A stretch of 64,000 nt of DNA from Mogibacterium sp. Lineage in GTDB: Bacteria; Bacillota; Clostridia; Peptostreptococcales; Anaerovoracaceae. This document shows positions 1-64,000 of the stretch, piece by piece. The stretch covers positions 1-64,000 of the forward strand of contig JAFRKO010000042.1 of the NCBI GenBank assembly GCA_017431685.1, written 5' to 3'. A program made the position numbers and the translations under genes. Under the pieces are notes generated by a model. It was not told where the DNA came from. It did not search any database and worked only from the letters and a program-made list of their open reading frames with translations. Positions within the stretch are counted from its first letter, which is position 1. Each line of letters begins with the position of its first letter.

Positions 1-113
1 CGAATAATAGAAAAGTCCATTTCATATTTCTTTCCGAGATATTCGTATCCTCCGCATCCACTTAAATATTCAAGAACAACCATTTTCTTAAACTCAAAAC
101 TTTACTTCGCCAT
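1..113 (-). pseudogene. IS3-family OrfA transposase fragment with in-frame stop
   Basis: From the ATG at 113 the minus strand reads M-A-K-stop-SFEFKKMVVLEYLSG and continues with GYEYLGKKYEM. This is the helix-turn-helix start of IS3-type OrfA proteins, which usually begin with a MAKYSFEFK-like run. The fourth codon is TAA (102-104) where a Tyr codon (TAC/TAT) is expected, so one base change explains the stop. Translation could restart at the ATG at 83. The gene runs off the left edge, so further damage cannot be judged. It is probably an inactive copy. Confidence 0.55.
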
Positions 114-169
114 AATAAAACTGACCTCCTTCAGTTAGATTTTTGGTCTAACTTTTGGGGGTCAGTTCA
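1..169 (-). mobile_element. End of an IS3-family (IS150-like) insertion sequence, cut by window edge
   Basis: Read on the minus strand, the segment starts near 169 with TGAACTGACCCCCAAAAGTT, which has the look of an IS3/IS150-group terminal inverted repeat. A perfect 7-bp stem (AGTTAGA/TCTAACT, 133-153) follows, then a GGAGG ribosome site and the start of an OrfA-like reading frame. The rest of the element lies outside the window to the left. The exact outer end and any target duplication cannot be set from one end. The family call rests on the terminal sequence and the OrfA residues. Confidence 0.6.
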
Positions 170-516
170 TTATGTGCCTGGGTATTAAATTGTCATGAAG
201 TCTATTCAGCCATTTGGCCCTCATACATTATGCAGAATTTGCTTTATATGCTGCCACCAGTTCCGTATCGTCTGAGTCCATTTCCTAGTGTCCTGCATGG
301 TGAAAAGATACGAGGACTTGATAAGAGAGGTCGGATTAGGGAATACGCTCCTCTGGAGGTTCAGCTTCTTGTATGCGCTGTTTACAATTTTTTTCACATT
401 AGCCGTATATATGAGTTTTCTCGCCCCATTTTTCGTCGAATACTACTGTCAATGAATGAACGAGCATGACGATGCATAGGAATAATTAAAAAACTGCAAC
501 ACATTTTTCAAATAGC
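170..516. other. Intergenic stretch without a convincing gene
   Basis: About 350 bp between the IS end and the promoter region of the first surface-protein gene. One open frame of about 100 codons (155-469, plus strand) exists, but it starts inside the IS end, has no ribosome site and an implausible Leu/Pro/Cys/Arg-rich composition. I see no RNA gene or recognised regulatory element here. Confidence 0.4.
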
Positions 517-565
517 TTGCTTATGGGGGCGGAAAATGAGTACTATTAATCTTAACAAATGTTAA
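517..565 (+). promoter_or_regulatory. Possible promoter plus palindromic operator of the EKAAA-repeat protein gene
   Basis: TTGCTT (517-522) and TACTAT (541-546) are 18 bp apart and resemble -35 and -10 boxes. The predicted start point falls at about 553, inside the perfect palindrome TTAACA-AA-TGTTAA (552-565). A palindrome on the start point is the usual place for a repressor site, but no regulator is known here. The ribosome site AAGGAGG lies just before the ATG at 596. Confidence 0.3.
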
Positions 566-595
566 TGGTGCTGTTGATTTTAAGGAGGTTTTAGC

Positions 596-2989
596 ATGAA
601 GATCAAGCGAAGGGCACTGTCGCTATTGCTTTCACTGGTTATGGTGCTCACTTTCATGCCTGCGATGTCATTTGCAGATAGTAAAGAAAGTAAGGATTCT
701 GACATTCCGATAGGAATAGAGCTTATGTACGAGAGCGGTACCTATCGTATAGCCCGCGATGGCTATTACCGGACTGATGGATACAATAACGATGATGATG
801 AGTGGGTGGCTACATCTGAAGAGTATTACTATTACTATCCACCAAGATTTTTTGAGGGTGATATAATTGTTGTTAATTATTCTGATCGTAATGTTAGGTT
901 TATTAATAAAGAGGTCAGCGATGGTGAAGATAGCTGGCTTGCATTTGTAGATGAACAAGATCCAAATAATGTAATTTATCCGGAAATGGAATGGGTAGAA
1001 ACTCAATCATATGAGAACAGGTTTGAACCAGGAAGCAGAGCGAGTTTCAGAGTCTTCATAGAAGATGGCGAAGGAAATCGCATATACAGTGAGAGTTATG
1101 AAGCAGCCCTGGATGAAGAAGGCGATGATGAAGAAGATTTCTTCACAGGGGAAGTCGTAGTATCAGAAGACATCGCTGTAGGCGACACTAAAACAGTCAC
1201 TATTGAAAACGCCTATGATTATGCAAGTTATAAGTTTGTTCCTGAGGTATCTGGAACATACTGCTTTAAATCTACTGGCTCCAGTGATGCATACGGAAGA
1301 ATTCTGGACAAAAATCAGGAGGAATTATATTCAAATGATGATGGAGCAGAAGGGAGTAATTTCTATATAAATTTTGAGGCAGAAGCAGAGGAAACTTACT
1401 ACCTCCAGGCCTGCCTGTATGGAAGTAATATCGGATCATTTACCGTTGAATTGAGTGATGAAGAATATGTTCCGCTGGAAAGCTTTGGGGGAGAGATAGT
1501 TGCATCTGGATCTATCATTGTTGGTCAGATAAAAGATGTGACTGTTGAAAACGCCTTTGATTATGCAAGTTTTGAGTTTGTTCCTGCGTTATCCGGAACG
1601 TATTGCTTCAAAGGGCTAGGCTCAAAAGATACTATCGGAAGAGTACTGGATGACAGTATGAACGTGATTTATAAAGCAGATGATGGTGATATTGGATCAC
1701 AGAACTTCTTCATCAATTTCGATGCAGAGGCTGGAAGGACCTATTATCTACAGGGAGGACTATACGATATCAACACAGGGTCGTTCTCTGTGTCACTAGT
1801 CGATAAAGTGTATGATCCGGAAGAGGCATATGCAGTTACCGATATCGATGGCATCAGATATCGCCTGATAGAGCCAAACTCATCAGAGGCTATGATCGAG
1901 TATTCATTAGGCAGTCTTGGCGCAAGTGCGACGATTCCTTCGGAAGTAACACTGTCAAACGGGAAGACTTGCAAGGTCACAGAGATATCTTCCATGGCTT
2001 TTGCCAATGAGCATAGTCTGAAGTCTATCTTTATTCCAGCTTCAGTGGAATTCGTTGGTGACCATGCAGCTGGATATATCAGAACCGGTGATGAGGAATG
2101 GGTTTTTGTTCCCGTTGAAGGCTTTGTAATCGATGCACCTGCAGGAAGTGCTGGTGCAAAATATGCAGAAGATAACAACATTGCGCATGTTGATACTGAA
2201 GCAGAGAGGGCAGCGGCAGAGAAGGCAGCGGCAGAGAAGGCAGCGGCAGAGAAGGCAGCGGCAGAGAAGGCAGCGGCAGAGAAAGCAGCAGCAGAAAAAG
2301 CAGCGGCAGAGAAAGCAGCAGCAGAAAAAGCAGCGGCAGAGAAAGCAGCAGCAGAAAAAGCAGCGGCAGAGAAAGCAGCAGCAGAAAAAGCAGCGGCAGA
2401 GAAGGCAGCAGCAGAAAAGGCAGCGGCAGAAAAGGCAGCGGCAGAAAAAGCAGCGGCAGAGAAGGCAGCAGCAGAAAAAGCAGCGGCAGAGAAGGCAGCA
2501 GCAGAAAAAGCAGCGGCAGAGAAGGCAGATCTTGCTAAGACTGCAGCAGGAACTACACATAAGGTAAGCGGAAGCAAGTACAAAGTACTTACAAATGTAT
2601 CGGGAACGAAGGTCGGAACTGTTGCTTTAACCACTGCAAAGAACGCGAAGTCTGTGACTGTCCCTGCGGCCATCAAGCTGAACGGAAAGACATTCAAAGT
2701 AACCCAGATCAATGCAAAGGCATTCAAGGGCAAGAAGATACACACTGTGACAATCGGAAAGAATGTCAAGATGATCAAAAAGAATGCTTTCAAAGGATCA
2801 AAGGCAACAAAGCTCGTATTGAAGACCAAGCTGCTAAAGAAGGCTAAGGTCAAGGGATGTCTTAAGAGCTCTAAGATCAAGACTGTACAAGTAAAAGTAG
2901 GTTCAAAGACAAATAATAAGAAATATGTAAAGAGCTATAAAAAGATCTTCACCAAGGCGAATGCAGGAAAGAAAGTCACGGTCAAGTAA
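596..2989 (+). CDS. Secreted surface protein: two PPC-like domains, EKAAA repeat rod, leucine-rich ends
   Basis: A 797-residue exported protein. Residues 1-27 are a signal peptide (Lys/Arg-rich start, hydrophobic core, AMSFA cleavage region). Two related beta-sandwich repeats, about 190-285 and 300-400, share YDYAS/FDYAS, SGTYCFK and TYYLQ signatures and look like bacterial pre-peptidase C-terminal (PPC) domains. A short BspA-type leucine-rich segment lies near 455-485. Then comes an Ala/Lys/Glu rod (about 537-641) and a very basic C-terminal leucine-rich domain with the KAFKGKKIHTVTIG signature. No LPXTG motif is seen, so the basic C-terminus may hold it to the wall through charge. It stands alone with its own ribosome site, ahead of a hairpin. 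Function is unknown; adhesion or wall binding is a guess. Confidence 0.85.
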   Translation: MKIKRRALSLLLSLVMVLTFMPAMSFADSKESKDSDIPIGIELMYESGTYRIARDGYYRTDGYNNDDDEWVATSEEYYYYYPPRFFEGDIIVVNYSDRNVRFINKEVSDGEDSWLAFVDEQDPNNVIYPEMEWVETQSYENRFEPGSRASFRVFIEDGEGNRIYSESYEAALDEEGDDEEDFFTGEVVVSEDIAVGDTKTVTIENAYDYASYKFVPEVSGTYCFKSTGSSDAYGRILDKNQEELYSNDDGAEGSNFYINFEAEAEETYYLQACLYGSNIGSFTVELSDEEYVPLESFGGEIVASGSIIVGQIKDVTVENAFDYASFEFVPALSGTYCFKGLGSKDTIGRVLDDSMNVIYKADDGDIGSQNFFINFDAEAGRTYYLQGGLYDINTGSFSVSLVDKVYDPEEAYAVTDIDGIRYRLIEPNSSEAMIEYSLGSLGASATIPSEVTLSNGKTCKVTEISSMAFANEHSLKSIFIPASVEFVGDHAAGYIRTGDEEWVFVPVEGFVIDAPAGSAGAKYAEDNNIAHVDTEAERAAAEKAAAEKAAAEKAAAEKAAAEKAAAEKAAAEKAAAEKAAAEKAAAEKAAAEKAAAEKAAAEKAAAEKAAAEKAAAEKAAAEKAAAEKAAAEKAAAEKAAAEKADLAKTAAGTTHKVSGSKYKVLTNVSGTKVGTVALTTAKNAKSVTVPAAIKLNGKTFKVTQINAKAFKGKKIHTVTIGKNVKMIKKNAFKGSKATKLVLKTKLLKKAKVKGCLKSSKIKTVQVKVGSKTNNKKYVKSYKKIFTKANAGKKVTVK
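2204..2518 (+). repeat. 15-bp tandem array, 21 units coding for (E-K/R-AAA)
   Basis: Twenty-one consecutive 15-bp units, one ERAAA then twenty EKAAA, followed by a partial EKA. At DNA level the units differ only in synonymous codons (GAG AAG GCA GCG versus GAA AAA GCA GCA), and in the middle two versions alternate, giving a 30-bp higher-order period. The encoded segment should be a long charged alpha-helix. Such an array can change length by slippage or unequal recombination without changing the frame. Confidence 0.95.
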
Positions 2990-3038
2990 TTGCCTCGTGT
3001 AGTATACAATTATAAACTGTAAGCCTAAAGCCAAAAAT

Positions 3039-3072
3039 AGTGCTTCGGAACGCATCCAAGTTCCGAAGCACT
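3039..3072. terminator. Strong hairpin, possible terminator
   Basis: A perfect 13-bp stem (AGTGCTTCGGAAC at 3039-3051, complement at 3060-3072) encloses an 8-nt loop. The plus-strand side lacks a clean T run, while the minus-strand side is followed by ATTTTTGG, so it is a better terminator for leftward transcription. It may still stop the surface-protein gene ending at 2989. It lies just outside the IS200-like element. Confidence 0.5.
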
Positions 3073-3097
3073 GTTCTTGAGCTTTAGCGTGAATATA

Positions 3098-3816
3098 CCA
3101 CCGGCTATGCCGGTGAGAATAAAAAGCTTTAACTTCAAGAAGAAAACCTCCAATGCTACCATGGATGTGGCTACCAACCGCATCTTATAACAAAGGAGGA
3201 TTCAAACATGAGTAATAAAGATGATGACATAAATAGTCTATCACATTCAAAATGGTGTTGCCATTACCATGTAGTGTTCGCGCCAAAGTTCAGACGACAG
3301 GCAATATATGGCAAGATCAAAACAGACATCGGAAAGATACTGAGGCAGCTTTGTGAACAGAAAGGCGTAGAGATAATCGAAGCAGAATTATGTCCTGATC
3401 ATGTACACATGTTGCTCGCGATCCCGCCGAAGTATAGCGTGGCGCAAATAATGGGGTATCTGAAGGGGAAAAGCTCGCTAATGATATTCGATCGGCATGC
3501 GAACATGAAATACAAATATGGGAACAGGCATTTCTGGTGCAGAGGTTACTATGTTGACACAGTAGGACGGAACAAAAGGGCGATAGCAGAATACATACGG
3601 AACCAACTGCAGGAAGATATCGCCAATGACCAGATATCGCTGAAAGAGTATATAGACCCGTTTACGGGTAGCAAGAATACGTAGGCAACAGAAAAGCGCC
3701 TTTAGGCGCCGCCTGAGAATAGAGCTGCGGTTGGCAGTCTATTCGGCGCGTCTTAAGACGCTTGCAAGCAAAAGGCCCTTTTAGGGCCAGTGCATACCAC
3801 CAGTTCAACTGGTGGT
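3098..3816 (+). mobile_element. IS200/IS605-family element with one transposase gene
   Basis: The transposase gene is framed by hairpins of the kind used by this family in place of inverted repeats. On the left is CACCGGC-TAT-GCCGGTG (3099-3115). On the right is a perfect 10-bp stem, ACCACCAGTT/AACTGGTGGT (3796-3816). Three more palindromes lie between the stop codon and the right end (3696-3709, 3748-3761, 3774-3788). No tnpB gene is present, so it is of the short IS200 type. Exact cleavage sites are not set, so the ends are approximate by some tens of bases. Confidence 0.7.
3208..3684 (+). CDS. tnpA: IS200/IS605-family transposase TnpA (Y1 HUH nuclease)
   Basis: A 158-residue protein of normal family length. 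It carries the metal-binding HUH-type motif as PDHVHMLL (about residues 72-79), the typical N-terminal KWCCHYHVVFAPKFRR, and a Tyr-containing segment GYYVDTVGRNK near 112-122 that should hold the catalytic tyrosine. In the family this enzyme cuts and rejoins single-stranded DNA at hairpin ends. AGGAGG lies 8 bases before the ATG. The gene appears intact, so the element may still be active. Confidence 0.93.
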   Translation: MSNKDDDINSLSHSKWCCHYHVVFAPKFRRQAIYGKIKTDIGKILRQLCEQKGVEIIEAELCPDHVHMLLAIPPKYSVAQIMGYLKGKSSLMIFDRHANMKYKYGNRHFWCRGYYVDTVGRNKRAIAEYIRNQLQEDIANDQISLKEYIDPFTGSKNT

Positions 3817-3882
3817 TATGATTATCGTGTGTTTTTATTAACGCATCTACCAAAATGCGATGATTTAATATATAATACTGTC

Positions 3883-4132
3883 GACTTGAGGGGGCGTTAT
3901 CTTCTCTCGGGTTGAAATAGGGCAGAGAGATGCATCACGAATCAACGGTGGGTGTCTTTTTAAGTCCATACCCCAATCTTCCGGAAAAAGGGTATAGGGG
4001 AGATCAGGTTATCCTCAGAAAGGATCCGGATTGAAAAAATTTAACGGCGAACATTGAAGAAGTATGGGACTAAGGGTGATCCAGTAATTACCCGACTTTT
4101 GTGTTGTGCAATCACGAGACTGCTTTTTTAAC
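3883..4132 (+). ncRNA. Probable structured RNA of unknown class (or long leader of the next gene)
   Basis: A 500-bp stretch without a gene holds a perfect -10 box TATAAT (3871-3876). A transcript starting near 3883 can fold well. A long-range stem joins AGTCCATAC (3964-3972) with GTATGGGACT (4062-4071), with one bulge. Inside it are CCATACCC/GGGTATAGG (one bulge) and ATCCT-CAGAA-AGGAT. Before it is TCTCTC/GAGAGA (3904-3930). After it is a perfect stem GGGTGAT-CCAGTA-ATTACCC (4074-4093) followed by GACTTTT. A run of Ts at 4125-4131 ends the region. I compared it from memory with 6S, tmRNA, SRP RNA, T-box and common riboswitches and found no match. It may be free-standing or the leader of the gene at 4195. 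Confidence 0.45.
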
Positions 4133-4194
4133 GTGCGCTATTCTTGGAAAAACTTCAGTCAGAGGCAAAAGCGTGCGACTTTGCATATATATAA

Positions 4195-4689
4195 ATGAAA
4201 TATAGGAAGAATAAAAGGGGCAACACATATGTATATTTGGCAGGGCTTGCCCTTTGCATAGCGTCGGGCTTTGTAAAAGCTCCCGCTGGGATACTTGACG
4301 ATGAGTCATTAAGCCTTACGGGTGCTCTTGACAGAGGCTGGCTTGCGATACTGTTCATTGTCCCGACTATTCTAGTGATGGTGTCTGCGGTGCTTGTGAT
4401 CATTGACAAAGGAAGAGCTTTCGTTTTGGTGCTTACTGCGATTGCCGCAATGATCTACTCAATCATGGATGTTGGTTATATAAGTTCAGGCCGGACATAC
4501 GAAGGTCTGTTAATGAACGCATTTGGAGTCATATTGATTTCTGCAGGGGCATGCCTTCATAATTTTGGTACAAAAGACCGGGATATAGCGGAGTCAGAGC
4601 TCGCAGAACTCAATGCCGCCGTAAATTCAAGGCAGCCGTACGCAGACAGTAATGTTGAAAAGAGAAACAGTGTTCATCGGAGGGGCTGA
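4195..4689 (+). CDS. Four-helix membrane protein of unknown function
   Basis: A 164-residue protein with hydrophobic segments near residues 12-28, 48-68, 74-90 and 102-120 and a charged C-terminal tail of about 40 residues. No family is recognised. An in-frame TAA directly before the ATG fixes the upstream limit, and no Shine-Dalgarno sequence is visible, so translation may be leaderless or depend on the structured RNA region upstream. It lies 3 bp before the Big_2 protein gene, so the two are probably one transcription unit. Confidence 0.65.
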   Translation: MKYRKNKRGNTYVYLAGLALCIASGFVKAPAGILDDESLSLTGALDRGWLAILFIVPTILVMVSAVLVIIDKGRAFVLVLTAIAAMIYSIMDVGYISSGRTYEGLLMNAFGVILISAGACLHNFGTKDRDIAESELAELNAAVNSRQPYADSNVEKRNSVHRRG

Positions 4690-4692
4690 CGG

Positions 4693-5808
4693 ATGTTGAA
4701 AGAACAGACTATCTCCAGAAGAAGGCTGGCAATTTATATTATCGCTTGTGCTGCAGTGCTTATTGCGGTTACGGTTTATATGGCAGCTCCAAGGGGAATA
4801 AGTTCTCTGCAGGTTTATGCCGAAGATGGCAGCCGGATAGATGAAGAACTGAAGATATACATCGATACAGATACGCGCGTACGGTGCAAGGTGGAGCCTG
4901 CGGCTTTCTCAATGAGAAGCGTCAAGTACAGATCATCTGATGAAGAGATTGCAACAGTAGACAGAAAAGGCATTATACATGCTTCCAAAGAAGGCGAAGT
5001 TCTCATCACCGCAGAATGTGCCGGAGTCAAAAGGTATTTCACTGTTGAAGTAAATCAATCTGTAGCCGATATATCAGGCATTGAAGAAAAGCTGACTATA
5101 ATAATTGGCGGAAATATACAGCTTGAGCCAAAACTTATAATGGCGGAGCCGGATCTTGAAGAACCTGAAATAAGCTATAAGACAAAGCAGCCTTCTATTG
5201 CTCGGGTTGATGAGAACGGCCTAATCACAGGCGTTGGTGAGGGCGTCACAACTATAGATGTCAGGGCCGGAACTTTCAAAAAAAGCATAGAGGTGACGGT
5301 CATAAAGGTACCGGCACCTGTATACCATCCGGACTCCAAAAAAGAAACCGATACCAAAAACAAAAGAAAAACAACTCAGGACGATAGCAAGACCCGCAAT
5401 AAAAAGAAGAAAAACAAGAAAAACAAGAATAAGTCTGATAGTGATGCGGAGGACAAGAGCAACAACGGTTCGGATGGCAGTGATGACACAGATGACACCG
5501 GCAACACTGATGACACCGGCAACACTGATGACACCGGCAACACAGATGACACCGGCGACAGTATTGATACGGGCGATACAGATAATACAGATACTGATAA
5601 CATTGACGATGATGGCTCAGACAGCACAGATGATTCTGGAGACAGCGCTGATCCTGGAGTAAGCACAGATGCTTCAGACGATAGTAACAGCATTGACCAG
5701 GGCAGCACAGATGGCTCCGTCGACAACAGCACAGATGTTGATCAGGGCAGTTCTGACAATGCCTCACCAGACATAGGAATTCTTGAAACAACAAATGTAC
5801 AGAATTGA
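4693..5808 (+). CDS. Membrane-anchored Big_2 (Ig-like) protein with Lys-rich and Asp/Thr-rich tail
   Basis: A 371-residue protein. An N-terminal hydrophobic segment (about 12-29) acts as signal anchor. Two bacterial Ig-like group 2 domains follow, about 33-120 and 122-202, each with the IATVDxxG or IARVDENG signature. Then comes a strongly basic stretch (about 210-245, KKKKNKKNKNK) and a low-complexity acidic tail of about 120 residues rich in Asp, Thr, Ser and Gly. No sorting signal ends the protein. Big_2 domains are common in adhesins and wall-associated proteins. It starts 3 bp after the preceding gene and ends 22 bp before the pglF-like gene, so it may belong to the start of the glycan operon. 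Confidence 0.8.
   Translation: MLKEQTISRRRLAIYIIACAAVLIAVTVYMAAPRGISSLQVYAEDGSRIDEELKIYIDTDTRVRCKVEPAAFSMRSVKYRSSDEEIATVDRKGIIHASKEGEVLITAECAGVKRYFTVEVNQSVADISGIEEKLTIIIGGNIQLEPKLIMAEPDLEEPEISYKTKQPSIARVDENGLITGVGEGVTTIDVRAGTFKKSIEVTVIKVPAPVYHPDSKKETDTKNKRKTTQDDSKTRNKKKKNKKNKNKSDSDAEDKSNNGSDGSDDTDDTGNTDDTGNTDDTGNTDDTGDSIDTGDTDNTDTDNIDDDGSDSTDDSGDSADPGVSTDASDDSNSIDQGSTDGSVDNSTDVDQGSSDNASPDIGILETTNVQN
5491..5562 (+). repeat. 18-bp tandem repeat (4 units) coding for DDTGNT
   Basis: Four consecutive 18-bp units based on GATGACACCGGCAACACT, the last one degenerate, inside the acidic tail of the Big_2 protein. Each codes for D-D-T-G-N/D-T/S. The unit is a multiple of three, so copy-number change would keep the frame. 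Confidence 0.85.
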
Positions 5809-5830
5809 TAAGTAGATAAATCAGGTAAAG

Positions 5831-7930
5831 ATGGCAGAAAAAACGAAGAGACAATTCAAAATAGAACATTGGATGGTGGTAGCAGGTTTTCTGGTACTCT
5901 ATGATGTCATAGCAGTCTCTTTGGCATACTTCATTGCGCTTCTTTTGCGATTTGATCTCAGATTTTCCGCAATACCCCCATCATATCTTACTACATGGGA
6001 GTATTTTACACCGATCTACGCAGCGGTATGTATTGCTGTATTTTGGGCGTTCAGGCTTTACAGAAGCATATGGCGATTTGCCAGTTATACGGAGCTCAAG
6101 AGGATCACCTCCGCAACTATATTGACATCGCTGATACACATCTTAGGCTCTATCCTGACGATCAACCATGTCGTGACAGGGGGGCTTGAGGGTGTGTTCA
6201 GAATGCCTGTGTCATACTACCTGTTCGGTACTATACTGCAGTTTGTATTTGTGCTTGGGATCCGTTTCTCATACAGGTTTGTGCTGCTGATGAGGGCAAG
6301 CAAAGATAAAGAGAACTCGGCCAGAGTCATGCTAATCGGTGCGGGTTCTGCAGGGCAGGTGCTACTCAGAGATATCAGAAGAACCAGAGAGATGAAGGAG
6401 CAGGTAGTCTGCTTCATCGATGATAACCAGAACAAATGGAACCGTGAAGTGGACGGCATATCGGTAGTAGGCGGCAGGGAATCTATTATTGAGGCGGTAA
6501 AGAGGTTCAATGTCGATAAGATATATATAGCGTTGCCGAGCATATCCGCAAGGGAGAGGAAGAAGATTATAAAAATTTGCAGAGAGACCGACTGTGAGAT
6601 CATGAATCTGCCGGGCATCTATCAGCTGGCGCTTGGCGACGTGACAGTCAACTCTCTCAAGAAAGTCGATATTGAGGATTTGCTTGGGCGCGATCCTGTC
6701 AAGATGAATTCAAGAGAGGTTCGTGATTACCTCGCAAGGAAGACCATACTTGTTACCGGCGGAGGAGGTAGCATTGGGTCTGAGCTGTGCAGACAGGTTG
6801 CAAAGGCGCCTGATCTGAAGAGACTGATCATATTTGATATATACGAAAATAACGCGCACGAGATAAAACTGGAACTTATGGACAAGTACCCTAATCTGGA
6901 TCTTGTCACGCTTATCGGTTCAGTCAGAAACAGTCGCAGGATCAAGCAGGTGTTCGAAGAATACAGACCTGATATCGTATTCCATGCTGCGGCTCATAAA
7001 CATGTACCGCTGATGGAAGACAGTCCTTGTGAGGCCATAAAGAATAATGTAATGGGGACGTACTATACAGCATATGCTGCAATGGCATATGACTGTGAAA
7101 AGTTTGTACTCATTTCAACTGATAAGGCAGTAAACCCTGTGAATATAATGGGTGCCAGCAAGAGACTGTGCGAGATGGTAGTGCAATCGTTCGCAAAAAA
7201 AATTGCTGAAGGCAAAGCCACAGAACTTCCAGATATGCATACTGATACGAACACATTCCTTTCAAAAGAGGGCATGTCATCTGAAGCCGCACACGATTGC
7301 ACTCTCGAACCACCTGAACAGCCGCGCACAAAATTTGTGGCGGTTCGTTTCGGCAATGTACTGGGATCAAATGGATCGGTAATTCCGAGATTTAGAGAGC
7401 AGATAGAAAAGGGCGGTCCTGTGACTGTTACGCATCCGGATATAATTAGGTATTTCATGACTATACCTGAGGCTGCATCGCTGGTGCTGCAGGCTGCTAC
7501 TTTCGGAGGAGAGGGGCGCATATTCGTACTTGACATGGGTACACCGGTGAAAATCGATGACCTGGCGAGAAACATGATAAAACTCTCTGGATATAAACCT
7601 GATGAAGACATTAAGGTGGTATATACCGGGCTAAGGCCGGGAGAGAAGCTCTACGAGGAGAGGCTAATGGATGAGGAAGGCCTCACCAGGACTGAGAATG
7701 AGCTGATCAATATAGGCAAGCCGATACCTTTCAACGAGGACGAATTTATTAAAAGACTGCCAGCACTATTTGATGCAGCTTACGAGGACAGGGAAGATGA
7801 TATACGAGACATAGTAGCAACCTATGTATCGACATATCGCGATGCGGGCAGGCACGGATCAACAAAGAAGACGATAGCATACGAAAAGCAGATGCTTGAG
7901 ATGCTTGAAAAGAGGACAGAGAAACTGTAG
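5831..7930 (+). CDS. Membrane nucleoside-diphosphate-sugar 4,6-dehydratase (PglF/WbpM/CapD-like)
   Basis: A 699-residue protein. Four transmembrane helices (about 15-130) are followed by a first Rossmann domain (GAGSAGQ near 171) and a catalytic extended SDR domain (TGGGGSIGSE near 308). The active-site STDKAVNP (about 430) and MGASK (about 440) show the Thr-Asp-Lys and Met-x3-Lys arrangement known for PglF and WbpM in place of Tyr-x3-Lys. The known reaction is dehydration of UDP-GlcNAc to the 4-keto-6-deoxy sugar. The following genes (PglE-like, PglC-like, PglD-like) fit the bacillosamine route. An extra segment of roughly 40 residues (about 458-498) lies between the Lys and the FVAVRFGNVLGSNGS motif; most relatives have a short loop there. 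Confidence 0.9.
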   Translation: MAEKTKRQFKIEHWMVVAGFLVLYDVIAVSLAYFIALLLRFDLRFSAIPPSYLTTWEYFTPIYAAVCIAVFWAFRLYRSIWRFASYTELKRITSATILTSLIHILGSILTINHVVTGGLEGVFRMPVSYYLFGTILQFVFVLGIRFSYRFVLLMRASKDKENSARVMLIGAGSAGQVLLRDIRRTREMKEQVVCFIDDNQNKWNREVDGISVVGGRESIIEAVKRFNVDKIYIALPSISARERKKIIKICRETDCEIMNLPGIYQLALGDVTVNSLKKVDIEDLLGRDPVKMNSREVRDYLARKTILVTGGGGSIGSELCRQVAKAPDLKRLIIFDIYENNAHEIKLELMDKYPNLDLVTLIGSVRNSRRIKQVFEEYRPDIVFHAAAHKHVPLMEDSPCEAIKNNVMGTYYTAYAAMAYDCEKFVLISTDKAVNPVNIMGASKRLCEMVVQSFAKKIAEGKATELPDMHTDTNTFLSKEGMSSEAAHDCTLEPPEQPRTKFVAVRFGNVLGSNGSVIPRFREQIEKGGPVTVTHPDIIRYFMTIPEAASLVLQAATFGGEGRIFVLDMGTPVKIDDLARNMIKLSGYKPDEDIKVVYTGLRPGEKLYEERLMDEEGLTRTENELINIGKPIPFNEDEFIKRLPALFDAAYEDREDDIRDIVATYVSTYRDAGRHGSTKKTIAYEKQMLEMLEKRTEKL

Positions 7931-7948
7931 TAAAAAGGGAGAACAAGA

Positions 7949-9235
7949 ATGGCTTTCAATAAAGATATCAAACTCGAACCTTTTAAGAATAAGATATGGC
8001 TCTCATCACCCACTATGCATGGGGACGAGCTCAAATATATGCAGGAGGCCTATGAAACCAACTGGATGTCTACTGTAGGCACAAATATAAATGAAGTTGA
8101 AAGGCTCACCTGTGAGAAGATAGGATGTAAATATTCTGTGGCGCTTTCTTCAGGTACAGCAGCACTTCATCTTGCTATAAAACTTGCCGGAGAAAGACTG
8201 TACGGGCAACCGGCAGCAAATAAAGGAACGCTCGAAGGGCATAAGGTGTTCTGCTCTGACATGACCTTCGATGCAACCGTTAATCCGGTGGCATATGAAG
8301 GTGGCGAGCTTATTTTCATCGATACAGAATATGATACATGGAATATGGATCCGGTAGCGCTCGAGAAGGCGTTTGAGATATACCCGGAAGTCAGACTCGT
8401 TGTAATGGCACATCTGTATGGAACTCCTGGCAAGGTTGACGAACTACGCGCTGTATGTGACAAGCACAATGCTTTGATAGTCGAAGACGCTGCAGAGTCG
8501 CTGGGAGCCACATATAAAGGCGTTCAGACAGGTATGTTCGGAGACTACGCAGCAATTTCTTTTAATGGTAACAAGATCATTACGGGATCATCCGGCGGCA
8601 TGTTTCTGACTAACAGCAAGGAAGATGCCAACAAGGTGCGCAAGTGGAGCACACAGTCCAGAGAGGACGCAGCGTGGTACCAGCACGAGGAGATGGGCTA
8701 TAACTACCGTATGAGCAATGTGATTGCAGGCGTTGTAAGGGGTCAGTATCCATATCTAGAGGAACATATCGCTCAGAAGAAAGCCATATATGAAAGATAT
8801 AAGGAAGGTCTTAAGGACCTGCCAGTTAAAATGAATCCTATCGAAGACTGCTCCGAGCCAAACTATTGGCTGTCGTGCATGATAATCGATAAGGATGCAA
8901 TGTGTAGGCAGGCAAGAGGTGAAAAGGATGCGCTATATCTGTCGGAGGTAGACAAGAGTTGTCCAACAGAGATCCTTGAAGCCATAGCTTCACTTAATGC
9001 AGAAGGCAGACCGATCTGGAAACCGATGCATATGCAGCCGATATACAGAACCAACGCATTCATTACAGCAAAAGGTAACGGCAGAGCACGTAGCAACGCA
9101 TATATTCAGGAGACCGGACTTACAGATGTAGGAGCCGATATCTTCGAAAGAGGACTGTGCTTACCTAGTGATAATAAGATAACGTTAGAGCAGCAGGATA
9201 AGATAATCGATAGCATAAAGAAGTGCTTTGAATGA
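7949..9235 (+). CDS. DegT/DnrJ/EryC1-family sugar aminotransferase (PglE-like)
   Basis: A 428-residue PLP-dependent aminotransferase. The PLP lysine lies in FNGNKIITG, as in PglE-type enzymes, with the upstream EDAAESLG motif and SSGTAALHLA near the N-terminus. It would transaminate the 4-keto sugar made by the preceding gene, probably giving UDP-4-amino-4,6-dideoxy-GlcNAc. A segment around residues 318-340 (RQARGEKDALYLSEVDK) looks like a family-specific insertion. The ATG follows GGGAG by 8 bases and the gene lies 18 bp after the dehydratase, so the two are co-transcribed. Confidence 0.92.
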   Translation: MAFNKDIKLEPFKNKIWLSSPTMHGDELKYMQEAYETNWMSTVGTNINEVERLTCEKIGCKYSVALSSGTAALHLAIKLAGERLYGQPAANKGTLEGHKVFCSDMTFDATVNPVAYEGGELIFIDTEYDTWNMDPVALEKAFEIYPEVRLVVMAHLYGTPGKVDELRAVCDKHNALIVEDAAESLGATYKGVQTGMFGDYAAISFNGNKIITGSSGGMFLTNSKEDANKVRKWSTQSREDAAWYQHEEMGYNYRMSNVIAGVVRGQYPYLEEHIAQKKAIYERYKEGLKDLPVKMNPIEDCSEPNYWLSCMIIDKDAMCRQARGEKDALYLSEVDKSCPTEILEAIASLNAEGRPIWKPMHMQPIYRTNAFITAKGNGRARSNAYIQETGLTDVGADIFERGLCLPSDNKITLEQQDKIIDSIKKCFE

Positions 9236-9311
9236 TTCAAGTGTCATAGCAATTAGTTGTAATTAAGATAGTTTTCTTCGGGGTAATCGTTAACAAAGAG
9301 AGGCCGCAGAG

Positions 9312-10037
9312 TTGAATAATTTCAAAAGCTATATAACAGATACCGTAGGAGTGATATCTCTACTAACTGTGGGAATTGCACTCAAAAACGCAAAAGACAA
9401 AAGGGCCGATGATATAGTTGGGCACAAGCAGGGGCTTTATGAGGTATACATCAAAAGGCCTCAAGATTTCTTCTTTGCGCTTATCGCAATAATTGTTCTT
9501 AGCCCTGTCTTCGCAGGAGCAGCTTTAGCAGTAAGGATCATGCTAGGATCACCTGTGCTATTCACACAGGAAAGGCCGGGGTTAAATGGAAAAGCCTTTA
9601 AAATGTACAAGTTTCGAACCATGAAAAATGAATATGATGTTAATGGAGATTTATTGTCTGATGAGGAAAGGCTTACAGAATTCGGTAAGGCTCTTAGAGC
9701 GACATCGATTGATGAACTTCCCGAGCTAATAAACATTGTAAAAGGAGAGATGTCATTTGTCGGCCCACGACCCTTATTGATGCGGTATCTCGATAGATAT
9801 AATGAAAGACAAGCAAGAAGGCATGAGGTTAGACCAGGCATTACTGGATTGGCTCAGATTCATGGTAGAAATTCTATTTCTTGGGATGAAAAGTTTGAAT
9901 GGGATGTGATATATATTGATAATATTACTTTTGCAAGTGATGTAAAAATAGTTTTAGATACTATTAAAGTAGTATTGAAGAAAGAGGGAATACATTCAGC
10001 CTCATCGGTAACTATGAATGAATTTACTGGTGAATAG
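9312..10037 (+). CDS. Undecaprenyl-phosphate sugar-1-phosphate transferase (PglC-like)
   Basis: A 241-residue bacterial sugar transferase (monotopic phosphoglycosyl transferase). A hydrophobic re-entrant segment (about 52-75) is followed by FTQERPGLNGKAFKMYKFRT, the catalytic Asp-Glu pair in TSIDELPEL, VGPRPLL and RPGITGLAQIHGRN. The known reaction moves a sugar-1-phosphate from UDP-sugar to undecaprenyl phosphate, starting a repeat unit. With the bacillosamine-type genes around it, the substrate is probably UDP-diNAcBac or a relative. The start is TTG at 9312 after AGAGAGG. About 45 residues precede the KRPQDFFF segment where PglC proteins usually begin, so it has an N-terminal extension or a later start. 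Confidence 0.9.
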   Translation: MNNFKSYITDTVGVISLLTVGIALKNAKDKRADDIVGHKQGLYEVYIKRPQDFFFALIAIIVLSPVFAGAALAVRIMLGSPVLFTQERPGLNGKAFKMYKFRTMKNEYDVNGDLLSDEERLTEFGKALRATSIDELPELINIVKGEMSFVGPRPLLMRYLDRYNERQARRHEVRPGITGLAQIHGRNSISWDEKFEWDVIYIDNITFASDVKIVLDTIKVVLKKEGIHSASSVTMNEFTGE

Positions 10038-10057
10038 GGTAATTGGGGGCTTTAGGG

Positions 10058-10720
10058 ATGAGAGATATAATAGTAATAGGAGCCGGAGGGCTTGGAAGGG
10101 AAGTGGCTTGGTTGATTGAGCGAATCAACTTAAACCGTCCTACTTGGAATATGAAAGGATATTTGGATGATAAGGAAGACATAATTGGGAAAAAAGTAAA
10201 TGGATATGCTGTTCTTGGCAACGTATCATTGATCGAATCTTTCCCTGAAGCTTTTTTTGTGTGCGCGGTAGGATCATCTGTAATTCGTGAGAAGATAGTT
10301 GAGCGCGCAAAAAGATGCAATCCGTTGATTAGATTTGCAACATTAATAGACCCAAGTGTTTATGTTTCTAAATCTGTTGTTATAGAAGCAGGAAGTATAA
10401 TATGTATAAATAGTGTTGTCACAGTAGATATACACATTGGTGAACATGTCATTATTAATTATGGCAGCACAATAGGACATGATGCTAAGATAAATGATTT
10501 TGTAACACTATATCCAAGCGTTAACGTTTCCGGTGCGGTTACCATTAGGCGTTGCTCGGAGGTAGGAGTTGGATCACAAATAATACAAGGAAAAACAATT
10601 AATGAAAACTCAATAATCGGCGCGGGAGCAGTAGTGACACACGATGTCCCTAAAGGGAGTGTTGTAGCCGGAGTTCCAGCAAAGGCAATTAATATAAAGA
10701 TAAAAAAAGAGGAGGCATAA
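10058..10720 (+). CDS. NeuD/PglD-family sugar N-acyltransferase (left-handed beta-helix)
   Basis: A 220-residue protein with an N-terminal Rossmann-like nucleotide-sugar domain (VIGAGGLGREV at residues 6-16) and a C-terminal hexapeptide beta-helix. STIGHD near residue 149 holds the likely catalytic His, and GAGAVVTHDVP with VAGVPAK closes the fold. PglD N-acetylates the 4-amino group of the UDP-sugar; that is the most likely role because PglF, PglE and PglC homologues precede it. I chose ATG 10058 over the upstream TTG at 10043 because MRDIIVIGAGG is the natural family start. Base composition here is more AT-rich than in the flanking genes. Confidence 0.88.
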   Translation: MRDIIVIGAGGLGREVAWLIERINLNRPTWNMKGYLDDKEDIIGKKVNGYAVLGNVSLIESFPEAFFVCAVGSSVIREKIVERAKRCNPLIRFATLIDPSVYVSKSVVIEAGSIICINSVVTVDIHIGEHVIINYGSTIGHDAKINDFVTLYPSVNVSGAVTIRRCSEVGVGSQIIQGKTINENSIIGAGAVVTHDVPKGSVVAGVPAKAINIKIKKEEA

Positions 10721-10728
10721 TAATAAGG

Positions 10729-11373
10729 ATGTCAAAATTCGTTCTCTTAGGGGGAGGGGGATTTTCACTAGAGTTACAAAGTTTCATGAAAGAAGATGGG
10801 CATAAAGTATTGGGATATTATGCCCTAGAAGAAAGCGCGGATCTAAAAGGTGTTATTCCTTGGTTAGGGAGTACGGATTGTGCAAAGTCTAGTACTCTAG
10901 ATAGAAGCGCGGAATATATCGTAGCAGTAAGATTGCTAAAATATAGACGTAAATTTATTAAGTTTATCAAGGACAATCAACTAAAAGCGGGGACCTTTAT
11001 TCACAGCGAAGCATACTGCTCACCATCAGTGCAATTAGGGTCTGGAGCAGTTGTTTTTCCAAGAGCTATGCTATCAGGCAACGCTAAGGCAGGTGAGTTC
11101 TTGTTTATGGATAGTCTCTCTATTATCAGTCACGGAGATGTACTGGGCAACAATGTGGTGATTGGGCCTTCCGTAACTATTTGTGGTGATTGTATGATTG
11201 GAGATAATGTAACATTTGGAGTTAACTCTGCTATACTTCCAGGAACAGTAATAGAATCCAATTGCGAAATAGCGGTTAACACTTATCCAACAAGATTTGT
11301 AAAAGAAAACAGTACAATTTTGACACAGCCTGGGAAGAATATCGGGATTGTTTTTAACAAGAATTTTAGGTAG
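10729..11373 (+). CDS. Second NeuD-like acyltransferase
   Basis: A 214-residue relative of the preceding protein with the same plan: an N-terminal FVLLGGGGFSLE nucleotide-binding loop, then hexapeptide repeats (about 95-190) with SIISHGD holding the presumed catalytic His. It diverges strongly from its neighbour, and the C-terminus ends in GKNIGIVFNKNFR in place of the usual VPAK clamp. Two such enzymes in tandem, directly before a carrier protein and a ligase, suggest that one uses acetyl-CoA and the other a special acyl donor. This is inference; the acyl group cannot be read from sequence. Confidence 0.8.
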   Translation: MSKFVLLGGGGFSLELQSFMKEDGHKVLGYYALEESADLKGVIPWLGSTDCAKSSTLDRSAEYIVAVRLLKYRRKFIKFIKDNQLKAGTFIHSEAYCSPSVQLGSGAVVFPRAMLSGNAKAGEFLFMDSLSIISHGDVLGNNVVIGPSVTICGDCMIGDNVTFGVNSAILPGTVIESNCEIAVNTYPTRFVKENSTILTQPGKNIGIVFNKNFR

Positions 11374-11384
11374 AGGTCTATATT

Positions 11385-11624
11385 ATGAGCAACACAATTA
11401 ATGATGTAAGAGCACTAGCAGAGTCTGTAGGAGCGAACCTGTCAGGCTGCGATAACCAGACTAACCTTTTTGAGGAAGGAATAATAGATTCATTACAGAT
11501 AGCATTGATGGTAGGAGAAATCGAAAAGAAGTACAGTTTTCAATTTGAACTGGATGAAATTAACCCTGATGTTTTCGAAAGTATTGAAAGTATTTCAGCA
11601 TTTATAGATAAAAAAAGGAAGTAG
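11385..11624 (+). CDS. Acyl/aminoacyl carrier protein
   Basis: A 79-residue carrier protein with the phosphopantetheine site GIIDSLQ (Ser at about residue 37) and four-helix spacing. Its size fits both acyl carrier proteins and DltC-type D-alanyl carriers. It sits 11 bp after the second NeuD-like gene and 16 bp before an adenylating ligase, so ligase and carrier form a functional pair. A phosphopantetheinyl transferase is not in the window and must come from elsewhere in the genome. Confidence 0.88.
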   Translation: MSNTINDVRALAESVGANLSGCDNQTNLFEEGIIDSLQIALMVGEIEKKYSFQFELDEINPDVFESIESISAFIDKKRK

Positions 11625-11640
11625 AGATAGTACTCTTAAA

Positions 11641-13161
11641 ATGGAAAAATTAATAACAGATTTTCTTGATAAAGCAGTAGATCTTTGTCCAGATAAAACA
11701 GTTTTTATAGAAAAAGATAATAAGGTAACATACAAGGAACTGCGCATTTATGCACAAGCGATTGCAAGAGCACTTGAAGAAAGAAGATTACTTCGCAAGC
11801 CAGTTGCGGTTTTTTTTGAAAAAAGCATTATGTGTGTTGAGACCTTTCTCGGGGTTGCATACAGTGGCAACTTTTATTGCTTGATTGACATAGACATGCC
11901 TGATGCGAGAGCCAAGACAATGCTTGATGCGCTAAAACCGTCGTTGCTGATAACAGACAAGAGACATGCAAGCAGGGCGAAAAAAATCACAAAAGAAATA
12001 CCCATATTAATAGTTGAGGAACAGATTGATCTGTACTATGGACAAATAGTATGCAAAGACCTTAGAACGTCATTGCTTTCTGAGGATATTTTATATATCT
12101 TGTTTACTTCTGGCTCGACAGGTATTCCTAAAGGCGTTATAACATCTCACAGAGCGCTAATAAGCTATGTAAATTCTGTCGCTGAAGCGTATAGACTTGA
12201 TGAAAATACAATTATAGGTAATCAAGTACCATTTTACTATGTAATGTCGATATTTGATATATATGCGACTATAGCGATACGAGCTCAGATGCACATTATT
12301 CCAAGAAAGTATTTTGCTTTCCCGGGGATGGTAGTTAGATACATTCATTACAACAATATCAACACTATTAATTGGGTCCCATCAGCTTTAGCACTTGTTT
12401 CAAATGTTAATGGCTTTAAAGCAGCGGATATATCTTGTGTTAAGACAGTGTTGTTCGGCGGGGAGGTTATGCCCGTAAAACACCTTAACGCATGGCGCAG
12501 GGTTCTTCCAAATGCCTCTTTTTTTAATGGATATGGCTCAACGGAGTGCACTGAGGCGAGTTTGTTTTATGAAGTTAACAGAGAATTCAACGAAGGGGAT
12601 GTTATCCCAATTGGTAGGCCATATTCAAATACTGAGGCTCTGGTTTTTAATGAAGAGAATAAGATTGTTGAAAATGAGGTAGGAGAGTTATATATTAGGA
12701 GTGATGCTCTAAGTTATGGTTATTATAGAGATAACAGTTTAACGGACAAAGTTTTTATCCAAAATCCTTTACATAACAGATTTAGAGATATTGTATATAA
12801 GACCGGGGACCTCGTTAGATATAATCAGTATGGTGAAATAGAGTATATTGGCAGAATAGATGATCAAATAAAGCATATGGGGCGAAGAATCGCGCTCGGG
12901 GAAATAGAAGCCAACGTTTCCTCAATCAATGGGGTAAGAGAAAATTGCTGTATTTATGATAACAACAAGCAGCAAATAGTACTTTTCTTTTCCGGAGAAA
13001 TAGAAAGCGAAAAGATAGTTAATGAGTTAAAAAAAACAATTCCAGATTACATGCTTCCTACAAGATGGGAACAAGTAAAGGAATTACCACGCAATCCAAA
13101 CGGAAAGATTGATAGATCGCAGTTATCCGGTTGGCTGAGTTCATTAAATAATGAAAAGTGA
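11641..13161 (+). CDS. AMP-forming acyl/aminoacyl adenylating ligase (DltA-like)
   Basis: A 506-residue ANL-superfamily enzyme with the core motifs in order: FTSGSTGIPKG (about 158-168), GYGSTE (about 299), YKTGDLVRY and GRIDDQIKHMGRRI (about 384-420), and the C-terminal lysine motif NPNGKID. It would adenylate an acid and load it on the carrier protein encoded just upstream. Length and layout match stand-alone DltA and NRPS A domains. No DltB or DltD gene lies beside it; the nearest MBOAT and SGNH genes are 22 kb away. The substrate may be D-Ala, another amino acid or a hydroxy acid. Confidence 0.88.
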   Translation: MEKLITDFLDKAVDLCPDKTVFIEKDNKVTYKELRIYAQAIARALEERRLLRKPVAVFFEKSIMCVETFLGVAYSGNFYCLIDIDMPDARAKTMLDALKPSLLITDKRHASRAKKITKEIPILIVEEQIDLYYGQIVCKDLRTSLLSEDILYILFTSGSTGIPKGVITSHRALISYVNSVAEAYRLDENTIIGNQVPFYYVMSIFDIYATIAIRAQMHIIPRKYFAFPGMVVRYIHYNNINTINWVPSALALVSNVNGFKAADISCVKTVLFGGEVMPVKHLNAWRRVLPNASFFNGYGSTECTEASLFYEVNREFNEGDVIPIGRPYSNTEALVFNEENKIVENEVGELYIRSDALSYGYYRDNSLTDKVFIQNPLHNRFRDIVYKTGDLVRYNQYGEIEYIGRIDDQIKHMGRRIALGEIEANVSSINGVRENCCIYDNNKQQIVLFFSGEIESEKIVNELKKTIPDYMLPTRWEQVKELPRNPNGKIDRSQLSGWLSSLNNEK

Positions 13162-13226
13162 ACGATAACAGCAATGTTACATAAGAATTAGTAATTATAG
13201 CAAAAGCATCCTACTCATCTAATGAT

Positions 13227-14489
13227 ATGAAAAATATTTGGATATTAAATCACTATGCAGGGGACTCTTTCTTTTCGAAAAATGGGAGACACTATTCATT
13301 TGCTCATTTTTTTGAGATAAATGGATATAAGCCAACTGTTTTTTGTGCAAATTCTAAGCATGAATCAAAAGGCCATTTTTTCGATAATAGCAGACTATAT
13401 CAGGAATATACCTGCGATACTATAAATGTCCCATTTGTTTTTGTTAAGGCAAGATCATATTCTGGCAATGGCAAAGCAAGATTGATGAATATGTTAGATT
13501 TTTTTAGAAACGTTAAACTTGCTGCTAAGAAATATGCAAAAGAAAACGGAACACCCAATATTATTTATGCCTCCTCTGTTCATCCTCTTACACTAATTGC
13601 AGGGCTACAGCTGGCTAAACACTTTAAAGTGAAGTGTATATGTGAGGTTAGGGATTTGTGGCCAGAAAGCATAGTGGTTCTGCGCCCTAGTATAAATAGG
13701 CACAAGTTGTTACTAAAGATTTTATATTATGGAGAAAGATGGATTTATAAAAAAGCAGATGCAATCGTTTTTACTATGGAAGGCGGCTATCACTATATAG
13801 AAGATAAGGGATGGGAAAACGATGTTGATAAAAAAAAGGTTTTCTATGTAAATAACGGAGTAGATTTAGATGCTTTTGAGAAACATGTAATTGAAGATAC
13901 TATTATAGATGAGGACTTGCAAAATAATAGTGTCTTTAAAGTGGTATATACTGGCTCCATAAGAAAGGCCAATGGATTAGGAGAAATTGTTAATTGTGCA
14001 GAATTGTTAAAAAACGAGCATGGCATTAAGTTCTTAATATATGGGATCGGGGAGGATCTAGACCAATTGAGAGAAATCTGTGTTAGAAAAGGCGTAAACA
14101 ATTTGATGTTTAAGGGGAAGGTGGAGAATAGATTTATTCCATACATATTAAGTCATTGCAACCTTAATTTGCTGAATTACAGCCCAGAAGTGGCAAAAGT
14201 GTTTAAATATGGTAGCAGTCAGAATAAACTGTTTGAGTACTTAGCAAGCGGAAAACCAATACTGTCTGATACAAAGATAGAGTTTAGTGTAGTGGATAAG
14301 TATAGATGCGGAATAAATAAAAACATAAGTACAGCAGAAGAGTATGCCGACACTATAATTCAGTTTTATAAGATGGACAAGAAAAATTATGAAGCGATGT
14401 GTGAGAATGCAGCTTTAGCAGCAAAGGAGTATAATTACAAAAGCTTAGCTGAGAAGATGCTTGCGATAGTAAGTGATTTAGAAGTATAG
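13227..14489 (+). CDS. GT4-family glycosyltransferase (WbuB-like)
   Basis: A 420-residue GT-B fold enzyme. The N-terminal half contains ILNHYAG and EVRDLWPES, features of the WbuB-like group. The C-terminal half has VYTGSIRKANGLGE and a donor-binding region near KLFEYLASGKPIL, with the Glu that contacts the nucleotide sugar. It should add the second or a later sugar to the lipid-linked repeat unit on the cytoplasmic side. The gene is AT-rich like the five before it and has no clear ribosome site. Donor and linkage are unknown. Confidence 0.85.
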   Translation: MKNIWILNHYAGDSFFSKNGRHYSFAHFFEINGYKPTVFCANSKHESKGHFFDNSRLYQEYTCDTINVPFVFVKARSYSGNGKARLMNMLDFFRNVKLAAKKYAKENGTPNIIYASSVHPLTLIAGLQLAKHFKVKCICEVRDLWPESIVVLRPSINRHKLLLKILYYGERWIYKKADAIVFTMEGGYHYIEDKGWENDVDKKKVFYVNNGVDLDAFEKHVIEDTIIDEDLQNNSVFKVVYTGSIRKANGLGEIVNCAELLKNEHGIKFLIYGIGEDLDQLREICVRKGVNNLMFKGKVENRFIPYILSHCNLNLLNYSPEVAKVFKYGSSQNKLFEYLASGKPILSDTKIEFSVVDKYRCGINKNISTAEEYADTIIQFYKMDKKNYEAMCENAALAAKEYNYKSLAEKMLAIVSDLEV

Positions 14490-14517
14490 CAGAATAATTT
14501 AGATAAAAGGTAAAAAA

Positions 14518-15585
14518 ATGAGAATAGTAACTGTGGTTGGGGCAAGACCTCAATTCATTAAAGCAGCAGTTGTATCAAGAATATTGCGCCATAAGGCAAG
14601 CGAGATACTGATACATACAGGACAGCATTACGATTATAATATGTCGGACATATTTTTTGAAGAACTGGACATTCCAAAGCCTGATTACAACCTAGGGATA
14701 TCGGGAGGCAGTCACGGATCAATGACAGGAAGGATGCTCAGCGCCATAGAGGAATTGCTATTAAGAGAGGAGCCGGACAAACTGTTAGTTTACGGCGACA
14801 CTAACTCTACAATGGCGGCAGCTATCGCAGCTGTGAAACTTCATATACCTGTGTACCATGTAGAAGCAGGTAACAGGTTCGGAACACTTACTAGCCCAGA
14901 AGAGGTAAACAGGATAGTCACCGACCATGTATCGACTTGTCTGATGCCTTGCACAGAATCAGCAGCAGCATTTCTAGCAAAGGAGGGCTTGGGAGAAAAA
15001 ACTCAGATAGTTGGAGATCCAATGTACGATGCTTTCGTGTATTACGGAAGCAAGGTGACAGAAAAAGACAAGAACTCTTTATTCTCCTTTGATGGTGAAA
15101 AGGTCCCTAGACCTAAAGAATTCTACTATCTTACTTGTCACAGACAGGAGAACACTAATACTGACGATAAGCTCAGAGAGATACTGAAGGCAATGAATAG
15201 TCTGGATGCGCCTACTATCTATCCTGTGCACCCGAGAAATAAGGATAGAGCATTGAGAGTTAGCAAAGACCTCAATAACATAATACTTACACAGCCAGTA
15301 GGATACCTTACGTCGATTTCTCTAGTGAATGATGCAAATAAAATTGTGACAGACTCAGGCGGCTTGCAGAGAGAGGCGTTCTTCGCTGAAAAACAATGTG
15401 TGACTGTGCTTGACTTTGTTGTATGGCCTGAGACTATGATTGATAACAGAAATCAGCTATCTTCACCTGACAAAGATGCAATCCTTGCTAAACTTGATAA
15501 AAAGCAATCTATAAATAAACAGTACAAACCATTCGGGAATGGTCATTCAGGAGAGAAGATAGTAGAATTACTGCTTTCGGAATAA
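14518..15585 (+). CDS. wecB: Non-hydrolysing UDP-sugar 2-epimerase (WecB/WbpI-like)
   Basis: A 355-residue GT-B-like epimerase starting VVGARPQFIKAAVV. The segment IPKPDYNLGISGGSHGSMTG is typical of the WbpI branch, which acts on UDP-GlcNAc(3NAc)A, while classic WecB acts on UDP-GlcNAc. With the uronic-acid and 3-amino genes downstream, a WbpI role giving UDP-ManNAc(3NAc)A is plausible. The usual HVEAGLR motif reads HVEAGNRFG here, and SPEEVNR follows. The next gene, a nucleotide-sugar dehydrogenase, starts 15 bp downstream. Base composition becomes richer in GC from here. Confidence 0.9.
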   Translation: MRIVTVVGARPQFIKAAVVSRILRHKASEILIHTGQHYDYNMSDIFFEELDIPKPDYNLGISGGSHGSMTGRMLSAIEELLLREEPDKLLVYGDTNSTMAAAIAAVKLHIPVYHVEAGNRFGTLTSPEEVNRIVTDHVSTCLMPCTESAAAFLAKEGLGEKTQIVGDPMYDAFVYYGSKVTEKDKNSLFSFDGEKVPRPKEFYYLTCHRQENTNTDDKLREILKAMNSLDAPTIYPVHPRNKDRALRVSKDLNNIILTQPVGYLTSISLVNDANKIVTDSGGLQREAFFAEKQCVTVLDFVVWPETMIDNRNQLSSPDKDAILAKLDKKQSINKQYKPFGNGHSGEKIVELLLSE

Positions 15586-15600
15586 CACGGGGGAGATAAC

Positions 15601-16929
15601 ATGCAGTTTAACAACATTTACAAAGGATTGATAGCGGGAGAAGAGAAACTTGCTCTTGTAGGACTTGGTTATGTAGGTATGCCTATCGCCGTTGAGTTTG
15701 CAAAGCATATCCATGTCATCGGATTTGATATAAATGAAAATCGCGTAGAAGAATACAAAAACGGCATAGACTCTACAAACGAAGTTGGCGAAGCTATCAA
15801 GAATACTACAGTTGAATTCACAGCTGATCCCAAGAGGCTCAGAGAAGCAAAATTTCTGATCGTAGCAGTACCTACGCCTGTTAAAGAAGACAACAGCCCT
15901 GATCTCAGACCTGTTGAGGGCGCATCGAGGATCATAGGACAGAACCTCTCACAGGGCTCAATAGTCGTGTTTGAATCGACCGTATATCCAGGCGTTACAG
16001 AGGATATCTGTGTACCTATCATAGAGGAGGAATCCGGCCTCAAGTGTGGAGTAGACTGGAAGATCGGCTACTCGCCAGAGAGGATCAACCCGGGCGATAG
16101 AGTCCACACTCTTACGAATATAAAGAAGGTAGTATCTGGAATGGACGAGGAGTCTGCACGCGAGATAAAAAAGGTCTATGATATTGTCATTAAGGCAGGT
16201 ACATTCCCTGTATCTACAATCAAGACGGCAGAGGCAGTCAAGGTAGTCGAGAACAGCCAGAGAGATATTAACATCGCGTTTATGAACGAGATAGCCATGA
16301 TATGCGACAGGATGGGCATCGATACTTACGAGGTTCTTGCCGGGATGAACACAAAGTGGAACGCTCTTGGGTTCAAGCCGGGTCTCGTAGGTGGACATTG
16401 CATCGGAGTCGATCCGTACTATCTGACAAACGCTGCGGAGAAGCTGGGCTATCACAGCCAGATCATCCTCAACGGCAGACAGGTCAACGACAGCATGGGA
16501 GCTTTCGTTGCTGATGCAGCTATCAAGCATATGATAGAGGCAGGGATGGCTCCTAGGAAGGCGACTGTTGTAGTACTTGGTATTACGTTTAAGGAGAATT
16601 GCCCTGACACAAGAAACAGCAAGGTTGTAGATATCATCGACAGACTGAAAGAGTTCAACATCGATCCTGTTGTAACGGACAACTGGGCTGACCCTACTGT
16701 TGCAAAGAATGAATACAGTGTCGATCTCGTTCCTTATGAAGAGATACCTAAGGCAGACTGCGTTATTGTAGCGGTAGGCCACAACGAATACAGATCTATG
16801 TCAACGATGCAGCTCAAGAGGCTCTTCAAGGATGAGCTGGCCGATGATGAAAAGGTGTTAATCGATGTAAAGAGTCTGTATCGCATGGACGAGCTTGAGG
16901 CATCGGGTATGAGATTCTGGAGACTGTAA
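15601..16929 (+). CDS. UDP-N-acetyl-hexosamine 6-dehydrogenase (WbpA/WbpO/TviB-like)
   Basis: A 442-residue UDP-glucose/GDP-mannose dehydrogenase family protein. The NAD site is GLGYVGMPIAVEFA, followed by YSPERINPGD and the catalytic-cysteine motif GGHCIGVDPYYL. It oxidises C6 of a UDP-N-acetylhexosamine twice to the uronic acid, using NAD+. In the Wbp route this gives UDP-GlcNAcA, the entry to 3-amino-uronic acids. With the 2-epimerase just before it, a ManNAcA route is the alternative. The C-terminal domain (about 320-442) is complete. AGGGGGAG-type spacing before the ATG supports the start. Confidence 0.9.
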   Translation: MQFNNIYKGLIAGEEKLALVGLGYVGMPIAVEFAKHIHVIGFDINENRVEEYKNGIDSTNEVGEAIKNTTVEFTADPKRLREAKFLIVAVPTPVKEDNSPDLRPVEGASRIIGQNLSQGSIVVFESTVYPGVTEDICVPIIEEESGLKCGVDWKIGYSPERINPGDRVHTLTNIKKVVSGMDEESAREIKKVYDIVIKAGTFPVSTIKTAEAVKVVENSQRDINIAFMNEIAMICDRMGIDTYEVLAGMNTKWNALGFKPGLVGGHCIGVDPYYLTNAAEKLGYHSQIILNGRQVNDSMGAFVADAAIKHMIEAGMAPRKATVVVLGITFKENCPDTRNSKVVDIIDRLKEFNIDPVVTDNWADPTVAKNEYSVDLVPYEEIPKADCVIVAVGHNEYRSMSTMQLKRLFKDELADDEKVLIDVKSLYRMDELEASGMRFWRL

Positions 16930-16945
16930 GAGAGGAGACCCGCCG

Positions 16946-17860
16946 ATGTTATTATCGAAAGGACTGCCGAAAATCGGTATAGAGTGCAAGTGCTTCGACG
17001 AGAAGGAATTCGAGTCGCTCGGACTGGCTGGCTACAACGACGGCAAAAATGTCTGCACCTTCCTCGCCGCTGCAAAGTATGCAGCTGGCCTTTCGGAAGG
17101 AATAAGCATGATACTCACTTCGCAGAAGGTGTACGACGAGCTTATGGCTGCGGGAAGCTTTGGAGGAAGCTATGGCATCTGCATTGTGGATAACCCGAGA
17201 CTGACATACTTTCTGCTGCATAACGCGCTCTGCAATTCTGAGGAATACGCGCGTCCGCGCTATGAGTCGAAGATCGCCGAGAGCGCAAAGATCAGCCCTC
17301 TGGCTTACATTGCTCCATACAATGTAACGATAGGCGAGAATACCGTGATTGAGGAGTTCGTCTCGGTCAAGGAGAATACCGTGATAGGCGATGACTGTGT
17401 CATAAGGACAGGCACAAAGATCGGCGGCCCGGGATTCGAGATCAAGAATGACGGCACAAAGGCCATCACGGTTACGCATATCGGCGGAGTTAAAATCGGA
17501 AACAATGTTGAAATCCAGCAGAATTCCAACGTCGATAAAGCCATATATCCATGGGACGATACCATTATCGATGATCACGTCAGGATCAACACACTTGTGC
17601 AAATCGCTCATGGCGACAAGATCGGAAAGTTCACCGAGATAGTTGCTCACGCAAGTATACAGGGCAGAGTAAGGATAGGCGAAAACGTCTGGATAGGCCC
17701 TGGCTGCGTGATCAGAAACGGCATCTCGATAGGTGACAACGCCAGAGTTAACATGGGAGCTGTAGTCACGCTCAGCGTACCTGCAGGCGAGGCCGTCAGC
17801 GGCAACTTTGCAAGAACGCATGCTGCTCTTATTGAAGAAATGAGAATTTACAAGAAATGA
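16946..17860 (+). CDS. LpxD-like N-acyltransferase (left-handed beta-helix)
   Basis: A 304-residue protein. An N-terminal domain (1-105) precedes a long hexapeptide helix (about 105-290) with the LpxD-like block GGPGFEIKNDGTK, IGGVKIGNNVE, QIAHGDKIGK and HASIQGRV. In Gram-negatives LpxD moves a 3-hydroxyacyl chain from carrier protein to an amino sugar; this genome context shows no lipid A genes, so the acceptor is probably a capsule amino sugar. GAGGAG lies 9 bases before the ATG. Its stop overlaps the next start by 4 bp (ATGA), showing translational coupling. It may use the carrier protein encoded at 11385 or CoA thioesters. Confidence 0.82.
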   Translation: MLLSKGLPKIGIECKCFDEKEFESLGLAGYNDGKNVCTFLAAAKYAAGLSEGISMILTSQKVYDELMAAGSFGGSYGICIVDNPRLTYFLLHNALCNSEEYARPRYESKIAESAKISPLAYIAPYNVTIGENTVIEEFVSVKENTVIGDDCVIRTGTKIGGPGFEIKNDGTKAITVTHIGGVKIGNNVEIQQNSNVDKAIYPWDDTIIDDHVRINTLVQIAHGDKIGKFTEIVAHASIQGRVRIGENVWIGPGCVIRNGISIGDNARVNMGAVVTLSVPAGEAVSGNFARTHAALIEEMRIYKK

Positions 17861-18957
17861 AGAGATGTATTTTTCATTATCCCGGACCGATACAGGAAAA
17901 CCCGTCTTCAGGATCCGCAGTAAGACCCAACAGAATGCTGAACGCATTCAAGGCAATAGGATATGAGGTCGAAGAAGTTACGGGCTTCAGTAAAGAGCGG
18001 GCAGAGAAGATCAAAGAGGTCAGGAAGAAAATAAGAAATGGCGTAAAATACAACTTTGTATATTCCGAAAATACGTCTATGCCTACAGCGATGGCAGACA
18101 GTGACCATGTTCCGAGACATCCGGTGATGGACGAAGTATTCCTCAGGAAGTGCAGAAAAGCAGGAATCCCTGTGGGCCTGTTCTACAGAGATGCGTATTG
18201 GCAGTTCCCACTCTACAAGGAATCTGTAAAGTGGTTTGTGCCGATGGTGACTATCCCAATATATAAGAATGAGCTTAAGGGGTACAGAAAGTGTACAGAC
18301 GTTCTCTTTGTACCGTCCAACGAATTTGCGGAGGCGATAGGGTACAAAGGCAGATATCAGGAGCTGCCTCCGGGCGGAGATCCAATCAGCATAAATGAAG
18401 ATACAGAGAGAACAGATGACAGGATTAGAATCTTTTACGTTGGGGGCGTAAGTGGTCTTTACGACATTACGGTTCCGGTACAGATCATATCTGAATTTCC
18501 TGAGTACCGGCTGACGGTCTGCTGCGCTGAGAAAGATTGGGAAGCAAATGAAACACTGAAAGGCATAGTTGCAAAGATCGACAACATTTCAGTGATTCAT
18601 AAAAAGAAGCATGAGCTGGGGCCTTTCTATATACAGGCAGATATTGCGATGGCGTTTTTTGAGAGAAATGCTTACAGAGATCTGGCAATGCCTGTAAAGC
18701 TGTTTGAATACATAGGCTATGGAAAACCGGTTATTGCTACTGCAGGTACAGCTGCAGGCAGGTATATCAAAGATAATGATATTGGATGGGCTATCGATTT
18801 TGATTCTGAACAGCTCAGAACACTGCTCCGTTCATTGGCTAAAGACAGAAATATAATACGCACAAAGACAGATAAAACAATTGCTGTTGCTCCGGGCAAT
18901 ACCTGGGAGGCAAGAGCCCAAATGGTTGTAAAGACGCTTACAGAACTTAAGCAGTAA
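17857..18957 (+). CDS. Glycosyltransferase (GT4-like)
   Basis: A 366-residue protein with FHYPGPIQENPSSGSAVRP at the N-terminus, a central FYVGGVSGLYD loop, and a C-terminal donor region KLFEYIGYGKPVIATAGT typical of GT-B retaining transferases. It overlaps the LpxD-like gene by 4 bp, so the acylated sugar and this transfer step may be linked. Donor and acceptor are not predictable. The gene is followed by the 3-hydroxyacyl-CoA dehydrogenase gene after 42 bp. Confidence 0.82.
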   Translation: MKRCIFHYPGPIQENPSSGSAVRPNRMLNAFKAIGYEVEEVTGFSKERAEKIKEVRKKIRNGVKYNFVYSENTSMPTAMADSDHVPRHPVMDEVFLRKCRKAGIPVGLFYRDAYWQFPLYKESVKWFVPMVTIPIYKNELKGYRKCTDVLFVPSNEFAEAIGYKGRYQELPPGGDPISINEDTERTDDRIRIFYVGGVSGLYDITVPVQIISEFPEYRLTVCCAEKDWEANETLKGIVAKIDNISVIHKKKHELGPFYIQADIAMAFFERNAYRDLAMPVKLFEYIGYGKPVIATAGTAAGRYIKDNDIGWAIDFDSEQLRTLLRSLAKDRNIIRTKTDKTIAVAPGNTWEARAQMVVKTLTELKQ

Positions 18958-18999
18958 ATAAAGAAGAAGAAAAGAAATCATAAGTCATGAGAGGATAAC

Positions 19000-20304
19000 A
19001 TGAATATTCAGACAGTAACAGTAATAGGGGCCACAGGAACAATGGGAGCGAATGTCGCAGGGATATTTGCCTCCTTTGGGAATGCAAAGGTATTTTGTGT
19101 TGGCAGGGACATTGAGAAAGTCAGGAATACTATTCCCAGGATCATTGCTTCTGTGCGTGCCGACAGTATCGCAGATAATCTGGTTCCGGCTGATTACACT
19201 ATGCTGGATAAATGCGTAAGAGAATCGGATCTGATTTTTGAAAGCACTTCAGAAAACATACAGGTAAAGAAAGAAATCGCCAGGCTGGTATCTCAAAGTA
19301 TCAATGAACATGCAATAACATGTACGGGTACATCAGGACTATCGATCCATGAAATTTCCAGATGCTATCCGGAAGAAGTCAGAAAGCGTTTCTTTGGAGT
19401 GCACATGTTCAATCCTCCATATAGTCTGTCTTTATGTGAGCTGATATCAACAGAGGCGACATCCGAAACAGTTAAAAACGAGCTCCGAGAGTATCTTGAA
19501 AAAAAGCTGCTTAGAACAGTGGTTGAGGTAAAAGATTCCCCTGCGTTTCTAGGTAACAGAATAGGCTTTATGTTTATAAACGAAGCCATGCAATATGCCG
19601 AAAAGTATAAGGACAGTGGAGGGATAGACTATATCGATGCAATACTGGGTTCGTTCTCCGGCAGGTCGATGCCTCCACTTCTTACAGCGGATTTTGTTGG
19701 GTTGGATGTCCACAAGGCAATTGTTGATAATATCCACAATAACACTGACGATTATGCCAATGACTCTTTTACTCTGCCGGAGTTCGTTCAGACATTGATT
19801 GACAATGGCGCTTTAGGCAGGAAGAAGGGCGAGGGGCTATATAAAACTTTTTACTATGAGAATGGGCTGAAAAGAAAAACGGTATTGGATCTTAACAGTG
19901 AAGTCTATCGGGATAAGATAAAGTATGTTTTCCCTTTTTCAGAAAGAATGAAAAGACACATTTCGGAAGGGGATTATATGCTCGCGTTTGAGGCACTGAT
20001 CAACAACCATTCTCAGGAAGCAGAAATATGTCTTTCATTTTTGCTGAAGTTTATTATATATGCTGTTTATGCAGCTGATAAAATCGGAGACGGAATAGAC
20101 GCAGCAGACGATGTGATGGCAGCTGGCTTTAACTGGTGCCCTCCGCTGGCATTATATGAAGCGCTTTCTCAGGTTGCAGATGTCAGGGATCTTATCAGGG
20201 AAAGAACAGAATTATACTCCGTCGTGGATGTAGACAGATTGCTCGAAAAAATGGTGCCGTCAAAGTATGATTTCAGGAAATTTTTCAAGACAGGAAGACA
20301 GTAA
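19000..20304 (+). CDS. 3-hydroxyacyl-CoA dehydrogenase family protein
   Basis: A 434-residue NAD-dependent enzyme. An N-terminal Rossmann domain ([14 protein letters not shown]) is followed by GTSGLSIHE (about 109-117), the catalytic His in GVHMFNPP (His135) and the paired Glu in LCELIST (Glu147). [10 protein letters not shown] and DFVGLDV mark the 3HCDH C-terminal domain. These match the FadB/Hbd group, which interconverts 3-ketoacyl-CoA and 3-hydroxyacyl-CoA. The protein is longer than Hbd (about 280) because of a C-terminal extension. It overlaps none but lies 1 bp from the thiolase gene, so both act together. In a glycan operon it probably supplies a 3-hydroxyacyl group. Confidence 0.87.
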
Positions 20305-20305
20305 C

Positions 20306-21553
20306 ATGGATAAGGTATACATACTCGGTGGAGCTCAAACTGATTTTGAGAGGAACTGGAAAAAAGAAGGAAAAAATCTGGTCGCTCTGCTAAAGGAAGT
20401 GATCGCAGACGGACTGGATAATGCAAATATATCATATGACTGCATCAGGGAGCTTAACAACGATAACAGGATTGCTGTTTTTGTCGGAAATTTTATTGCA
20501 GAAAAATATGTGGAACAGGGACATCTTGGAGCATTTCTTACTGAGGTGGATTCGGCCTTTTACGGGGTGCCTTCTGCAAGATATGAGGCTGCCTGTGCTT
20601 CATCGTCAGTGGCGATTGATGCAGCGCAAACAAAAATAAGATCAGGAGATTATGACGTCGCAATAGTGGTTGGCTGGGAGCTGATGAAAACAGTAGATGC
20701 GAAAACAGGAGGAGACTTCCTCGGCCGCGCTGCATATTATGATAAAGAAAGCAAAGGAATAGAGCTCCCATTTCCAAAGCTGTTTGCTAAACTAGCAGAT
20801 GAAACGATAGAAAAGTATCAGTTAGATGAAAAGAGATATCTGAATGCACTTGCAGCAATCTCTGCCAATAATTACTCAAATGCGAAACGCAATCCTCTGG
20901 CACAGACGAGAAAGTGGTTCATGAGCTATGAGCAGGCCAGTAACAGAGGTACAAATACAAATATGATTGTGGGGGGACGCCTGGCTGTGTCTGATTGTTC
21001 ACAGATCACAGATGGTGCGGCAGTAGTAGTCCTTGCATCAGAAGGTTTTGTAAAAGAACAGAAGATAAAGAATAAGCCTGTCATTAAGGGCTTTGGGCAT
21101 CGTGTTGCACCACTTCAGTTTTCAAAAAAGATCGGGGAAAGCAGTAATTCGGAATATATTCTGCCATGGACAAGACAGGCTGTTCTGGATGCGTATAAGA
21201 GGAGCGGACTTTCCGTTGAGGACATTGATGTATTCGAGGCGCATGACTGCTTTACTTCGAGTGAATATGTTGCAATAAGCTGCTTTGGCCTGACAGAACC
21301 CGGCAAGGAATACGAAGCTGTTGAAAGTGGGCTGATTGCATTTGATGGCAAAAGGCCTATCAATCCGGGCGGAGGGCTTATCGGATGCGGGCATCCTGTT
21401 GGGGCAACAGGGACCAGAATGCTGCTTGATTGCTATAAGCAGCTTACAGGTGAAGCAGGAAGCTATCAGGTCAAAGGGGCTAATAATGCTCTCATGCTGA
21501 ATATCGGCGGAACTGCTACTACAAATTATGTGTTTATTATCGGCAATGAGTAG
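20306..21553 (+). CDS. SCP2-type thiolase family protein
   Basis: A 415-residue thiolase-fold protein. The nucleophilic Cys is in ACASSSVA (Cys97). AHDCFTSSE (Cys315) is the HDCF motif that in SCP2-type thiolases supplies the second cysteine, and [12 protein letters not shown] carries the GHP motif (about 362). The classical C-terminal CxGGG motif is replaced by NIGGTAT, consistent with the SCP2 branch. It would join or split acyl-CoA units. The start ATG 20306 follows GGAAGA and comes directly after the dehydrogenase stop. A thiolase and dehydrogenase pair could make 3-hydroxybutyryl-CoA from acetyl-CoA for sugar acylation (inference). Confidence 0.87.
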
Positions 21554-21573
21554 ATGAAAGGCATATTGATTCC

Positions 21574-22314
21574 ATGGATTTTACGTTTTCAGATTATCGA
21601 AAGTTGCTTGGGACATTGCAGGAAAAAGCATTTCTTCCAATCAGGTTCTGTGATACAGGTGATTATTCCGGTAGAGTCGCAATCATAAGGCACGATGTAG
21701 ATATGAGTCCGCAAAAGGCTGTTGACATAGGGTCTATCGAGAGTGAGACTGGAATAAAAAGCACTTTCTTTGTTTTGCTTTCATCACGCTACTACAATCT
21801 GGTGTCAGGCGAAAACAGGGAAGCAGTCAAAGAACTGATTAGACAGGGTCACGAAATAGGTTTGCATTTTGACGTCACTAATTATGATGAGGATTACTCT
21901 TTAGATGAATTATGTGATGCTATCAAACGCGAACGCCTGTTGCTGGAAAGTCTTTTCGACATACAGGTGAGAAGCATGTCGTGGCACATTCCCAAAAGGG
22001 AACTGATCGGAGTAAACATACCTGCGCTGGATGAAATAGGACTGCTTAATGCATATGATCCGGAATTTTATAATGGTTATAAGTATGTATCTGACAGTAT
22101 GATGAGATGGCGGGAACCAATAGATGAATACCTCGAAAAAGCCGCATATGAGAAGATGCAGATTCTTACCCATCCGATCTGGTACAGCTTCAAGCAGAAT
22201 AAAAAGGATCTTGAGATATTAAAAGCGCATCATTTCGGCGAAATAAAAAAGGACTGTATTTATTTGGACGCTATCAGACCGGGATATAAAGATATTTTGG
22301 AATTATCAGAATAG
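21574..22314 (+). CDS. Polysaccharide-deacetylase-like protein
   Basis: A 246-residue protein with an NodB-like layout: RHDVDMSP (about 38-45) holds the general base Asp and a metal Asp, and GHEIGLHFD (about 91-99) holds metal-binding His residues. ILTHPIW near the C-terminus supplies the last His. Related proteins sit in many capsule loci as predicted amide hydrolases. Here it could remove an acetyl group from an amino sugar so that another acyl group can be added by the adjacent LpxD-like enzyme. That order is inferred from position only. No signal peptide, so it acts in the cytoplasm. Confidence 0.8.
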   Translation: MDFTFSDYRKLLGTLQEKAFLPIRFCDTGDYSGRVAIIRHDVDMSPQKAVDIGSIESETGIKSTFFVLLSSRYYNLVSGENREAVKELIRQGHEIGLHFDVTNYDEDYSLDELCDAIKRERLLLESLFDIQVRSMSWHIPKRELIGVNIPALDEIGLLNAYDPEFYNGYKYVSDSMMRWREPIDEYLEKAAYEKMQILTHPIWYSFKQNKKDLEILKAHHFGEIKKDCIYLDAIRPGYKDILELSE

Positions 22315-22346
22315 TAAAAAAGGCAAATGTTCAGAGGAAGACTATA

Positions 22347-23240
22347 ATGGAAATATCAGTAAAAGAAATCGAAAAATGTCTTGAGGCAAATGGTATAGGA
22401 TACAAATATACCGGAGACAAAAGTGCAGCAGTAAAAGGCTTCTCTGCAATTAACAATTATAAAAACGATACGATAACCTGGATAGGGCGTAAAGAGATTG
22501 CTCAGGAGTATCATCCTGATGCATTACTGGTTATTGCCCAGGACGGGCTGGATGTCTCGTTCAGCAACATGTTTATATGTGATAACTCAAAAAAGGCTTT
22601 TTTTACGATTATCGAAACCTTTTTCAATGAGGACGTGGTGCTTACAGATGTAGGGAAAGGCACATATATAGGAGACAATGTAAAAATTGGCAAAAATGTT
22701 AAAATCGGACATAACTGTACGATAGACGGAAACGTTGAAATTGAAGACAATACAATTATTCATCATAATGTAACGATTATTAATAAAGTAAAAATAGGAG
22801 CAAATTGTGAGATTCAGTCTGGTGTCAGGATTGGTCATGATGGGTTTGCCTACTCGGAAGATGTGGACGGTATCAAAACAATGATAAAGCATCATGGTGG
22901 AGTAATAATCCATAACGATGTATTTATCGGATCAAATACTGAAGTTGCAAGAGGAACGATAGATGACACCGTGATTAATGAGGGCTGCAAGATTGATGCT
23001 TTGACTCATATTGCTCATAATGTAAAACTGGGGAAAAACAATGGAGTTATAGCTGGCTGCACGATTTATGGATCAGTCAGAACTGGGGACAATTGTTATA
23101 TAGCAACATCCGTCATCAGAGATCAGGCAGTTTTAGGCAATAATGCTTTTGTCGGAATGAACAGTACGGTCACAAAAGATATTCCTGATAACAGTGTGGT
23201 CGTAGGCAGTCCAGCAAAAGTTATTAGAACAAATAAATAG
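22347..23240 (+). CDS. Second LpxD-like N-acyltransferase
   Basis: A 297-residue protein with an LpxD-like N-terminal domain (about 1-100: AINNYKNDTITWIGRKE) and a beta-helix (about 105-285). RIGHDGFAYSED and HIAHNVKLGKNNGVIAG correspond to the LpxD catalytic and substrate regions; the central His residues in IGHDG and IAHN are kept. It ends with VVVGSPAKVIR. The best-known members transfer 3-hydroxyacyl chains from ACP to UDP-glucosamine derivatives. It follows the dehydrogenase, thiolase and deacetylase genes, which supports an acylation role. It is only distantly similar to the LpxD-like protein encoded at 16946. Confidence 0.83.
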   Translation: MEISVKEIEKCLEANGIGYKYTGDKSAAVKGFSAINNYKNDTITWIGRKEIAQEYHPDALLVIAQDGLDVSFSNMFICDNSKKAFFTIIETFFNEDVVLTDVGKGTYIGDNVKIGKNVKIGHNCTIDGNVEIEDNTIIHHNVTIINKVKIGANCEIQSGVRIGHDGFAYSEDVDGIKTMIKHHGGVIIHNDVFIGSNTEVARGTIDDTVINEGCKIDALTHIAHNVKLGKNNGVIAGCTIYGSVRTGDNCYIATSVIRDQAVLGNNAFVGMNSTVTKDIPDNSVVVGSPAKVIRTNK

Positions 23241-23291
23241 TATCTTAATATAATATAAAGGGTAGTATATCCGGAAAGAGAGGAGTTATTA

Positions 23292-23858
23292 ATGGAAAAA
23301 TCCTACTTTGTACATCCAACCAGTATCGTTGATGATAACGTTGAGATAGGAGAGGGAACAAAAGTCTGGCATTTCAGCCACATCATGAGTGGAGCGAAAA
23401 TCGGAAAGAACTGCTCATTCGGACAGAATGTCAATGTCGGCAACAATGCTATCATTGGTGACAATTGTAGGGTACAGAACAACGTATCGATTTATGAAGG
23501 AATCGAGTTAGGAAATAACGTTTTCTGCGGACCTTCAATGGTATTCACCAATGACCCGTTCCCAAGAGCAGATTCAGATAAAGGAAAAGAATTCTGGAAA
23601 AAGACTATTATAGGAGACGGATCATCGATCTGTGCTAACGCTACTATTGTATGCGGTCATAACCTCGGAAAGAGAGCTATGGTTGCTGCGGGAGCTGTTG
23701 TCACAAAAGACGTTCTTGATCACGCGTTGGTTGCAGGCGTTCCTGCAAGAAGGATCGGATGGGTATGCGACTGCGGAACCAAGCTGGATAATGATCTAAA
23801 GTGCCCATATTGCGGCAAAGAGTTTAGAAAAACCGATTCCGGATTGACGGAGAAATAG
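23292..23858 (+). CDS. UDP-3-amino-sugar N-acetyltransferase (WbpD-like)
   Basis: A 188-residue beta-helix acetyltransferase. YFVHPTSIVDDNVEIGEG, WHFSHIMSGAKIGKNC and FTNDPFPRA are signatures of the WbpD/WlbB group, which acetylates the 3-amino group of UDP-GlcNAc3NA with acetyl-CoA. The C-terminus adds a small four-cysteine element (CDCGTKLDNDLKCPYCGK), which looks like a zinc ribbon and is frequent in this branch. AGAGGAG precedes the ATG. A GnnA/WbpB-like oxidoreductase and a WbpE-like aminotransferase follow one gene later. Confidence 0.9.
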   Translation: MEKSYFVHPTSIVDDNVEIGEGTKVWHFSHIMSGAKIGKNCSFGQNVNVGNNAIIGDNCRVQNNVSIYEGIELGNNVFCGPSMVFTNDPFPRADSDKGKEFWKKTIIGDGSSICANATIVCGHNLGKRAMVAAGAVVTKDVLDHALVAGVPARRIGWVCDCGTKLDNDLKCPYCGKEFRKTDSGLTEK

Positions 23859-23870
23859 TCAAGGTCATAT

Positions 23871-24917
23871 ATGAAAATCATTCATGGAATGTCTGAAGTG
23901 GCCGGACAGGGAATAAACACGGTAAAAGGCCTAAGGGCGAATGGATACGATGCTGTGATGGCAGTCTGGCAGAAGAATAAGTTGGCTGACGCCCCAGACT
24001 TCGACCTTGGAGTTAATAAATCCAAAAAGTATCTATTGCCAGTTTACGCAATCAAAATGGCCACATTCGCATTTAATGCAATGCGCAAATATGATTTAGT
24101 ACATGTGCATTTTGGCAATTCTCTTTTTCCTTTTGGACTCGATACCTTTTTTTATAGGCTGTTCAAAATCAAGTGTTTTGCCGAATTTCATGGATCTGAT
24201 ATCAGATTCCTTTTTGCCCCTGAATACAAATATCCATATTTACAAAATGAAAACTGTGATCAGGATAGAAAGAGAGAGAAATCACGTAAAATTAGGCTTA
24301 TTAAGCGGGCAGAGGGTGTCATTCTGCATGACCATGAGCTGATTCCACATCTCCCCGACACCGAGACTCCTTTGTTTATTGTTCCTCTCAGAGTAGATGT
24401 CAATAGTATAGAGACCGCATATCCTTCCCTAAAGAAAGAACATAAGCCGATAATAGTACATTCTCCAAGCAAACGATCCGGGAAAGGTACAGAACAGATA
24501 TTGAAAGAACTCGAGAAGGTCAAGGGTGAATTTCAGTTGGTGTTGGTTGAAAATAAATCTCATAATGAGGCTATGGAAATCTATCGTTGTGCAGATATTA
24601 TTATAGATCAGGTATCGGTTGGCACTTATGGCGTATTTGCCATTGAAGCGATGGCTATGGGAAAACCGGTGATTACATATATATCTCCGGAAATGAAGGA
24701 ACAGCTCCCTGAGAGCCTTCCAATCATCAGCGCTGATTTTGATGAACTTTCGGATGTTGTAGAACATCTGATTGCTGATCCTGCATCACGGTATGAAATA
24801 GGGCTAAAAAGCAGAGCTTATGTAGAGAGATATCACGATAATGTAAAGGTTGCAAAGTGCCTTTATGAAGTATATGATGGAACAGTTAAGGAAAGAAACC
24901 TGTTTAAAGTACTGTAA
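23871..24917 (+). CDS. GT4-family glycosyltransferase
   Basis: A 348-residue GT-B enzyme. VHVHFGNSLFP and AEFHGSDIRF lie in the N-terminal half. Downstream are VHSPSKRSGKGTE and GTYGVFAIEAMAMGKPVIT, the donor-binding E-x7-E type region. It belongs to the glycan operon, 12 bp after the WbpD-like gene, and probably transfers the 3-amino uronic acid made by its neighbours. The donor is inferred from position only. Confidence 0.82.
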   Translation: MKIIHGMSEVAGQGINTVKGLRANGYDAVMAVWQKNKLADAPDFDLGVNKSKKYLLPVYAIKMATFAFNAMRKYDLVHVHFGNSLFPFGLDTFFYRLFKIKCFAEFHGSDIRFLFAPEYKYPYLQNENCDQDRKREKSRKIRLIKRAEGVILHDHELIPHLPDTETPLFIVPLRVDVNSIETAYPSLKKEHKPIIVHSPSKRSGKGTEQILKELEKVKGEFQLVLVENKSHNEAMEIYRCADIIIDQVSVGTYGVFAIEAMAMGKPVITYISPEMKEQLPESLPIISADFDELSDVVEHLIADPASRYEIGLKSRAYVERYHDNVKVAKCLYEVYDGTVKERNLFKVL

Positions 24918-24953
24918 CACTATTATTATAAAAACAGAGAGGTTAGCAGAAGC

Positions 24954-25910
24954 ATGAAAGTAAAAGTAGGCATCATTGGAGCCGGCAATATGGGGAAAAA
25001 CCATATAAGACTTGCAAGAGAGATGAACAATGAGTTTGAGTTCGTGGGTGTATTCGATCCGGATGAAAACAGGATCAACACACTCGGACTGACAGATTAT
25101 TATTTTAAAACGGAAGACGAATTGATAGAAGCAGTAGATGCTGTCATCGTTGCGGCTCCGTCTTCGCTTCACAAAAGGTTGGCTCTCAAGGTCGCTGCAG
25201 CTGGAAAGCATCTCCTGGTAGAGAAACCGATTGCACTCTCCGCAGCAGATGGACAGGAAATCGTTGATGCATTTGCAAATACAAAGCAGGTGCTGCAGGT
25301 AGGACACGTAGAGAGATTCAACCCTGTAGTTCTTGAGCTTGAAAAAATCGTCAGAAATGAAGACGTTGTAGCTGTTCACATTGAGCGTTGTTCACCTATG
25401 GACAGAAGAATCAGCGACACAGACGTTGTTTATGACCTCATGATCCACGATGTAGATATCCTGGTCAATGGACTCATGTCAGGTGCAAACGTTGAAACCG
25501 TCACTTCAATGGGAGCGAAAGTATATAGCGACAAATTTATGGACTATGTCGAGAGCATGTTCAGCTTCGACAACGGCGTGATCGGATCAGTAGTGAGTAG
25601 CAGAACTACAGAGAGCAAGATCAGAAGAATCCAGCTCCACTGCAGAAACGCTTATATCGATGCAGATCTTCTGCACAGAACGCTGACGATCTCGAGAAAG
25701 ACATCATATACTCTGGACGTCGGATATGATCCGGCTTACAGACAGGAGAACGTTGTAGAGAGAGTATTTGTTTCGAACGAGGAGCCTCTGAAGGCAGAGC
25801 TCAAGCACTTCCACAACTGTATAGTGGAAAGCAAGCCTGCAAAGACAAGCGGCAAGTCCGCGGTAAAGAGCGTAAAAGTTCTTGATACCATCAAAGAGCA
25901 GATATACTGA
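24954..25910 (+). CDS. Gfo/Idh/MocA oxidoreductase, UDP-GlcNAc(A) 3-dehydrogenase candidate (GnnA/WbpB-like)
   Basis: A 318-residue NAD(P)-binding oxidoreductase. GIIGAGNMGKNH is the Rossmann loop, EKPIALS is the family lysine motif, and QVGHVERFNP plus MIHDVDI are typical of the group annotated as UDP-GlcNAc 3-dehydrogenase (GnnA). It would oxidise C3 before transamination by the next gene product. Whether the sugar is UDP-GlcNAc or UDP-GlcNAcA is not decided by sequence. It lies 78 bp before the aminotransferase gene. A second, WlbA-like member of this family is encoded at 29914. Confidence 0.87.
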   Translation: MKVKVGIIGAGNMGKNHIRLAREMNNEFEFVGVFDPDENRINTLGLTDYYFKTEDELIEAVDAVIVAAPSSLHKRLALKVAAAGKHLLVEKPIALSAADGQEIVDAFANTKQVLQVGHVERFNPVVLELEKIVRNEDVVAVHIERCSPMDRRISDTDVVYDLMIHDVDILVNGLMSGANVETVTSMGAKVYSDKFMDYVESMFSFDNGVIGSVVSSRTTESKIRRIQLHCRNAYIDADLLHRTLTISRKTSYTLDVGYDPAYRQENVVERVFVSNEEPLKAELKHFHNCIVESKPAKTSGKSAVKSVKVLDTIKEQIY

Positions 25911-25988
25911 TGCAACAGAAAACATTGCGGCAGTTTGATAAGATACAAATTATATGAGTTGAAATAAAGTAAACATGGAGGACAGAAA

Positions 25989-27110
25989 ATGCAGTTTATT
26001 GATTTACACAGACAGTTTGACAGGATCGAGGACGGGGTTCGCGAAGGATTCGATGCTGTTCTTAAGCACAAAGGCTTCATCGGCGGCCCTGAGATCAAGG
26101 AGCTCCAGAAGCAGCTCGCAGAGTATACGGACGTTAAGCATGTGATCGCATGCGCAAGCGGTACAGATGCTCTTACAGTACCTCTCAAGGCATGGCAACT
26201 GAAGGAGACAGATGCGGTATTCGTTCCTTCCTTCACATTCTTCGCTTCTGCTGAGTCCATCACTCTCGCAGGCGGAACACCGGTCTTCGTAGATGTAGAC
26301 TATGACACATTCAATATGGATCCAGCAGATCTTGAAGCAAAGGTAAAGGAAACTCTCGAAGAGGGTAAGCTCACTCCTAAGGGAATCGTTGCAGTCGACC
26401 TGTTCGGCCTTCCGGCAGACTTCCCTGCAATCAGAGAAGTAGCTGAAAAGTACGGCCTTTTCGTTCTTGAGGACGCTGCTCAGGGCTTCGGCGGAACGAT
26501 CGGCGACAAGAGAGCAGGAAGCTTCGGTGATGTAGGATCGACATCGTTCTTCCCTGCAAAGCCGCTCGGATGCTATGGAGACGGAGGAGCTATCTTCACA
26601 AGCGATGATGATATGGCTTTCCTCATCGACTCCATCCATGTTCACGGCAAGGGAACAGACAAGTATGACAACGTCCGCATCGGATACAACAGTAGACTCG
26701 ATACATTCCAGGCAGTCGTACTGCTCAACAAGATGACTCTGTTCGACGATGAGCTCGACAAGCGCAACTTCGTAGCAGCTGAGTACACAAAGAGACTCAA
26801 GGATACATTCGAGACTCCTGTGGTTCCTGAAAGATTCGGTTCATCCTGGGCACAGTACACACTGAAGGCAAAGGACAAGGAAGAGCGAGAGACTATAGTA
26901 GCCAAGATGAAAGAGCAGGGGATCCCTGTAATGGTATACTATCCAATACCTATCCATAGATCGGGCGCTTATAAGCACCTCGGAGCAAAGAACCTCCCTG
27001 TCACAGATGAGCTGAGCGACAGAGTGTTTAGCATCCCGATGCATCCGTATCTTGAGGTAGAAGAGATTGAAATGATCTGCAACGCACTCAAGGACATCGT
27101 AAACAGATAA
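25989..27110 (+). CDS. DegT-family 3-amino-sugar aminotransferase (WbpE/WlbC-like)
   Basis: A 373-residue PLP enzyme starting MQFIDLHRQFDRIED. EDAAQGFGG and the PLP lysine region SFFPAKPLGCYGDGG are classic for WbpE/WlbC, which convert the 3-keto sugar acid to the 3-amino form with glutamate. Functionally it stands between the oxidoreductase at 24954 and the acetyltransferase at 23292. GGAGG is 7 bases before the ATG. It has higher GC and smoother codon use than the flipping and polymerising genes that follow. Confidence 0.92.
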   Translation: MQFIDLHRQFDRIEDGVREGFDAVLKHKGFIGGPEIKELQKQLAEYTDVKHVIACASGTDALTVPLKAWQLKETDAVFVPSFTFFASAESITLAGGTPVFVDVDYDTFNMDPADLEAKVKETLEEGKLTPKGIVAVDLFGLPADFPAIREVAEKYGLFVLEDAAQGFGGTIGDKRAGSFGDVGSTSFFPAKPLGCYGDGGAIFTSDDDMAFLIDSIHVHGKGTDKYDNVRIGYNSRLDTFQAVVLLNKMTLFDDELDKRNFVAAEYTKRLKDTFETPVVPERFGSSWAQYTLKAKDKEERETIVAKMKEQGIPVMVYYPIPIHRSGAYKHLGAKNLPVTDELSDRVFSIPMHPYLEVEEIEMICNALKDIVNR

Positions 27111-27141
27111 GAACAAAAAATGCAATAACAGATTCAGTAAC

Positions 27142-27172
27142 ATGGCTCCGTCGTTAAGAAGGAGCCATATTG
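27142..27172 (+). promoter_or_regulatory. Hairpin covering a ribosome-binding site before wzx
   Basis: ATGGCTCC (27142-27149) pairs perfectly with GGAGCCAT (27161-27168) around an 11-nt loop. The right arm contains the AAGGAG that is well placed for a TTG start at 27170. Folding would hide this site. It lacks a T run, so it is a poor terminator. The alternative wzx start, ATG 27191, lies outside the hairpin. Confidence 0.4.
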
Positions 27173-27190
27173 CTGATTAACGGGAACAGA

Positions 27191-28624
27191 ATGTCAGAAA
27201 GCAAACAACAGAGTTTTATTAAAGGAAGCGCCATACTGATCGCCTCAAATATGATCATAAAGGGGATCAACTTCTTTCTGTTGCCTTTATATACGAAATA
27301 TCTGACGCCGGAGATGCTGGGTATCTCGGATTCCATATCCAACTTCACGGCCATCCTTTTCCCTCTGCTTGTTATGGGTCTGGACAGCGCATTTAGTGCG
27401 TTCTACTTTGACAGGCATGATGAACACCACCATCACAAGGTGATGAATACCATAAGGATCACGATGCTGATCGCGAGCCTTGTACCGGTACTGATGGCGG
27501 CAGCATCCAAGCCTATCGCCTCGATGCTTTTCGGCGACAGCGAGTACTACATACTGGTTGCCGTTTCGCTAGTCTCTGTATCCCTAAACCTTTGGCAGCT
27601 TCCGTTCTCGCTGCTAGCTAGAATGAGGAACCGCATGGCCCTGTTCGCGTTGGTCAACACCGTTGCATCCCTTGTGATGATATTCCTTAATGTGTTCTTC
27701 CTGACGACAGTGCATCTGGGGGCATATTCGCTGATATTCAGCACGGCATGTGTTCAGCTGCTACAGTTCCTGATGTACCGCTTACTGATGAGGGAAAGGC
27801 TGGATTCCAGGGCTTACGACCGTGACCTTCTGAAGAGGATGATGACATTCTCACTGCCGCTGATCCCGAACGCGCTTGCAACATGGGTGCTGGCGTTATC
27901 AGACAGGTATATCGTTCTTCACTACTGTGGAACCGATGAGGTAGGTCTGTACGGTGTTGCAGCCAGATTTGCCGCTGCTGTATCGCTCGTTGCCAACGGG
28001 ATATATATGTCATATACGACATATGCGTACGATAAAAAGGGCGATGCGGACGACAAGCAGAATTATTCAAGGATCCTGAACGCATTCGTCTATGCGATCA
28101 TGGGCGTATGCGTCACTGTATCTTTATTTGCCAGAGAGATCATTGATATAATGGCGGATGCAAGCTATGCGGATACGGCTGTGCTTATTGCTCCGATATT
28201 ATTCGGGCAGTTGTTTTACGGCATTAATACACTTGTAGGGTATGCGATTACATTTGAGAAAAAGTCAAAGTACATTCTGCTCATCACTACTTCGGGAGCA
28301 GTATTCAATGTTGTGCTCAACTTCATCTTCGTACCGGGCAACGGAGCGCTTGCGGCATCATATACAACGCTGGCAAGCTATATGCTCATGGTAATGCTTA
28401 CGTATTACTATGCTCAGAAGACTTACCCTGTCGAATATGAGACGATGAAGCTGGCCATCTCGATAATTGTGGCTTTGGGGATATCGTGTATTTCAATCAG
28501 ATTTGCGCTGCTACCTAGAGCGTTGACATATGCAGCTATGGTCACTGTATATACGTATTTTTTTAAGGACAGCGCCGCAGACTATCTCAATCAGGCAAAG
28601 AAAATAATAAAAAAGGTATTGTAA
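27191..28624 (+). CDS. wzx: Wzx-type lipid-linked oligosaccharide flippase
   Basis: A 477-residue membrane protein with about 12-14 hydrophobic helices and the MOP-superfamily opening FIKGSAILIASNMIIKGI and LLPLYTKYLTPEMLG. It should move undecaprenyl-pyrophosphate-linked repeat units across the membrane. I took ATG 27191, which gives the usual length; TTG 27170 has the better ribosome site (AAGGAG, 5 bases away) and would add seven residues. Next on the plus strand come only decayed sequences until 29914. Confidence 0.9.
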   Translation: MSESKQQSFIKGSAILIASNMIIKGINFFLLPLYTKYLTPEMLGISDSISNFTAILFPLLVMGLDSAFSAFYFDRHDEHHHHKVMNTIRITMLIASLVPVLMAAASKPIASMLFGDSEYYILVAVSLVSVSLNLWQLPFSLLARMRNRMALFALVNTVASLVMIFLNVFFLTTVHLGAYSLIFSTACVQLLQFLMYRLLMRERLDSRAYDRDLLKRMMTFSLPLIPNALATWVLALSDRYIVLHYCGTDEVGLYGVAARFAAAVSLVANGIYMSYTTYAYDKKGDADDKQNYSRILNAFVYAIMGVCVTVSLFAREIIDIMADASYADTAVLIAPILFGQLFYGINTLVGYAITFEKKSKYILLITTSGAVFNVVLNFIFVPGNGALAASYTTLASYMLMVMLTYYYAQKTYPVEYETMKLAISIIVALGISCISIRFALLPRALTYAAMVTVYTYFFKDSAADYLNQAKKIIKKVL

Positions 28625-28649
28625 ATTGTAGGAATCTTCTCCTTGATGA

Positions 28650-28847
28650 CATCAGTACCAAATAGAAAGTGTTTCAGATAACGCATTCCCAGAAAAGGAC
28701 TTTGCACATAATGCTATCAGATATGTACGAACTGTTTTCGGCTGATAAAGGCAAGCCTTAGTGACAGGATGTTCTGCTAAATATTCTGAACATGTTGAAG
28801 CAGAAACGTTTGATAGGTTTGTCAAAGAACTCAAACAAAGCAACTGA
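28650..28847 (+). pseudogene. Remnant of an unidentified gene's 3' end
   Basis: One plus-strand frame reads about 65 codons with protein-like composition (IESVSDNAFPEKDFAHNAIR, then after two adjacent stops QALVTGCSAKYSEHVEAE and FDRFVKELKQSN) and ends in TGA at 28845. The double stop TGA-TAA at 28743-28748 breaks it. It looks like the tail of a gene lost by deletion. The family is not recognised, and chance is not excluded. Confidence 0.35.
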
Positions 28848-28859
28848 TAGCAGAAAACA

Positions 28860-29419
28860 GCAAATAACACAATTGATAACGCTGTATCCACGACAGATAT
28901 AAATTCTGATACTTCTCAAAATCACTGCTTGTGCTGATGTGGTAAGCTGAGTAGCACATAAGCCATAAGAAAGCAGCTGATAAACCAGATTCCACCATTA
29001 TGAAGCACTCCGAATATATTCGAATACATCGACTGTAAAGCAAACAGCTTAAGAGGTGTAAGGAAAGTCCATCTGAGCAATGAATTGCTACCGAGGACCA
29101 GCCATAAGCAATGGATGAGAAGATATGTTTGTAATACCTGCACTAATCGCTTGGCATAGAACTGCTTTATCTCCAGGTTATCGTATTCAGGCGTGTCGAG
29201 ATTTCCGTAGTTGATCAAAAAGCCTGAAAGAATGAAGAACATAGACATTACAGACGTGAGATCTGGTATTAGATTGTCAATAGCAGCGGAGCCAAAGGAG
29301 CACCCGTACATAGTTATGGAATACCTTATAAAGATAACAGTGCGCAGACGATCCGTACTATATCTACTCCGTAGATTCTGTAATGTTTGATGGTAGCAGC
29401 CATTGGTTTCTCTTTTCAA
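28860..29419 (-). pseudogene. Decayed membrane acyltransferase (acyltransferase-3-like)
   Basis: The minus strand holds about 165 codons with MFFILSGFLINYG, IKQFYAKRLVQVLQTY and GGIWFISCFLMAYVLL. These resemble the middle of OafA/acyltransferase-3 proteins (FFxLSGFLI, then arginine-rich loop, then WFI helix). The frame stops at 28922, and the next fragment continues in another frame (SAYHISTSSDFEKYQ). The N-terminal HxxxR catalytic segment and the C-terminal half are missing. It lies between wzx and the wzy unit on the opposite strand to all neighbours, and looks like a relic of an earlier locus version. Confidence 0.5.
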
Positions 29420-29913
29420 AGCCTAATTTACAATACTGATTAAAACATCATATGTTGCAAAATGACGAATAGTTTCGTAGAATATAGAGCGTTGATGTGT
29501 TCAGGATAATAGAAGGTTTTTCGATTACTCTATTTACATACAACAAGTATAGAAAAAACTTTTATGCTAGGTAATGGAATTCCATTATAACAAATGAATT
29601 GGTTGCAAGCCTGTTATCTCAATTCATGATATTCTCGGGCTTACTCTAGTTAAAAAATGATTGTGATTTATTAATAATATAAAGCAAGTCCATTAGGTCG
29701 ACGAATATATTTTTCAGCGAAGCGATAGTATATATACATGCTAATGAAATACTGGAATGACCACGCAAGTTTAATCCTTGATTGGAGATAGCTCTTTCAG
29801 AATCGCAATTATATGAAATAGTAGATTATGCCTACCGGCGTGTACATTGTTTAATTCTCTAATGAGAATAAAATAAAAAAGATACTATAAAAAAACAACT
29901 TTGGAGGATACTG
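29420..29913. other. AT-rich gene-free region before the second oxidoreductase
   Basis: About 490 bp without a plausible gene on either strand. It holds the palindrome AATGGAATTCCATT (about 29574-29587) and a perfect inverted repeat ATTCTC-TAAT-GAGAAT (29854-29869) about 45 bp before the ATG at 29914, followed by an A-rich stretch and TACTATAA. The second palindrome is a possible operator of the wzy unit. The rest shows nothing I can name. Confidence 0.4.
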
Positions 29914-30993
29914 ATGAAATATGCACTTATTGGCTGCGGAATGATCTCGCCTAATCATATTAACGCTGCACTTGCAAATGACCTTGAGATTGTTGCGCTT
30001 TGCGATCTTGTAGAAGAAAATAGAAACAAAGCACTTGAGTTAATACCTAAAGAAAAGCGTGAAAATATAAATCTATATGAGAACTACTTTGATATGTTAG
30101 ATATCGAACACCCGGATATAGTTGCAATTGCTCTTGGTAGTGGTCTCAAGAGAAGGCTGTCCATCGACTGCATGAAGGCTGGTGCCAATGTTATTGTTGA
30201 AAAGCCTATCGCGTTGTCTCTAGAAGATGCAGATGCAATGATTAGTACTGCGAAGGAATATGGTGTAAAATTGATAGTGAACCACCAGCTTAGATTTGGT
30301 GAAACGGTGAGGGCGCTTAAGGCTGAATCACAATCTGGCAATTTCGGAAAGCTCCTACATGGTACTGTGCAGGTAAGAAGGAATCGCAATAAGGCATATT
30401 TTGATGCTGGTAAATGGCGAGGTACATGGGATAATGATGGCGGAACACTAATGAATCAATGTATCCATTATACAGATATTCTTCAGTGGATTATGTGTAG
30501 TGAAGTTGAGGAGGTGTTTGCTTATACTGATAGAATGATACACCCCTATATAGAAGCTGAAGATTTGGGTCTTGCATTGTTAAAATTCAAAAATGGAGCA
30601 TATGGCATTATCGAAGGAACGGTCAATACATATCCTAGAAATCTGTCAGACTCCATAGCCATTTTTGGTGAAGAAGGGACTGTATCTTTAAGAGGAAAAA
30701 CTTTATCTGATGTAGAGGCGTGGGAGTTTAAAACTGGTCCAAAGAGCAGAGACGATGCAATTAGAGCTTTTGGAATTGAGCATATGGGTTCAGGACATGC
30801 TCCACTTTACAAATATGCGATTAGAGCAGTAAATGGCAATGATGATGCGCTATGTCCTGCTGAAGAATCGAGGAGTGCACTTGAACTTGTTCTTGCTATT
30901 TATCAGTCTGCAAGCGAAGGTAGACCAGTCAGATTACCGCTCAGTAGAGGAGCTACTACAGATTTTGTTGGGAGATTCGATAAAAAACTATGA
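29914..30993 (+). CDS. Gfo/Idh/MocA oxidoreductase (WlbA-like sugar 3-dehydrogenase)
   Basis: A 359-residue oxidoreductase. ALIGCGMISPNHI is the NAD loop and EKPIALS the lysine motif. DAGKWRGTWDNDGGTLMNQ with IHYTDILQW is the signature block of WlbA-type UDP-GlcNAcA 3-dehydrogenases. It is thus a better sequence match to the uronate enzyme than the protein encoded at 24954, although it lies away from the aminotransferase gene. TTGGAGG precedes the ATG. Its stop overlaps the wzy start by 4 bp (ATGA), so both are translated together. Base composition is AT-rich. Confidence 0.87.
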   Translation: MKYALIGCGMISPNHINAALANDLEIVALCDLVEENRNKALELIPKEKRENINLYENYFDMLDIEHPDIVAIALGSGLKRRLSIDCMKAGANVIVEKPIALSLEDADAMISTAKEYGVKLIVNHQLRFGETVRALKAESQSGNFGKLLHGTVQVRRNRNKAYFDAGKWRGTWDNDGGTLMNQCIHYTDILQWIMCSEVEEVFAYTDRMIHPYIEAEDLGLALLKFKNGAYGIIEGTVNTYPRNLSDSIAIFGEEGTVSLRGKTLSDVEAWEFKTGPKSRDDAIRAFGIEHMGSGHAPLYKYAIRAVNGNDDALCPAEESRSALELVLAIYQSASEGRPVRLPLSRGATTDFVGRFDKKL

Positions 30994-32297
30994 TAATCCC
31001 ATTAAATAGAGAAAGTAATATATCATCTGTAAAGAGAATCCTCTTGGCAGGCATTGTTTTGTTTTCAATTATTCCTGATATAGGGATAAAGTTGCAACTT
31101 GCAGGATTCACCTGGACTGCCTACAGACTGATTGTTCCATCCAGTTTGTTTTTAGTAGTGCTACTTGATGGTTTTCACATCAGAATAGACTATAGAAAAT
31201 ATGTTAATCGATGGATTGTGCTATTATGTGTTTGGCTATTTTATGGAGGAATTCTCTTTTTTGCATCTAGTTATGTGGAGCATCATGACGGATTAATAGA
31301 ATTGCTATCTATATTTAATGGCCTTGCTGTTATGTACTGTTTAGAAAGATTGGTTAAAAATAAACAGGACATAGAGTTTTGCATAGAGTTAGTATTATTT
31401 GTATTATCATTAAATATAATAATTGCTTTTACTGAAATTCTTACAGGTCATCACTGGCTTGCGTCTGCTTATAATGATTCAATGTCTAGCATTTCTAGAT
31501 ATGAGAACAGGAACATGGCAACTGGTTTTATGTATAACATGAATGACTTTAGCGCAATGATATCCTGCCTTTGTCCAATTTTATTATTCAGTAAATCCTA
31601 CCTGAAGAAAATACTGCTTTTTTCGAGCGTTATAATAATAAATCTAATTAATGATGCTACTATATGTAATCTTGCAATAGTCATTGCTGTTGGATTTTAT
31701 TGCTTTTTTTTAAAAAATCTTTCAAAGAAAGGGACAATAATCAAAAGAGTACTAGCGTTCTCATCTGTTTTTGGTCTTGTTTTTATACTTATAATGATAG
31801 GCACAAACAGACTTTTAGTTGGGAATAACTTAATTGGAGCTGTTTATAGACAGTTTAGCAACTTTCAAGGTCATACGGGATCTCTATATATTAGATACAA
31901 TGTTTATAGGGAATCAATAAAAGCGTGGATTAATAGTTGCTTTTTGGGAATAGGACCTGCTGGGTTTACAAACTATTTTATTGCAAATGTAAAAGATGCA
32001 ATCGTTGTTAACCCACATTCTCTCTTTCTTGAAATACTAACTGAATATGGCGTTGCTATTCTTTCTGGGTTTGCTATTAACCTATGGGTATTGTTTTACG
32101 GATCATACAAAAGGTATACCAACGAAAAAATAAAATATATAAGAAGAGGGGATCTGTTTGTAATGATGCAGGTTATAGTGTATATTATAGCATCGTTTGC
32201 ACCAAGCTCCTTTCTAGGATACTCATACCAGTGGCTTATAATTGCAATAAGCAGCAACATGGTTTACTTTTCCGGCCTACCACAATCAAGTATTTAG
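30990..32297 (+). CDS. wzy: Wzy-type O-antigen/capsule polymerase
   Basis: A 435-residue membrane protein with about 11 hydrophobic helices and a large external loop with IRYNVYRESIKAW and GIGPAGFTNYF, then NPHSLFLEILTEYG, the conserved region of the Wzy_C/O-antigen ligase group. It should join repeat units on the outer side of the membrane. It is translationally coupled to the oxidoreductase gene upstream and precedes the Wzc-like gene. Very AT-rich, as usual for wzy genes, which often move between strains. Confidence 0.85.
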   Translation: MIIPLNRESNISSVKRILLAGIVLFSIIPDIGIKLQLAGFTWTAYRLIVPSSLFLVVLLDGFHIRIDYRKYVNRWIVLLCVWLFYGGILFFASSYVEHHDGLIELLSIFNGLAVMYCLERLVKNKQDIEFCIELVLFVLSLNIIIAFTEILTGHHWLASAYNDSMSSISRYENRNMATGFMYNMNDFSAMISCLCPILLFSKSYLKKILLFSSVIIINLINDATICNLAIVIAVGFYCFFLKNLSKKGTIIKRVLAFSSVFGLVFILIMIGTNRLLVGNNLIGAVYRQFSNFQGHTGSLYIRYNVYRESIKAWINSCFLGIGPAGFTNYFIANVKDAIVVNPHSLFLEILTEYGVAILSGFAINLWVLFYGSYKRYTNEKIKYIRRGDLFVMMQVIVYIIASFAPSSFLGYSYQWLIIAISSNMVYFSGLPQSSI

Positions 32298-32328
32298 AAA
32301 AAGATAATGGAGTTATTTGAGGTACGAA

Positions 32329-33798
32329 ATGAATAAAGTCTTATTTCAAAAAAGAGAATTGTCAATAAACATCAAAGAATATTTTTGGAAGTTATTACAA
32401 CAATGGAAATTGATGATTATTGTATGCCTGTTTTTTACACTTGCCTTGTCTTTGGTGGTTTTCCAAAGACAAAAGAATGAGGATAAAGAGTATAAAGAGG
32501 CAAAAAAGGAATTAGAGGAGCTTGCAAATGAAGCCTCAGCTGCAGAGGAAGTGATCCTGAGTGAGTTAAGTTCTGAAGACCGGGCATCAGTTGAGTATGC
32601 GTTAAGATTTAAGAAGCTCATTTCTGATAGACAAGACTATTTGAATAATAGTTTGTTACTAGATTTGGAGCCTTTACATGTAAAAACACTTACGATTAGT
32701 TATTCTATATATGACATTGCAGAACCACAATCGGTAGTATCTATAGCTGATGGGTATGCGGCTTTAGTTAATAATAGTGAGGCTATAAGGCAGATTGGTG
32801 CTGTATTGGCGCCTGATGCTGATATTCAATATGTTAAAGAATTAGTTAGCATATCTAACCGCTATAGTACTGTAGTTGGAGAAGGGGAAGCCGCAACAGT
32901 ATTCATCACTATTTTGATACCTGATGATGCAGATGAGAATAACGTAGCTAAAACAATTAAAAATTTGATACAAAATCGTAAAAAAGAATTGTCTGACAGG
33001 ATTTCAGATCACAATCTGAAAATAATCACAGAGGAAGTGTTTTATGCGATCAGAAATGATATTACTTCTTTAAAAACAGATTGTATGAATTGGATAAATA
33101 CATTGAAAATATATCGAAGCAATGCTGAGGCAGCTCTTACTGATCAACAAAAGGCCGCTTATGATCAGATAGAGGAAATGACTGCTAATGCTGACGGTAT
33201 GGAAGAAGTATCTAATGATACTGTTGAAAACAATGAATCCTTCTTCAGTGGGAAAATAGCTGTTATAGGAGTGATTGCGGGCATAGTATTATATGCTATC
33301 ATCTATTTTGTTGTTTTGATTATTAGGGGCAAAGTGGTATCTGCATCAGACGCGGAATACTACACTGGTTCTAGAGTAATAGGTGAGATTTACAATAACG
33401 AATACGCTTTGAGAAGAACGGATATTGTTCACAGCAGTTTTGTTACAAAATTTCAAAACTCTAAAAGACGCAACTCTTCGGAATCTGACATTTTCCATAT
33501 TTTAGAAGCTATATGTAAAAAACATGATATTAAAAAATGTGCTGAACTAGTCCTAACTAACAAAGCGCCTTATGAGAAAATTGTAAAAAGTATTAAAGAC
33601 AACTGCATAGAAAAAGGGATTGATTGTTGTATCATATATGAAACAAATGAGATTAATGAGTTGGAATTCGTTGAAATTGATAAAGTCGTGCTCTTTATTG
33701 GGGATGATACTAAGGTGAATCATTTGAATCATCTGTTGGAAGTATTGCATGAATATGAAATAATAATACTCGGTACAGTTTTCTTCGGTACAAGGTAA
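32329..33798 (+). CDS. Wzc/Wzz-like chain-length protein with degenerate cytoplasmic domain
   Basis: A 489-residue protein. Transmembrane helices at about 27-46 and 309-331 frame an external coiled domain, the layout of capsule co-polymerases. The cytoplasmic part (about 332-489) resembles a tyrosine-kinase (BY-kinase) fold in its order, with VIGEIYNN at the start and VDKVVLFIGDD-like (IDKVVLFIGDD) plus IILGTVFFG at the end. The Walker A position reads LVLTNKAPYEKI and has no GxxGxGK(T/S). No C-terminal Tyr cluster is present. It is probably a non-catalytic regulator of chain length. ATG 32329 follows GAGG by 6 bases and is preferred over TTG 32317. Confidence 0.75.
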   Translation: MNKVLFQKRELSINIKEYFWKLLQQWKLMIIVCLFFTLALSLVVFQRQKNEDKEYKEAKKELEELANEASAAEEVILSELSSEDRASVEYALRFKKLISDRQDYLNNSLLLDLEPLHVKTLTISYSIYDIAEPQSVVSIADGYAALVNNSEAIRQIGAVLAPDADIQYVKELVSISNRYSTVVGEGEAATVFITILIPDDADENNVAKTIKNLIQNRKKELSDRISDHNLKIITEEVFYAIRNDITSLKTDCMNWINTLKIYRSNAEAALTDQQKAAYDQIEEMTANADGMEEVSNDTVENNESFFSGKIAVIGVIAGIVLYAIIYFVVLIIRGKVVSASDAEYYTGSRVIGEIYNNEYALRRTDIVHSSFVTKFQNSKRRNSSESDIFHILEAICKKHDIKKCAELVLTNKAPYEKIVKSIKDNCIEKGIDCCIIYETNEINELEFVEIDKVVLFIGDDTKVNHLNHLLEVLHEYEIIILGTVFFGTR

Positions 33799-34073
33799 TA
33801 AATCTTATGGGAGAAGCATCAAATAACCAACTATGCATAAAAAATAAATCTTGTGAAAATTGAATGCAAGAATAAACTCTATAGAAATAACTAATCTATA
33901 AAAACGTCTTGGTAGAGATTAAGTAAGATTTGAGCCTCTGCTAGACTACAGAGGTATGATTTCCATCAAATGAATTTGATGTTGCATTCCTTTATGTGCT
34001 AGCTTCGTTAATGCAGAATGCTCATCGATTGCATGGTTATAGTAATAGTTAATATCTGTTGACATATTGATTA
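33799..34073. other. Intergenic region with two hairpins
   Basis: Contains CCTCTG-N8-CAGAGG (33935-33954) and CATCAAA-TGAA-TTTGATG (33964-33981), a possible weak terminator for the wzy unit. TTGACA occurs at 34059-34064 but is too near the next start (34074) to be its -35 box. No gene is seen. Confidence 0.3.
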
Positions 34074-36053
34074 ATGAATAGATGTATCAAAAATAAACTG
34101 TTTATCATAATAGTTATAACTATGGCAATATTGCCTCTTCTACTTACTAATATGAAGAAAGGGGCGGTTTCTGCTGTGGACGGAAGAACTCTGACAGAAA
34201 AGCCTCTGATAGTAAATGAGGGTTATCCGACCGGCATGGAAACATACCTAAGAGACCGCCTGGGTATGGCAGATCAAATTAAGGTTGCTTATGCGTCATT
34301 GAATGACGCGCTGGCAGATGAACTTATCAATACAGCATATCAGAATGGCAAAGAAGGATGGACGTTCTTCAAGATCCATAATAATCTGGAATACTCAGAT
34401 TACCATAAGGCATTCGCTGATTATGTGCTCAATATGCAGAAGTACTGCGAGGCCAGGGGAAGCAAGTTTTATTATGTTTTCAATCCTGAGAAGGAGTCTG
34501 TATATCGCAGTTATCTTCCTGCAGGTGTGAATTATGATGACTCATGGGTAGATCATATGCTTGCATATATGCAGCAGATCGGAATCAACTGTATCGACTT
34601 AAGGTCCATATTAGCCGAAAAGAGCAGTGAAGAGGATGTATTCAATAAGAAATATGATGCAGGGCATTGGAACAATACCGGAGCCTTCTATGGTATGAAA
34701 GCTCTTACCGAACACATACATGCAGATAATCCTTCAGTCAAAGTGCTTGACAAAGAAGAATATTATATCACGACAACTATAGCTGAAAAGATGTATGGTT
34801 CCAATCAGAAGATCAATGAGGATGTGCCTTCGTATACTCTGAAGTCTGAGTACACAGATGTAACAGGCGTACTTGCTTCTGAAATAAGCATGAGTGAAAC
34901 TTACCCGCATATAGCGATCTACACCAATGATTCAAAAGAGGCATCTGCTGTGTCAAGGATGCTTGTGCTTCATGATGATCTATACGGTCAGTTCTCTCTA
35001 AGTAGGGCAAAGGAAACGGTAGAGATGTCCTGTTTCCAGAATGCATTAAATCTTGACTACTACTATAATATTTTCAGACCTGAAGTTGTAGTGTTTGAGA
35101 CCATGGAATATGTCATTAGCGATGGCTATTTCAGCTCCGATTCGATGGCTTCTAAGACATGGCAACCAGCTGCGATCAAAAACTACCCGTCCTCTTCTTT
35201 TGACACACGCAAGGACGATCTGCTGGCCGGTGTGGAGGAAGCTGACTTTGATGTTGACATAATGTTAGATCCGGGCAAGACCATAGACAGGGTGCATCTT
35301 TCTAAACTGATAGATAGAGGTAAATACTTCTATTTGATCAATGATAGCGGAGTGATAGATTTACAGACCGACAGCAATGGAGTAGCAAGCGCCTCTGTCA
35401 GGCACAATGAGTTCAAGCCCGGAAAAACGGCGACGCTCTATTATGTTGCTAAAAATGGCCAGGAAGCATATATAGAGGCGGACATTGTGTCTTCTAAATA
35501 TGTTGCATCTCATTCAGCCTCGATGTATGAGAATATTCTTTGCTTCTCAGATAGGCCTATGCTGGGAGAATCAGACTATTCTAATGGAATTTGGAGGATT
35601 GCGTCAGGCGGTACAGGGACAAGAGAGATATCTGATGTTAAGGGCTCGGGCTTTAGCAAAGGATTTCACATCACAGGCGAAACATCGATGTCTGGAATGA
35701 TAGAAGTAGCTGTTGATGAAGTCCCTCTAGAATATGGCATGACTTATGTGCTCAGTTGTTATGCTAAAGGCTACGGAAAGCTTCATATTGAAGAAGGCAA
35801 GACTGCATGGGAAGGTGTTTCACATGATGTCACTAATAAATGGAAACAGTACAGTTTGTCATTCACGGTCGGAGAGAAGGATGGAGCCACTGTGGGCGAT
35901 TCGGACGTAAGTGTATACTTTGGTGTCAACGGCGGAGTCGAATCTGATGTGCTGATTTGTGGTATGAAGCTTGAGAGATCAGATACCGGCAAAGCGAGTA
36001 AATGGACAGCCAATCCGGATGATTCTAAACGAGAGAGAAAGCTTCCGTATTAG
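34074..36053 (+). CDS. AlgX/AlgJ-like SGNH-domain exoprotein
   Basis: A 659-residue protein anchored by an N-terminal helix (about 8-25). GREGWLFY-type (here GKEGWTFFKI) and YDAGHWNNTGAF, about residue 202-213, match the AlgX/AlgJ-like SGNH hydrolase fold, where the Asp and His are catalytic. A long C-terminal part (about 380-655) looks like beta-sandwich carbohydrate-binding modules. The following gene encodes an MBOAT protein, the usual partner: MBOAT brings an acyl group across the membrane and the SGNH protein puts it on the polymer. No clear ribosome site precedes this start. Confidence 0.8.
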   Translation: MNRCIKNKLFIIIVITMAILPLLLTNMKKGAVSAVDGRTLTEKPLIVNEGYPTGMETYLRDRLGMADQIKVAYASLNDALADELINTAYQNGKEGWTFFKIHNNLEYSDYHKAFADYVLNMQKYCEARGSKFYYVFNPEKESVYRSYLPAGVNYDDSWVDHMLAYMQQIGINCIDLRSILAEKSSEEDVFNKKYDAGHWNNTGAFYGMKALTEHIHADNPSVKVLDKEEYYITTTIAEKMYGSNQKINEDVPSYTLKSEYTDVTGVLASEISMSETYPHIAIYTNDSKEASAVSRMLVLHDDLYGQFSLSRAKETVEMSCFQNALNLDYYYNIFRPEVVVFETMEYVISDGYFSSDSMASKTWQPAAIKNYPSSSFDTRKDDLLAGVEEADFDVDIMLDPGKTIDRVHLSKLIDRGKYFYLINDSGVIDLQTDSNGVASASVRHNEFKPGKTATLYYVAKNGQEAYIEADIVSSKYVASHSASMYENILCFSDRPMLGESDYSNGIWRIASGGTGTREISDVKGSGFSKGFHITGETSMSGMIEVAVDEVPLEYGMTYVLSCYAKGYGKLHIEEGKTAWEGVSHDVTNKWKQYSLSFTVGEKDGATVGDSDVSVYFGVNGGVESDVLICGMKLERSDTGKASKWTANPDDSKRERKLPY

Positions 36054-36098
36054 CGCTTATGGAAAGCGAATATCGTTGAAATATAGAAAGGAGCTTAT

Positions 36099-37529
36099 TT
36101 GGGTTTCACACAGGTAACTTTTCTATTCTTATTTATGCCGTTGAGCATATTAGTATATTTTGCAGCATACTGTTATTTTGGCAGAGACATAAGGGTATGC
36201 AATGCAGTCCTTATATGCGAAGCGCTAGTGTTTTATTGGTGGGCAGAGCCAAAGCTGCTTCTGTTTTTTATTTCGCTTACACTGTTCATGTATATCATGG
36301 GTAAACTTATATACAGGTCGCGAAATGCTAATGAAAAGCAGTCGTTGATGATTTTTACTATCATCTTATTTATTGTTTTATCGGTAATATACAAGTATCT
36401 GCCTGCAATGAAGATCATTGCTAAGGATGAGCAGCCTGTTACTGTGCCGCTTTTCACAGCTATGCTTGTGCCTATGGGTATCGCATTTTTCGTTCTGAGT
36501 GCCATCTCCTATATTCTGGATATATATACTGACAAGGCAGAGCCTGGCAGTGTGACCGATGTTTTCTTTTATTCGATGATGTTTCCGAAGGCTGCATGCG
36601 GACCTGTAGCTCTGTGGAGGGATTTCAAACCTCAGATAAGGGAGCGCAAAACTGATCTCAAAAGGGTCAGTGATGGCCTCAGCAGGATAATTATTGGTTA
36701 TTCCAAAAAGGCTATAATAGCAGATACCTTTGCCTCGCAGATAGCGCTGATTGATGCAAAGGTGGGTGCAAACACTACTGATTCTCTGACTATATGGCTG
36801 CTTGGTCTTTTATACTTCTTCAGGATCTATTATGATTTTTCAGGCTATTCGGATATAGCCATTGGCCTGTGTAGCGTTTTTGGCTTTGATATCGGAGAGA
36901 ACTTCAATACACCATATCTTTCGACATCATTAACGGACTTCTGGCGCGGATGGCATATCTCTCTAGGCAGGTGGTTCAGGGAATACATTTACATACCTCT
37001 TGGCGGTAACCGCTCGGGAAATCTGTATTTCAATATCTTTATTACTTTCATGATTGCGTCTGCATGGCACGGATGGAAGCTGAATCTGCTTTTATGGGGA
37101 GCGCTTAATGCCCTTGTTGTCATTGCAGAGAAGGCTATGAGCAGAAAAGACCGGGAGACCAGGATGCCTGTCTGGCTGAGGACGGCACTTACGATGCTGC
37201 TGGTATACTTTGGATGGATGCTGTTCAGGGCAGCAGATATGACTTCAGCTGCAGCGATATTCAAGGCATTGTTCGTACCGGTGGGTGATGCAACGCCCAA
37301 TTTCACATGGCAGTTCTTCCTGACGAAACGGATAGCAGTATTTCTTATCATAGCCGCAGCAGGATCATTTGGTTTGTTGAGACAGCTCGGAAAAAAGTTA
37401 ATGGATAGAATGGGATCTTCGAAATATGATATAGCGGAAAAGACATTATTACTGTTTCTGTTTGCTGTAAGCATTATGTTTGTGCTTAGTAATTCATACA
37501 CTCCGTTTATTTATTCACTGATACCATAA
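36099..37529 (+). CDS. MBOAT-family O-acyltransferase (AlgI-like)
   Basis: A 476-residue membrane protein with about 11-12 helices. FWRGWHISLGRWFREYIYIPLGGNR-type block (TDFWRGWHISLGRWFREY) and the catalytic His in SAWHGWKLN are the AlgI/DltB/PatA signatures. It would take acetyl or aminoacyl groups from a cytoplasmic donor to the outside. The start is TTG at 36099 with AAAGGAG 6 bases upstream. It pairs with the AlgX-like gene before it. DltB-like use with the DltA/DltC-like pair at 11.4-13.2 kb is possible but less likely, given the AlgX-type partner. Confidence 0.9.
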   Translation: MGFTQVTFLFLFMPLSILVYFAAYCYFGRDIRVCNAVLICEALVFYWWAEPKLLLFFISLTLFMYIMGKLIYRSRNANEKQSLMIFTIILFIVLSVIYKYLPAMKIIAKDEQPVTVPLFTAMLVPMGIAFFVLSAISYILDIYTDKAEPGSVTDVFFYSMMFPKAACGPVALWRDFKPQIRERKTDLKRVSDGLSRIIIGYSKKAIIADTFASQIALIDAKVGANTTDSLTIWLLGLLYFFRIYYDFSGYSDIAIGLCSVFGFDIGENFNTPYLSTSLTDFWRGWHISLGRWFREYIYIPLGGNRSGNLYFNIFITFMIASAWHGWKLNLLLWGALNALVVIAEKAMSRKDRETRMPVWLRTALTMLLVYFGWMLFRAADMTSAAAIFKALFVPVGDATPNFTWQFFLTKRIAVFLIIAAAGSFGLLRQLGKKLMDRMGSSKYDIAEKTLLLFLFAVSIMFVLSNSYTPFIYSLIP

Positions 37530-37548
37530 AATTCATGAGGAGCGTTTC

Positions 37549-40332
37549 TTGAAGACAAGAATTACGAAACATAAAATGACAAAAGAAGAAAAGCTGGCAG
37601 GACTTCTCATCTGTCTTGCCGGCTTTTCTGTGGTGATTGCAAATATATCGAATGGGTATGATAAGCTGTCTTTGGAAAGACTAGGTATATGGTATGTGGC
37701 TATCCTGATAAGCGCAACTGTTATTAGTGCCGTTTGCTATGTAAAAGAAAAGAAACAAAGTTTAGCCACGTGGGCAGCAGAAAACTGGTTTATTGTTATT
37801 TACATTTTGTTGCGCATTGTTTCAGGTATAGTCAATGGTTCTATTGCAAATACATCATTCCTGTTGACGGTTTCCAGTGAAGCATATTTATTATATGGCA
37901 TTAATTCTACCGCAGTAAAAGAGATTAGCGTAAGGTTCATACTGTGTATGATAACTGCGTTCGATCTTATAGCGGTAAGTCTATGCCTTTATCACTATAT
38001 GTTTCTAAACGCACAAACTCAGGATGCATTGAACGCATATGCTCAAGGTACAGTCGCAATGCCGTTTTCTCTGGTGTTTCATAATCCTAACTCGGCAGGT
38101 CTTCTTGCAGGTCTTGCTGTAGTAATATTAAGTACGGTACTGCTCAAAGGCTATCAGAACAGTGCAAAAACTTTGCTGATTCCTCTGATTGTTATTAATA
38201 TCATCTTTGTTTTGTGGACAGGGTGCAGAAGCGCTATAGCCGGCGTTTTAGTATTCTGTGCAGTGTTGATTCTGAACGGATATACTTGCCTGAAAGGATA
38301 CAAAAGGTGGCTGAGTATAGTTGTTGTATGCTGCATTGCAATGCTGATTCCAGTATATGTCGTGGCCTTTGTTTCTGACTCTCAGAATGGACTGGCAAAT
38401 ACCGATCAGGAACTTCAGATAGATACGGTTTCATCCGGAAGATACAATATATGGAAACAGCATATAATAAGCCAGAAAGGACACTATATACTTGGATTCA
38501 GTACGATCAAAGACGCTATCAACGCACGTGCTGAAAACTTTTGCAAACTAATGGAAGATGGAGTATCGGCTGAGTCTGAGCAGCTTAGTGCAGCAGCAGA
38601 TACGTCACTTGGTCCGCATAATGGATATCTTGAACTTATGCTGGTATCGGGTTTGCCGGGCTTTTTGCTTATACTTCTATTCCTGTATAAACGCATTGGA
38701 GACATGGATAACAACTTTATCAAGTCTCATCCCGAGATACTCTGTTTGATTTATCTCTTCGTTATATGCACTCAGGAATCGCGGTTCATTACATCTGGTC
38801 TTAACTGCATTACATTAACTATGATGTTACTACTGAACTTCAGACCTGATGATAATTGCTGCCCTGCAGAGACATCGCGGGAGGATCATCCTTTGTGCCG
38901 TGGTGTGACAGAGTCAGATGTATATGTGACCAATGACGATGGAAAAAATGTAAGGACACATATTCTGAGGATCAGTAAAAGTGCCGAGGTGAATATAAAA
39001 GCAGTATGCGGAGTGCCTGACAGCCAGAACAGAGGTCATCTGGGCTTTAGTAAACTCAGTCAGTTGGTAAGCATGCACGATGACGAAAGAAACATCATTG
39101 CAGCATCTAACGGAGATTTTTTTGATATAAATGGAGAGCCTTCTGGCATTATGGTGTCGGAAGGACAGATCATTAAGGATTCAGGCAATGAGCCTTTTTT
39201 TGCAGTCCTTGATACTGGTCGCTGTGTGATCAGAAAAGCAGGTGGTAAAACCAAAGATATAAAAGAGGCCATTGGTGGAGATCGGATTCTTGTAAAAAAA
39301 GGGGAGATCATTGCAAATGACATTACTGCCAGTCATCCAAGGCAGGCTGTAGGCGTATGCAGTGATGGTACTGTAGTGATTGTAAATGCAGAAGGCCGTC
39401 AGCCTGATTCAAGTGGACTCAGCATATATGAGCTTGCTGAACTCATGAAAGCTCAAGGCTGTGTAAGTGCACTAAATCTTGACGGAGGAGGGAGTGCCGG
39501 GTTCATGACAAAGAGATCTGGTGATGAAGCGCCTGTATTCCGCAACACACCTGCAGATGGTTTTGAAAGAAACGTTTCATCGGCACTTCTAATAGTAAAT
39601 ACAAATGGCGAAAAGCATTCGGGCAGACAGACTTCAGCAAATAAGGCTGCTAACATGCTTAACAACAGCACTAGGCTTGAGAGGACCTTGTTTGGAAAAT
39701 ACAAATATTGCATAAATGGAGAATCTGCTTCGGGAATTTTTACTATAAATGGCAAATCGTTCCTTTTCGACAAGGGCAACGGTGTAAGCAGAAGCATCAA
39801 TATAGGAGAAACTTCTTATACTTTTAAGAATGGAATATATTCCGGGTCATCTGACCCGGAAGCGGGAGATGTTTTGATGGGATACTGCGGATCCAAGGCT
39901 TTTGGAGGCAAAAACCTTATATATGCTCTCCAGAAGGGGAATTTCACCCTGAAAATCGGACTTGCCAGTATGGCCGTCAAAAATAAAGATACCGGGGCTG
40001 ACATCGGAGAGATGGATAACTGGATGAAAACACAGGAAGAATGTCTTCCGTGGTATGCTTTCAGACATTGCATTAAAAAGGTATACATTGCTGATGGGGT
40101 CACAACAGTCGGAAGCAGGTTCCTTTCCATGCCTAAGGGAGTTGTAAAAGGGGGAACAAAGACACCTGTAAATGAGCTGCAGGAAATAAGGCTGCCTAAT
40201 TCCCTTAAAGAGATAGGGGCATACGCATTTTATAATAAACCGTTGCTGAAAAGTGTTATGCTGCCATCTGCAGATATTGTAATTGGTAAAAGAGCTTTTG
40301 ACGATGACGTAGGTATATCGGTAAAGGATTAG
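37549..40332 (+). CDS. Wzy-like polymerase fused to phosphodiester glycosidase and leucine-rich repeats
   Basis: A 927-residue, three-part protein. Residues 1-435 hold about 11 helices and the O-antigen polymerase/ligase region (SSGRYNIWKQ, LGPHNGYLELMLVSG). Residues about 455-690 form a phosphodiester glycosidase (NAGPA/DUF2233) domain with SNGDFFDINGEPSG, PRQAVGVCSDGTVVIVNAEG and LNLDGGGSAGFMTKRSGD. Residues about 700-927 hold short wall-binding-like repeats and a BspA-type leucine-rich end (LPNSLKEIGAYAFYNKP). The reading frame is continuous, with no sign of an assembly join. The last helix should place the enzyme domain outside. The start is TTG after GAGGAG. The last two parts are paralogous to the protein encoded at 41965. 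Confidence 0.88.
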   Translation: MKTRITKHKMTKEEKLAGLLICLAGFSVVIANISNGYDKLSLERLGIWYVAILISATVISAVCYVKEKKQSLATWAAENWFIVIYILLRIVSGIVNGSIANTSFLLTVSSEAYLLYGINSTAVKEISVRFILCMITAFDLIAVSLCLYHYMFLNAQTQDALNAYAQGTVAMPFSLVFHNPNSAGLLAGLAVVILSTVLLKGYQNSAKTLLIPLIVINIIFVLWTGCRSAIAGVLVFCAVLILNGYTCLKGYKRWLSIVVVCCIAMLIPVYVVAFVSDSQNGLANTDQELQIDTVSSGRYNIWKQHIISQKGHYILGFSTIKDAINARAENFCKLMEDGVSAESEQLSAAADTSLGPHNGYLELMLVSGLPGFLLILLFLYKRIGDMDNNFIKSHPEILCLIYLFVICTQESRFITSGLNCITLTMMLLLNFRPDDNCCPAETSREDHPLCRGVTESDVYVTNDDGKNVRTHILRISKSAEVNIKAVCGVPDSQNRGHLGFSKLSQLVSMHDDERNIIAASNGDFFDINGEPSGIMVSEGQIIKDSGNEPFFAVLDTGRCVIRKAGGKTKDIKEAIGGDRILVKKGEIIANDITASHPRQAVGVCSDGTVVIVNAEGRQPDSSGLSIYELAELMKAQGCVSALNLDGGGSAGFMTKRSGDEAPVFRNTPADGFERNVSSALLIVNTNGEKHSGRQTSANKAANMLNNSTRLERTLFGKYKYCINGESASGIFTINGKSFLFDKGNGVSRSINIGETSYTFKNGIYSGSSDPEAGDVLMGYCGSKAFGGKNLIYALQKGNFTLKIGLASMAVKNKDTGADIGEMDNWMKTQEECLPWYAFRHCIKKVYIADGVTTVGSRFLSMPKGVVKGGTKTPVNELQEIRLPNSLKEIGAYAFYNKPLLKSVMLPSADIVIGKRAFDDDVGISVKD

Positions 40333-40336
40333 TACG

Positions 40337-41965
40337 ATGGTAAAGATCAAAGTCATGACCGTAAATGGTGATACTATGGAGCTTGCCGGTGTATGTCCCG
40401 GGCAGAAGCCGGACAGAAAACCGAACATGCACATACGCAGCGAAAAGGGTGAAGATGTTGCTGTTCGCTTTTTTCCTATGCCTTTCAACGACAAGACCGA
40501 TAGTGAAGGCAATTTAATCAGAATATTCAGGGGGTTCAGAGCAAAATTGCCTTTGTATGATGGTGCAGTCTATAGCTTTTATACAGAGGGCAAGTCGAAA
40601 GACGACCCGTCACAGATCAAAAGAAAAGCTCAGGAGATCAGCTTCGGAAGGCGCTCGAGACTGCAGGATGTCGATGGTGCGTATGTCGATTCCGGAGCCT
40701 TTATTATCAGAAGAGAAAACGATTCAATAAGGGTAAACAAAGCATCATGGATGCTCAGAAAGCAATGTGCTTATAGATATAGCAAGACGTTAAAGGCGCA
40801 GAACAAAGAATATCTCATGCAATTTCGCAAAGATGCAGAGATATTGAGGAAAAACTCCAGGCCTATAGTTCTGATTGCTGACCGCGTCAATATGGCCAGA
40901 GACAATGGGGAAGCGCTGTTCAACTATTTGATGGCGAATGGTTATGACAAAAAGTACGATGTATTCTTCTGTGTTCGTAAAGATACTACTGATTACGAAA
41001 GGGTAAGCAGAGTCGGCAAAGTGCTTGACTTCGGCTCTGATGAATACAAAGTTCATTTCCTGGCAGCTCAGAAGATAATCACATCGGGATTTGACAGATG
41101 GTTTACCAATGCATTCGGAGACGACTTTGAATATATGGCGGATATGTACACCTTTGATCACTACTTCCTTCAGCACGGAGTGATAATGAATGACTGGTCG
41201 CGCGAGCTAAATTACACAAACCGGGGCTTCAAACTTTTCTGCACCACCACAGAAAGTGAAAGAGACTCTATACTCGCAGATGAGTACGGGTATACGGAAG
41301 ATGAGGTGCAGCTCACAGGGCTTCCGAGATTCGATCTCCTCGAAGACAGGGCAAAAAAGCTGATCGTGTTTGCCCCGACCTGGAGGGTAGATTTAGCAGG
41401 GGAGATAGACAGTGAAAGAGGCTCGCGGCTTTACTCTGAGACTTTAAGAAATAGTGAATACAGAAGTTTTTACAATTCGCTTATAAATGATAGAAGGCTG
41501 CTTGATGCCATGCGTAAAAACGGATATAGGGGGGAATTCTATCTTCATCCGTCTTTTATCGCGAATTACACAGATTTTGAGGGAAACGATGTGATCGGTG
41601 TATACCGGGATGCCGAGTATAACAGGATATTCTGCGAGGCATCCATACTTGTGACAGACTATTCAAGTGTAAACATTGATTTTGCCTATCTCGGCAAACC
41701 AGTCGTATATTCTCAGTTTGACAAGGATACTTTTTTCAATTACCATGGGTGTGGTAAAGGCTACTTCGATTATCAGGAGGACGGTTTTGGTCCTGTCTGT
41801 ACAAGCATAGAAGCGGTAACGGACACTATAATCAAGCTGATAGATAATGAGTGTATAGCTCCAAAGGAGTACATCAACCGCGCAGAAAGATTTTTTAAGT
41901 ACAGAGATAATAATAATTGCAAAAGAGTAGCCGAAGCAATTTTTGGAAAGGAACAGGAAGGTTAA
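40337..41965 (+). CDS. CDP-glycerol glycerophosphotransferase family protein (TagB/TagF-like)
   Basis: A 542-residue protein. The N-terminal 150 residues form a beta-rich domain. The catalytic part has QHGVIMNDWSR, TGLPRFDLLE, VFAPTWR, LHPSF and VTDYSSVNIDFAYLGKP, the typical series of TagB/TagF enzymes, where the His residues and the DYSS segment act on CDP-glycerol. It adds glycerol phosphate (or another polyol phosphate) to the polymer on the cytoplasmic side. It is flanked by the two glycosidase-domain genes; its stop overlaps the next start by one base (TAATG), so the two are coupled. Confidence 0.9.
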   Translation: MVKIKVMTVNGDTMELAGVCPGQKPDRKPNMHIRSEKGEDVAVRFFPMPFNDKTDSEGNLIRIFRGFRAKLPLYDGAVYSFYTEGKSKDDPSQIKRKAQEISFGRRSRLQDVDGAYVDSGAFIIRRENDSIRVNKASWMLRKQCAYRYSKTLKAQNKEYLMQFRKDAEILRKNSRPIVLIADRVNMARDNGEALFNYLMANGYDKKYDVFFCVRKDTTDYERVSRVGKVLDFGSDEYKVHFLAAQKIITSGFDRWFTNAFGDDFEYMADMYTFDHYFLQHGVIMNDWSRELNYTNRGFKLFCTTTESERDSILADEYGYTEDEVQLTGLPRFDLLEDRAKKLIVFAPTWRVDLAGEIDSERGSRLYSETLRNSEYRSFYNSLINDRRLLDAMRKNGYRGEFYLHPSFIANYTDFEGNDVIGVYRDAEYNRIFCEASILVTDYSSVNIDFAYLGKPVVYSQFDKDTFFNYHGCGKGYFDYQEDGFGPVCTSIEAVTDTIIKLIDNECIAPKEYINRAERFFKYRDNNNCKRVAEAIFGKEQEG

Positions 41966-43710
41966 TGGAAAGAATCAGATCAACAAAAAGATGGCTTGCA
42001 CCGGCAGTATTACTGCTGGTTCTTATACTTGCCTTTGCATGCTTTACATTTGATGCTGATGCCGTATCAGAAACAAGCAGCAAAAGCTTTAAGCTTATGG
42101 ATGGTGTTACAGAAACGACAGCTTATGTAACAGATAGTGGCAAAGAAAATATCAGAGTGCATATACTGAGAGTGCAGAATGGGGCTAACGCGTCCATAGT
42201 AAGCACTTATAAGGGCTATTATAAAAAAGGAAGCACAGCTGCTAAGAGAGCAAAAAAAGCTTCGAGTCTGGACTGGGGCTATGAGAATCTTAAGACACAG
42301 GCAGCAGCTTATAACAGCATTGCGGACCCTGCAGGAACAGTAATCGCCGCATCGAATGGTGATTTTTACTCAGGAGAAGGTATTCCTGCGGGCAAATTCG
42401 TTATGGAAGGCAATGTGATCAATGCTTCAAATTCAGAGCCATTCTTTGCTGTTCTTAAAGATGGGAGTGTTACTATAAGGACAGGAAGTGAGTCTATAAG
42501 TGACGTTCAAGAGGCTATTGCTGGCTCTGTAATGCTTGTCGACGGGGGAAAGGTTGCTGTTGAAAAGGATAGTAAAAGAGAACCGAGACAGGGAATCGGC
42601 GTCTGCAGCGATGGAACTGTTGTAATAATAAATGCTGACGGCAGAGAGACATCAACAGCAGGTGCAACTCTGTATGATTTTGCTATGATCTTCAAGCAGC
42701 AGGGATGTGTAAGAGCGATCAACTTTGACGGGGGCGGCAGCGCTACATTCCTTACAAAGAGAAGCGGAGATTCGAAACTCGTATACAGAAATATCCCGGG
42801 CGATGGGTTTGAGAGAAACGTTTCTTCATCACTTCTTGTTGTAAAAAACAAAGCAGCGTCAGATAAGACGATCACAGGTTCATCATATGTCTCGATGAAG
42901 AAGAGCAATACTGTACTGAAAAAGGTGTCAGGAAAGTACACATACAAGATCAACGGTAAAAAGCAGACCGGATTCTTCCGTATAAATGGAAAGTCATATC
43001 TCTTCAATAAAAATGGTAAGGGAATGACAAAGAAAATCAAAATCGGTGATGTGACATATTCATTTAAAAATGGTGAGCTTAAATCCGCATCAGATAAAAA
43101 TGCAGGAACCGTACATATAGGATACTGCGGATCAGCGTCAGGTGGACAGAATCTGTTGTATGCATACCAGAAGGGTAACGATCGTCTGAAAATAGGCCTC
43201 AATCCGCTATACAATAAGAAGAATAGCGGTAAGATGATGAACTGGAATGCTGAGAAAGCCAATACCACCGCTATTCCTTGGTATTCGATGAGAAGCGATA
43301 TCAAGAAAATATATATAGGCGACGGTGTCACCAGTATCGGAGACAGATTCGAGTATGTTGCAACTGACAAGATCTTTGACGGATCTAAGGCGCCGACCAG
43401 CAAGTTGACAACGGTAAGGCTTCCGTCATCTCTCAAGACTATCGGAAAGTACGCTTTCTATAATAAGCCGGCTCTGAAAAACGTAGTGATTCCTGCTAAG
43501 GTGACTTCGGTAGGCTACAAGGCATTTGGTTATGCCGGAAAAGGATACGTACAGTTCAAGGGCAGTAAGCCGCCAAAATTCGGAGGTAAAGTGTTTGATA
43601 AGGCAAAGTTCACTAAGGCATATGTAAAGAACACATCTGCATGGAAAAAAGCCGTAAAAGCAAACAGATTCAAAAAGAACGGTTTCAAAAAGACAGTTTC
43701 GTATAAGTAG
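41965..43710 (+). CDS. Secreted phosphodiester glycosidase with leucine-rich C-terminus
   Basis: A 581-residue exported protein with a signal segment (about 8-32, ending DADA). The NAGPA/DUF2233 domain (about 40-295) has SNGDFYSGEGIPAG, PRQGIGVCSDGTVVIINADG and INFDGGGSATFLTKRSGD. Then come short wall-binding-like repeats (YTYKINGKKQTGFFRINGK) and BspA-type leucine-rich repeats (LPSSLKTIGKYAFYNKP). The whole length matches residues 455-927 of the protein encoded at 37549. The family hydrolyses sugar-phosphodiester links, so it may trim or release polymer with sugar-1-phosphate bonds. ATG 41965 has GGAAGG upstream and an overlapping stop; a longer frame from 41917 is not preferred. A terminator follows. 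Confidence 0.88.
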   Translation: MERIRSTKRWLAPAVLLLVLILAFACFTFDADAVSETSSKSFKLMDGVTETTAYVTDSGKENIRVHILRVQNGANASIVSTYKGYYKKGSTAAKRAKKASSLDWGYENLKTQAAAYNSIADPAGTVIAASNGDFYSGEGIPAGKFVMEGNVINASNSEPFFAVLKDGSVTIRTGSESISDVQEAIAGSVMLVDGGKVAVEKDSKREPRQGIGVCSDGTVVIINADGRETSTAGATLYDFAMIFKQQGCVRAINFDGGGSATFLTKRSGDSKLVYRNIPGDGFERNVSSSLLVVKNKAASDKTITGSSYVSMKKSNTVLKKVSGKYTYKINGKKQTGFFRINGKSYLFNKNGKGMTKKIKIGDVTYSFKNGELKSASDKNAGTVHIGYCGSASGGQNLLYAYQKGNDRLKIGLNPLYNKKNSGKMMNWNAEKANTTAIPWYSMRSDIKKIYIGDGVTSIGDRFEYVATDKIFDGSKAPTSKLTTVRLPSSLKTIGKYAFYNKPALKNVVIPAKVTSVGYKAFGYAGKGYVQFKGSKPPKFGGKVFDKAKFTKAYVKNTSAWKKAVKANRFKKNGFKKTVSYK

Positions 43711-43734
43711 TTAAAACAATAAGTGAACTGAAGG

Positions 43735-43756
43735 GGGCAAACGGTTTGCCCTTTTT
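43735..43756 (+). terminator. Rho-independent terminator
   Basis: GGGCAAA (43735-43741), loop CGG, TTTGCCC (43745-43751), then TTTTT. It ends the unit that closes with the secreted phosphodiester glycosidase. The next gene starts 20 bp later. Confidence 0.88.
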
Positions 43757-43776
43757 CAGTAGAAGGGAATTGCCAA

Positions 43777-44841
43777 ATGGTTTTCTTTATCATGATCCTG
43801 TTGATGATAGCCCTGACTGGTGCGGATTTTGCCAAGCCGGGGGAATTCAATACGGATTATCTGAAAAAGAAAAATACTACAGCCATTAACGGGCTGTTTG
43901 TAATATTGGTATTATTCAGTCATTATGCGCAGTATGCTGATTTCAGCGGACCTTATGACATTCCATATCTTGTTTTGAGGAAACATTTAAAGCAGATGGT
44001 GGTTGCAACTTTCATGTTCTATTCAGGATATGGAATGATGGAAGCAATCAGGACAAAAGGAGACGTATATATTAACAAGATACCGGACAAATTCTGGAAG
44101 CTCCTTCTCCGTTTTGATATAGCTGTTTTGCTATATCTATTGCTGAACGCAGCTTTGGGGATCAGATATCCGATTGAGCGGGTGCTGCTTGCATTTACGA
44201 CCTGGACCGCTGTTGGCAATTCAAACTGGTATATCACAGCTGTACTGATACTGTATATCATCCTGTATGTATCTTTCAAACCATGTATTTCCGGAGGCAA
44301 TTACAGAAACAAACGTATATGGGGGATTGCTTTGACTTTTGCCATTACTGCAGTGGCGATTTACATTCAGATAAAGATCGGAAGGCCGGATTATTGTTAC
44401 AATACTATGATGATTCTCCCTTTGGGATGCCTTTATTCGGAGCTGCGCGGAGATATTGAAAAAATCATAATGCGCAGTGATGCAGCATATCTGATTGTTT
44501 TGACAATAGTGACAGGTGTATATATAGTTTCTTTTTTTCACAGAGAATCATTCGGCATAGCAGGGTATACATTCTGGGGCATGGCGTTTATAGCTATGGT
44601 ACTGCTGGTGACAATGAAACTGTCAGTGTATAACGGATTCCTTGAATGGACGGGGATACATGTTTTCGGGATATATATACTTCAGCGAATACCGATGAGT
44701 ATACTAGACCAGATGGGATATATCGAAAATCATAAATACATGTCTCTGGTCGCGGCCATTGTTGCTTCATTTGCCATGGCTGCTGTATTTCAGAAATATA
44801 CAGACAAACTGATACGGTTTATAACAGCCAGACGCACATAA
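43777..44841 (+). CDS. Membrane acyltransferase (acyltransferase-3-like)
   Basis: A 354-residue protein with about 10 helices. INGLFVILVLFSHYAQY near residue 35-50 matches the H-containing first catalytic region of acyltransferase-3 proteins, and WYITAVLILYIILY and FMFYSGYGMM follow in the expected order. The usual HxxxR arginine is not evident in this region, so the match is partial. It may O-acetylate the polymer during export. The C-terminal half is purely membrane. GAAGGGA lies before the ATG. Confidence 0.75.
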   Translation: MVFFIMILLMIALTGADFAKPGEFNTDYLKKKNTTAINGLFVILVLFSHYAQYADFSGPYDIPYLVLRKHLKQMVVATFMFYSGYGMMEAIRTKGDVYINKIPDKFWKLLLRFDIAVLLYLLLNAALGIRYPIERVLLAFTTWTAVGNSNWYITAVLILYIILYVSFKPCISGGNYRNKRIWGIALTFAITAVAIYIQIKIGRPDYCYNTMMILPLGCLYSELRGDIEKIIMRSDAAYLIVLTIVTGVYIVSFFHRESFGIAGYTFWGMAFIAMVLLVTMKLSVYNGFLEWTGIHVFGIYILQRIPMSILDQMGYIENHKYMSLVAAIVASFAMAAVFQKYTDKLIRFITARRT

Positions 44842-44876
44842 TCGACACAGCAGGCATCAACAGGAGACAAAGGATC

Positions 44877-45734
44877 ATGATAAAAGAAAATGGCGCCGAA
44901 GTAATGACGCCTGAAAACAATATCATAATAGCTGATGATCTGAAATGCAGTGACTGCACCATTGATTTCAGGGGCAGCGGCAATATATTGTATGCAGAGC
45001 CGGGTGTCGATCTGGCCGACAGCACCATAGTTTTCTTCGGAGACAATGCTCTCCTTTACCTTTCAGAGAACAAAAGGCATCAGTATAAGCTCAAGCTGGA
45101 TCTCTGGCGGGAGACAACGGTGTACTTTGGAAAGAACAGCTATTTCAACGGCTTTTTCTCTGCCATCGCTTCAGAGAGGCAGAACCTCATAGTTGGAGAA
45201 AACGGTGTTTTCTCGTTTGGCATTTGGCTCAGGACTGCTGATCCGCATCTGATATATGACATATCGACCGGAAAGCGTACAAACATGAGCAAAAGCATAA
45301 TGATCGGCGATCATGTCTGGATAGGGCAGAATGCTCTGATCCTAAAAGGCTCCAGGATTGGCTCGGGCAGCATCATAGCCGCAGCTGCGGTACTGGCCGG
45401 AAAAGAAGTTCCTTCCAATTCGGTATTCGCTGGCAACCCGGCACGTTTGGTAAAGGACAAAGTTTTCTTTGTAGGCAGAAGCGTTCATAACTACACCCAA
45501 AAGAAAACCGAACGTTCCATGAACTCTGATGTGAAAGATTTCATCTATAAGGAGCCGGCTAAGAGATTCGATTTCGAGGGTATAAACAAGGCGCTCACGA
45601 GCGCTTCGGATGCCGGTAAGAGACTGGATATAGTCAGGGAAAAAATAGCAGAGCGCTCTGATAAGGACAGATTCCACATAGGGACAGGTGTCGATCATAA
45701 AAGATCACATCTGTTCTTCGGAAAGCGCGGATAG
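44877..45734 (+). CDS. Hexapeptide-repeat acyltransferase
   Basis: A 285-residue beta-helix protein. Regular hexapeptide turns run from about 15 to 200. RTADPHLIYD holds the presumed catalytic His, and GDHVWIGQNALILKGSRIG with FAGNPARLVKD are the conserved closing turns of maltose/galactoside O-acetyltransferase relatives. A C-terminal extension of about 80 residues rich in charged residues is unusual. It is cytoplasmic and probably acetylates a sugar or nucleotide-sugar precursor of the polymer. It sits between an acyltransferase-3-like gene and the GT2-TagF fusion gene. Confidence 0.85.
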   Translation: MIKENGAEVMTPENNIIIADDLKCSDCTIDFRGSGNILYAEPGVDLADSTIVFFGDNALLYLSENKRHQYKLKLDLWRETTVYFGKNSYFNGFFSAIASERQNLIVGENGVFSFGIWLRTADPHLIYDISTGKRTNMSKSIMIGDHVWIGQNALILKGSRIGSGSIIAAAAVLAGKEVPSNSVFAGNPARLVKDKVFFVGRSVHNYTQKKTERSMNSDVKDFIYKEPAKRFDFEGINKALTSASDAGKRLDIVREKIAERSDKDRFHIGTGVDHKRSHLFFGKRG

Positions 45735-45765
45735 GCTTTGAACATTTTAGGCACAGGAGGCCCGG

Positions 45766-48393
45766 ATGTCTGATATAAAATATAAGATCTCGGTTATTAC
45801 ACCTATATACAATGCGGAAAGATTCCTTTATGAAGCCATCGAAAGTGTGATCACTCAGTCGATGGGGTTTGATGATATACAGCTTATTTTGGTTGATGAT
45901 GGCAGCCCGGACAGCAGTGCAGATATCTGCATGCGATATGCCGCCGCTCATCCGGATAACATTATTTATGTCAAAAAGGAAAACGGCGGGGTTTCAAGTG
46001 CCAGAAACGCCGGCATAAACTATGTATCCGGCAAATATATCATATTCATGGATTCGGATGATCGGTGGGACTGCGAAGCGTTTTTACGTATATATGAATT
46101 TTTTGAGGCTCATCCCGGGAAATTTGATGTGTGCAGCTGCCGCATAAAGTTTTTCGGAGATTATGAGGGAAGAGAGCACCCTCTTAATTATAAGTTTACA
46201 AATGGAGCACGTGTGGCTGATCTGATCGAAGAACCAGAGATCATCAGCTCAACTATAGGAAGTGTTGCTGTAAGAGCTTCTGCTGTCGGAGAACTCAGGT
46301 TCAATGAAAAGATTTCTGCCGGTGAGGACTCGCTGTTTGTCAACAGCCTGCTGCTTGAGAAGCCATGTCTCGGTATATTACCTGATGCGTTATTTTACTA
46401 TAGAAGAAATATGAATCAGAGCAGCGGCTCGTCATCGGCTACGCGTAAAGTGTCGTGGTATACTATTGTTCCCGATCAGTACTATCTGGGCCTCTGCGGA
46501 AGGTCGATCGAAAAGCACGGCGAAGTGCTTCCTTTCATCCAGTATGTGATCATGTATGATCTGCGCTGGAGAAAGTACGACCCTTACATGATGACGGTGC
46601 TTTCAGACGATGAAAGAGAGCAGCACTTAAGGATATTGAGGGAGGTGCTCTCTCATATAGACAATAAAGTGATAAGGAAAGCAGAAGGCTTCAATCAATA
46701 CCGAAGGCTCTATCTGTTCGAACTGAAGCATGGCTCGGGTCTACCTGCCAGAGCAGAGCTTAAGGAAGGGGTTTTAAGGTACCGTAAGACACGGATTTTC
46801 AACTTTACGGTAAGTAATGTTGCCCGCGTTACTGTATTCGAATTTGAGAACGGAGGCCTTACCATCGAAGGTGTATGCGGTATAAAAGGGCTGGCTCAGG
46901 ATTATGAGCTGGCCGCAAAAGATGACAAAGGTAATCTCTATCCCGCAGTTATGGAGCCGTATGAAAAAAGGGATGTAAGAGGATTTGCCGGGGAATATGT
47001 GATACATGGCGAGAGTTTTCGCATTACCATGCCGATCCGCTCCGGAATGACAGTAAAGCTCGCTCTTATGATTAGAGATGAGGAAATAACTCTGAATCCG
47101 TTTTTTGATGATTATCTGCGAATTCGCAATATGGCAAAGACCGGGACGGCAGACTATTGTTTCAGGGAAGGGTATATTATTCGAAATATAGCAGGTGAGC
47201 TAACAATTGTTAAGGACAACGTCGTAAACAGGTTGAAGGCAGAACAGGCCTGGAAGAGGTCTGTAAATAATGCAGAGAATCCGGAAACCGAAGCACAGCA
47301 TCGATATGAGATAGAACTGGGCAAGATCATGAGAAGCGCAAAAGCTGGTAACCAGGTAGTTTTCATTTCTGGCAGAGCTGATGACGTGCTGTGCGATAAC
47401 ATGCAGCATGTATACGACCGGATAAGTCTTCCAAAGACGTTTTATTCAAAGACCGGGATTTATCGTGATCCGGAAATGTACAGGAAAGCAGCGGAGCTGG
47501 TATGCTCTGCAAAAGTAATAGTTACTGATGATTATCTTCCTGTACTTCCTAACTATCATAAACAAGCAGGACAGCACATAGTACAGCTCTGGCATGCAAC
47601 AGGAGCATACAAACACTTTGGAAAGGATTCAGGCTCGATTCATCCGGCAAAAGACCGTCTTTACCACAAAGACTACGATCTTGTGACTGTCAGTTCCGAG
47701 GGTATCAGACAGATATATGCCGATTGCTTCAGGATCCCCGTTGAGCGGGTCAGAGCAACAGGTGTAGCAAGGACTGATGATCTGTTTGACATTAGGCTTA
47801 AAGAAAAGGCTTTGGAAAGAATATATATAAAACATCCGGAGTTCAGGGATAAAGAAATCATACTGTATGCTCCAACGTTCAGAGATGTCCCGGGCAGAGG
47901 AAGATCACATTTCAGCCCACAAATGGATTTCAGAGTATTGTCGGAAGCTATTGGCAAAGATCGAGTCTTTGTTTTATGTCCTCATCCTGTTATGACTGAG
48001 CCAATAATAACGGAGCATTATGATAATGTAGTTGAAATCAGAGATGTCTCCACATCAGATATGATGTATGCAGGAAGTACGCTCGTTACAGACTATTCGT
48101 CAGTTATTTTTGAGTTTGCGCTTATGGGCAAACCTATTCTGTTCTACTGCTATGACTACGACACTTACGAGAGAGATTTCTATCTGGATATGGAGCATGA
48201 ACTGCCTGGACCGCTCCTGAAGACTCAGGAGGAGCTGATGCATTATCTTAAGGGTCAGGTTATTAACTTTGAAGATAATTATAGTAGGTTTTGCGAAAAG
48301 TATGCAGGAGCATGCGACGGACACAGTACTGAAAGAATATGTGATTTGATAAACGACCTGTATCACGACATAGATCCGCAGGACAGGAGATGA
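45766..48393 (+). CDS. GT2 glycosyltransferase fused to TagF-like glycerophosphotransferase
   Basis: An 875-residue fusion. Residues 1-320 are a GT-A transferase (SVITPIYNAERF, VDDGSPDS, SSARNAG, FMDSDDRWD). A linker domain of beta character (about 340-470) follows. Residues 500-875 are a TagF-type domain: LWHATGAYKHFG, ATGVARTDDLF, LYAPTFRD, CPHPVM and VTDYSSVIFEFALMGKP. It could add a sugar and a glycerol phosphate alternately, so one protein might build a repeat unit. AGGAGG is 6 bases before the ATG. It converges tail to tail with the GT2 gene on the other strand, with only 4 bp between the stops. Confidence 0.9.
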   Translation: MSDIKYKISVITPIYNAERFLYEAIESVITQSMGFDDIQLILVDDGSPDSSADICMRYAAAHPDNIIYVKKENGGVSSARNAGINYVSGKYIIFMDSDDRWDCEAFLRIYEFFEAHPGKFDVCSCRIKFFGDYEGREHPLNYKFTNGARVADLIEEPEIISSTIGSVAVRASAVGELRFNEKISAGEDSLFVNSLLLEKPCLGILPDALFYYRRNMNQSSGSSSATRKVSWYTIVPDQYYLGLCGRSIEKHGEVLPFIQYVIMYDLRWRKYDPYMMTVLSDDEREQHLRILREVLSHIDNKVIRKAEGFNQYRRLYLFELKHGSGLPARAELKEGVLRYRKTRIFNFTVSNVARVTVFEFENGGLTIEGVCGIKGLAQDYELAAKDDKGNLYPAVMEPYEKRDVRGFAGEYVIHGESFRITMPIRSGMTVKLALMIRDEEITLNPFFDDYLRIRNMAKTGTADYCFREGYIIRNIAGELTIVKDNVVNRLKAEQAWKRSVNNAENPETEAQHRYEIELGKIMRSAKAGNQVVFISGRADDVLCDNMQHVYDRISLPKTFYSKTGIYRDPEMYRKAAELVCSAKVIVTDDYLPVLPNYHKQAGQHIVQLWHATGAYKHFGKDSGSIHPAKDRLYHKDYDLVTVSSEGIRQIYADCFRIPVERVRATGVARTDDLFDIRLKEKALERIYIKHPEFRDKEIILYAPTFRDVPGRGRSHFSPQMDFRVLSEAIGKDRVFVLCPHPVMTEPIITEHYDNVVEIRDVSTSDMMYAGSTLVTDYSSVIFEFALMGKPILFYCYDYDTYERDFYLDMEHELPGPLLKTQEELMHYLKGQVINFEDNYSRFCEKYAGACDGHSTERICDLINDLYHDIDPQDRR

Positions 48394-48397
48394 GGCA

Positions 48398-49744
48398 TTA
48401 TACCTTGTATTCAGGTGCTGCAGCGATTTCGTTGCCGTTTGCGATTATTGTCCATTCCAGCACTTTTGGATCTGTGCACTTTGAAGCGGGTATCCTGACA
48501 GAAAAATCATAAATACTGCTGATAGGAGTATCAGCAAAAGAAAAGCGGGTCTTTGAAGGCGTGCGGGATATACTGGCAATATACTTGGAATTGCCGCAGC
48601 AGACTCTGATTGAAAAGGAGTCGATTATCTCGGGACATCTGATGGTTCCGCTTATTTTTATTCCTAGAAATGACTGATGAATTGTTTTGATTATCAGACT
48701 GTCTTTGCTGAACAATCGTCCGGCACGATGATTGTTCACATATACATATCCGTTTCTGAGAGAAATCAAACTCTTTAGAGAAACTGCCCCATATTTCTGT
48801 GTAAAAAGATAAATCTTGGTTTCAGTAAGCATTTTTGGTGCTGAACATATCACATCATCATCCAGGCGGGAAATTAAATTATTCAGCAACTCAATATAAG
48901 GCTCGCTGATCTGTTGAGGTATAGTGTCAGGAATAGCGGATGTGACACGGTATTTCAATGCGTTTATAAGTGCATACTGCACGTATGGTATTATGCGGCC
49001 ATACAAATCTGCAGAAAGATCCGCAAGATATTCATAATAATACCTTGCTGTGTCAATATATGCAGTCGGCTTACTCAGTTTAGTCTGCGTAAGAGAGATT
49101 TCAGTATTGCGCTTTCTTATATGGTAGACTGAACCTGCAAGAAGCCCGTATTGACGAGCTTTCAATATCAGCTGATTTATGAATTTGGCATCTTCACCAT
49201 AACTCAGTCGCGTATCAAATGTAAGGTCTCTGATGTCTTCGGACCGGCAGAAAGCCGAACAAACCGAGAATTGCCCATAGGTCGGGTGCTCGAAGATGTC
49301 ACATATCATGTCGCCGTCTTTGAATTTGTAGTCGAGTTTGTGATACCCGGTATCTGCTTCGAAATAGTCCATCCTGCAGGCAATAACATTGATGTTTTCT
49401 CCATTGCTTTCGAACATATCCCAGACAGACCTGAAAGCATCAATATCCCAACGGTCATCGCCATCCATAAAATTTGTATATTTGCCGGCAATAAAAGGAA
49501 TACCGGCATTTCTGGCTGCGGAAACACCGGCATTTTCCTGATAAACGTAGGTGACGTTATCAGGATAAGCGTCTCTGATTGACAGACAGATCTGCTCCGT
49601 GTCATCTGTGCTGCCGTCATTTACAAGAATAAGCTGGATGTTTTCTTCAAATCCTATGCTTTGGGCGAGCACACTGTCGACGGTTTCTGTCAGATATGCG
49701 CTGACGTTATATAGAGGTATGATAACTGAAAATTTGTAATCCAT
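48398..49744 (-). CDS. GT2-family glycosyltransferase
   Basis: A 448-residue protein on the reverse strand. The GT-A domain (1-240) has SVIIPLYNVSAYL, LVNDGSTDDTEQ, SAARNAG and FMDGDDRWD, closely resembling the N-terminal part of the fusion protein encoded next door (45766). The C-terminal 110 residues match its linker region in position but lack any TagF domain. It looks like a truncated relative of the fusion or the ancestor of one half. It is followed by the FxLYD protein gene upstream on the same strand (45 bp away). Confidence 0.88.
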   Translation of the reverse strand: MDYKFSVIIPLYNVSAYLTETVDSVLAQSIGFEENIQLILVNDGSTDDTEQICLSIRDAYPDNVTYVYQENAGVSAARNAGIPFIAGKYTNFMDGDDRWDIDAFRSVWDMFESNGENINVIACRMDYFEADTGYHKLDYKFKDGDMICDIFEHPTYGQFSVCSAFCRSEDIRDLTFDTRLSYGEDAKFINQLILKARQYGLLAGSVYHIRKRNTEISLTQTKLSKPTAYIDTARYYYEYLADLSADLYGRIIPYVQYALINALKYRVTSAIPDTIPQQISEPYIELLNNLISRLDDDVICSAPKMLTETKIYLFTQKYGAVSLKSLISLRNGYVYVNNHRAGRLFSKDSLIIKTIHQSFLGIKISGTIRCPEIIDSFSIRVCCGNSKYIASISRTPSKTRFSFADTPISSIYDFSVRIPASKCTDPKVLEWTIIANGNEIAAAPEYKV

Positions 49745-49789
49745 AAAAGAAGTATATCATAAAAAACGACTGGAAAAACAAAGAGAGTA

Positions 49790-50614
49790 TTACTGACCGG
49801 TTTCTGCAGACTTTTTGAAACTGGCAGTTTCAGATGAGATCCTGTAACTGACGACCTTATCTGATGTACTGATGAACCGCAGAGGTATTACTCCTCCTGC
49901 CGGGATGTCTGTCAGATATATCGATGACGTCTCTACACTCTTGCCGGCTTTATCGAGCAGTTCCACATCTATGTTGAGGTAGTCGATGTCTCTTCCGGAA
50001 TCATTTCTTATGCTGGCAAAGAATGTATTTATCCCATCTCTGTCAGTGTTATGAAATGTAAGCCCGCTGAGTGTTTCGAGAAGCCACCCCTGAGACAGGA
50101 GATATTCCGTCTCCTCGCTATAAGCATCGCTGCTGAGGTCCAGACCGTACTCTCCTCTGTACAATTTGTATAATGCACGCACTCTGCGGCCGTATGGCTC
50201 TGAAAAAGCAGCCCAGAATTTGTTAAAGTCGCTGGCAGGATCAAACTGCCTGGCTGCGCTGCGGCAGCTCTTCAGTGCTGAAGTATATTCTTTGGCAAGG
50301 TCTGCAAGTTCATCATCCTTGTACTTCCGGTTCATATATTCGGAGACAGCATCATATTCGGCGTCTATGAAAGACGTATCCGTGATCCGTCCGTCAGTCT
50401 GCAGCTGTGTTTCGTCAGCATCAAGAGACCACCCGGCGTACAATCCGCGTTCAACATTACGGGTGAATCTCTGATCGATGGAAGTCATCGTGAGAAGAGT
50501 CCATACTTCGGCGGTCACCGCAGCGATAAGTAAAAGTATTACAACAAGAAGCGCGTTTCTGCGCCTTCTTTTCCTTGCCTCTATTTCCTGTTTTCTGTAT
50601 CTGTCTGTTCTCAT
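49790..50614 (-). CDS. Membrane-anchored FxLYD-domain protein of unknown function
   Basis: A 274-residue protein. A basic N-terminus (QEIEARKRRRRN) leads into one membrane helix (about 21-41), then an external helical region (about 45-180) and a C-terminal beta-sandwich of FxLYD type (GLTFHNTDRDGINTFFASIR, LNIDVELLDKAG). The domain is common in Gram-positive exported proteins; the function is open. ATG 50614 is supported by a promoter whose start point lies about 4 bases upstream. A longer frame from 50680 would begin upstream of that promoter. It is likely co-transcribed with the GT2 gene downstream. Confidence 0.75.
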   Translation of the reverse strand: MRTDRYRKQEIEARKRRRRNALLVVILLLIAAVTAEVWTLLTMTSIDQRFTRNVERGLYAGWSLDADETQLQTDGRITDTSFIDAEYDAVSEYMNRKYKDDELADLAKEYTSALKSCRSAARQFDPASDFNKFWAAFSEPYGRRVRALYKLYRGEYGLDLSSDAYSEETEYLLSQGWLLETLSGLTFHNTDRDGINTFFASIRNDSGRDIDYLNIDVELLDKAGKSVETSSIYLTDIPAGGVIPLRFISTSDKVVSYRISSETASFKKSAETGQ

Positions 50615-50624
50615 TTCAAAGCAG

Positions 50625-50653
50625 ATTATAGAGTATACAGTTAAGTCTGGCAA
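50625..50653 (-). promoter_or_regulatory. Sigma-70-type promoter of the leftward FxLYD/GT2 unit
   Basis: Read on the minus strand, TTGCCA (50653-50648) and TATAAT (50630-50625) are 17 bp apart. The expected start point is at about 50618, only a few bases before ATG 50614, so the mRNA would be nearly leaderless. No Shine-Dalgarno sequence is seen, in agreement. Confidence 0.7.
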
Positions 50654-50668
50654 GCCGCAGAGGGGTAT

Positions 50669-50696
50669 TTGACTGATCATGCATTAATAATATAAT
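50669..50696 (+). promoter_or_regulatory. Sigma-70-type promoter of the tagD unit
   Basis: TTGACT (50669-50674) and TATAAT (50691-50696) lie 16 bp apart, about 70 bp before the tagD start. It is divergent from the leftward promoter at 50625-50653, with 15 bp between their -35 boxes, so the two could compete or share a regulator. Confidence 0.75.
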
Positions 50697-50773
50697 ATTA
50701 TCAAAGTATGATTTCCGGCGGAACAGCCGCCGGCGGCATATCAAGGACAATAACAGCTGGAGGGAGTCAGTAT

Positions 50774-51208
50774 ATGGTGATAGGATACACAACAGGTGTT
50801 TATGATCTGTTTCATATAGGCCATCTTAATCTATTAAAAAATGCGAAGGGCATGTGCGACAAGCTGATCGTGGGAGTGACAGTCGATGAATTAGTCGAAT
50901 ATAAAGGCAAACAGGCTATGATTCCTTTTGAAGACAGGATAGAGATAGTCAGAAGCATCAAATATGTAGATGCAGCTGTACCTCAGTATGATATGGACAA
51001 ATTGACTGCCTGTAAAAAACTGGGTGCAGATTATCTATTCGTAGGTGACGACTGGTACGCGACCGAGAAGTGGCAGGAGTACGAAAAAGCCTTTGAAGAA
51101 GAAGGCATAAAGATAATCTACTTCCCATACACGAAGGGAGTATCGTCGACAAGGATATCAGAGGCACTGAGGCATGTCCGCGGAACGACTCTTCACGAAG
51201 TGAAGTAG
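50774..51208 (+). CDS. tagD: Glycerol-3-phosphate cytidylyltransferase (TagD)
   Basis: A 144-residue nucleotidyltransferase. TTGVYDLFHIGHLNLL holds the HxGH motif and GVSSTRISE corresponds to the RTxGISTT motif. It makes CDP-glycerol from CTP and glycerol-3-phosphate, the donor for the TagF-like enzymes encoded at 40337 and 45766. The start ATG 50774 is preceded by GGAGGGA; the frame is open upstream to 50708, but that stretch (Gly/Ala-rich) is not part of the family. A promoter lies at 50669-50696. Length fits TagD (about 130-145). Confidence 0.93.
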   Translation: MVIGYTTGVYDLFHIGHLNLLKNAKGMCDKLIVGVTVDELVEYKGKQAMIPFEDRIEIVRSIKYVDAAVPQYDMDKLTACKKLGADYLFVGDDWYATEKWQEYEKAFEEEGIKIIYFPYTKGVSSTRISEALRHVRGTTLHEVK

Positions 51209-51219
51209 TGAAAGGATAA

Positions 51220-52257
51220 ATGATGATAGTAGATCCGGTATATTGTGCCAGTTCATTTTTCGAGTTCAGGATGATCGAAGACTTCAATCACATTTTTGCG
51301 CCAGGAGTATTTCCGCGCAGATTTGAGATACCGCAGAACAGGACTCCTGTGCATGACAGCTTTGAGCTTGAGACTGCGCTCAGAAAGGCAGTCAGCGATG
51401 CTCTTCAAAGCGGCAGCTGTGCTCTGATGCTCAGCAGCGGCATCGATTCAGCGATCCTTGCGAAGATGATGCCCGAAGGATCAAAGGCCTATACGCTGAG
51501 GTGCTGCGCACCGGGAGCTGTAGATGAAACGGCACAGGCTAAGATATTTGCAGAGACCTGCGGACTTGATCATGAAATTATAGATATAACCTGGGATGAC
51601 TATGTCAGATACACGCCGTCTCTGCTGAGACACATGGGTCAGCCGATACACTCAATAGAACCGCAGATACACAAAGCTGCCCTGACTGCAAAGGCAGCAG
51701 GCTTCGATACTCTTATTTTCGGCGAGACCGCTGACATAATTTACGGAGGTCACAGTATACAGCTGTGCCGCGAGTTCGGCCTTGATGAATACATTGATTA
51801 TCACAATTTCATCGATCCTCGAAGCGTGCTGAAAGAAGGAGTGATAATCAGGGATGCTTATGAACGGCACTTTGCTGACGGCAGAATGGATGTATACGGC
51901 TTCCTGAACGACACTCACCTGAGACAGTCGCCGAATTCATATGTCAATTCATGCTCGCTTGCCGGGATCAGATTTGCGGCACCATACCTGACGACTGAGC
52001 TCGCGGTACCGCTCGATCTTGACCGCATACGCTCAGGGGAGAATAAGTATCTCGTGCGCGAGCTGTTCCACAGACTTTATCCTGACATGGGACAGCCTAA
52101 AAAGCTGCCGATGCCGAGGGCGCTCGCGCAGTGGATGGCGGATTACGAGGGAGCAACGAGGCAGGAGTTTTATCCGGGAGCCGGCAGAGACATGACTCCC
52201 GATCAGAAATGGTATATTTACATCACAGAGATGTTTATGAATATGGTTGTTGATTAG
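51220..52257 (+). CDS. Asparagine-synthase-like protein without glutaminase domain
   Basis: A 345-residue protein with the PP-loop LSSGIDSAI (about 69-77) and the GETADIIYGG block of the asparagine synthase synthetase domain. The N-terminal Ntn-glutaminase domain is absent: residue 2 is not Cys and only about 45 residues precede the domain. Such stand-alone enzymes use ATP to activate a carboxylate and join it to an amine taken from another source. It starts 11 bp after tagD, so it may amidate a polymer precursor. The exact substrate cannot be told. Confidence 0.8.
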   Translation: MMIVDPVYCASSFFEFRMIEDFNHIFAPGVFPRRFEIPQNRTPVHDSFELETALRKAVSDALQSGSCALMLSSGIDSAILAKMMPEGSKAYTLRCCAPGAVDETAQAKIFAETCGLDHEIIDITWDDYVRYTPSLLRHMGQPIHSIEPQIHKAALTAKAAGFDTLIFGETADIIYGGHSIQLCREFGLDEYIDYHNFIDPRSVLKEGVIIRDAYERHFADGRMDVYGFLNDTHLRQSPNSYVNSCSLAGIRFAAPYLTTELAVPLDLDRIRSGENKYLVRELFHRLYPDMGQPKKLPMPRALAQWMADYEGATRQEFYPGAGRDMTPDQKWYIYITEMFMNMVVD

Positions 52258-52288
52258 GCTTGTGCAGGCCATAAGTGTACAAAAGGGA

Positions 52289-53218
52289 ATGGAGAAAAAA
52301 ACGGTTTTAAAAAAGATAGCGAAGAAAGCAGCGGCGATACTTTTAGTCGCCTGCTTTTTTGTGAATATTCCTTTCGCAGCGCTTCAGTTTACTGACGCGT
52401 CAGGAGAGGTAAAGATGGGGCAGGCAAAGAGAGGCGAGAACGGCGTCAAAGGCAATAAGCCAGGCGATAAAAGCGGCAGAGAGGTGCTTATCTCTGACTG
52501 GTCATACAGTGTGTTTCCAAGAGCATCTGAACACTGGTCGTATGTCATAAGGGCAAAAGATCCTGATGTAGGGAGAAGGCTTGCAGAGAATATGAAAAAG
52601 GGATGCTTAAATGATCACATAGGATATGATCAGAATTATCCTGACCGGGGAACTCTGTACAATGAAGCGAAAAAAGTCGGATGGGACTTGTCAAAAGTAG
52701 AGAAAAACTGCGAGACTACCTGCACGTGCATCATAGCGGTGTGTCTCAACGCCGAAGGCATAAAAGCTCCGAGGTACTGGATGTCGGGTGATGTAAAGGA
52801 CGATCTTGAGGCGACCGGAAAGTTCTACATCTTTGACTCCGAAAAGTATACGACATCATCATCAAGGCTTGCGGTAGGAGATATACTCGTTAATCCGGGA
52901 AAGCACACTGCAGTGGTGGTGGAGAGCCCTCATCCGTTTACCTATCCTGTGAAATACACTAAAACCACAGGAAAGACCGGAACCGCGCAGGTAGCCGAAA
53001 AGGCGGAAATGACCCTTAATCTGAATAATGGAGAGGATCCGGTAATCGTAACTGCGGATAAGGAGCTGGATCTGTCAGAATATGAGCCTGAAAAGAACGA
53101 ATTCAGGTTCATAGGATGGGAAAGGACCGGCGCAAGTTCATTTTCTGCGCGCTATGAAGGCAAAAGCGCAGCGATAGTGGTAAACAGCGATCCGGTCAAC
53201 ATCTCAGATCAGGATTAA
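52289..53218 (+). CDS. Secreted peptidoglycan-amidohydrolase-like protein (NlpC/P60-like)
   Basis: A 309-residue exported protein with a signal peptide (about 1-30). GQAKRGENGVKGNKPGDKSG and EVLISDWSYS resemble the start of phage-type cysteine peptidoglycan hydrolases. CETTCTCIIAVCLNAEGI should contain the catalytic Cys, and GDILVNPGKHTAVVVE the His. The C-terminal 75 residues form a beta-domain with FIGWERTG like surface-repeat proteins. ATG 52289 fits the signal peptide but lacks good ribosome-site spacing (AAAAGGG ends 2 bases before). It may modify the wall while the polymer is attached. Confidence 0.72.
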   Translation: MEKKTVLKKIAKKAAAILLVACFFVNIPFAALQFTDASGEVKMGQAKRGENGVKGNKPGDKSGREVLISDWSYSVFPRASEHWSYVIRAKDPDVGRRLAENMKKGCLNDHIGYDQNYPDRGTLYNEAKKVGWDLSKVEKNCETTCTCIIAVCLNAEGIKAPRYWMSGDVKDDLEATGKFYIFDSEKYTTSSSRLAVGDILVNPGKHTAVVVESPHPFTYPVKYTKTTGKTGTAQVAEKAEMTLNLNNGEDPVIVTADKELDLSEYEPEKNEFRFIGWERTGASSFSARYEGKSAAIVVNSDPVNISDQD

Positions 53219-53252
53219 AGATAATCGTGAATATTCAGAATAAAAAAGAATC

Positions 53253-53286
53253 CCGCGTCACAGGATCCCCTCTGACGCGGATTTTT
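53253..53286. terminator. Bidirectional terminator between convergent genes
   Basis: CCGCGTCA (53253-53260) and TGACGCGG (53273-53280) form a perfect 8-bp stem, with A/T runs on both sides (AAAAAAG before, TTTTT at 53282-53286). It serves the rightward hydrolase gene and the leftward CapA-like gene. The stop codon of the CapA-like gene lies in the left arm of the stem. Confidence 0.85.
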
Positions 53287-54475
53287 CTTCAGTTTCTTCA
53301 TCGAACTCTTCAGCATCGATGTCGTCAGTTTCTGACATTTTGTTATAGATAAACGCGGTTTTTCTTTCAAGAATTCCCTTTATGGTGTTGAGCCTCTCTT
53401 CAATACCTTCGATCTTTGCGGCACCGCGGTTTTTCTCTATAAGCTCAAGTGTGCGGTCGATGCGTTCAAGTTCATCTTTATAAGCAGCGAGCTTCCACCT
53501 TCTGTTGTAATCTATATATGCAGCTCTGATAGTTGCTTTTTCTTTTTCCGCCTCTGCCCATGCGGCCTTATATTCATTCTCGCTGTTGATATACGAAGGT
53601 ACATACTCTTTATCAGAGAGCGCAACGTGATCCTCCGTAATATCGAGATACTGCAGATATGGCTTTATGCCGCTGCCGGTAAATTCAAGCCTGAGAACAA
53701 GACCTTCCATTGGAGCGCCCATAACATCAGCACGCTCTGTGAGGAAAAGATCTCCGATGGAATAGAATACGTACTTGCCGTTGATAATCTCAGGTCTCTG
53801 TATCACATGCGGATGATGCGCGACGACTACGTCGCAGCCAGCATCCAGATACTTGCTGATGGCTGCACGCTTTGCAGGCTCGGCTACATTGTTGTATCTG
53901 CGGCCTCCATGGTAGATCAGCACAAGATAATCGCACTTTTCGCGGACCTCACTGATCATTGCTGCAATATCTTCTTTACGGCGCGATCTGAGCGGTCCGA
54001 CTTTGTTTCTGAACTTGCGGATTCCATGCTTTCTGCCCAGGATAGCGATTACTCCTACCTTGACATCATCACCGAAGATCCTGTATTTGAGTTCCTCATC
54101 AGGGAAACGGCCGGCTCCGATAAACGGAACACCGTACTTCTCAAAGGACTCAAGGGTATCAATTATACCCACTGAGCCTCTGTCTCCCAGATGATCATTG
54201 GCAAGGGAGACGATACCATCAGGGAAGAGCTCAGGGAAATCAGCCAGCACATCAGGTGCGCTGCAATTGATGTCCCTTTTTATGCTCGGGGTATATTTTG
54301 TGTAAGACTTGCGGAATCCGGTAGCCGGACTTGCGAAGTTTACGAAGCACGCGTCTCCGGAGTTAAGAAAGTCGACAACAGACTTATCCATAACCGAGCA
54401 GAGCTCATTACGCGATTTAAGATACAGATCTCCGGCGAAGCAGAGCGTTGTTTTATTACTTGCTTTCGTTGACAT
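53258..54475 (-). CDS. CapA-family metallophosphoesterase-like protein
   Basis: A 405-residue protein on the reverse strand. FAGDLYLKSR is the metal-binding start (GD), SLANDHLGDRG the ND-H motif, and VLIYHGGRRYNN, VVAHHPHVIQRPE and YSIGDLFL the remaining conserved blocks of the CapA/poly-gamma-glutamate group. In B. anthracis CapA helps export or assembly of polyglutamate. No signal peptide is visible here, and a charged coiled-coil-like tail (about 290-405) is added. It overlaps the ATP-grasp gene upstream by 20 bp in another frame, so both are translated together. Confidence 0.88.
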   Translation of the reverse strand: MSTKASNKTTLCFAGDLYLKSRNELCSVMDKSVVDFLNSGDACFVNFASPATGFRKSYTKYTPSIKRDINCSAPDVLADFPELFPDGIVSLANDHLGDRGSVGIIDTLESFEKYGVPFIGAGRFPDEELKYRIFGDDVKVGVIAILGRKHGIRKFRNKVGPLRSRRKEDIAAMISEVREKCDYLVLIYHGGRRYNNVAEPAKRAAISKYLDAGCDVVVAHHPHVIQRPEIINGKYVFYSIGDLFLTERADVMGAPMEGLVLRLEFTGSGIKPYLQYLDITEDHVALSDKEYVPSYINSENEYKAAWAEAEKEKATIRAAYIDYNRRWKLAAYKDELERIDRTLELIEKNRGAAKIEGIEERLNTIKGILERKTAFIYNKMSETDDIDAEEFDEETEEKSASEGIL

Positions 54476-55655
54476 AGTTCAATACCTTCTCGTATAAATA
54501 CTTTTTGCCTGGGAGCTCGGTAACCTGCGGGGCCATGCATTGAGGATGTGAATTGCCCTCAACTATTACCCAGCCTCTGTCAGAGTATGCGAGATCCCAG
54601 CCGATTACTTTCATTTCAGGAATAAGCCTGGCCATATCACGGGCCATCTGAACAGCTTTATCCCACTCAGGAAGCTGAAATCCTACTATCTGGGCGCCTG
54701 TATCAGGATGAAATACATATTGTTTGCCGTCTACATCCCTGCCCGGCGCTTTGATGATGCCTGTTTCAGGATCGATCATCGCACCCATACCGCCGCCGCT
54801 GGTGTTGTCGGTTATTCCACCGCCCATTCCGATGCGGAGGAAAGTCCAGAGTATCTCGATATCGTTATCTCCATTAAGGAAAGATACAAGACGTACGGAG
54901 TTTACGGATGCAGGATGGAAGTGAGCCAGCTCTTCTCTCTGGACTATCAGTTCTTCTGCAACGCCGGTTCCTGTGGACATGAGTATGTCGAACAGGTCAT
55001 CGACGCTCGTAAACTTTCTGGCGTCGATCATGACCACGCCGTGTCCGCCAGAGGATTCCATCGGTTTATAGATGAACTTCGGGTGCTTTGCGACGAATTC
55101 CCTGAAAGCATCTCTGTCCTCTTCATCATAGAAAATCACAAGGTCACGTCCGTAGAACGGAGTGAATCTCCGGTACGACTCCGGCTTCATATCAAGATAA
55201 CGTCTGTAATTCTGATTGTTGAAACTTCTGTAGAATTCGTGACGGTTACGGTTTGTAATATAAAGCTTTCTGCCTTTATGCGTGAGCTTTTCAAACTGGA
55301 AAGAGAAATAATCCTGAGAATTTGAACCGTAAAGGATGTTGCAGAACATTATATCGTCATACACTTCCTTGACTCTTGCAGGATTTGCAGCCTCTTCAGG
55401 ACTGAGGTTCGCCTCTATAACCGCAAGACGGCTCTCTTTGTTGCGCTGTTTTTTGTCTTTGCGCTTTTGCTGGAATGTAAATGTGGTGAGCGAATAGAGC
55501 TCGAGGAGACGTCTGCGGTCTGCGGCAGTTATCTCATCTTTTGCCATATACTGGGCACATGCACGTTCAAGAACGCCTTGCTGATAACGATGGATGCGCC
55601 TTGTGGCCTTTCTTTTAAAAGCTTTTGGTGTCAGCATAGTGAATCTCCGGTTCAT
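54456..55655 (-). CDS. ATP-grasp ligase (sugar-transfer-associated type)
   Basis: A 399-residue protein on the reverse strand. An N-terminal helical region (1-130) precedes the ATP-grasp fold with YKPMESSGGHGVVM, HPASVNSVRLVSF, NTSGGGMGAMIDPETG and the metal motif VIVEGNSHPQ. These belong to the sugar-transfer-associated ATP-grasp group, common in surface-polymer loci and thought to form an amide or ester with a carboxylate. Its end overlaps the CapA-like gene by 20 bp. It is divergent from a paralogue encoded at 55794. Confidence 0.87.
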   Translation of the reverse strand: MNRRFTMLTPKAFKRKATRRIHRYQQGVLERACAQYMAKDEITAADRRRLLELYSLTTFTFQQKRKDKKQRNKESRLAVIEANLSPEEAANPARVKEVYDDIMFCNILYGSNSQDYFSFQFEKLTHKGRKLYITNRNRHEFYRSFNNQNYRRYLDMKPESYRRFTPFYGRDLVIFYDEEDRDAFREFVAKHPKFIYKPMESSGGHGVVMIDARKFTSVDDLFDILMSTGTGVAEELIVQREELAHFHPASVNSVRLVSFLNGDNDIEILWTFLRIGMGGGITDNTSGGGMGAMIDPETGIIKAPGRDVDGKQYVFHPDTGAQIVGFQLPEWDKAVQMARDMARLIPEMKVIGWDLAYSDRGWVIVEGNSHPQCMAPQVTELPGKKYLYEKVLNYVNESK

Positions 55656-55793
55656 GATCTGTAATTGCAGTCGTGAGCAAGATTGCCAATTAATACTTTA
55701 CTATTATATAATGTCAAAGTAGGTATTTTCAATTCCTGCAGTGCAATACGTTGCTTCTTTGCGGGGGTCAGGACAGGGTTTTTTGATCAGAAA

Positions 55794-57311
55794 ATGGAAC
55801 AAAACACCAGCAAAACAAAGCGTTCGGTGTATGCCGATAAAATAAGTGAAAAAACAGGATGGACCCATGAGCAGGCGCTCAATGAGCTCAGATATGCTGA
55901 CAGCCTTGGTATCAAAAGGAGCCTGTATTACAAGCTCAACGGATACGAATGGACACACCGCGATCTTGATGCTCTCGCGTATGAGATGCAGCAGAAGGAG
56001 ACCCGCGAACAGGACAGTATCGAAGAAGATATCAGTGTGATAATGAAAGATACGGGCTGCTCGCAGGATGAGGCGGCAGAAAACCTGCGCCGCAGGACTA
56101 CATATAAACTGCTGAAGCGGACATTTACTGCTAACGGCTGTCATCTGATGAATGATGCTGAGCTGGAGGCTTTCGCGGAAAAACGTGAAAAAAGGCTTGA
56201 TATGACAGAGCGGATAGCCGGTTCTGCTGTTCTGACCAGAAACGATCCGCAGATAGCAGAGCTGTACGGCCTTGCGCTTCCTGCAAGAAAACAGCGGATC
56301 AACGAAGCGGTCTCTTTGTATAAGGGGGACATAGACGAATCACTCCGCCTGAGTATCGCTTCTGACATGGACTACCTGAACCTGAAATACGGTCTTTTCT
56401 TTAAGGAATATTTCCTGTACGGCCTTGAAAATAAAACGAGGCGCGAAATTGAAGCATTTATACCGAATGCGGGCAGAAAAGATTATCTGAGAAAGCTCAA
56501 TTCTCCACGAGGATTCATTATATGCAGAAATAAGGCTTTGTCGTATGAGCATCTCGCGCCTTTGTACAAGAGAGATCTGGTTGAGATAAACGGAGAAGAA
56601 GATTATCAGACTGCTGTCAGCTTTATCAGACAGCATGGGGATTTTGTATTCAAACCGCTCGACCAGTCGTTCGGTAAGGGCATAAGACGGATCTGCACAG
56701 ACGGCAGAATGGATGCTGAAAAAACCGCGGCAGAACTGATCAAAGAAGTGCCGTTCGTTCTTGAAGAGACGATAATAGCAGAGGAAAGCATCCGGTCGCT
56801 CCACCCGGCATCGCTGAATACGATCAGGGTAACGACATATCTTGATGATGATGGAAGTGTAAAGATACACTTGCCGTTCTTCAAGATAGGGCAAAAGGAC
56901 TCCTTTGTGGATAACGGCGGAAGCGGCGGCATATTTGCTCTTATTGATGCCGGTACAGGTACTGTCATCAGCAACGGCAAAGATGAGAGAAACATTATAT
57001 ATGGGAGACATCCTGACACAGGCGTGCAGCTGAAAGGTTTCCGTATTCCGGAGTGGGAGTCGCTGGTCGGCTTTGCTGAAGAAGCGGCCCATATGTTCCC
57101 TGATGTGAGATACGCCGGATGGGACATGGCTCTTTCGGAAGACAGGGGCTGGCTTGTTGTGGAAGTCAACTGCAGAACGCAGTTCTACGGGCAGCAGATG
57201 TGCGACGAAATCGGAAAAAAGGAAGATCTCGAGAATCTGATAAACTGGAACCGGATCAAAGATACCGAAGACGGATTCGATGAGATCTGGCAGACTATAG
57301 ACAGATACTGA
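55794..57311 (+). CDS. Second ATP-grasp ligase (sugar-transfer-associated type)
   Basis: A 505-residue paralogue of the preceding protein with a longer N-terminal helical part (about 1-230, RSVYADKISEKTGW, YYKLNGYEWTHRD). The ATP-grasp part has FKPLDQSFGKGIRRI, LHPASLNTIRVTTY, NGGSGGIFALIDAGTG and the metal motif VVEVNCRTQFY. The start ATG 55794 gives the natural N-terminus; the frame is open from 55683, but that stretch is unlike the family. The ribosome site is weak. Two related ligases back to back suggest different substrates or a two-step addition. Position next to a wall hydrolase gene fits an envelope role. Confidence 0.85.
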   Translation: MEQNTSKTKRSVYADKISEKTGWTHEQALNELRYADSLGIKRSLYYKLNGYEWTHRDLDALAYEMQQKETREQDSIEEDISVIMKDTGCSQDEAAENLRRRTTYKLLKRTFTANGCHLMNDAELEAFAEKREKRLDMTERIAGSAVLTRNDPQIAELYGLALPARKQRINEAVSLYKGDIDESLRLSIASDMDYLNLKYGLFFKEYFLYGLENKTRREIEAFIPNAGRKDYLRKLNSPRGFIICRNKALSYEHLAPLYKRDLVEINGEEDYQTAVSFIRQHGDFVFKPLDQSFGKGIRRICTDGRMDAEKTAAELIKEVPFVLEETIIAEESIRSLHPASLNTIRVTTYLDDDGSVKIHLPFFKIGQKDSFVDNGGSGGIFALIDAGTGTVISNGKDERNIIYGRHPDTGVQLKGFRIPEWESLVGFAEEAAHMFPDVRYAGWDMALSEDRGWLVVEVNCRTQFYGQQMCDEIGKKEDLENLINWNRIKDTEDGFDEIWQTIDRY

Positions 57312-57359
57312 CGCATCATGCGTATATATACATAACTAAGAGAGGTATTTATTACAGTG

Positions 57360-58790
57360 ATGAAGAGTGCAATTGCGGAAAAAGGGAGACCGGAGAGATT
57401 TTTACCTTTGGTGATGGCGCTGATCGTATTATTCTTTTGCACAGCGGTTCCTGCGGCTGTGCATGCATCGTCATTTGTTGAAAAGCCGTTAATAGAAGAT
57501 CTGACATCGGATGACCCGGATTCTTTTACGGTCACTACCGGCAGTTACCAGAATGTGACAGGACTTCAGGTGAAATACGCGCTGGAATCCGACTTTTCAG
57601 ATGAGGTTGTCGCAAGTTTTGACGGAAACGTACATAAAGCAACTGTCACAGGGCTGAAGGGCGGCAGCAAATATTATGTGAGGGTCTCCGTCGAACAGAC
57701 TGACTCTGACGGAGAGATAAATTACAGCGGATGGTCAGACTGGCGGTCTATAGTCGTAACCAGATCAGAAGCAGGCAAAACGCAGTACACGACACTGGTG
57801 ACAACTAATATTTACAAGGAAAAGGACGCATCGTCCAAGTCGATCACCCTGTGGTTCAACACAGAACTCACTGTTGTCAGCAGCTCCACCAATTCTGATG
57901 AAGGAACATGGTACGAGGTGCTGTACAAAGGCGATACATACTATATGTGGGTCGCGAGAGGTGAGAAAAAGCTCAGCAGCGAAAACGCCATACAGGAGTC
58001 GTATCTTCCTTACTGCACTACAGGGCTTCAGGAGGAAGTGGTCGAAAAGGCATTTGATATTTATGACAATTGGAACACTTCATATGATTTCAGTACGAAG
58101 TATTCTAAAACGTTAAAAAAGAAAAACGGCAGATACTGCCTGCACTGCTCGGGCTTTATCAGCTATATCTTTAACGAAGTGCTCTGCGGATACGCACCGC
58201 CGTTCGAACTGACATCTGATCTCAAAGCCATGTCTACAGCAGGAAATCTTATCAACAAGGGATTCAAAAGCAGCACGATAGATAAGAAAGTCGTCTGCAC
58301 TGCCGGCAAAAGCGGACTCACAAATGCAAAAATCAAAAAACTGAAGCCGGGAGATCTCCTATTCTTCAAGATGAGCTTTGACAACAGGGCTATAAACCAT
58401 GTAGCGATTTACATCGGCAACGGCCAGGTGATACAGAGTACAAGAGTCAGTATCGGCACATACTCCGACGAAGGACTGGACTCTGACGGCGGCGTCTGCA
58501 TAGCTCCTCTTAACGGGATGTACAAGGACAACTTCAAAAAGGCCGTAAGAATACTCCCTGACAAGGTAAAAGCCGCAAATAAAAAAATGAAAGTCAAAGT
58601 GAAGGCGACGAATGTGAGCTCCAACAGGAACTGCACGAAGTCGAACGGAACCACTCTTCACAAAGGCGACAAGGTCAAGGTGCTGTACACATATGTCACA
58701 GCAGGCGGAAAGAAGAACGCGTACATCGCGTATGGCAAGAACTATAAGAAACACGGCTATCTTTACCTGTATAAGAAAAAACTGAAATGA
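57360..58790 (+). CDS. Secreted NlpC/P60-type peptidase with FnIII-like and SH3-like domains
   Basis: A 476-residue exported protein. Signal peptide about 1-38. A fibronectin-III-like domain (about 42-135: GLQVKYALESDF, GGSKYYVRVSV) and an SH3-like domain (about 142-205: TWYEVLYKGDTYYMW) follow. The NlpC/P60 domain (about 220-400) has the nucleophile in CLHCSGFISYIF and the His in NHVAIYIGNGQ. The residue before the Cys is His where Asp is usual. The basic end (about 400-476) may bind the wall. AGAGAGG lies upstream; a GTG at 57357 is an alternative start. It probably cuts peptidoglycan peptides. Confidence 0.87.
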   Translation: MKSAIAEKGRPERFLPLVMALIVLFFCTAVPAAVHASSFVEKPLIEDLTSDDPDSFTVTTGSYQNVTGLQVKYALESDFSDEVVASFDGNVHKATVTGLKGGSKYYVRVSVEQTDSDGEINYSGWSDWRSIVVTRSEAGKTQYTTLVTTNIYKEKDASSKSITLWFNTELTVVSSSTNSDEGTWYEVLYKGDTYYMWVARGEKKLSSENAIQESYLPYCTTGLQEEVVEKAFDIYDNWNTSYDFSTKYSKTLKKKNGRYCLHCSGFISYIFNEVLCGYAPPFELTSDLKAMSTAGNLINKGFKSSTIDKKVVCTAGKSGLTNAKIKKLKPGDLLFFKMSFDNRAINHVAIYIGNGQVIQSTRVSIGTYSDEGLDSDGGVCIAPLNGMYKDNFKKAVRILPDKVKAANKKMKVKVKATNVSSNRNCTKSNGTTLHKGDKVKVLYTYVTAGGKKNAYIAYGKNYKKHGYLYLYKKKLK

Positions 58791-58829
58791 TCTCAAAGCC
58801 GGCTTAGCGGCACCCGGAGGAAATGACGA

Positions 58830-59657
58830 ATGACTGAAGTACAGAAAGTCATACTTGATATATTCAAAATTACTGCAGATATCTGCGAGAGGCATCAGAT
58901 ACCTTACTTTGCTATCGGAGGCACATGCCTTGGAGCGGTCCGTCATAAGGGATTCATTCCATGGGATGACGATCTTGACATTGCGATACCGATCCAGTTC
59001 TTTGATAAGTTCTGGGAAGCGGCTGAGAAAGATCTTCAGCCTCCTTATAAGACCTATACCTGCAATAATGTAAGAACATACGATAAGATCTTCGGTAAGA
59101 TCCACAATACTGAAACAGCATACATAGAGAAAAAGGAGATCGGCTATTATAATGCTTACAAAGGTATTTTTGTAGATATAATGCCGATGTCGGCGATGCC
59201 TGACGACGCTGAAGAGAGGGAGACTTTTTATACAAAAGTGCTTGACTATAAAAGGCTGAACTACTGGCGCAGGTTCCCGTTTAAAGTGGTAAAGTCGAAG
59301 CGCAAAAAGACAAAGCTGAAGTGGCTGCTTATGAGAGTGGCCGGGCCATATATAAAGGTCAATTACTATTCTGAAAAATGGCTTGATCTGCTCCGCAGCA
59401 AACCATTCGGAAGCACATCCACTACAGGCTATACCTGGTCCAAAAATATAAGAAGGTATACATTCCCGGCAGAACTTTTTGACAAGACAATCGAACTGCC
59501 GTTTGAAGATACAACGATCAGGTGTCCGGCCAGATATGATGAGTATCTGACTCTTCAGTTCGGCGATGACTATATGGAGCTGCCGCCTGAAGAAAAGAGA
59601 CTGCCGCACCATACTGAAGTGGTGGATATCCACAACTCTTACAAGAAGTACATTTGA
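58830..59657 (+). CDS. licD: LicD-family phosphotransferase
   Basis: A 275-residue protein with FAIGGTCLGAVRHKGFIPWD and DDDLDIAIP (about 30-60), the nucleotidyltransferase-fold signature of LicD. LicD proteins attach phosphocholine or other polyol/amine phosphates to teichoic acids and glycans using CDP- or similar donors. No licABC genes (choline uptake and activation) are in the window, so the donor may be CDP-glycerol from TagD. GGAGG precedes the ATG. It lies 16 bp before the ABC permease gene, which suggests decoration just before export. Confidence 0.88.
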   Translation: MTEVQKVILDIFKITADICERHQIPYFAIGGTCLGAVRHKGFIPWDDDLDIAIPIQFFDKFWEAAEKDLQPPYKTYTCNNVRTYDKIFGKIHNTETAYIEKKEIGYYNAYKGIFVDIMPMSAMPDDAEERETFYTKVLDYKRLNYWRRFPFKVVKSKRKKTKLKWLLMRVAGPYIKVNYYSEKWLDLLRSKPFGSTSTTGYTWSKNIRRYTFPAELFDKTIELPFEDTTIRCPARYDEYLTLQFGDDYMELPPEEKRLPHHTEVVDIHNSYKKYI

Positions 59658-59673
59658 AACCGGGAGTGAATAC

Positions 59674-60477
59674 GTGTTCAGCCTGATGTTCAGAGTGATA
59701 AAAGAGAATATTGCGTACTTCCCGCAGACACTGAGGCTGGCCAGAGCCGAACTCAAAAGGACTTACATGACCTCTGATTTCGGTATGTTCTGGGCGATCA
59801 TGAAACCGTTCATGTATCTGCTGATGTTTTATGTGGCGATTTCTTCGGGATTCAGGGGCGGCAAAGATATTGAGGGTACCGTATGTCCGTATTTCATATG
59901 GCTGGCTGCGGGCATAGTGCAGTGGCAGTTCATCGCGGATCTGCTCGTCGGAGGAGCGTCCTGCTACAACCGACGCAAGTCCATAGTACGCAACACTAAG
60001 TTCCCGCTGTCCACAGTTCCGATGATCGCGGTCGTTTCGAAGATGATGGTGTATCTCATCATGATCGGGATCCTGATACTGATGTGCATATTTATGGGGG
60101 TAATGCCAAGCATATACTGGCTGCAGCTTCCGCTGTACATAGCGCTTACTGTGATCTTTCTCTATCTCTGGGTCATGATCACATCGCTGATGAGCATCAT
60201 AAGCGCAGATATCCTTGAATTCATAAAAACAATAAAAACCGCATTTTTCTGGCTTTCAGGCATTCTGTTCAATGTAAAGGGAAGGACTAATCCGTTCTTT
60301 ACATGGAATCCTATAAGCTATCTGGCAGAGGGGTTCAGAAACACATTCGCCTATCATATATGGATCTGGGAAGAAACGAGCCTGCTGATGCACTTCGTTG
60401 TTATGCTTCTGATCATGACAGCTGTCGCTTATCTTCTGTTCAGACGAATGGAAAAGCGGCTTCCTGAGATTCTGTGA
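59674..60477 (+). CDS. ABC-2-type polysaccharide exporter permease (TagG/Wzm-like)
   Basis: A 267-residue membrane protein with six helices and the pattern of polysaccharide ABC permeases: ELKRTYMTSDFGMFWAIMKP near the start, then FIWLAAGIVQWQF and TWNPISYLAEGFRN near the end. GTG 59674 is preferred because GGGAG lies 7 bases upstream; ATG 59686 is an alternative. It forms the transport pore for a polymer on a lipid carrier. Its stop lies 8 bp before the ATPase start. It is a second export route beside Wzx. Confidence 0.9.
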   Translation: MFSLMFRVIKENIAYFPQTLRLARAELKRTYMTSDFGMFWAIMKPFMYLLMFYVAISSGFRGGKDIEGTVCPYFIWLAAGIVQWQFIADLLVGGASCYNRRKSIVRNTKFPLSTVPMIAVVSKMMVYLIMIGILILMCIFMGVMPSIYWLQLPLYIALTVIFLYLWVMITSLMSIISADILEFIKTIKTAFFWLSGILFNVKGRTNPFFTWNPISYLAEGFRNTFAYHIWIWEETSLLMHFVVMLLIMTAVAYLLFRRMEKRLPEIL

Positions 60478-60485
60478 GGTGCTGT

Positions 60486-61316
60486 ATGGGCAAAGCAGAA
60501 ACAGCTATCAGAGTAAGACATGTAAGCAAATCTTACAGGCAATATAAGACAAATATGCAGAAGATAGGATTCCTTTTGCTCAAGAGAGATACAGGAATCA
60601 GGACCGATGTTCTGCAGGATATTTCATTTGACATTAAAAAAGGTGAAAAGGTCGGCATAATCGGAAGGCAGCAGTCGGGTAAGACCACACTGATGCGAAT
60701 AATTGCCGGTGTGATACGCCCGGATTCCGGAAAGGTTAAGATCAGCGGCGGACTTACATCTATTCTGGAAGTCAGACTCGGATTTGACGCGGCGATGACC
60801 GGACTTGACAACTACAAAGTGATGACCACCGCTCTGGGATGGTCTTCCGAAATGATAAAAGAGCATGAAGACAGCGTGTTTGAATTCGCAAAGCTTACCG
60901 ATGAGAAGGATGAAACGCTGAGGTCATACAAAAAAGGTGCTCCGACCAGGCTCGGCTTTGCCATAGCGACGGAGATGGGGAACGACATCTATCTGTATGA
61001 CGGACCGCTTTCGTTCGGGAGCAAGATCTGGAACAAAATCTGTATCAACAGGCTGCTGAAGCTTATTGACGGAGACACAACGTTCGTGATGTCGGTAAAC
61101 AAACTTGCTGACGGCGCAAAGCTCTGTGGACGAGGTATAGTCATCCACGAAGGTGAATTAGTCTTTGACGGTCCGTATGCTGATGCTGTCGACTATTTCC
61201 GCAAGAACTGCAGGCAGTCATCGCGAAAGAAAGAGACTGAGGCTATGAACGAAGAGGTGGAGGCTGAGCAGGAAGACCTGTCGGATTCCGATGAAGAAAA
61301 CAGTGATGATATGTAA
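60486..61316 (+). CDS. Degenerate ABC transporter ATPase (TagH/Wzt-like)
   Basis: A 276-residue nucleotide-binding protein. Walker A is intact (GRQQSGKTT, 60-68). The signature region reads YKKGAPTRLGFAIA where Wzt/TagH proteins have YSSGMxxRL. Walker B ends in Asp172 followed by Gly173 where the catalytic Glu is expected, and the switch His is Asn205 (SVNKLA). These are the residues needed for ATP hydrolysis in the family. A Glu/Asp-rich tail (about 245-276) is added. ATG 60486 follows GAGG. It may still bind ATP and pair with another ATPase, or the site may be used in a different way. Confidence 0.85.
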   Translation: MGKAETAIRVRHVSKSYRQYKTNMQKIGFLLLKRDTGIRTDVLQDISFDIKKGEKVGIIGRQQSGKTTLMRIIAGVIRPDSGKVKISGGLTSILEVRLGFDAAMTGLDNYKVMTTALGWSSEMIKEHEDSVFEFAKLTDEKDETLRSYKKGAPTRLGFAIATEMGNDIYLYDGPLSFGSKIWNKICINRLLKLIDGDTTFVMSVNKLADGAKLCGRGIVIHEGELVFDGPYADAVDYFRKNCRQSSRKKETEAMNEEVEAEQEDLSDSDEENSDDM

Positions 61317-61370
61317 TAACATAAAAAGCATAAAACGTATAACGATATAAAAAATGGGGAGGACAGAAAA

Positions 61371-62531
61371 ATGGAAATGAAGAGGTCTCTGGAAAAGATA
61401 CTGTCACTCATGCTTTGCCTGGCGGTAGCAGTTAGCATGTGTCTTTGCTGTGCAGGAAGCGTGTATGCTGAAAGCGGGGAAACAAAACTGCCTGTGCCGT
61501 TGGCAGAGCCCGCAGGTAATACTGTTCTTGAAAACGGCGCGAGCATCACTGCCGATAAAGCTTCAAATAATGCTTCCATAGCCGGATACAGTACTCCGGT
61601 ACTCACTGACAGCTCTGCAGACTTTACATATAACGTAAACATGCCGAAGAAGGGTACGCTTGTGGTACAGTATGCATCAACATCACCTGACGTGAGTGTT
61701 TATGTCGGCGTCGGATCCAATGCAAGCTATGCCGGAAGCAAAAATTATGACGGCACAGAAGCAAAAATGTACTATGTGCCTTCTGCAGGGAATGTAGCGG
61801 TAACATTCAGCGTATATGCACGCGGAACTGTCGGCGCAGCTGCATTTGCGGCATGGTATGTCCCTTCTTCAAAAAAGGTTTCTTCGAAGAGTTCGGAGAC
61901 GCTGCTCGGCTCAACAGGATACGATTCTGTAAGTACTGTTAAAGTTACAGTGCCTTCGAACGGATATCTTACTGTATCCGCAGACAACGGCATTGATCCG
62001 ACATACAGCATCCGCGTAAAGGCGAACGGATTCAAAGACTGGTCTTACTTCAGTCAGAGCAAAGGCTTCTCAACCAATATAGGAGTAAAGAAGGGTACAT
62101 ATACGATCAGCCTGAAGGGTGCAGCTGTGTATGAAGTAAGCACTTCTTTCCACAAGGTAAAAGAAACAAGCGCAAAATCCTCAAAGAAAAAATCCGCATC
62201 CATAAAGAAAGGAAAGCTAAACAAGGGAATCATTCCGGCTAACAACCGCAAGAAGGTACACTGGTATAAGATCAAAAATCCTAAAAACCAGAAAATGACT
62301 CTTTCTGTGAATGCAAAGAAAATGTCCGACGGAGGGTCGATCGGAAGTCTGTATGTAACGGTATATACCAGAGGACAAAGCACTTCCTACAGGGTATATG
62401 CAGGCAGCTCGGACATACGCGACATTACATACGGCAAAATCGGTACTAAAAAGGCCTCGAAGGGCACATACTATGTCAAGATCGAGAGCAATGAAGGCGC
62501 AAACGGATACTACACTTTCAAGTGGAAATAG
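61371..62531 (+). CDS. Secreted protein with PPC-like beta-sandwich domains
   Basis: A 386-residue exported protein. Signal peptide about 1-35 (LMLCLAVAVSMCLCC; a Cys pair might allow lipid attachment, but no proper lipobox follows). Three beta-sandwich units, about 60-160, 170-255 and 275-386, each have YxV and GTY signatures (KGTYTISLKG, KGTYYVKIES) resembling pre-peptidase C-terminal domains. A basic linker (SAKSSKKKSASIKKGK) separates the second and third. GGGGAGGA lies upstream of the ATG. It resembles the PPC part of the protein encoded at 596. Role unknown; wall binding is likely. Confidence 0.78.
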   Translation: MEMKRSLEKILSLMLCLAVAVSMCLCCAGSVYAESGETKLPVPLAEPAGNTVLENGASITADKASNNASIAGYSTPVLTDSSADFTYNVNMPKKGTLVVQYASTSPDVSVYVGVGSNASYAGSKNYDGTEAKMYYVPSAGNVAVTFSVYARGTVGAAAFAAWYVPSSKKVSSKSSETLLGSTGYDSVSTVKVTVPSNGYLTVSADNGIDPTYSIRVKANGFKDWSYFSQSKGFSTNIGVKKGTYTISLKGAAVYEVSTSFHKVKETSAKSSKKKSASIKKGKLNKGIIPANNRKKVHWYKIKNPKNQKMTLSVNAKKMSDGGSIGSLYVTVYTRGQSTSYRVYAGSSDIRDITYGKIGTKKASKGTYYVKIESNEGANGYYTFKWK

Positions 62532-62568
62532 TATCCGAAGGCGAACTACAGACAGGAGATCTATCAAA

Positions 62569-63753
62569 ATGAAGAACATACTGGTTCTGGGAGCCGGCAG
62601 AGGACAGGTCGGCTTATACAAAGCAGCGAGAGAGCTGGGACACAGATCCATTGCCTTAAGCATTCCGGGCGACTATCCGGGATTCGCGCTTGCTGACGAG
62701 ATCGATTACGTTGATATAACAGACGCTGAGGCAGTGCTTGACGCTGCCCGCAGGCACAAGGCAGACGCTATAGTCTCCGCGTGCGTGGATATCATGATAC
62801 CTGCGCTGGGATACGCTTGCGAAAACCTCGGACTCTGCGGCATCTCACATAAAGCTTCTGTGGTCTGTACCAACAAGCTTCTTATGAAGAGAGCTTTCGA
62901 GGAGCACGGTGTACGTACGGCCAGATTCGTTGAGATCATGCCGGGCGATGATGCTGACGAAAAGTGCGCGCATCTCAATTATCCGCTGATAGTAAAGGCG
63001 GTAGATCTGGCGGGAAGCCGGGGTATCAATATCGTCATGGAAGGTGAATCTCTGAGCGAGGCAGTCACACGCACGATGTCTGAGACGCACAAAGACTACT
63101 GCATCGCAGAGGAGTATATCGACGGTTATGAGTTCAGTGCCACAGCTTTCGTAGTGGACGGAGAGGTGCTGTTTGTACTGCCTACAGGCGATGTCAGATA
63201 CGGCGAGAACGATGAGATACCTGCAGGGCACTACCTGCCGTTCGAGGCGGAGCCTGCCGTGATCGACGATACCATGAAGCAGATGGAGGGAGGCATATGC
63301 GCTCTCGGACTCGATAACTGCGCTGTGAACGCCGACCTTATGCTTATGGACGGCAAGGTATATATCCTCGAAATGACCGGAAGGATGGGAGCAAACTGCA
63401 TGCCCGAACTGTCATCGATTTACATGGGATATGATATTTACCGCATGATAATCGAAACAGCTCTCGGAGAGAGAGGGTTCATTCAGGAACTTTCAGAAGA
63501 TAAGAGACCTTGCACGCCATGCTTCGCTCAGATGATCGTATCCGAGAAGGCCGGTACACTCAGATCCGTCAGCATAGATGACGACTGCGATGCCGATGTG
63601 CTTATGTTCGCTAAACCGGGAGGCGAGATCAGGAAATTCGCATGCACAAATGACTGCGTCGGACAGGTTATCACACAGGCTGCGACGCTCGACGGAGCAA
63701 GGCAGAAAGCTGATGATGCCCTTAAACACATACATCTTGAAATAGAGCCATAA
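62569..63753 (+). CDS. ATP-grasp ligase (carbamoyl-phosphate-synthase-like)
   Basis: A 394-residue ATP-grasp enzyme. N-terminal preATP-grasp domain starts NILVLGAGRGQVGLY; the central part has NYPLIVKAVDLAGSRGI and EEYIDGYEFSATAFV, and the metal site is LEMTGRMGANCMPE. It belongs to the group of ATP-grasp proteins found in surface-glycan loci, which join an amino acid or other amine to a carboxylate. ATG 62569 has CAGGAG 10 bases upstream; the frame is open from 62398 but that stretch overlaps the preceding gene. A related gene follows. Confidence 0.85.
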   Translation: MKNILVLGAGRGQVGLYKAARELGHRSIALSIPGDYPGFALADEIDYVDITDAEAVLDAARRHKADAIVSACVDIMIPALGYACENLGLCGISHKASVVCTNKLLMKRAFEEHGVRTARFVEIMPGDDADEKCAHLNYPLIVKAVDLAGSRGINIVMEGESLSEAVTRTMSETHKDYCIAEEYIDGYEFSATAFVVDGEVLFVLPTGDVRYGENDEIPAGHYLPFEAEPAVIDDTMKQMEGGICALGLDNCAVNADLMLMDGKVYILEMTGRMGANCMPELSSIYMGYDIYRMIIETALGERGFIQELSEDKRPCTPCFAQMIVSEKAGTLRSVSIDDDCDADVLMFAKPGGEIRKFACTNDCVGQVITQAATLDGARQKADDALKHIHLEIEP

Positions 63754-63788
63754 AAGCCGGTACCACCGGTATTTAAGGAGGCATATCT

Positions 63789-64000
63789 GTGAAGAAAAAA
63801 ATAGCGATACTCGGAGCAGCCCTGTTCCAGGAGCCGGCAATAGTAAAAGCAAAAGAGATGGGTCTGGAGACTCATGTGTTCGCATGGGCAGCGGGAGACC
63901 CGGGCGAACAGATCGCTGACTATTTCTATCCAATAAGTATCAGAGAGAAGGATCAGATCCTCGAGGAGTGCAGAAAGATCGGTATTGACGGGATCGTCAG
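63789..64000 (+). CDS. ATP-grasp-type protein, N-terminal part (cut by window end)
   Basis: Starts at GTG 63789 with AAGGAGG 7 bases upstream and reads KKKIAILGAALFQEPAIVKA and METHVFAWAAGDPGEQ-like residues (GLETHVFAWAAGDPG) up to the window end. The layout matches the preATP-grasp domain of the preceding gene product. About 70 codons are visible, so ligase motifs cannot be checked. Confidence 0.75.
   Translation, partial: MKKKIAILGAALFQEPAIVKAKEMGLETHVFAWAAGDPGEQIADYFYPISIREKDQILEECRKIGIDGIV

What the first reader, a model, noticed from the sequence alone, without database searches (positions are those of the whole stretch)
10058..23240. Built-in acyl-group production for an amino sugar inside a Gram-positive capsule locus
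Seen: two NeuD-like and two LpxD-like acyltransferases, a carrier protein with its adenylating ligase, a 3-hydroxyacyl-CoA dehydrogenase, an SCP2-type thiolase and a deacetylase-like protein lie among sugar genes in one orientation. Known: LpxD moves 3-hydroxyacyl groups from carrier protein; thiolase plus dehydrogenase give 3-hydroxyacyl-CoA; some dideoxyamino sugars carry 3-hydroxybutyryl or similar groups. Inference: the locus makes a hydroxyacyl or aminoacyl group and places it on a deacetylated amino sugar. I know of no described system with this gene set.
Basis: partly seen in the sequence, partly recalled or inferred. Interest (0 to 1): 0.78.

Follow-up and report, generated by a model that had tools for sequence, protein, structure and literature searches.

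The report
Capsule locus with acyl-building gene pair
A gut bacterium's capsule genes include a gene pair that probably builds a small hydroxylated acid and hands it to a sugar-decorating enzyme; on-site acid supply is a known idea, but we did not find this version of it described.

Summary
The genes are real, but relatives split them into three modules rather than one eight-gene pathway.

(1) Dehydrogenase and thiolase (HAD-THL) form a rare, patchy cassette. In 32 relatives' loci THL follows HAD in 22 of 24 with room. Of 21 loci with 2.5 kb on both sides, 18 have an acyltransferase (NeuD, LpxD or GNAT type) within two genes, against 9 of 86 control genes. Active sites are invariant; no other thiolase matched in the genome. 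Best reading: (S)-3-hydroxybutyryl-CoA, put by NeuD1 on N-4 of the bacillosamine-type sugar made by PglF/PglE. That sugar is known elsewhere (PMC8074265).

(3) Ligase, carrier and NeuD2 were not found as a set in the 32 loci. The ligase is DltA-like with Val where Asp binds amino acids; it may serve NeuD2 or the MBOAT at 36099.

Pseudomonas syringae's viosamine island does a similar job with FAS-type enzymes (PMC3927599). Chemistry here is inferred.

The parts
5831..7930 (+). PglF/CapD-like UDP-GlcNAc 4,6-dehydratase
   Evidence: PF02719 379 bits; PglF types within 3 genes of HAD-THL in some relatives
7949..9235 (+). PglE-like DegT aminotransferase (4-amino sugar)
   Evidence: PF01041; 82-83% relative in L015, the HAD-THL locus of the same genus
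9312..10037 (+). PglC-like initiating sugar-phosphate transferase
   Evidence: PF02397
10058..10720 (+). NeuD1, PglD/VioB-type N-acyltransferase; proposed hydroxyacyl transferase
   Evidence: TIGR03570 over cut-off; best solved relative VioB 7txp; grouped with HAD-adjacent NeuDs (unresolved)
10729..11373 (+). NeuD2, divergent hexapeptide acyltransferase
   Evidence: PF00132; TIGR03570 109.2 bits, below cut-off
11385..11624 (+). carrier protein (PCP/DltC-like)
   Evidence: PF00550
11641..13161 (+). adenylating ligase, DltA-like; Val at the amino-acid-binding Asp position
14518..15585 (+). UDP-GlcNAc 2-epimerase (WecB/WbpI-like)
   Evidence: TIGR00236 over cut-off
15601..16929 (+). nucleotide-sugar 6-dehydrogenase (TviB/WbpA-like)
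   Evidence: TIGR03026 over cut-off; NF011729 (TviB) 426 bits, below its cut-off
16946..17860 (+). LpxDa, LpxD-like acyltransferase
   Evidence: TIGR01853 123.6 bits, below cut-off
19000..20304 (+). HAD, (S)-3-hydroxyacyl-CoA dehydrogenase
   Evidence: PF02737/PF00725; best solved relatives are 3-hydroxybutyryl-CoA dehydrogenases; catalytic residues invariant in 27 of 27 rows, window included
20306..21553 (+). THL, SCP2-type thiolase; one base between HAD stop and THL start
   Evidence: NF004936 over cut-off; catalytic Cys/His invariant in 23 of 23 rows, window included; only PF00108 match in the genome
21574..22314 (+). DAC, divergent NodB-like deacetylase
   Evidence: PF01522 sub-threshold; family alignment; near LpxD-like genes in relatives
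22347..23240 (+). LpxDb, LpxD-like acyltransferase
   Evidence: TIGR01853 181.2 bits, below cut-off
23292..23858 (+). WbpD-like acetyltransferase
   Evidence: PF00132; 65-66% relatives near LpxDb/DAC types in L092 and L095
24954..25910 (+). UDP-GlcNAc 3-dehydrogenase-like (WbpB-like)
   Evidence: NF040723 193 bits, below cut-off
25989..27110 (+). WbpE-like aminotransferase
   Evidence: PF01041
34074..36053 (+). AlgX-like SGNH protein, possible O-acylation partner
   Evidence: PF16822
36099..37529 (+). DltB-like MBOAT, alternative user of the ligase and carrier
   Evidence: PF03062; TIGR04091 137 bits, below cut-off

Best explanation
HAD-THL is a transferable acyl-supply cassette of glycan loci. 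THL condenses two acetyl-CoA to acetoacetyl-CoA, and HAD reduces it to (S)-3-hydroxybutyryl-CoA (both steps inferred from family and intact active sites). NeuD1 transfers the group to the 4-amino of the UDP-4-amino-4,6-dideoxy-GlcNAc made by PglF and PglE. PglC then loads the N-acylated sugar onto the lipid carrier as the first sugar of the repeat (inferred from gene order and family). The LpxD/deacetylase pair acts on a second sugar, probably a 2,3-diamino uronic acid. The carrier and ligase form a third module.
For: Adjacency: of 32 relatives' loci (2 of 34, at 27-30% identity, dropped), THL follows HAD in 22 of 24 with at least 350 bp after HAD. In the 21 loci with more than 2.5 kb on both sides, 18 have an acyltransferase within 2 genes (15 counting hexapeptide types only), against 9 of 86 control genes in the same loci (Fisher p 4e-11; hexapeptide only 5e-8). 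PglF-, DegT- or PglC-type genes lie within 3 genes in 13 of 21, against 18 of 86. HAD and THL identities correlate over 22 loci, window included (r 0.94; 0 of 1000 Mantel permutations reach it). NeuD1 is 52-58% identical to six NeuDs that sit directly before HAD, and 28-30% to the PglC-linked NeuDs of the similar loci L096 and L097, which lack HAD-THL. Among matches at E<=1e-40 in 296 family genomes it exceeds 50% only in G000 and G253, both with THL. Catalytic residues are invariant. The closest solved HADs are 3-hydroxybutyryl-CoA dehydrogenases. THL is the only PF00108 match in a 94%-complete genome. The product, (S)-3-hydroxybutanoyl on N-4 of QuiNAc4N, is a known sugar (PMC8074265 passages; also PMC3210612 passages).
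Against: In this window HAD-THL lie 8 kb from NeuD1 and directly before DAC-LpxDb. In L016, L019 and L028 an LpxD-like gene, not a NeuD, follows THL. Three of 21 loci (L023, L024, L025) have no acyltransferase within two genes. NeuDs 38-45% identical to NeuD1 occur both with HAD-THL (L026, L027, L031, L033) and in stretches without it (L052, L079, L080). G272 has THL but no NeuD1 match at E<=1e-40. The NeuD1 clade has moderate support (96/91, 94/90) and is unresolved; holding NeuD1 with the other NeuD type was not rejected (p-AU 0.353). The genome has a second strong 3HCDH protein and three weak matches, so HAD is not the only possible reductase. No substrate, chain length or stereochemistry was measured.
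Confidence: 0.6

Rival explanations
1. One reading: HAD-THL feed LpxDb, which N-acylates an amino group exposed by DAC on a uronic-type sugar. It could also happen in addition to NeuD1.
For: HAD-THL-DAC-LpxDb are contiguous here. LpxD-like genes directly follow THL in L016, L019 and L028, and a deacetylase lies within three genes in 9 of 32 loci (5 of 21 with full flanks against 2 of 86 controls, p 0.003). In L092 a MaoC-type hydratase sits between DAC and LpxDb, perhaps another hydroxyacyl-type supply.
Against: DAC and LpxD-like genes lie within two genes of each other in 6 of 6 other family genomes with DAC, none on the THL list. The LpxDs after THL in L016/L019/L028 are a separate clade from the window's LpxDb.
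Confidence: 0.25
2. HAD-THL make a different group, for example a longer, branched or unsaturated acyl, or run more than once.
For: Bacteroidales relatives L024 and L029 have an enoyl-CoA hydratase directly before HAD. (3S,5S)-3,5-dihydroxyhexanoyl on bacillosamine N-4 is known (PMC3210612 passage). SCP2-type thiolases take varied substrates (recalled).
Against: The nearest solved HADs are named 3-hydroxybutyryl-CoA dehydrogenases. No such hydratase was labelled within two genes of the pair in the other 30 loci.
Confidence: 0.25
3. Ligase and carrier are a DltA/DltC-like pair that charges a non-amino acid for O-acylation by the DltB-like MBOAT and the AlgX-like protein of the same locus, not for N-acylation.
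For: Of 19 family relatives of the ligase compared, 14 keep Asp, three have Ser (L056, L057, L061) and two Val (L059, L073). MBOAT genes lie near all three Ser-type ligases (L075, L076, L082). The window has a DltB-like MBOAT at 36099.
Against: NeuD2 is directly adjacent to the carrier gene; the MBOAT is 23 kb away. An MBOAT also lies near L060 (L078), which keeps Asp; of the six nearest relatives fetched (L056-L061), L058 and L060 keep Asp.
Confidence: 0.45
4. HAD-THL are ordinary fatty-acid or butyrate genes that happen to lie in a capsule locus.
For: Both belong to metabolic enzyme families.
Against: Repeated adjacency to acyltransferase genes in loci of Clostridia and Bacteroidales; no other thiolase matched in the genome; rare and patchy (THL in 6 of 296 family genomes at E<=1e-30, own included; 1 of 390 other class genomes at E<=1e-100).
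Confidence: 0.04

Closest known systems
Pseudomonas syringae viosamine island (vioA, vioB, vioS, vioR, acp, vioM, vioT; PMC3927599, passages and section 7 seen)
   Same: Local genes are proposed to make a 3-hydroxybutyryl-type group placed by a NeuD/VioB-type enzyme on a 4-amino sugar; the vioR mutant lacked modified viosamine.
   Different: KAS III-, FabG- and ACP-type genes (vioS, acp assigned by homology in the paper) instead of a CoA-type thiolase and 3HCDH dehydrogenase; dTDP-viosamine; flagellin glycan. Stereochemistry may differ (recalled family specificity).
Acinetobacter qhbA/qhbB/gdr and weeI/J/K (PMC3628348, passages seen)
   Same: Dehydratase, aminotransferase and acyltransferase for UDP-QuiNAc4N carrying acetyl or 3-hydroxybutyryl.
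   Different: The passages name no acyl-supply gene; the words 'CoA' and 'acyl carrier' do not occur in the main text.
Aeromonas veronii K133 O-polysaccharide and others it lists (PMC8074265, passages seen)
   Same: QuiNAc4N with (S)-3-hydroxybutanoyl at N-4, the product proposed here.
   Different: Structure only in the passages seen.
Vibrio cholerae O1 tetronate-perosamine (PMC3441752, passages seen)
   Same: Dedicated genes (wbeL and neighbours) are predicted to make the acyl group for an amino sugar.
   Different: Different acyl group and sugar; no thiolase in the passages seen.
Anthrose operon (recalled; none of the 20 papers listed of 43 mentions anthrose)
   Same: An acyl-CoA enzyme sits with sugar aminotransferase and acyltransferase genes (recalled).
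   Different: Enoyl-CoA hydratase rather than thiolase plus dehydrogenase (recalled).
dlt operon (DltA/B/C)
   Same: Ligase, carrier and MBOAT resemble DltA, DltC and DltB.
   Different: All below the curated cut-offs, and the D-Ala-binding Asp is Val.

Membership tests
PglD/NeuD N-acyltransferase (NeuD1) | TIGR03570 curated cut-off 160.8 bits | tested here: met
   204.5 bits
PglD/NeuD N-acyltransferase (NeuD2) | TIGR03570 curated cut-off 160.8 bits | tested here: not met
   109.2 bits
LpxD | TIGR01853 curated cut-off 242.5 bits | tested here: not met
   LpxDa 123.6, LpxDb 181.2 bits
LpxD | transfers 3-hydroxyacyl from ACP in lipid A synthesis | not testable with these tools
   needs an enzyme assay
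SCP2-type thiolase (PRK06289) | NF004936 curated cut-off 375 bits | tested here: met
   575.8 bits
SCP2-type thiolase (PRK06289) | catalytic Cys, HDCF His, CGHP Cys/His (motifs recalled) | tested here: met
   invariant in 23 of 23 rows of at least 380 aa
3-hydroxyacyl-CoA dehydrogenase | PF02737 + PF00725 over cut-off; catalytic Ser, His, Glu, Asn (recalled) | tested here: met
   96.1 and 46.6 bits; invariant in 27 of 27 rows of at least 380 aa
DltA D-alanine ligase | TIGR01734 cut-off 559.85 bits and Asp at the alpha-amino-binding position | tested here: not met
   262.5 bits; Val in place of Asp
NodB polysaccharide deacetylase (DAC) | PF01522 cut-off 23.1 bits | tested here: not met
   19.5 bits
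NodB polysaccharide deacetylase (DAC) | conserved Asp/His metal-site pattern (recalled) | tested here: inconclusive
   HDxD and further His invariant in 7 of 7 rows; no structure could be predicted
P. syringae-type viosamine acyl supply | KAS III and FabG-type reductase with ACP | tested here: not met
   the window's supply pair is thiolase and 3HCDH

The most novel reading that the evidence does not exclude
HAD-THL is a glycan-dedicated, CoA-based chain builder that can act more than once. Two rounds of condensation and S-specific reduction would give a 3,5-dihydroxyhexanoyl-CoA, and (3S,5S)-3,5-dihydroxyhexanoyl is known on bacillosamine N-4. The cassette would then be an exchangeable supply unit that gut Clostridia and Bacteroidales combine with different acyltransferases (NeuD, LpxD, GNAT) and deacetylases (PIG-L, NodB) to vary their surface glycans.
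Probability: 0.12. Interest if true: 0.78.

Novelty: new variant of a known kind. Interest (0 to 1): 0.57.

Why it matters
Many bacterial sugars carry 3-hydroxybutyryl groups, but in the papers seen here the source of the acyl-CoA was mostly not assigned to genes. A two-gene marker (HAD-THL) beside a sugar acyltransferase would let such groups be predicted from sequence in uncultured gut and rumen bacteria, and gives a simple enzyme set to test. It would also put a CoA-dependent route beside the FAS-type route of P. syringae, with acyltransferases of unrelated folds plugged into one supply pair.

Tried and rejected
One eight-gene pathway: rejected, because relatives split the genes into separate modules.

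Ligase as an amino-acid activator: disfavoured by Val at the Asp position.

Ligase relatives in the class: none at E<=1e-140 in 390 other sampled genomes; in the family sample the best is 43%. The ligase/carrier/NeuD2 set could therefore not be studied by comparison.

Plasmid-borne close relatives of HAD-THL: of 653 (HAD) and 697 (THL) plasmid records matched, none reaches 60% identity.

Literature: ten searches. In the listed titles and abstract beginnings I saw no paper on a thiolase/3HAD pair in a capsule or O-antigen locus. Three listings were capped (20 of 43, 12 of 34, 10 of 33 papers), and the library holds open-licence PMC papers only, so this does not show absence from print.

Promoter and terminator scan: counts equal to shuffles, no operon boundary inferred. 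No tRNA in the window. (a GNAT family in the own genome) mainly gave the genome handle.
Full report
OBSERVATION. The window is bases 1-64000 of contig C5 of a 2.74 Mb, 74-contig genome, 94.45% complete with 4.85% contamination. G253 is listed as same genus. Its contig length (122226) equals that of JAFWFU010000041.1, titled Mogibacterium sp. RGIG5700 (L015), so the host is probably Mogibacterium-like; 'Gram-positive' is inferred from that. THL most likely starts at 20306, with one base between it and the HAD stop (the relative's start agrees). NeuD1 most likely starts at ATG 10058.

SURROUNDINGS. Upstream lie PglF-, PglE- and PglC-type genes, which by family make UDP-4-amino-4,6-dideoxy-GlcNAc and load the acylated sugar onto the lipid carrier. 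Further genes fit a 2,3-diamino-uronic acid route: a TviB-like dehydrogenase, a 2-epimerase, a UDP-GlcNAc 3-dehydrogenase-like protein, a DegT aminotransferase and a WbpD-like acetyltransferase. That assignment is inference. An AlgX-like protein and a DltB-like MBOAT lie at 34074-37529.

THE HAD-THL CASSETTE. THL matched 6 of 296 family genomes at E<=1e-30, own included; the close ones are the own genome, G253 (77%) and G272 (70%, partial). It matched 1 of 390 other class genomes at E<=1e-100. A scan of named genomes with a HAD alignment gave 34 loci, by title mostly MAGs of Clostridia and Bacteroidales, many from rumen or gut. The scan used two short peptide patterns, so it is not exhaustive. 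I dropped L043 and L044 (27-30% identity). The remaining 32 loci come from 30 genomes (L011/L016 and L018/L036 share a MAG); one is titled Thermoguttaceae and may be misbinned. The window is not counted.

In these 32, THL follows HAD in 22 of 24 with at least 350 bp left (misses L027 and L042). Of the 21 loci with more than 2.5 kb on both sides, 18 have an acyltransferase within two genes: 15 of hexapeptide type and 3 GNAT (L012, L032, L040). Controls were 86 genes more than five genes away in the same loci: 9 have one. Fisher p is 4e-11, or 5e-8 for hexapeptide only, 15 of 21 against 9 of 86. The GNAT labels rest on Pfam calls made only near HAD, and the HMM seeds were partly taken from genes beside HAD, so the hexapeptide figure is the fairer one. 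Loci without any acyltransferase within two genes are L023, L024 and L025. PglF-, DegT- or PglC-type genes lie within three genes in 13 of 21 (18 of 86 controls), deacetylases in 5 of 21 (2 of 86). Over all 32 loci the counts are 22 (acyltransferase), 20 and 9; 30 of 32 have at least one of the three.

Two deacetylase folds occur beside the pair: PIG-L (Pfam in L011, L016, L018, L036) and NodB type (Pfam in L014, L040 and G272's L004). HAD and THL identities correlate across 22 loci, window included (r 0.94, Mantel 0 of 1000). Active-site residues are invariant in the 27 HAD and 23 THL rows of at least 380 aa (window included; shorter or cut genes left out). The closest solved HADs are named 3-hydroxybutyryl-CoA dehydrogenases. 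Solved THL relatives include SCP2-type thiolases and an acetoacetyl-CoA thiolase. THL is the only PF00108 match in the genome. PF02737 has five matches over its cut-off: HAD, one other strong one in an oxidoreductase cluster on contig C49, and three weak partial ones.

WHICH ACYLTRANSFERASE. NeuD1 is 52-58% identical to the NeuDs directly before HAD in L011, L013, L015, L030, L038 and L042. Trees group it with five of them (L042 left out as too short): support 96/91 of 28 rows and 94/90 of 18 rows, after leaving out long or partial rows. A 23-row tree left it unresolved, and an alternative grouping was not rejected (p-AU 0.353). L096 and L097 have a gene order much like the window's but lack HAD-THL, and their PglC-linked NeuD is only 28-30% identical to NeuD1. 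Against a clean rule, NeuDs 38-45% identical occur both with HAD-THL (L026, L027, L031, L033) and in stretches without it (L052, L079, L080).

By contrast, DAC and LpxD-like genes persist without HAD-THL. DAC was found in 6 other family genomes, none on the THL list, and an LpxD-like gene lies within two genes of it in 6 of 6. HAD was not searched separately in those genomes; none appears among the labelled ORFs of the fetched 19.5 kb stretches. In one of them (L092) a MaoC-type hydratase lies between DAC and LpxDb, so LpxDb-type enzymes may take hydroxyacyl groups elsewhere. The LpxDs that follow THL in L016, L019 and L028 form a separate clade. I therefore favour NeuD1, without excluding LpxDb.

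LIGASE AND CARRIER. No carrier protein was labelled in the 32 loci. One ligase relative was counted on the + strand (L029); another, 38% identical over a 592-aa frame, lies on the minus strand of L040 and was outside that strand-limited count. The carrier model came from one sequence and ORFs under 75 aa were not used, so a small carrier could have been missed. The ligase is DltA-like but far below the DltA cut-off. The position that is Asp in the aligned NRPS domains is Val. Of 19 family relatives compared, 14 keep Asp, three have Ser (L056, L057, L061) and two Val (L059, L073). MBOAT genes lie near L056, L057 and L061, and also near L060, which keeps Asp. So the ligase probably charges an acid without an alpha-amino group, for NeuD2 next door or for the MBOAT at 36099. 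This is inference.

LITERATURE. PMC8074265 (passages) reports (S)-3-hydroxybutanoyl on N-4 of QuiNAc4N in Aeromonas veronii and lists other bacteria. PMC3210612 (passages) reports N-[(S)-3-hydroxybutyryl] and (3S,5S)-3,5-dihydroxyhexanoyl bacillosamine. PMC3628348 (passages) assigns qhbA/qhbB/gdr. PMC3927599 (passages and one section) describes vioS, vioR, acp and vioB. PMC3441752 (passages) covers tetronate. In the titles and abstract beginnings listed by ten searches I saw no paper on a thiolase/3HAD pair in such a locus; some listings were capped and the library is partial.

VERDICT. One eight-gene pathway is not supported. Shown: gene content, adjacency, invariance, distribution. Inferred: reactions, chain length, stereochemistry, sugar identity and acceptor.

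Noticed in passing
L092:8561-10598 (minus strand): Deacetylase, MaoC-type hydratase and LpxD-like genes in a row in a locus without THL: perhaps another on-site hydroxyacyl supply, through an enoyl-CoA.
   Followed up: partly
L024:9238-9996 and L029:9104-9961: Enoyl-CoA hydratase directly before HAD-THL in two Bacteroidales loci.
   Followed up: partly
L011:7682-9254: Formyltransferase and PIG-L deacetylase beside NeuD-HAD-THL, suggesting alternative acyl groups in one locus.
   Followed up: no
window 28652-29419, minus strand: Overlapping short ORFs, one matching part of Acyl_transf_3 (PF01757, just below its cut-off); looks like a broken acyltransferase gene. A 353-aa open relative of the family lies near PglC in L096.
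   Followed up: partly
window 34074-37529: AlgX-like protein and DltB-like MBOAT, a probable O-acylation pair.
   Followed up: partly
window 596-2989: Secreted-looking protein with a 30-bp tandem repeat (about 2201-2528) coding Ala-Glu-Lys-rich repeats.
   Followed up: no
window 3208-3684: IS200-like transposase (PF01797) upstream of the capsule locus.
   Followed up: no
window 9312-14489: Lower-G+C block (0.34-0.39) from PglC to the first glycosyltransferase, against 0.46-0.50 at 15601-17860; suggests mosaic assembly of the locus.
   Followed up: no
L081 (own genome contig C49): Second 3-hydroxyacyl-CoA dehydrogenase beside a short-chain dehydrogenase and an NADH:flavin oxidoreductase.
   Followed up: partly
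L023:12544-13728 and L012:12986-14167: Uncharacterised nucleotidyltransferase (PF14907) as the next gene after THL in two loci.
   Followed up: no
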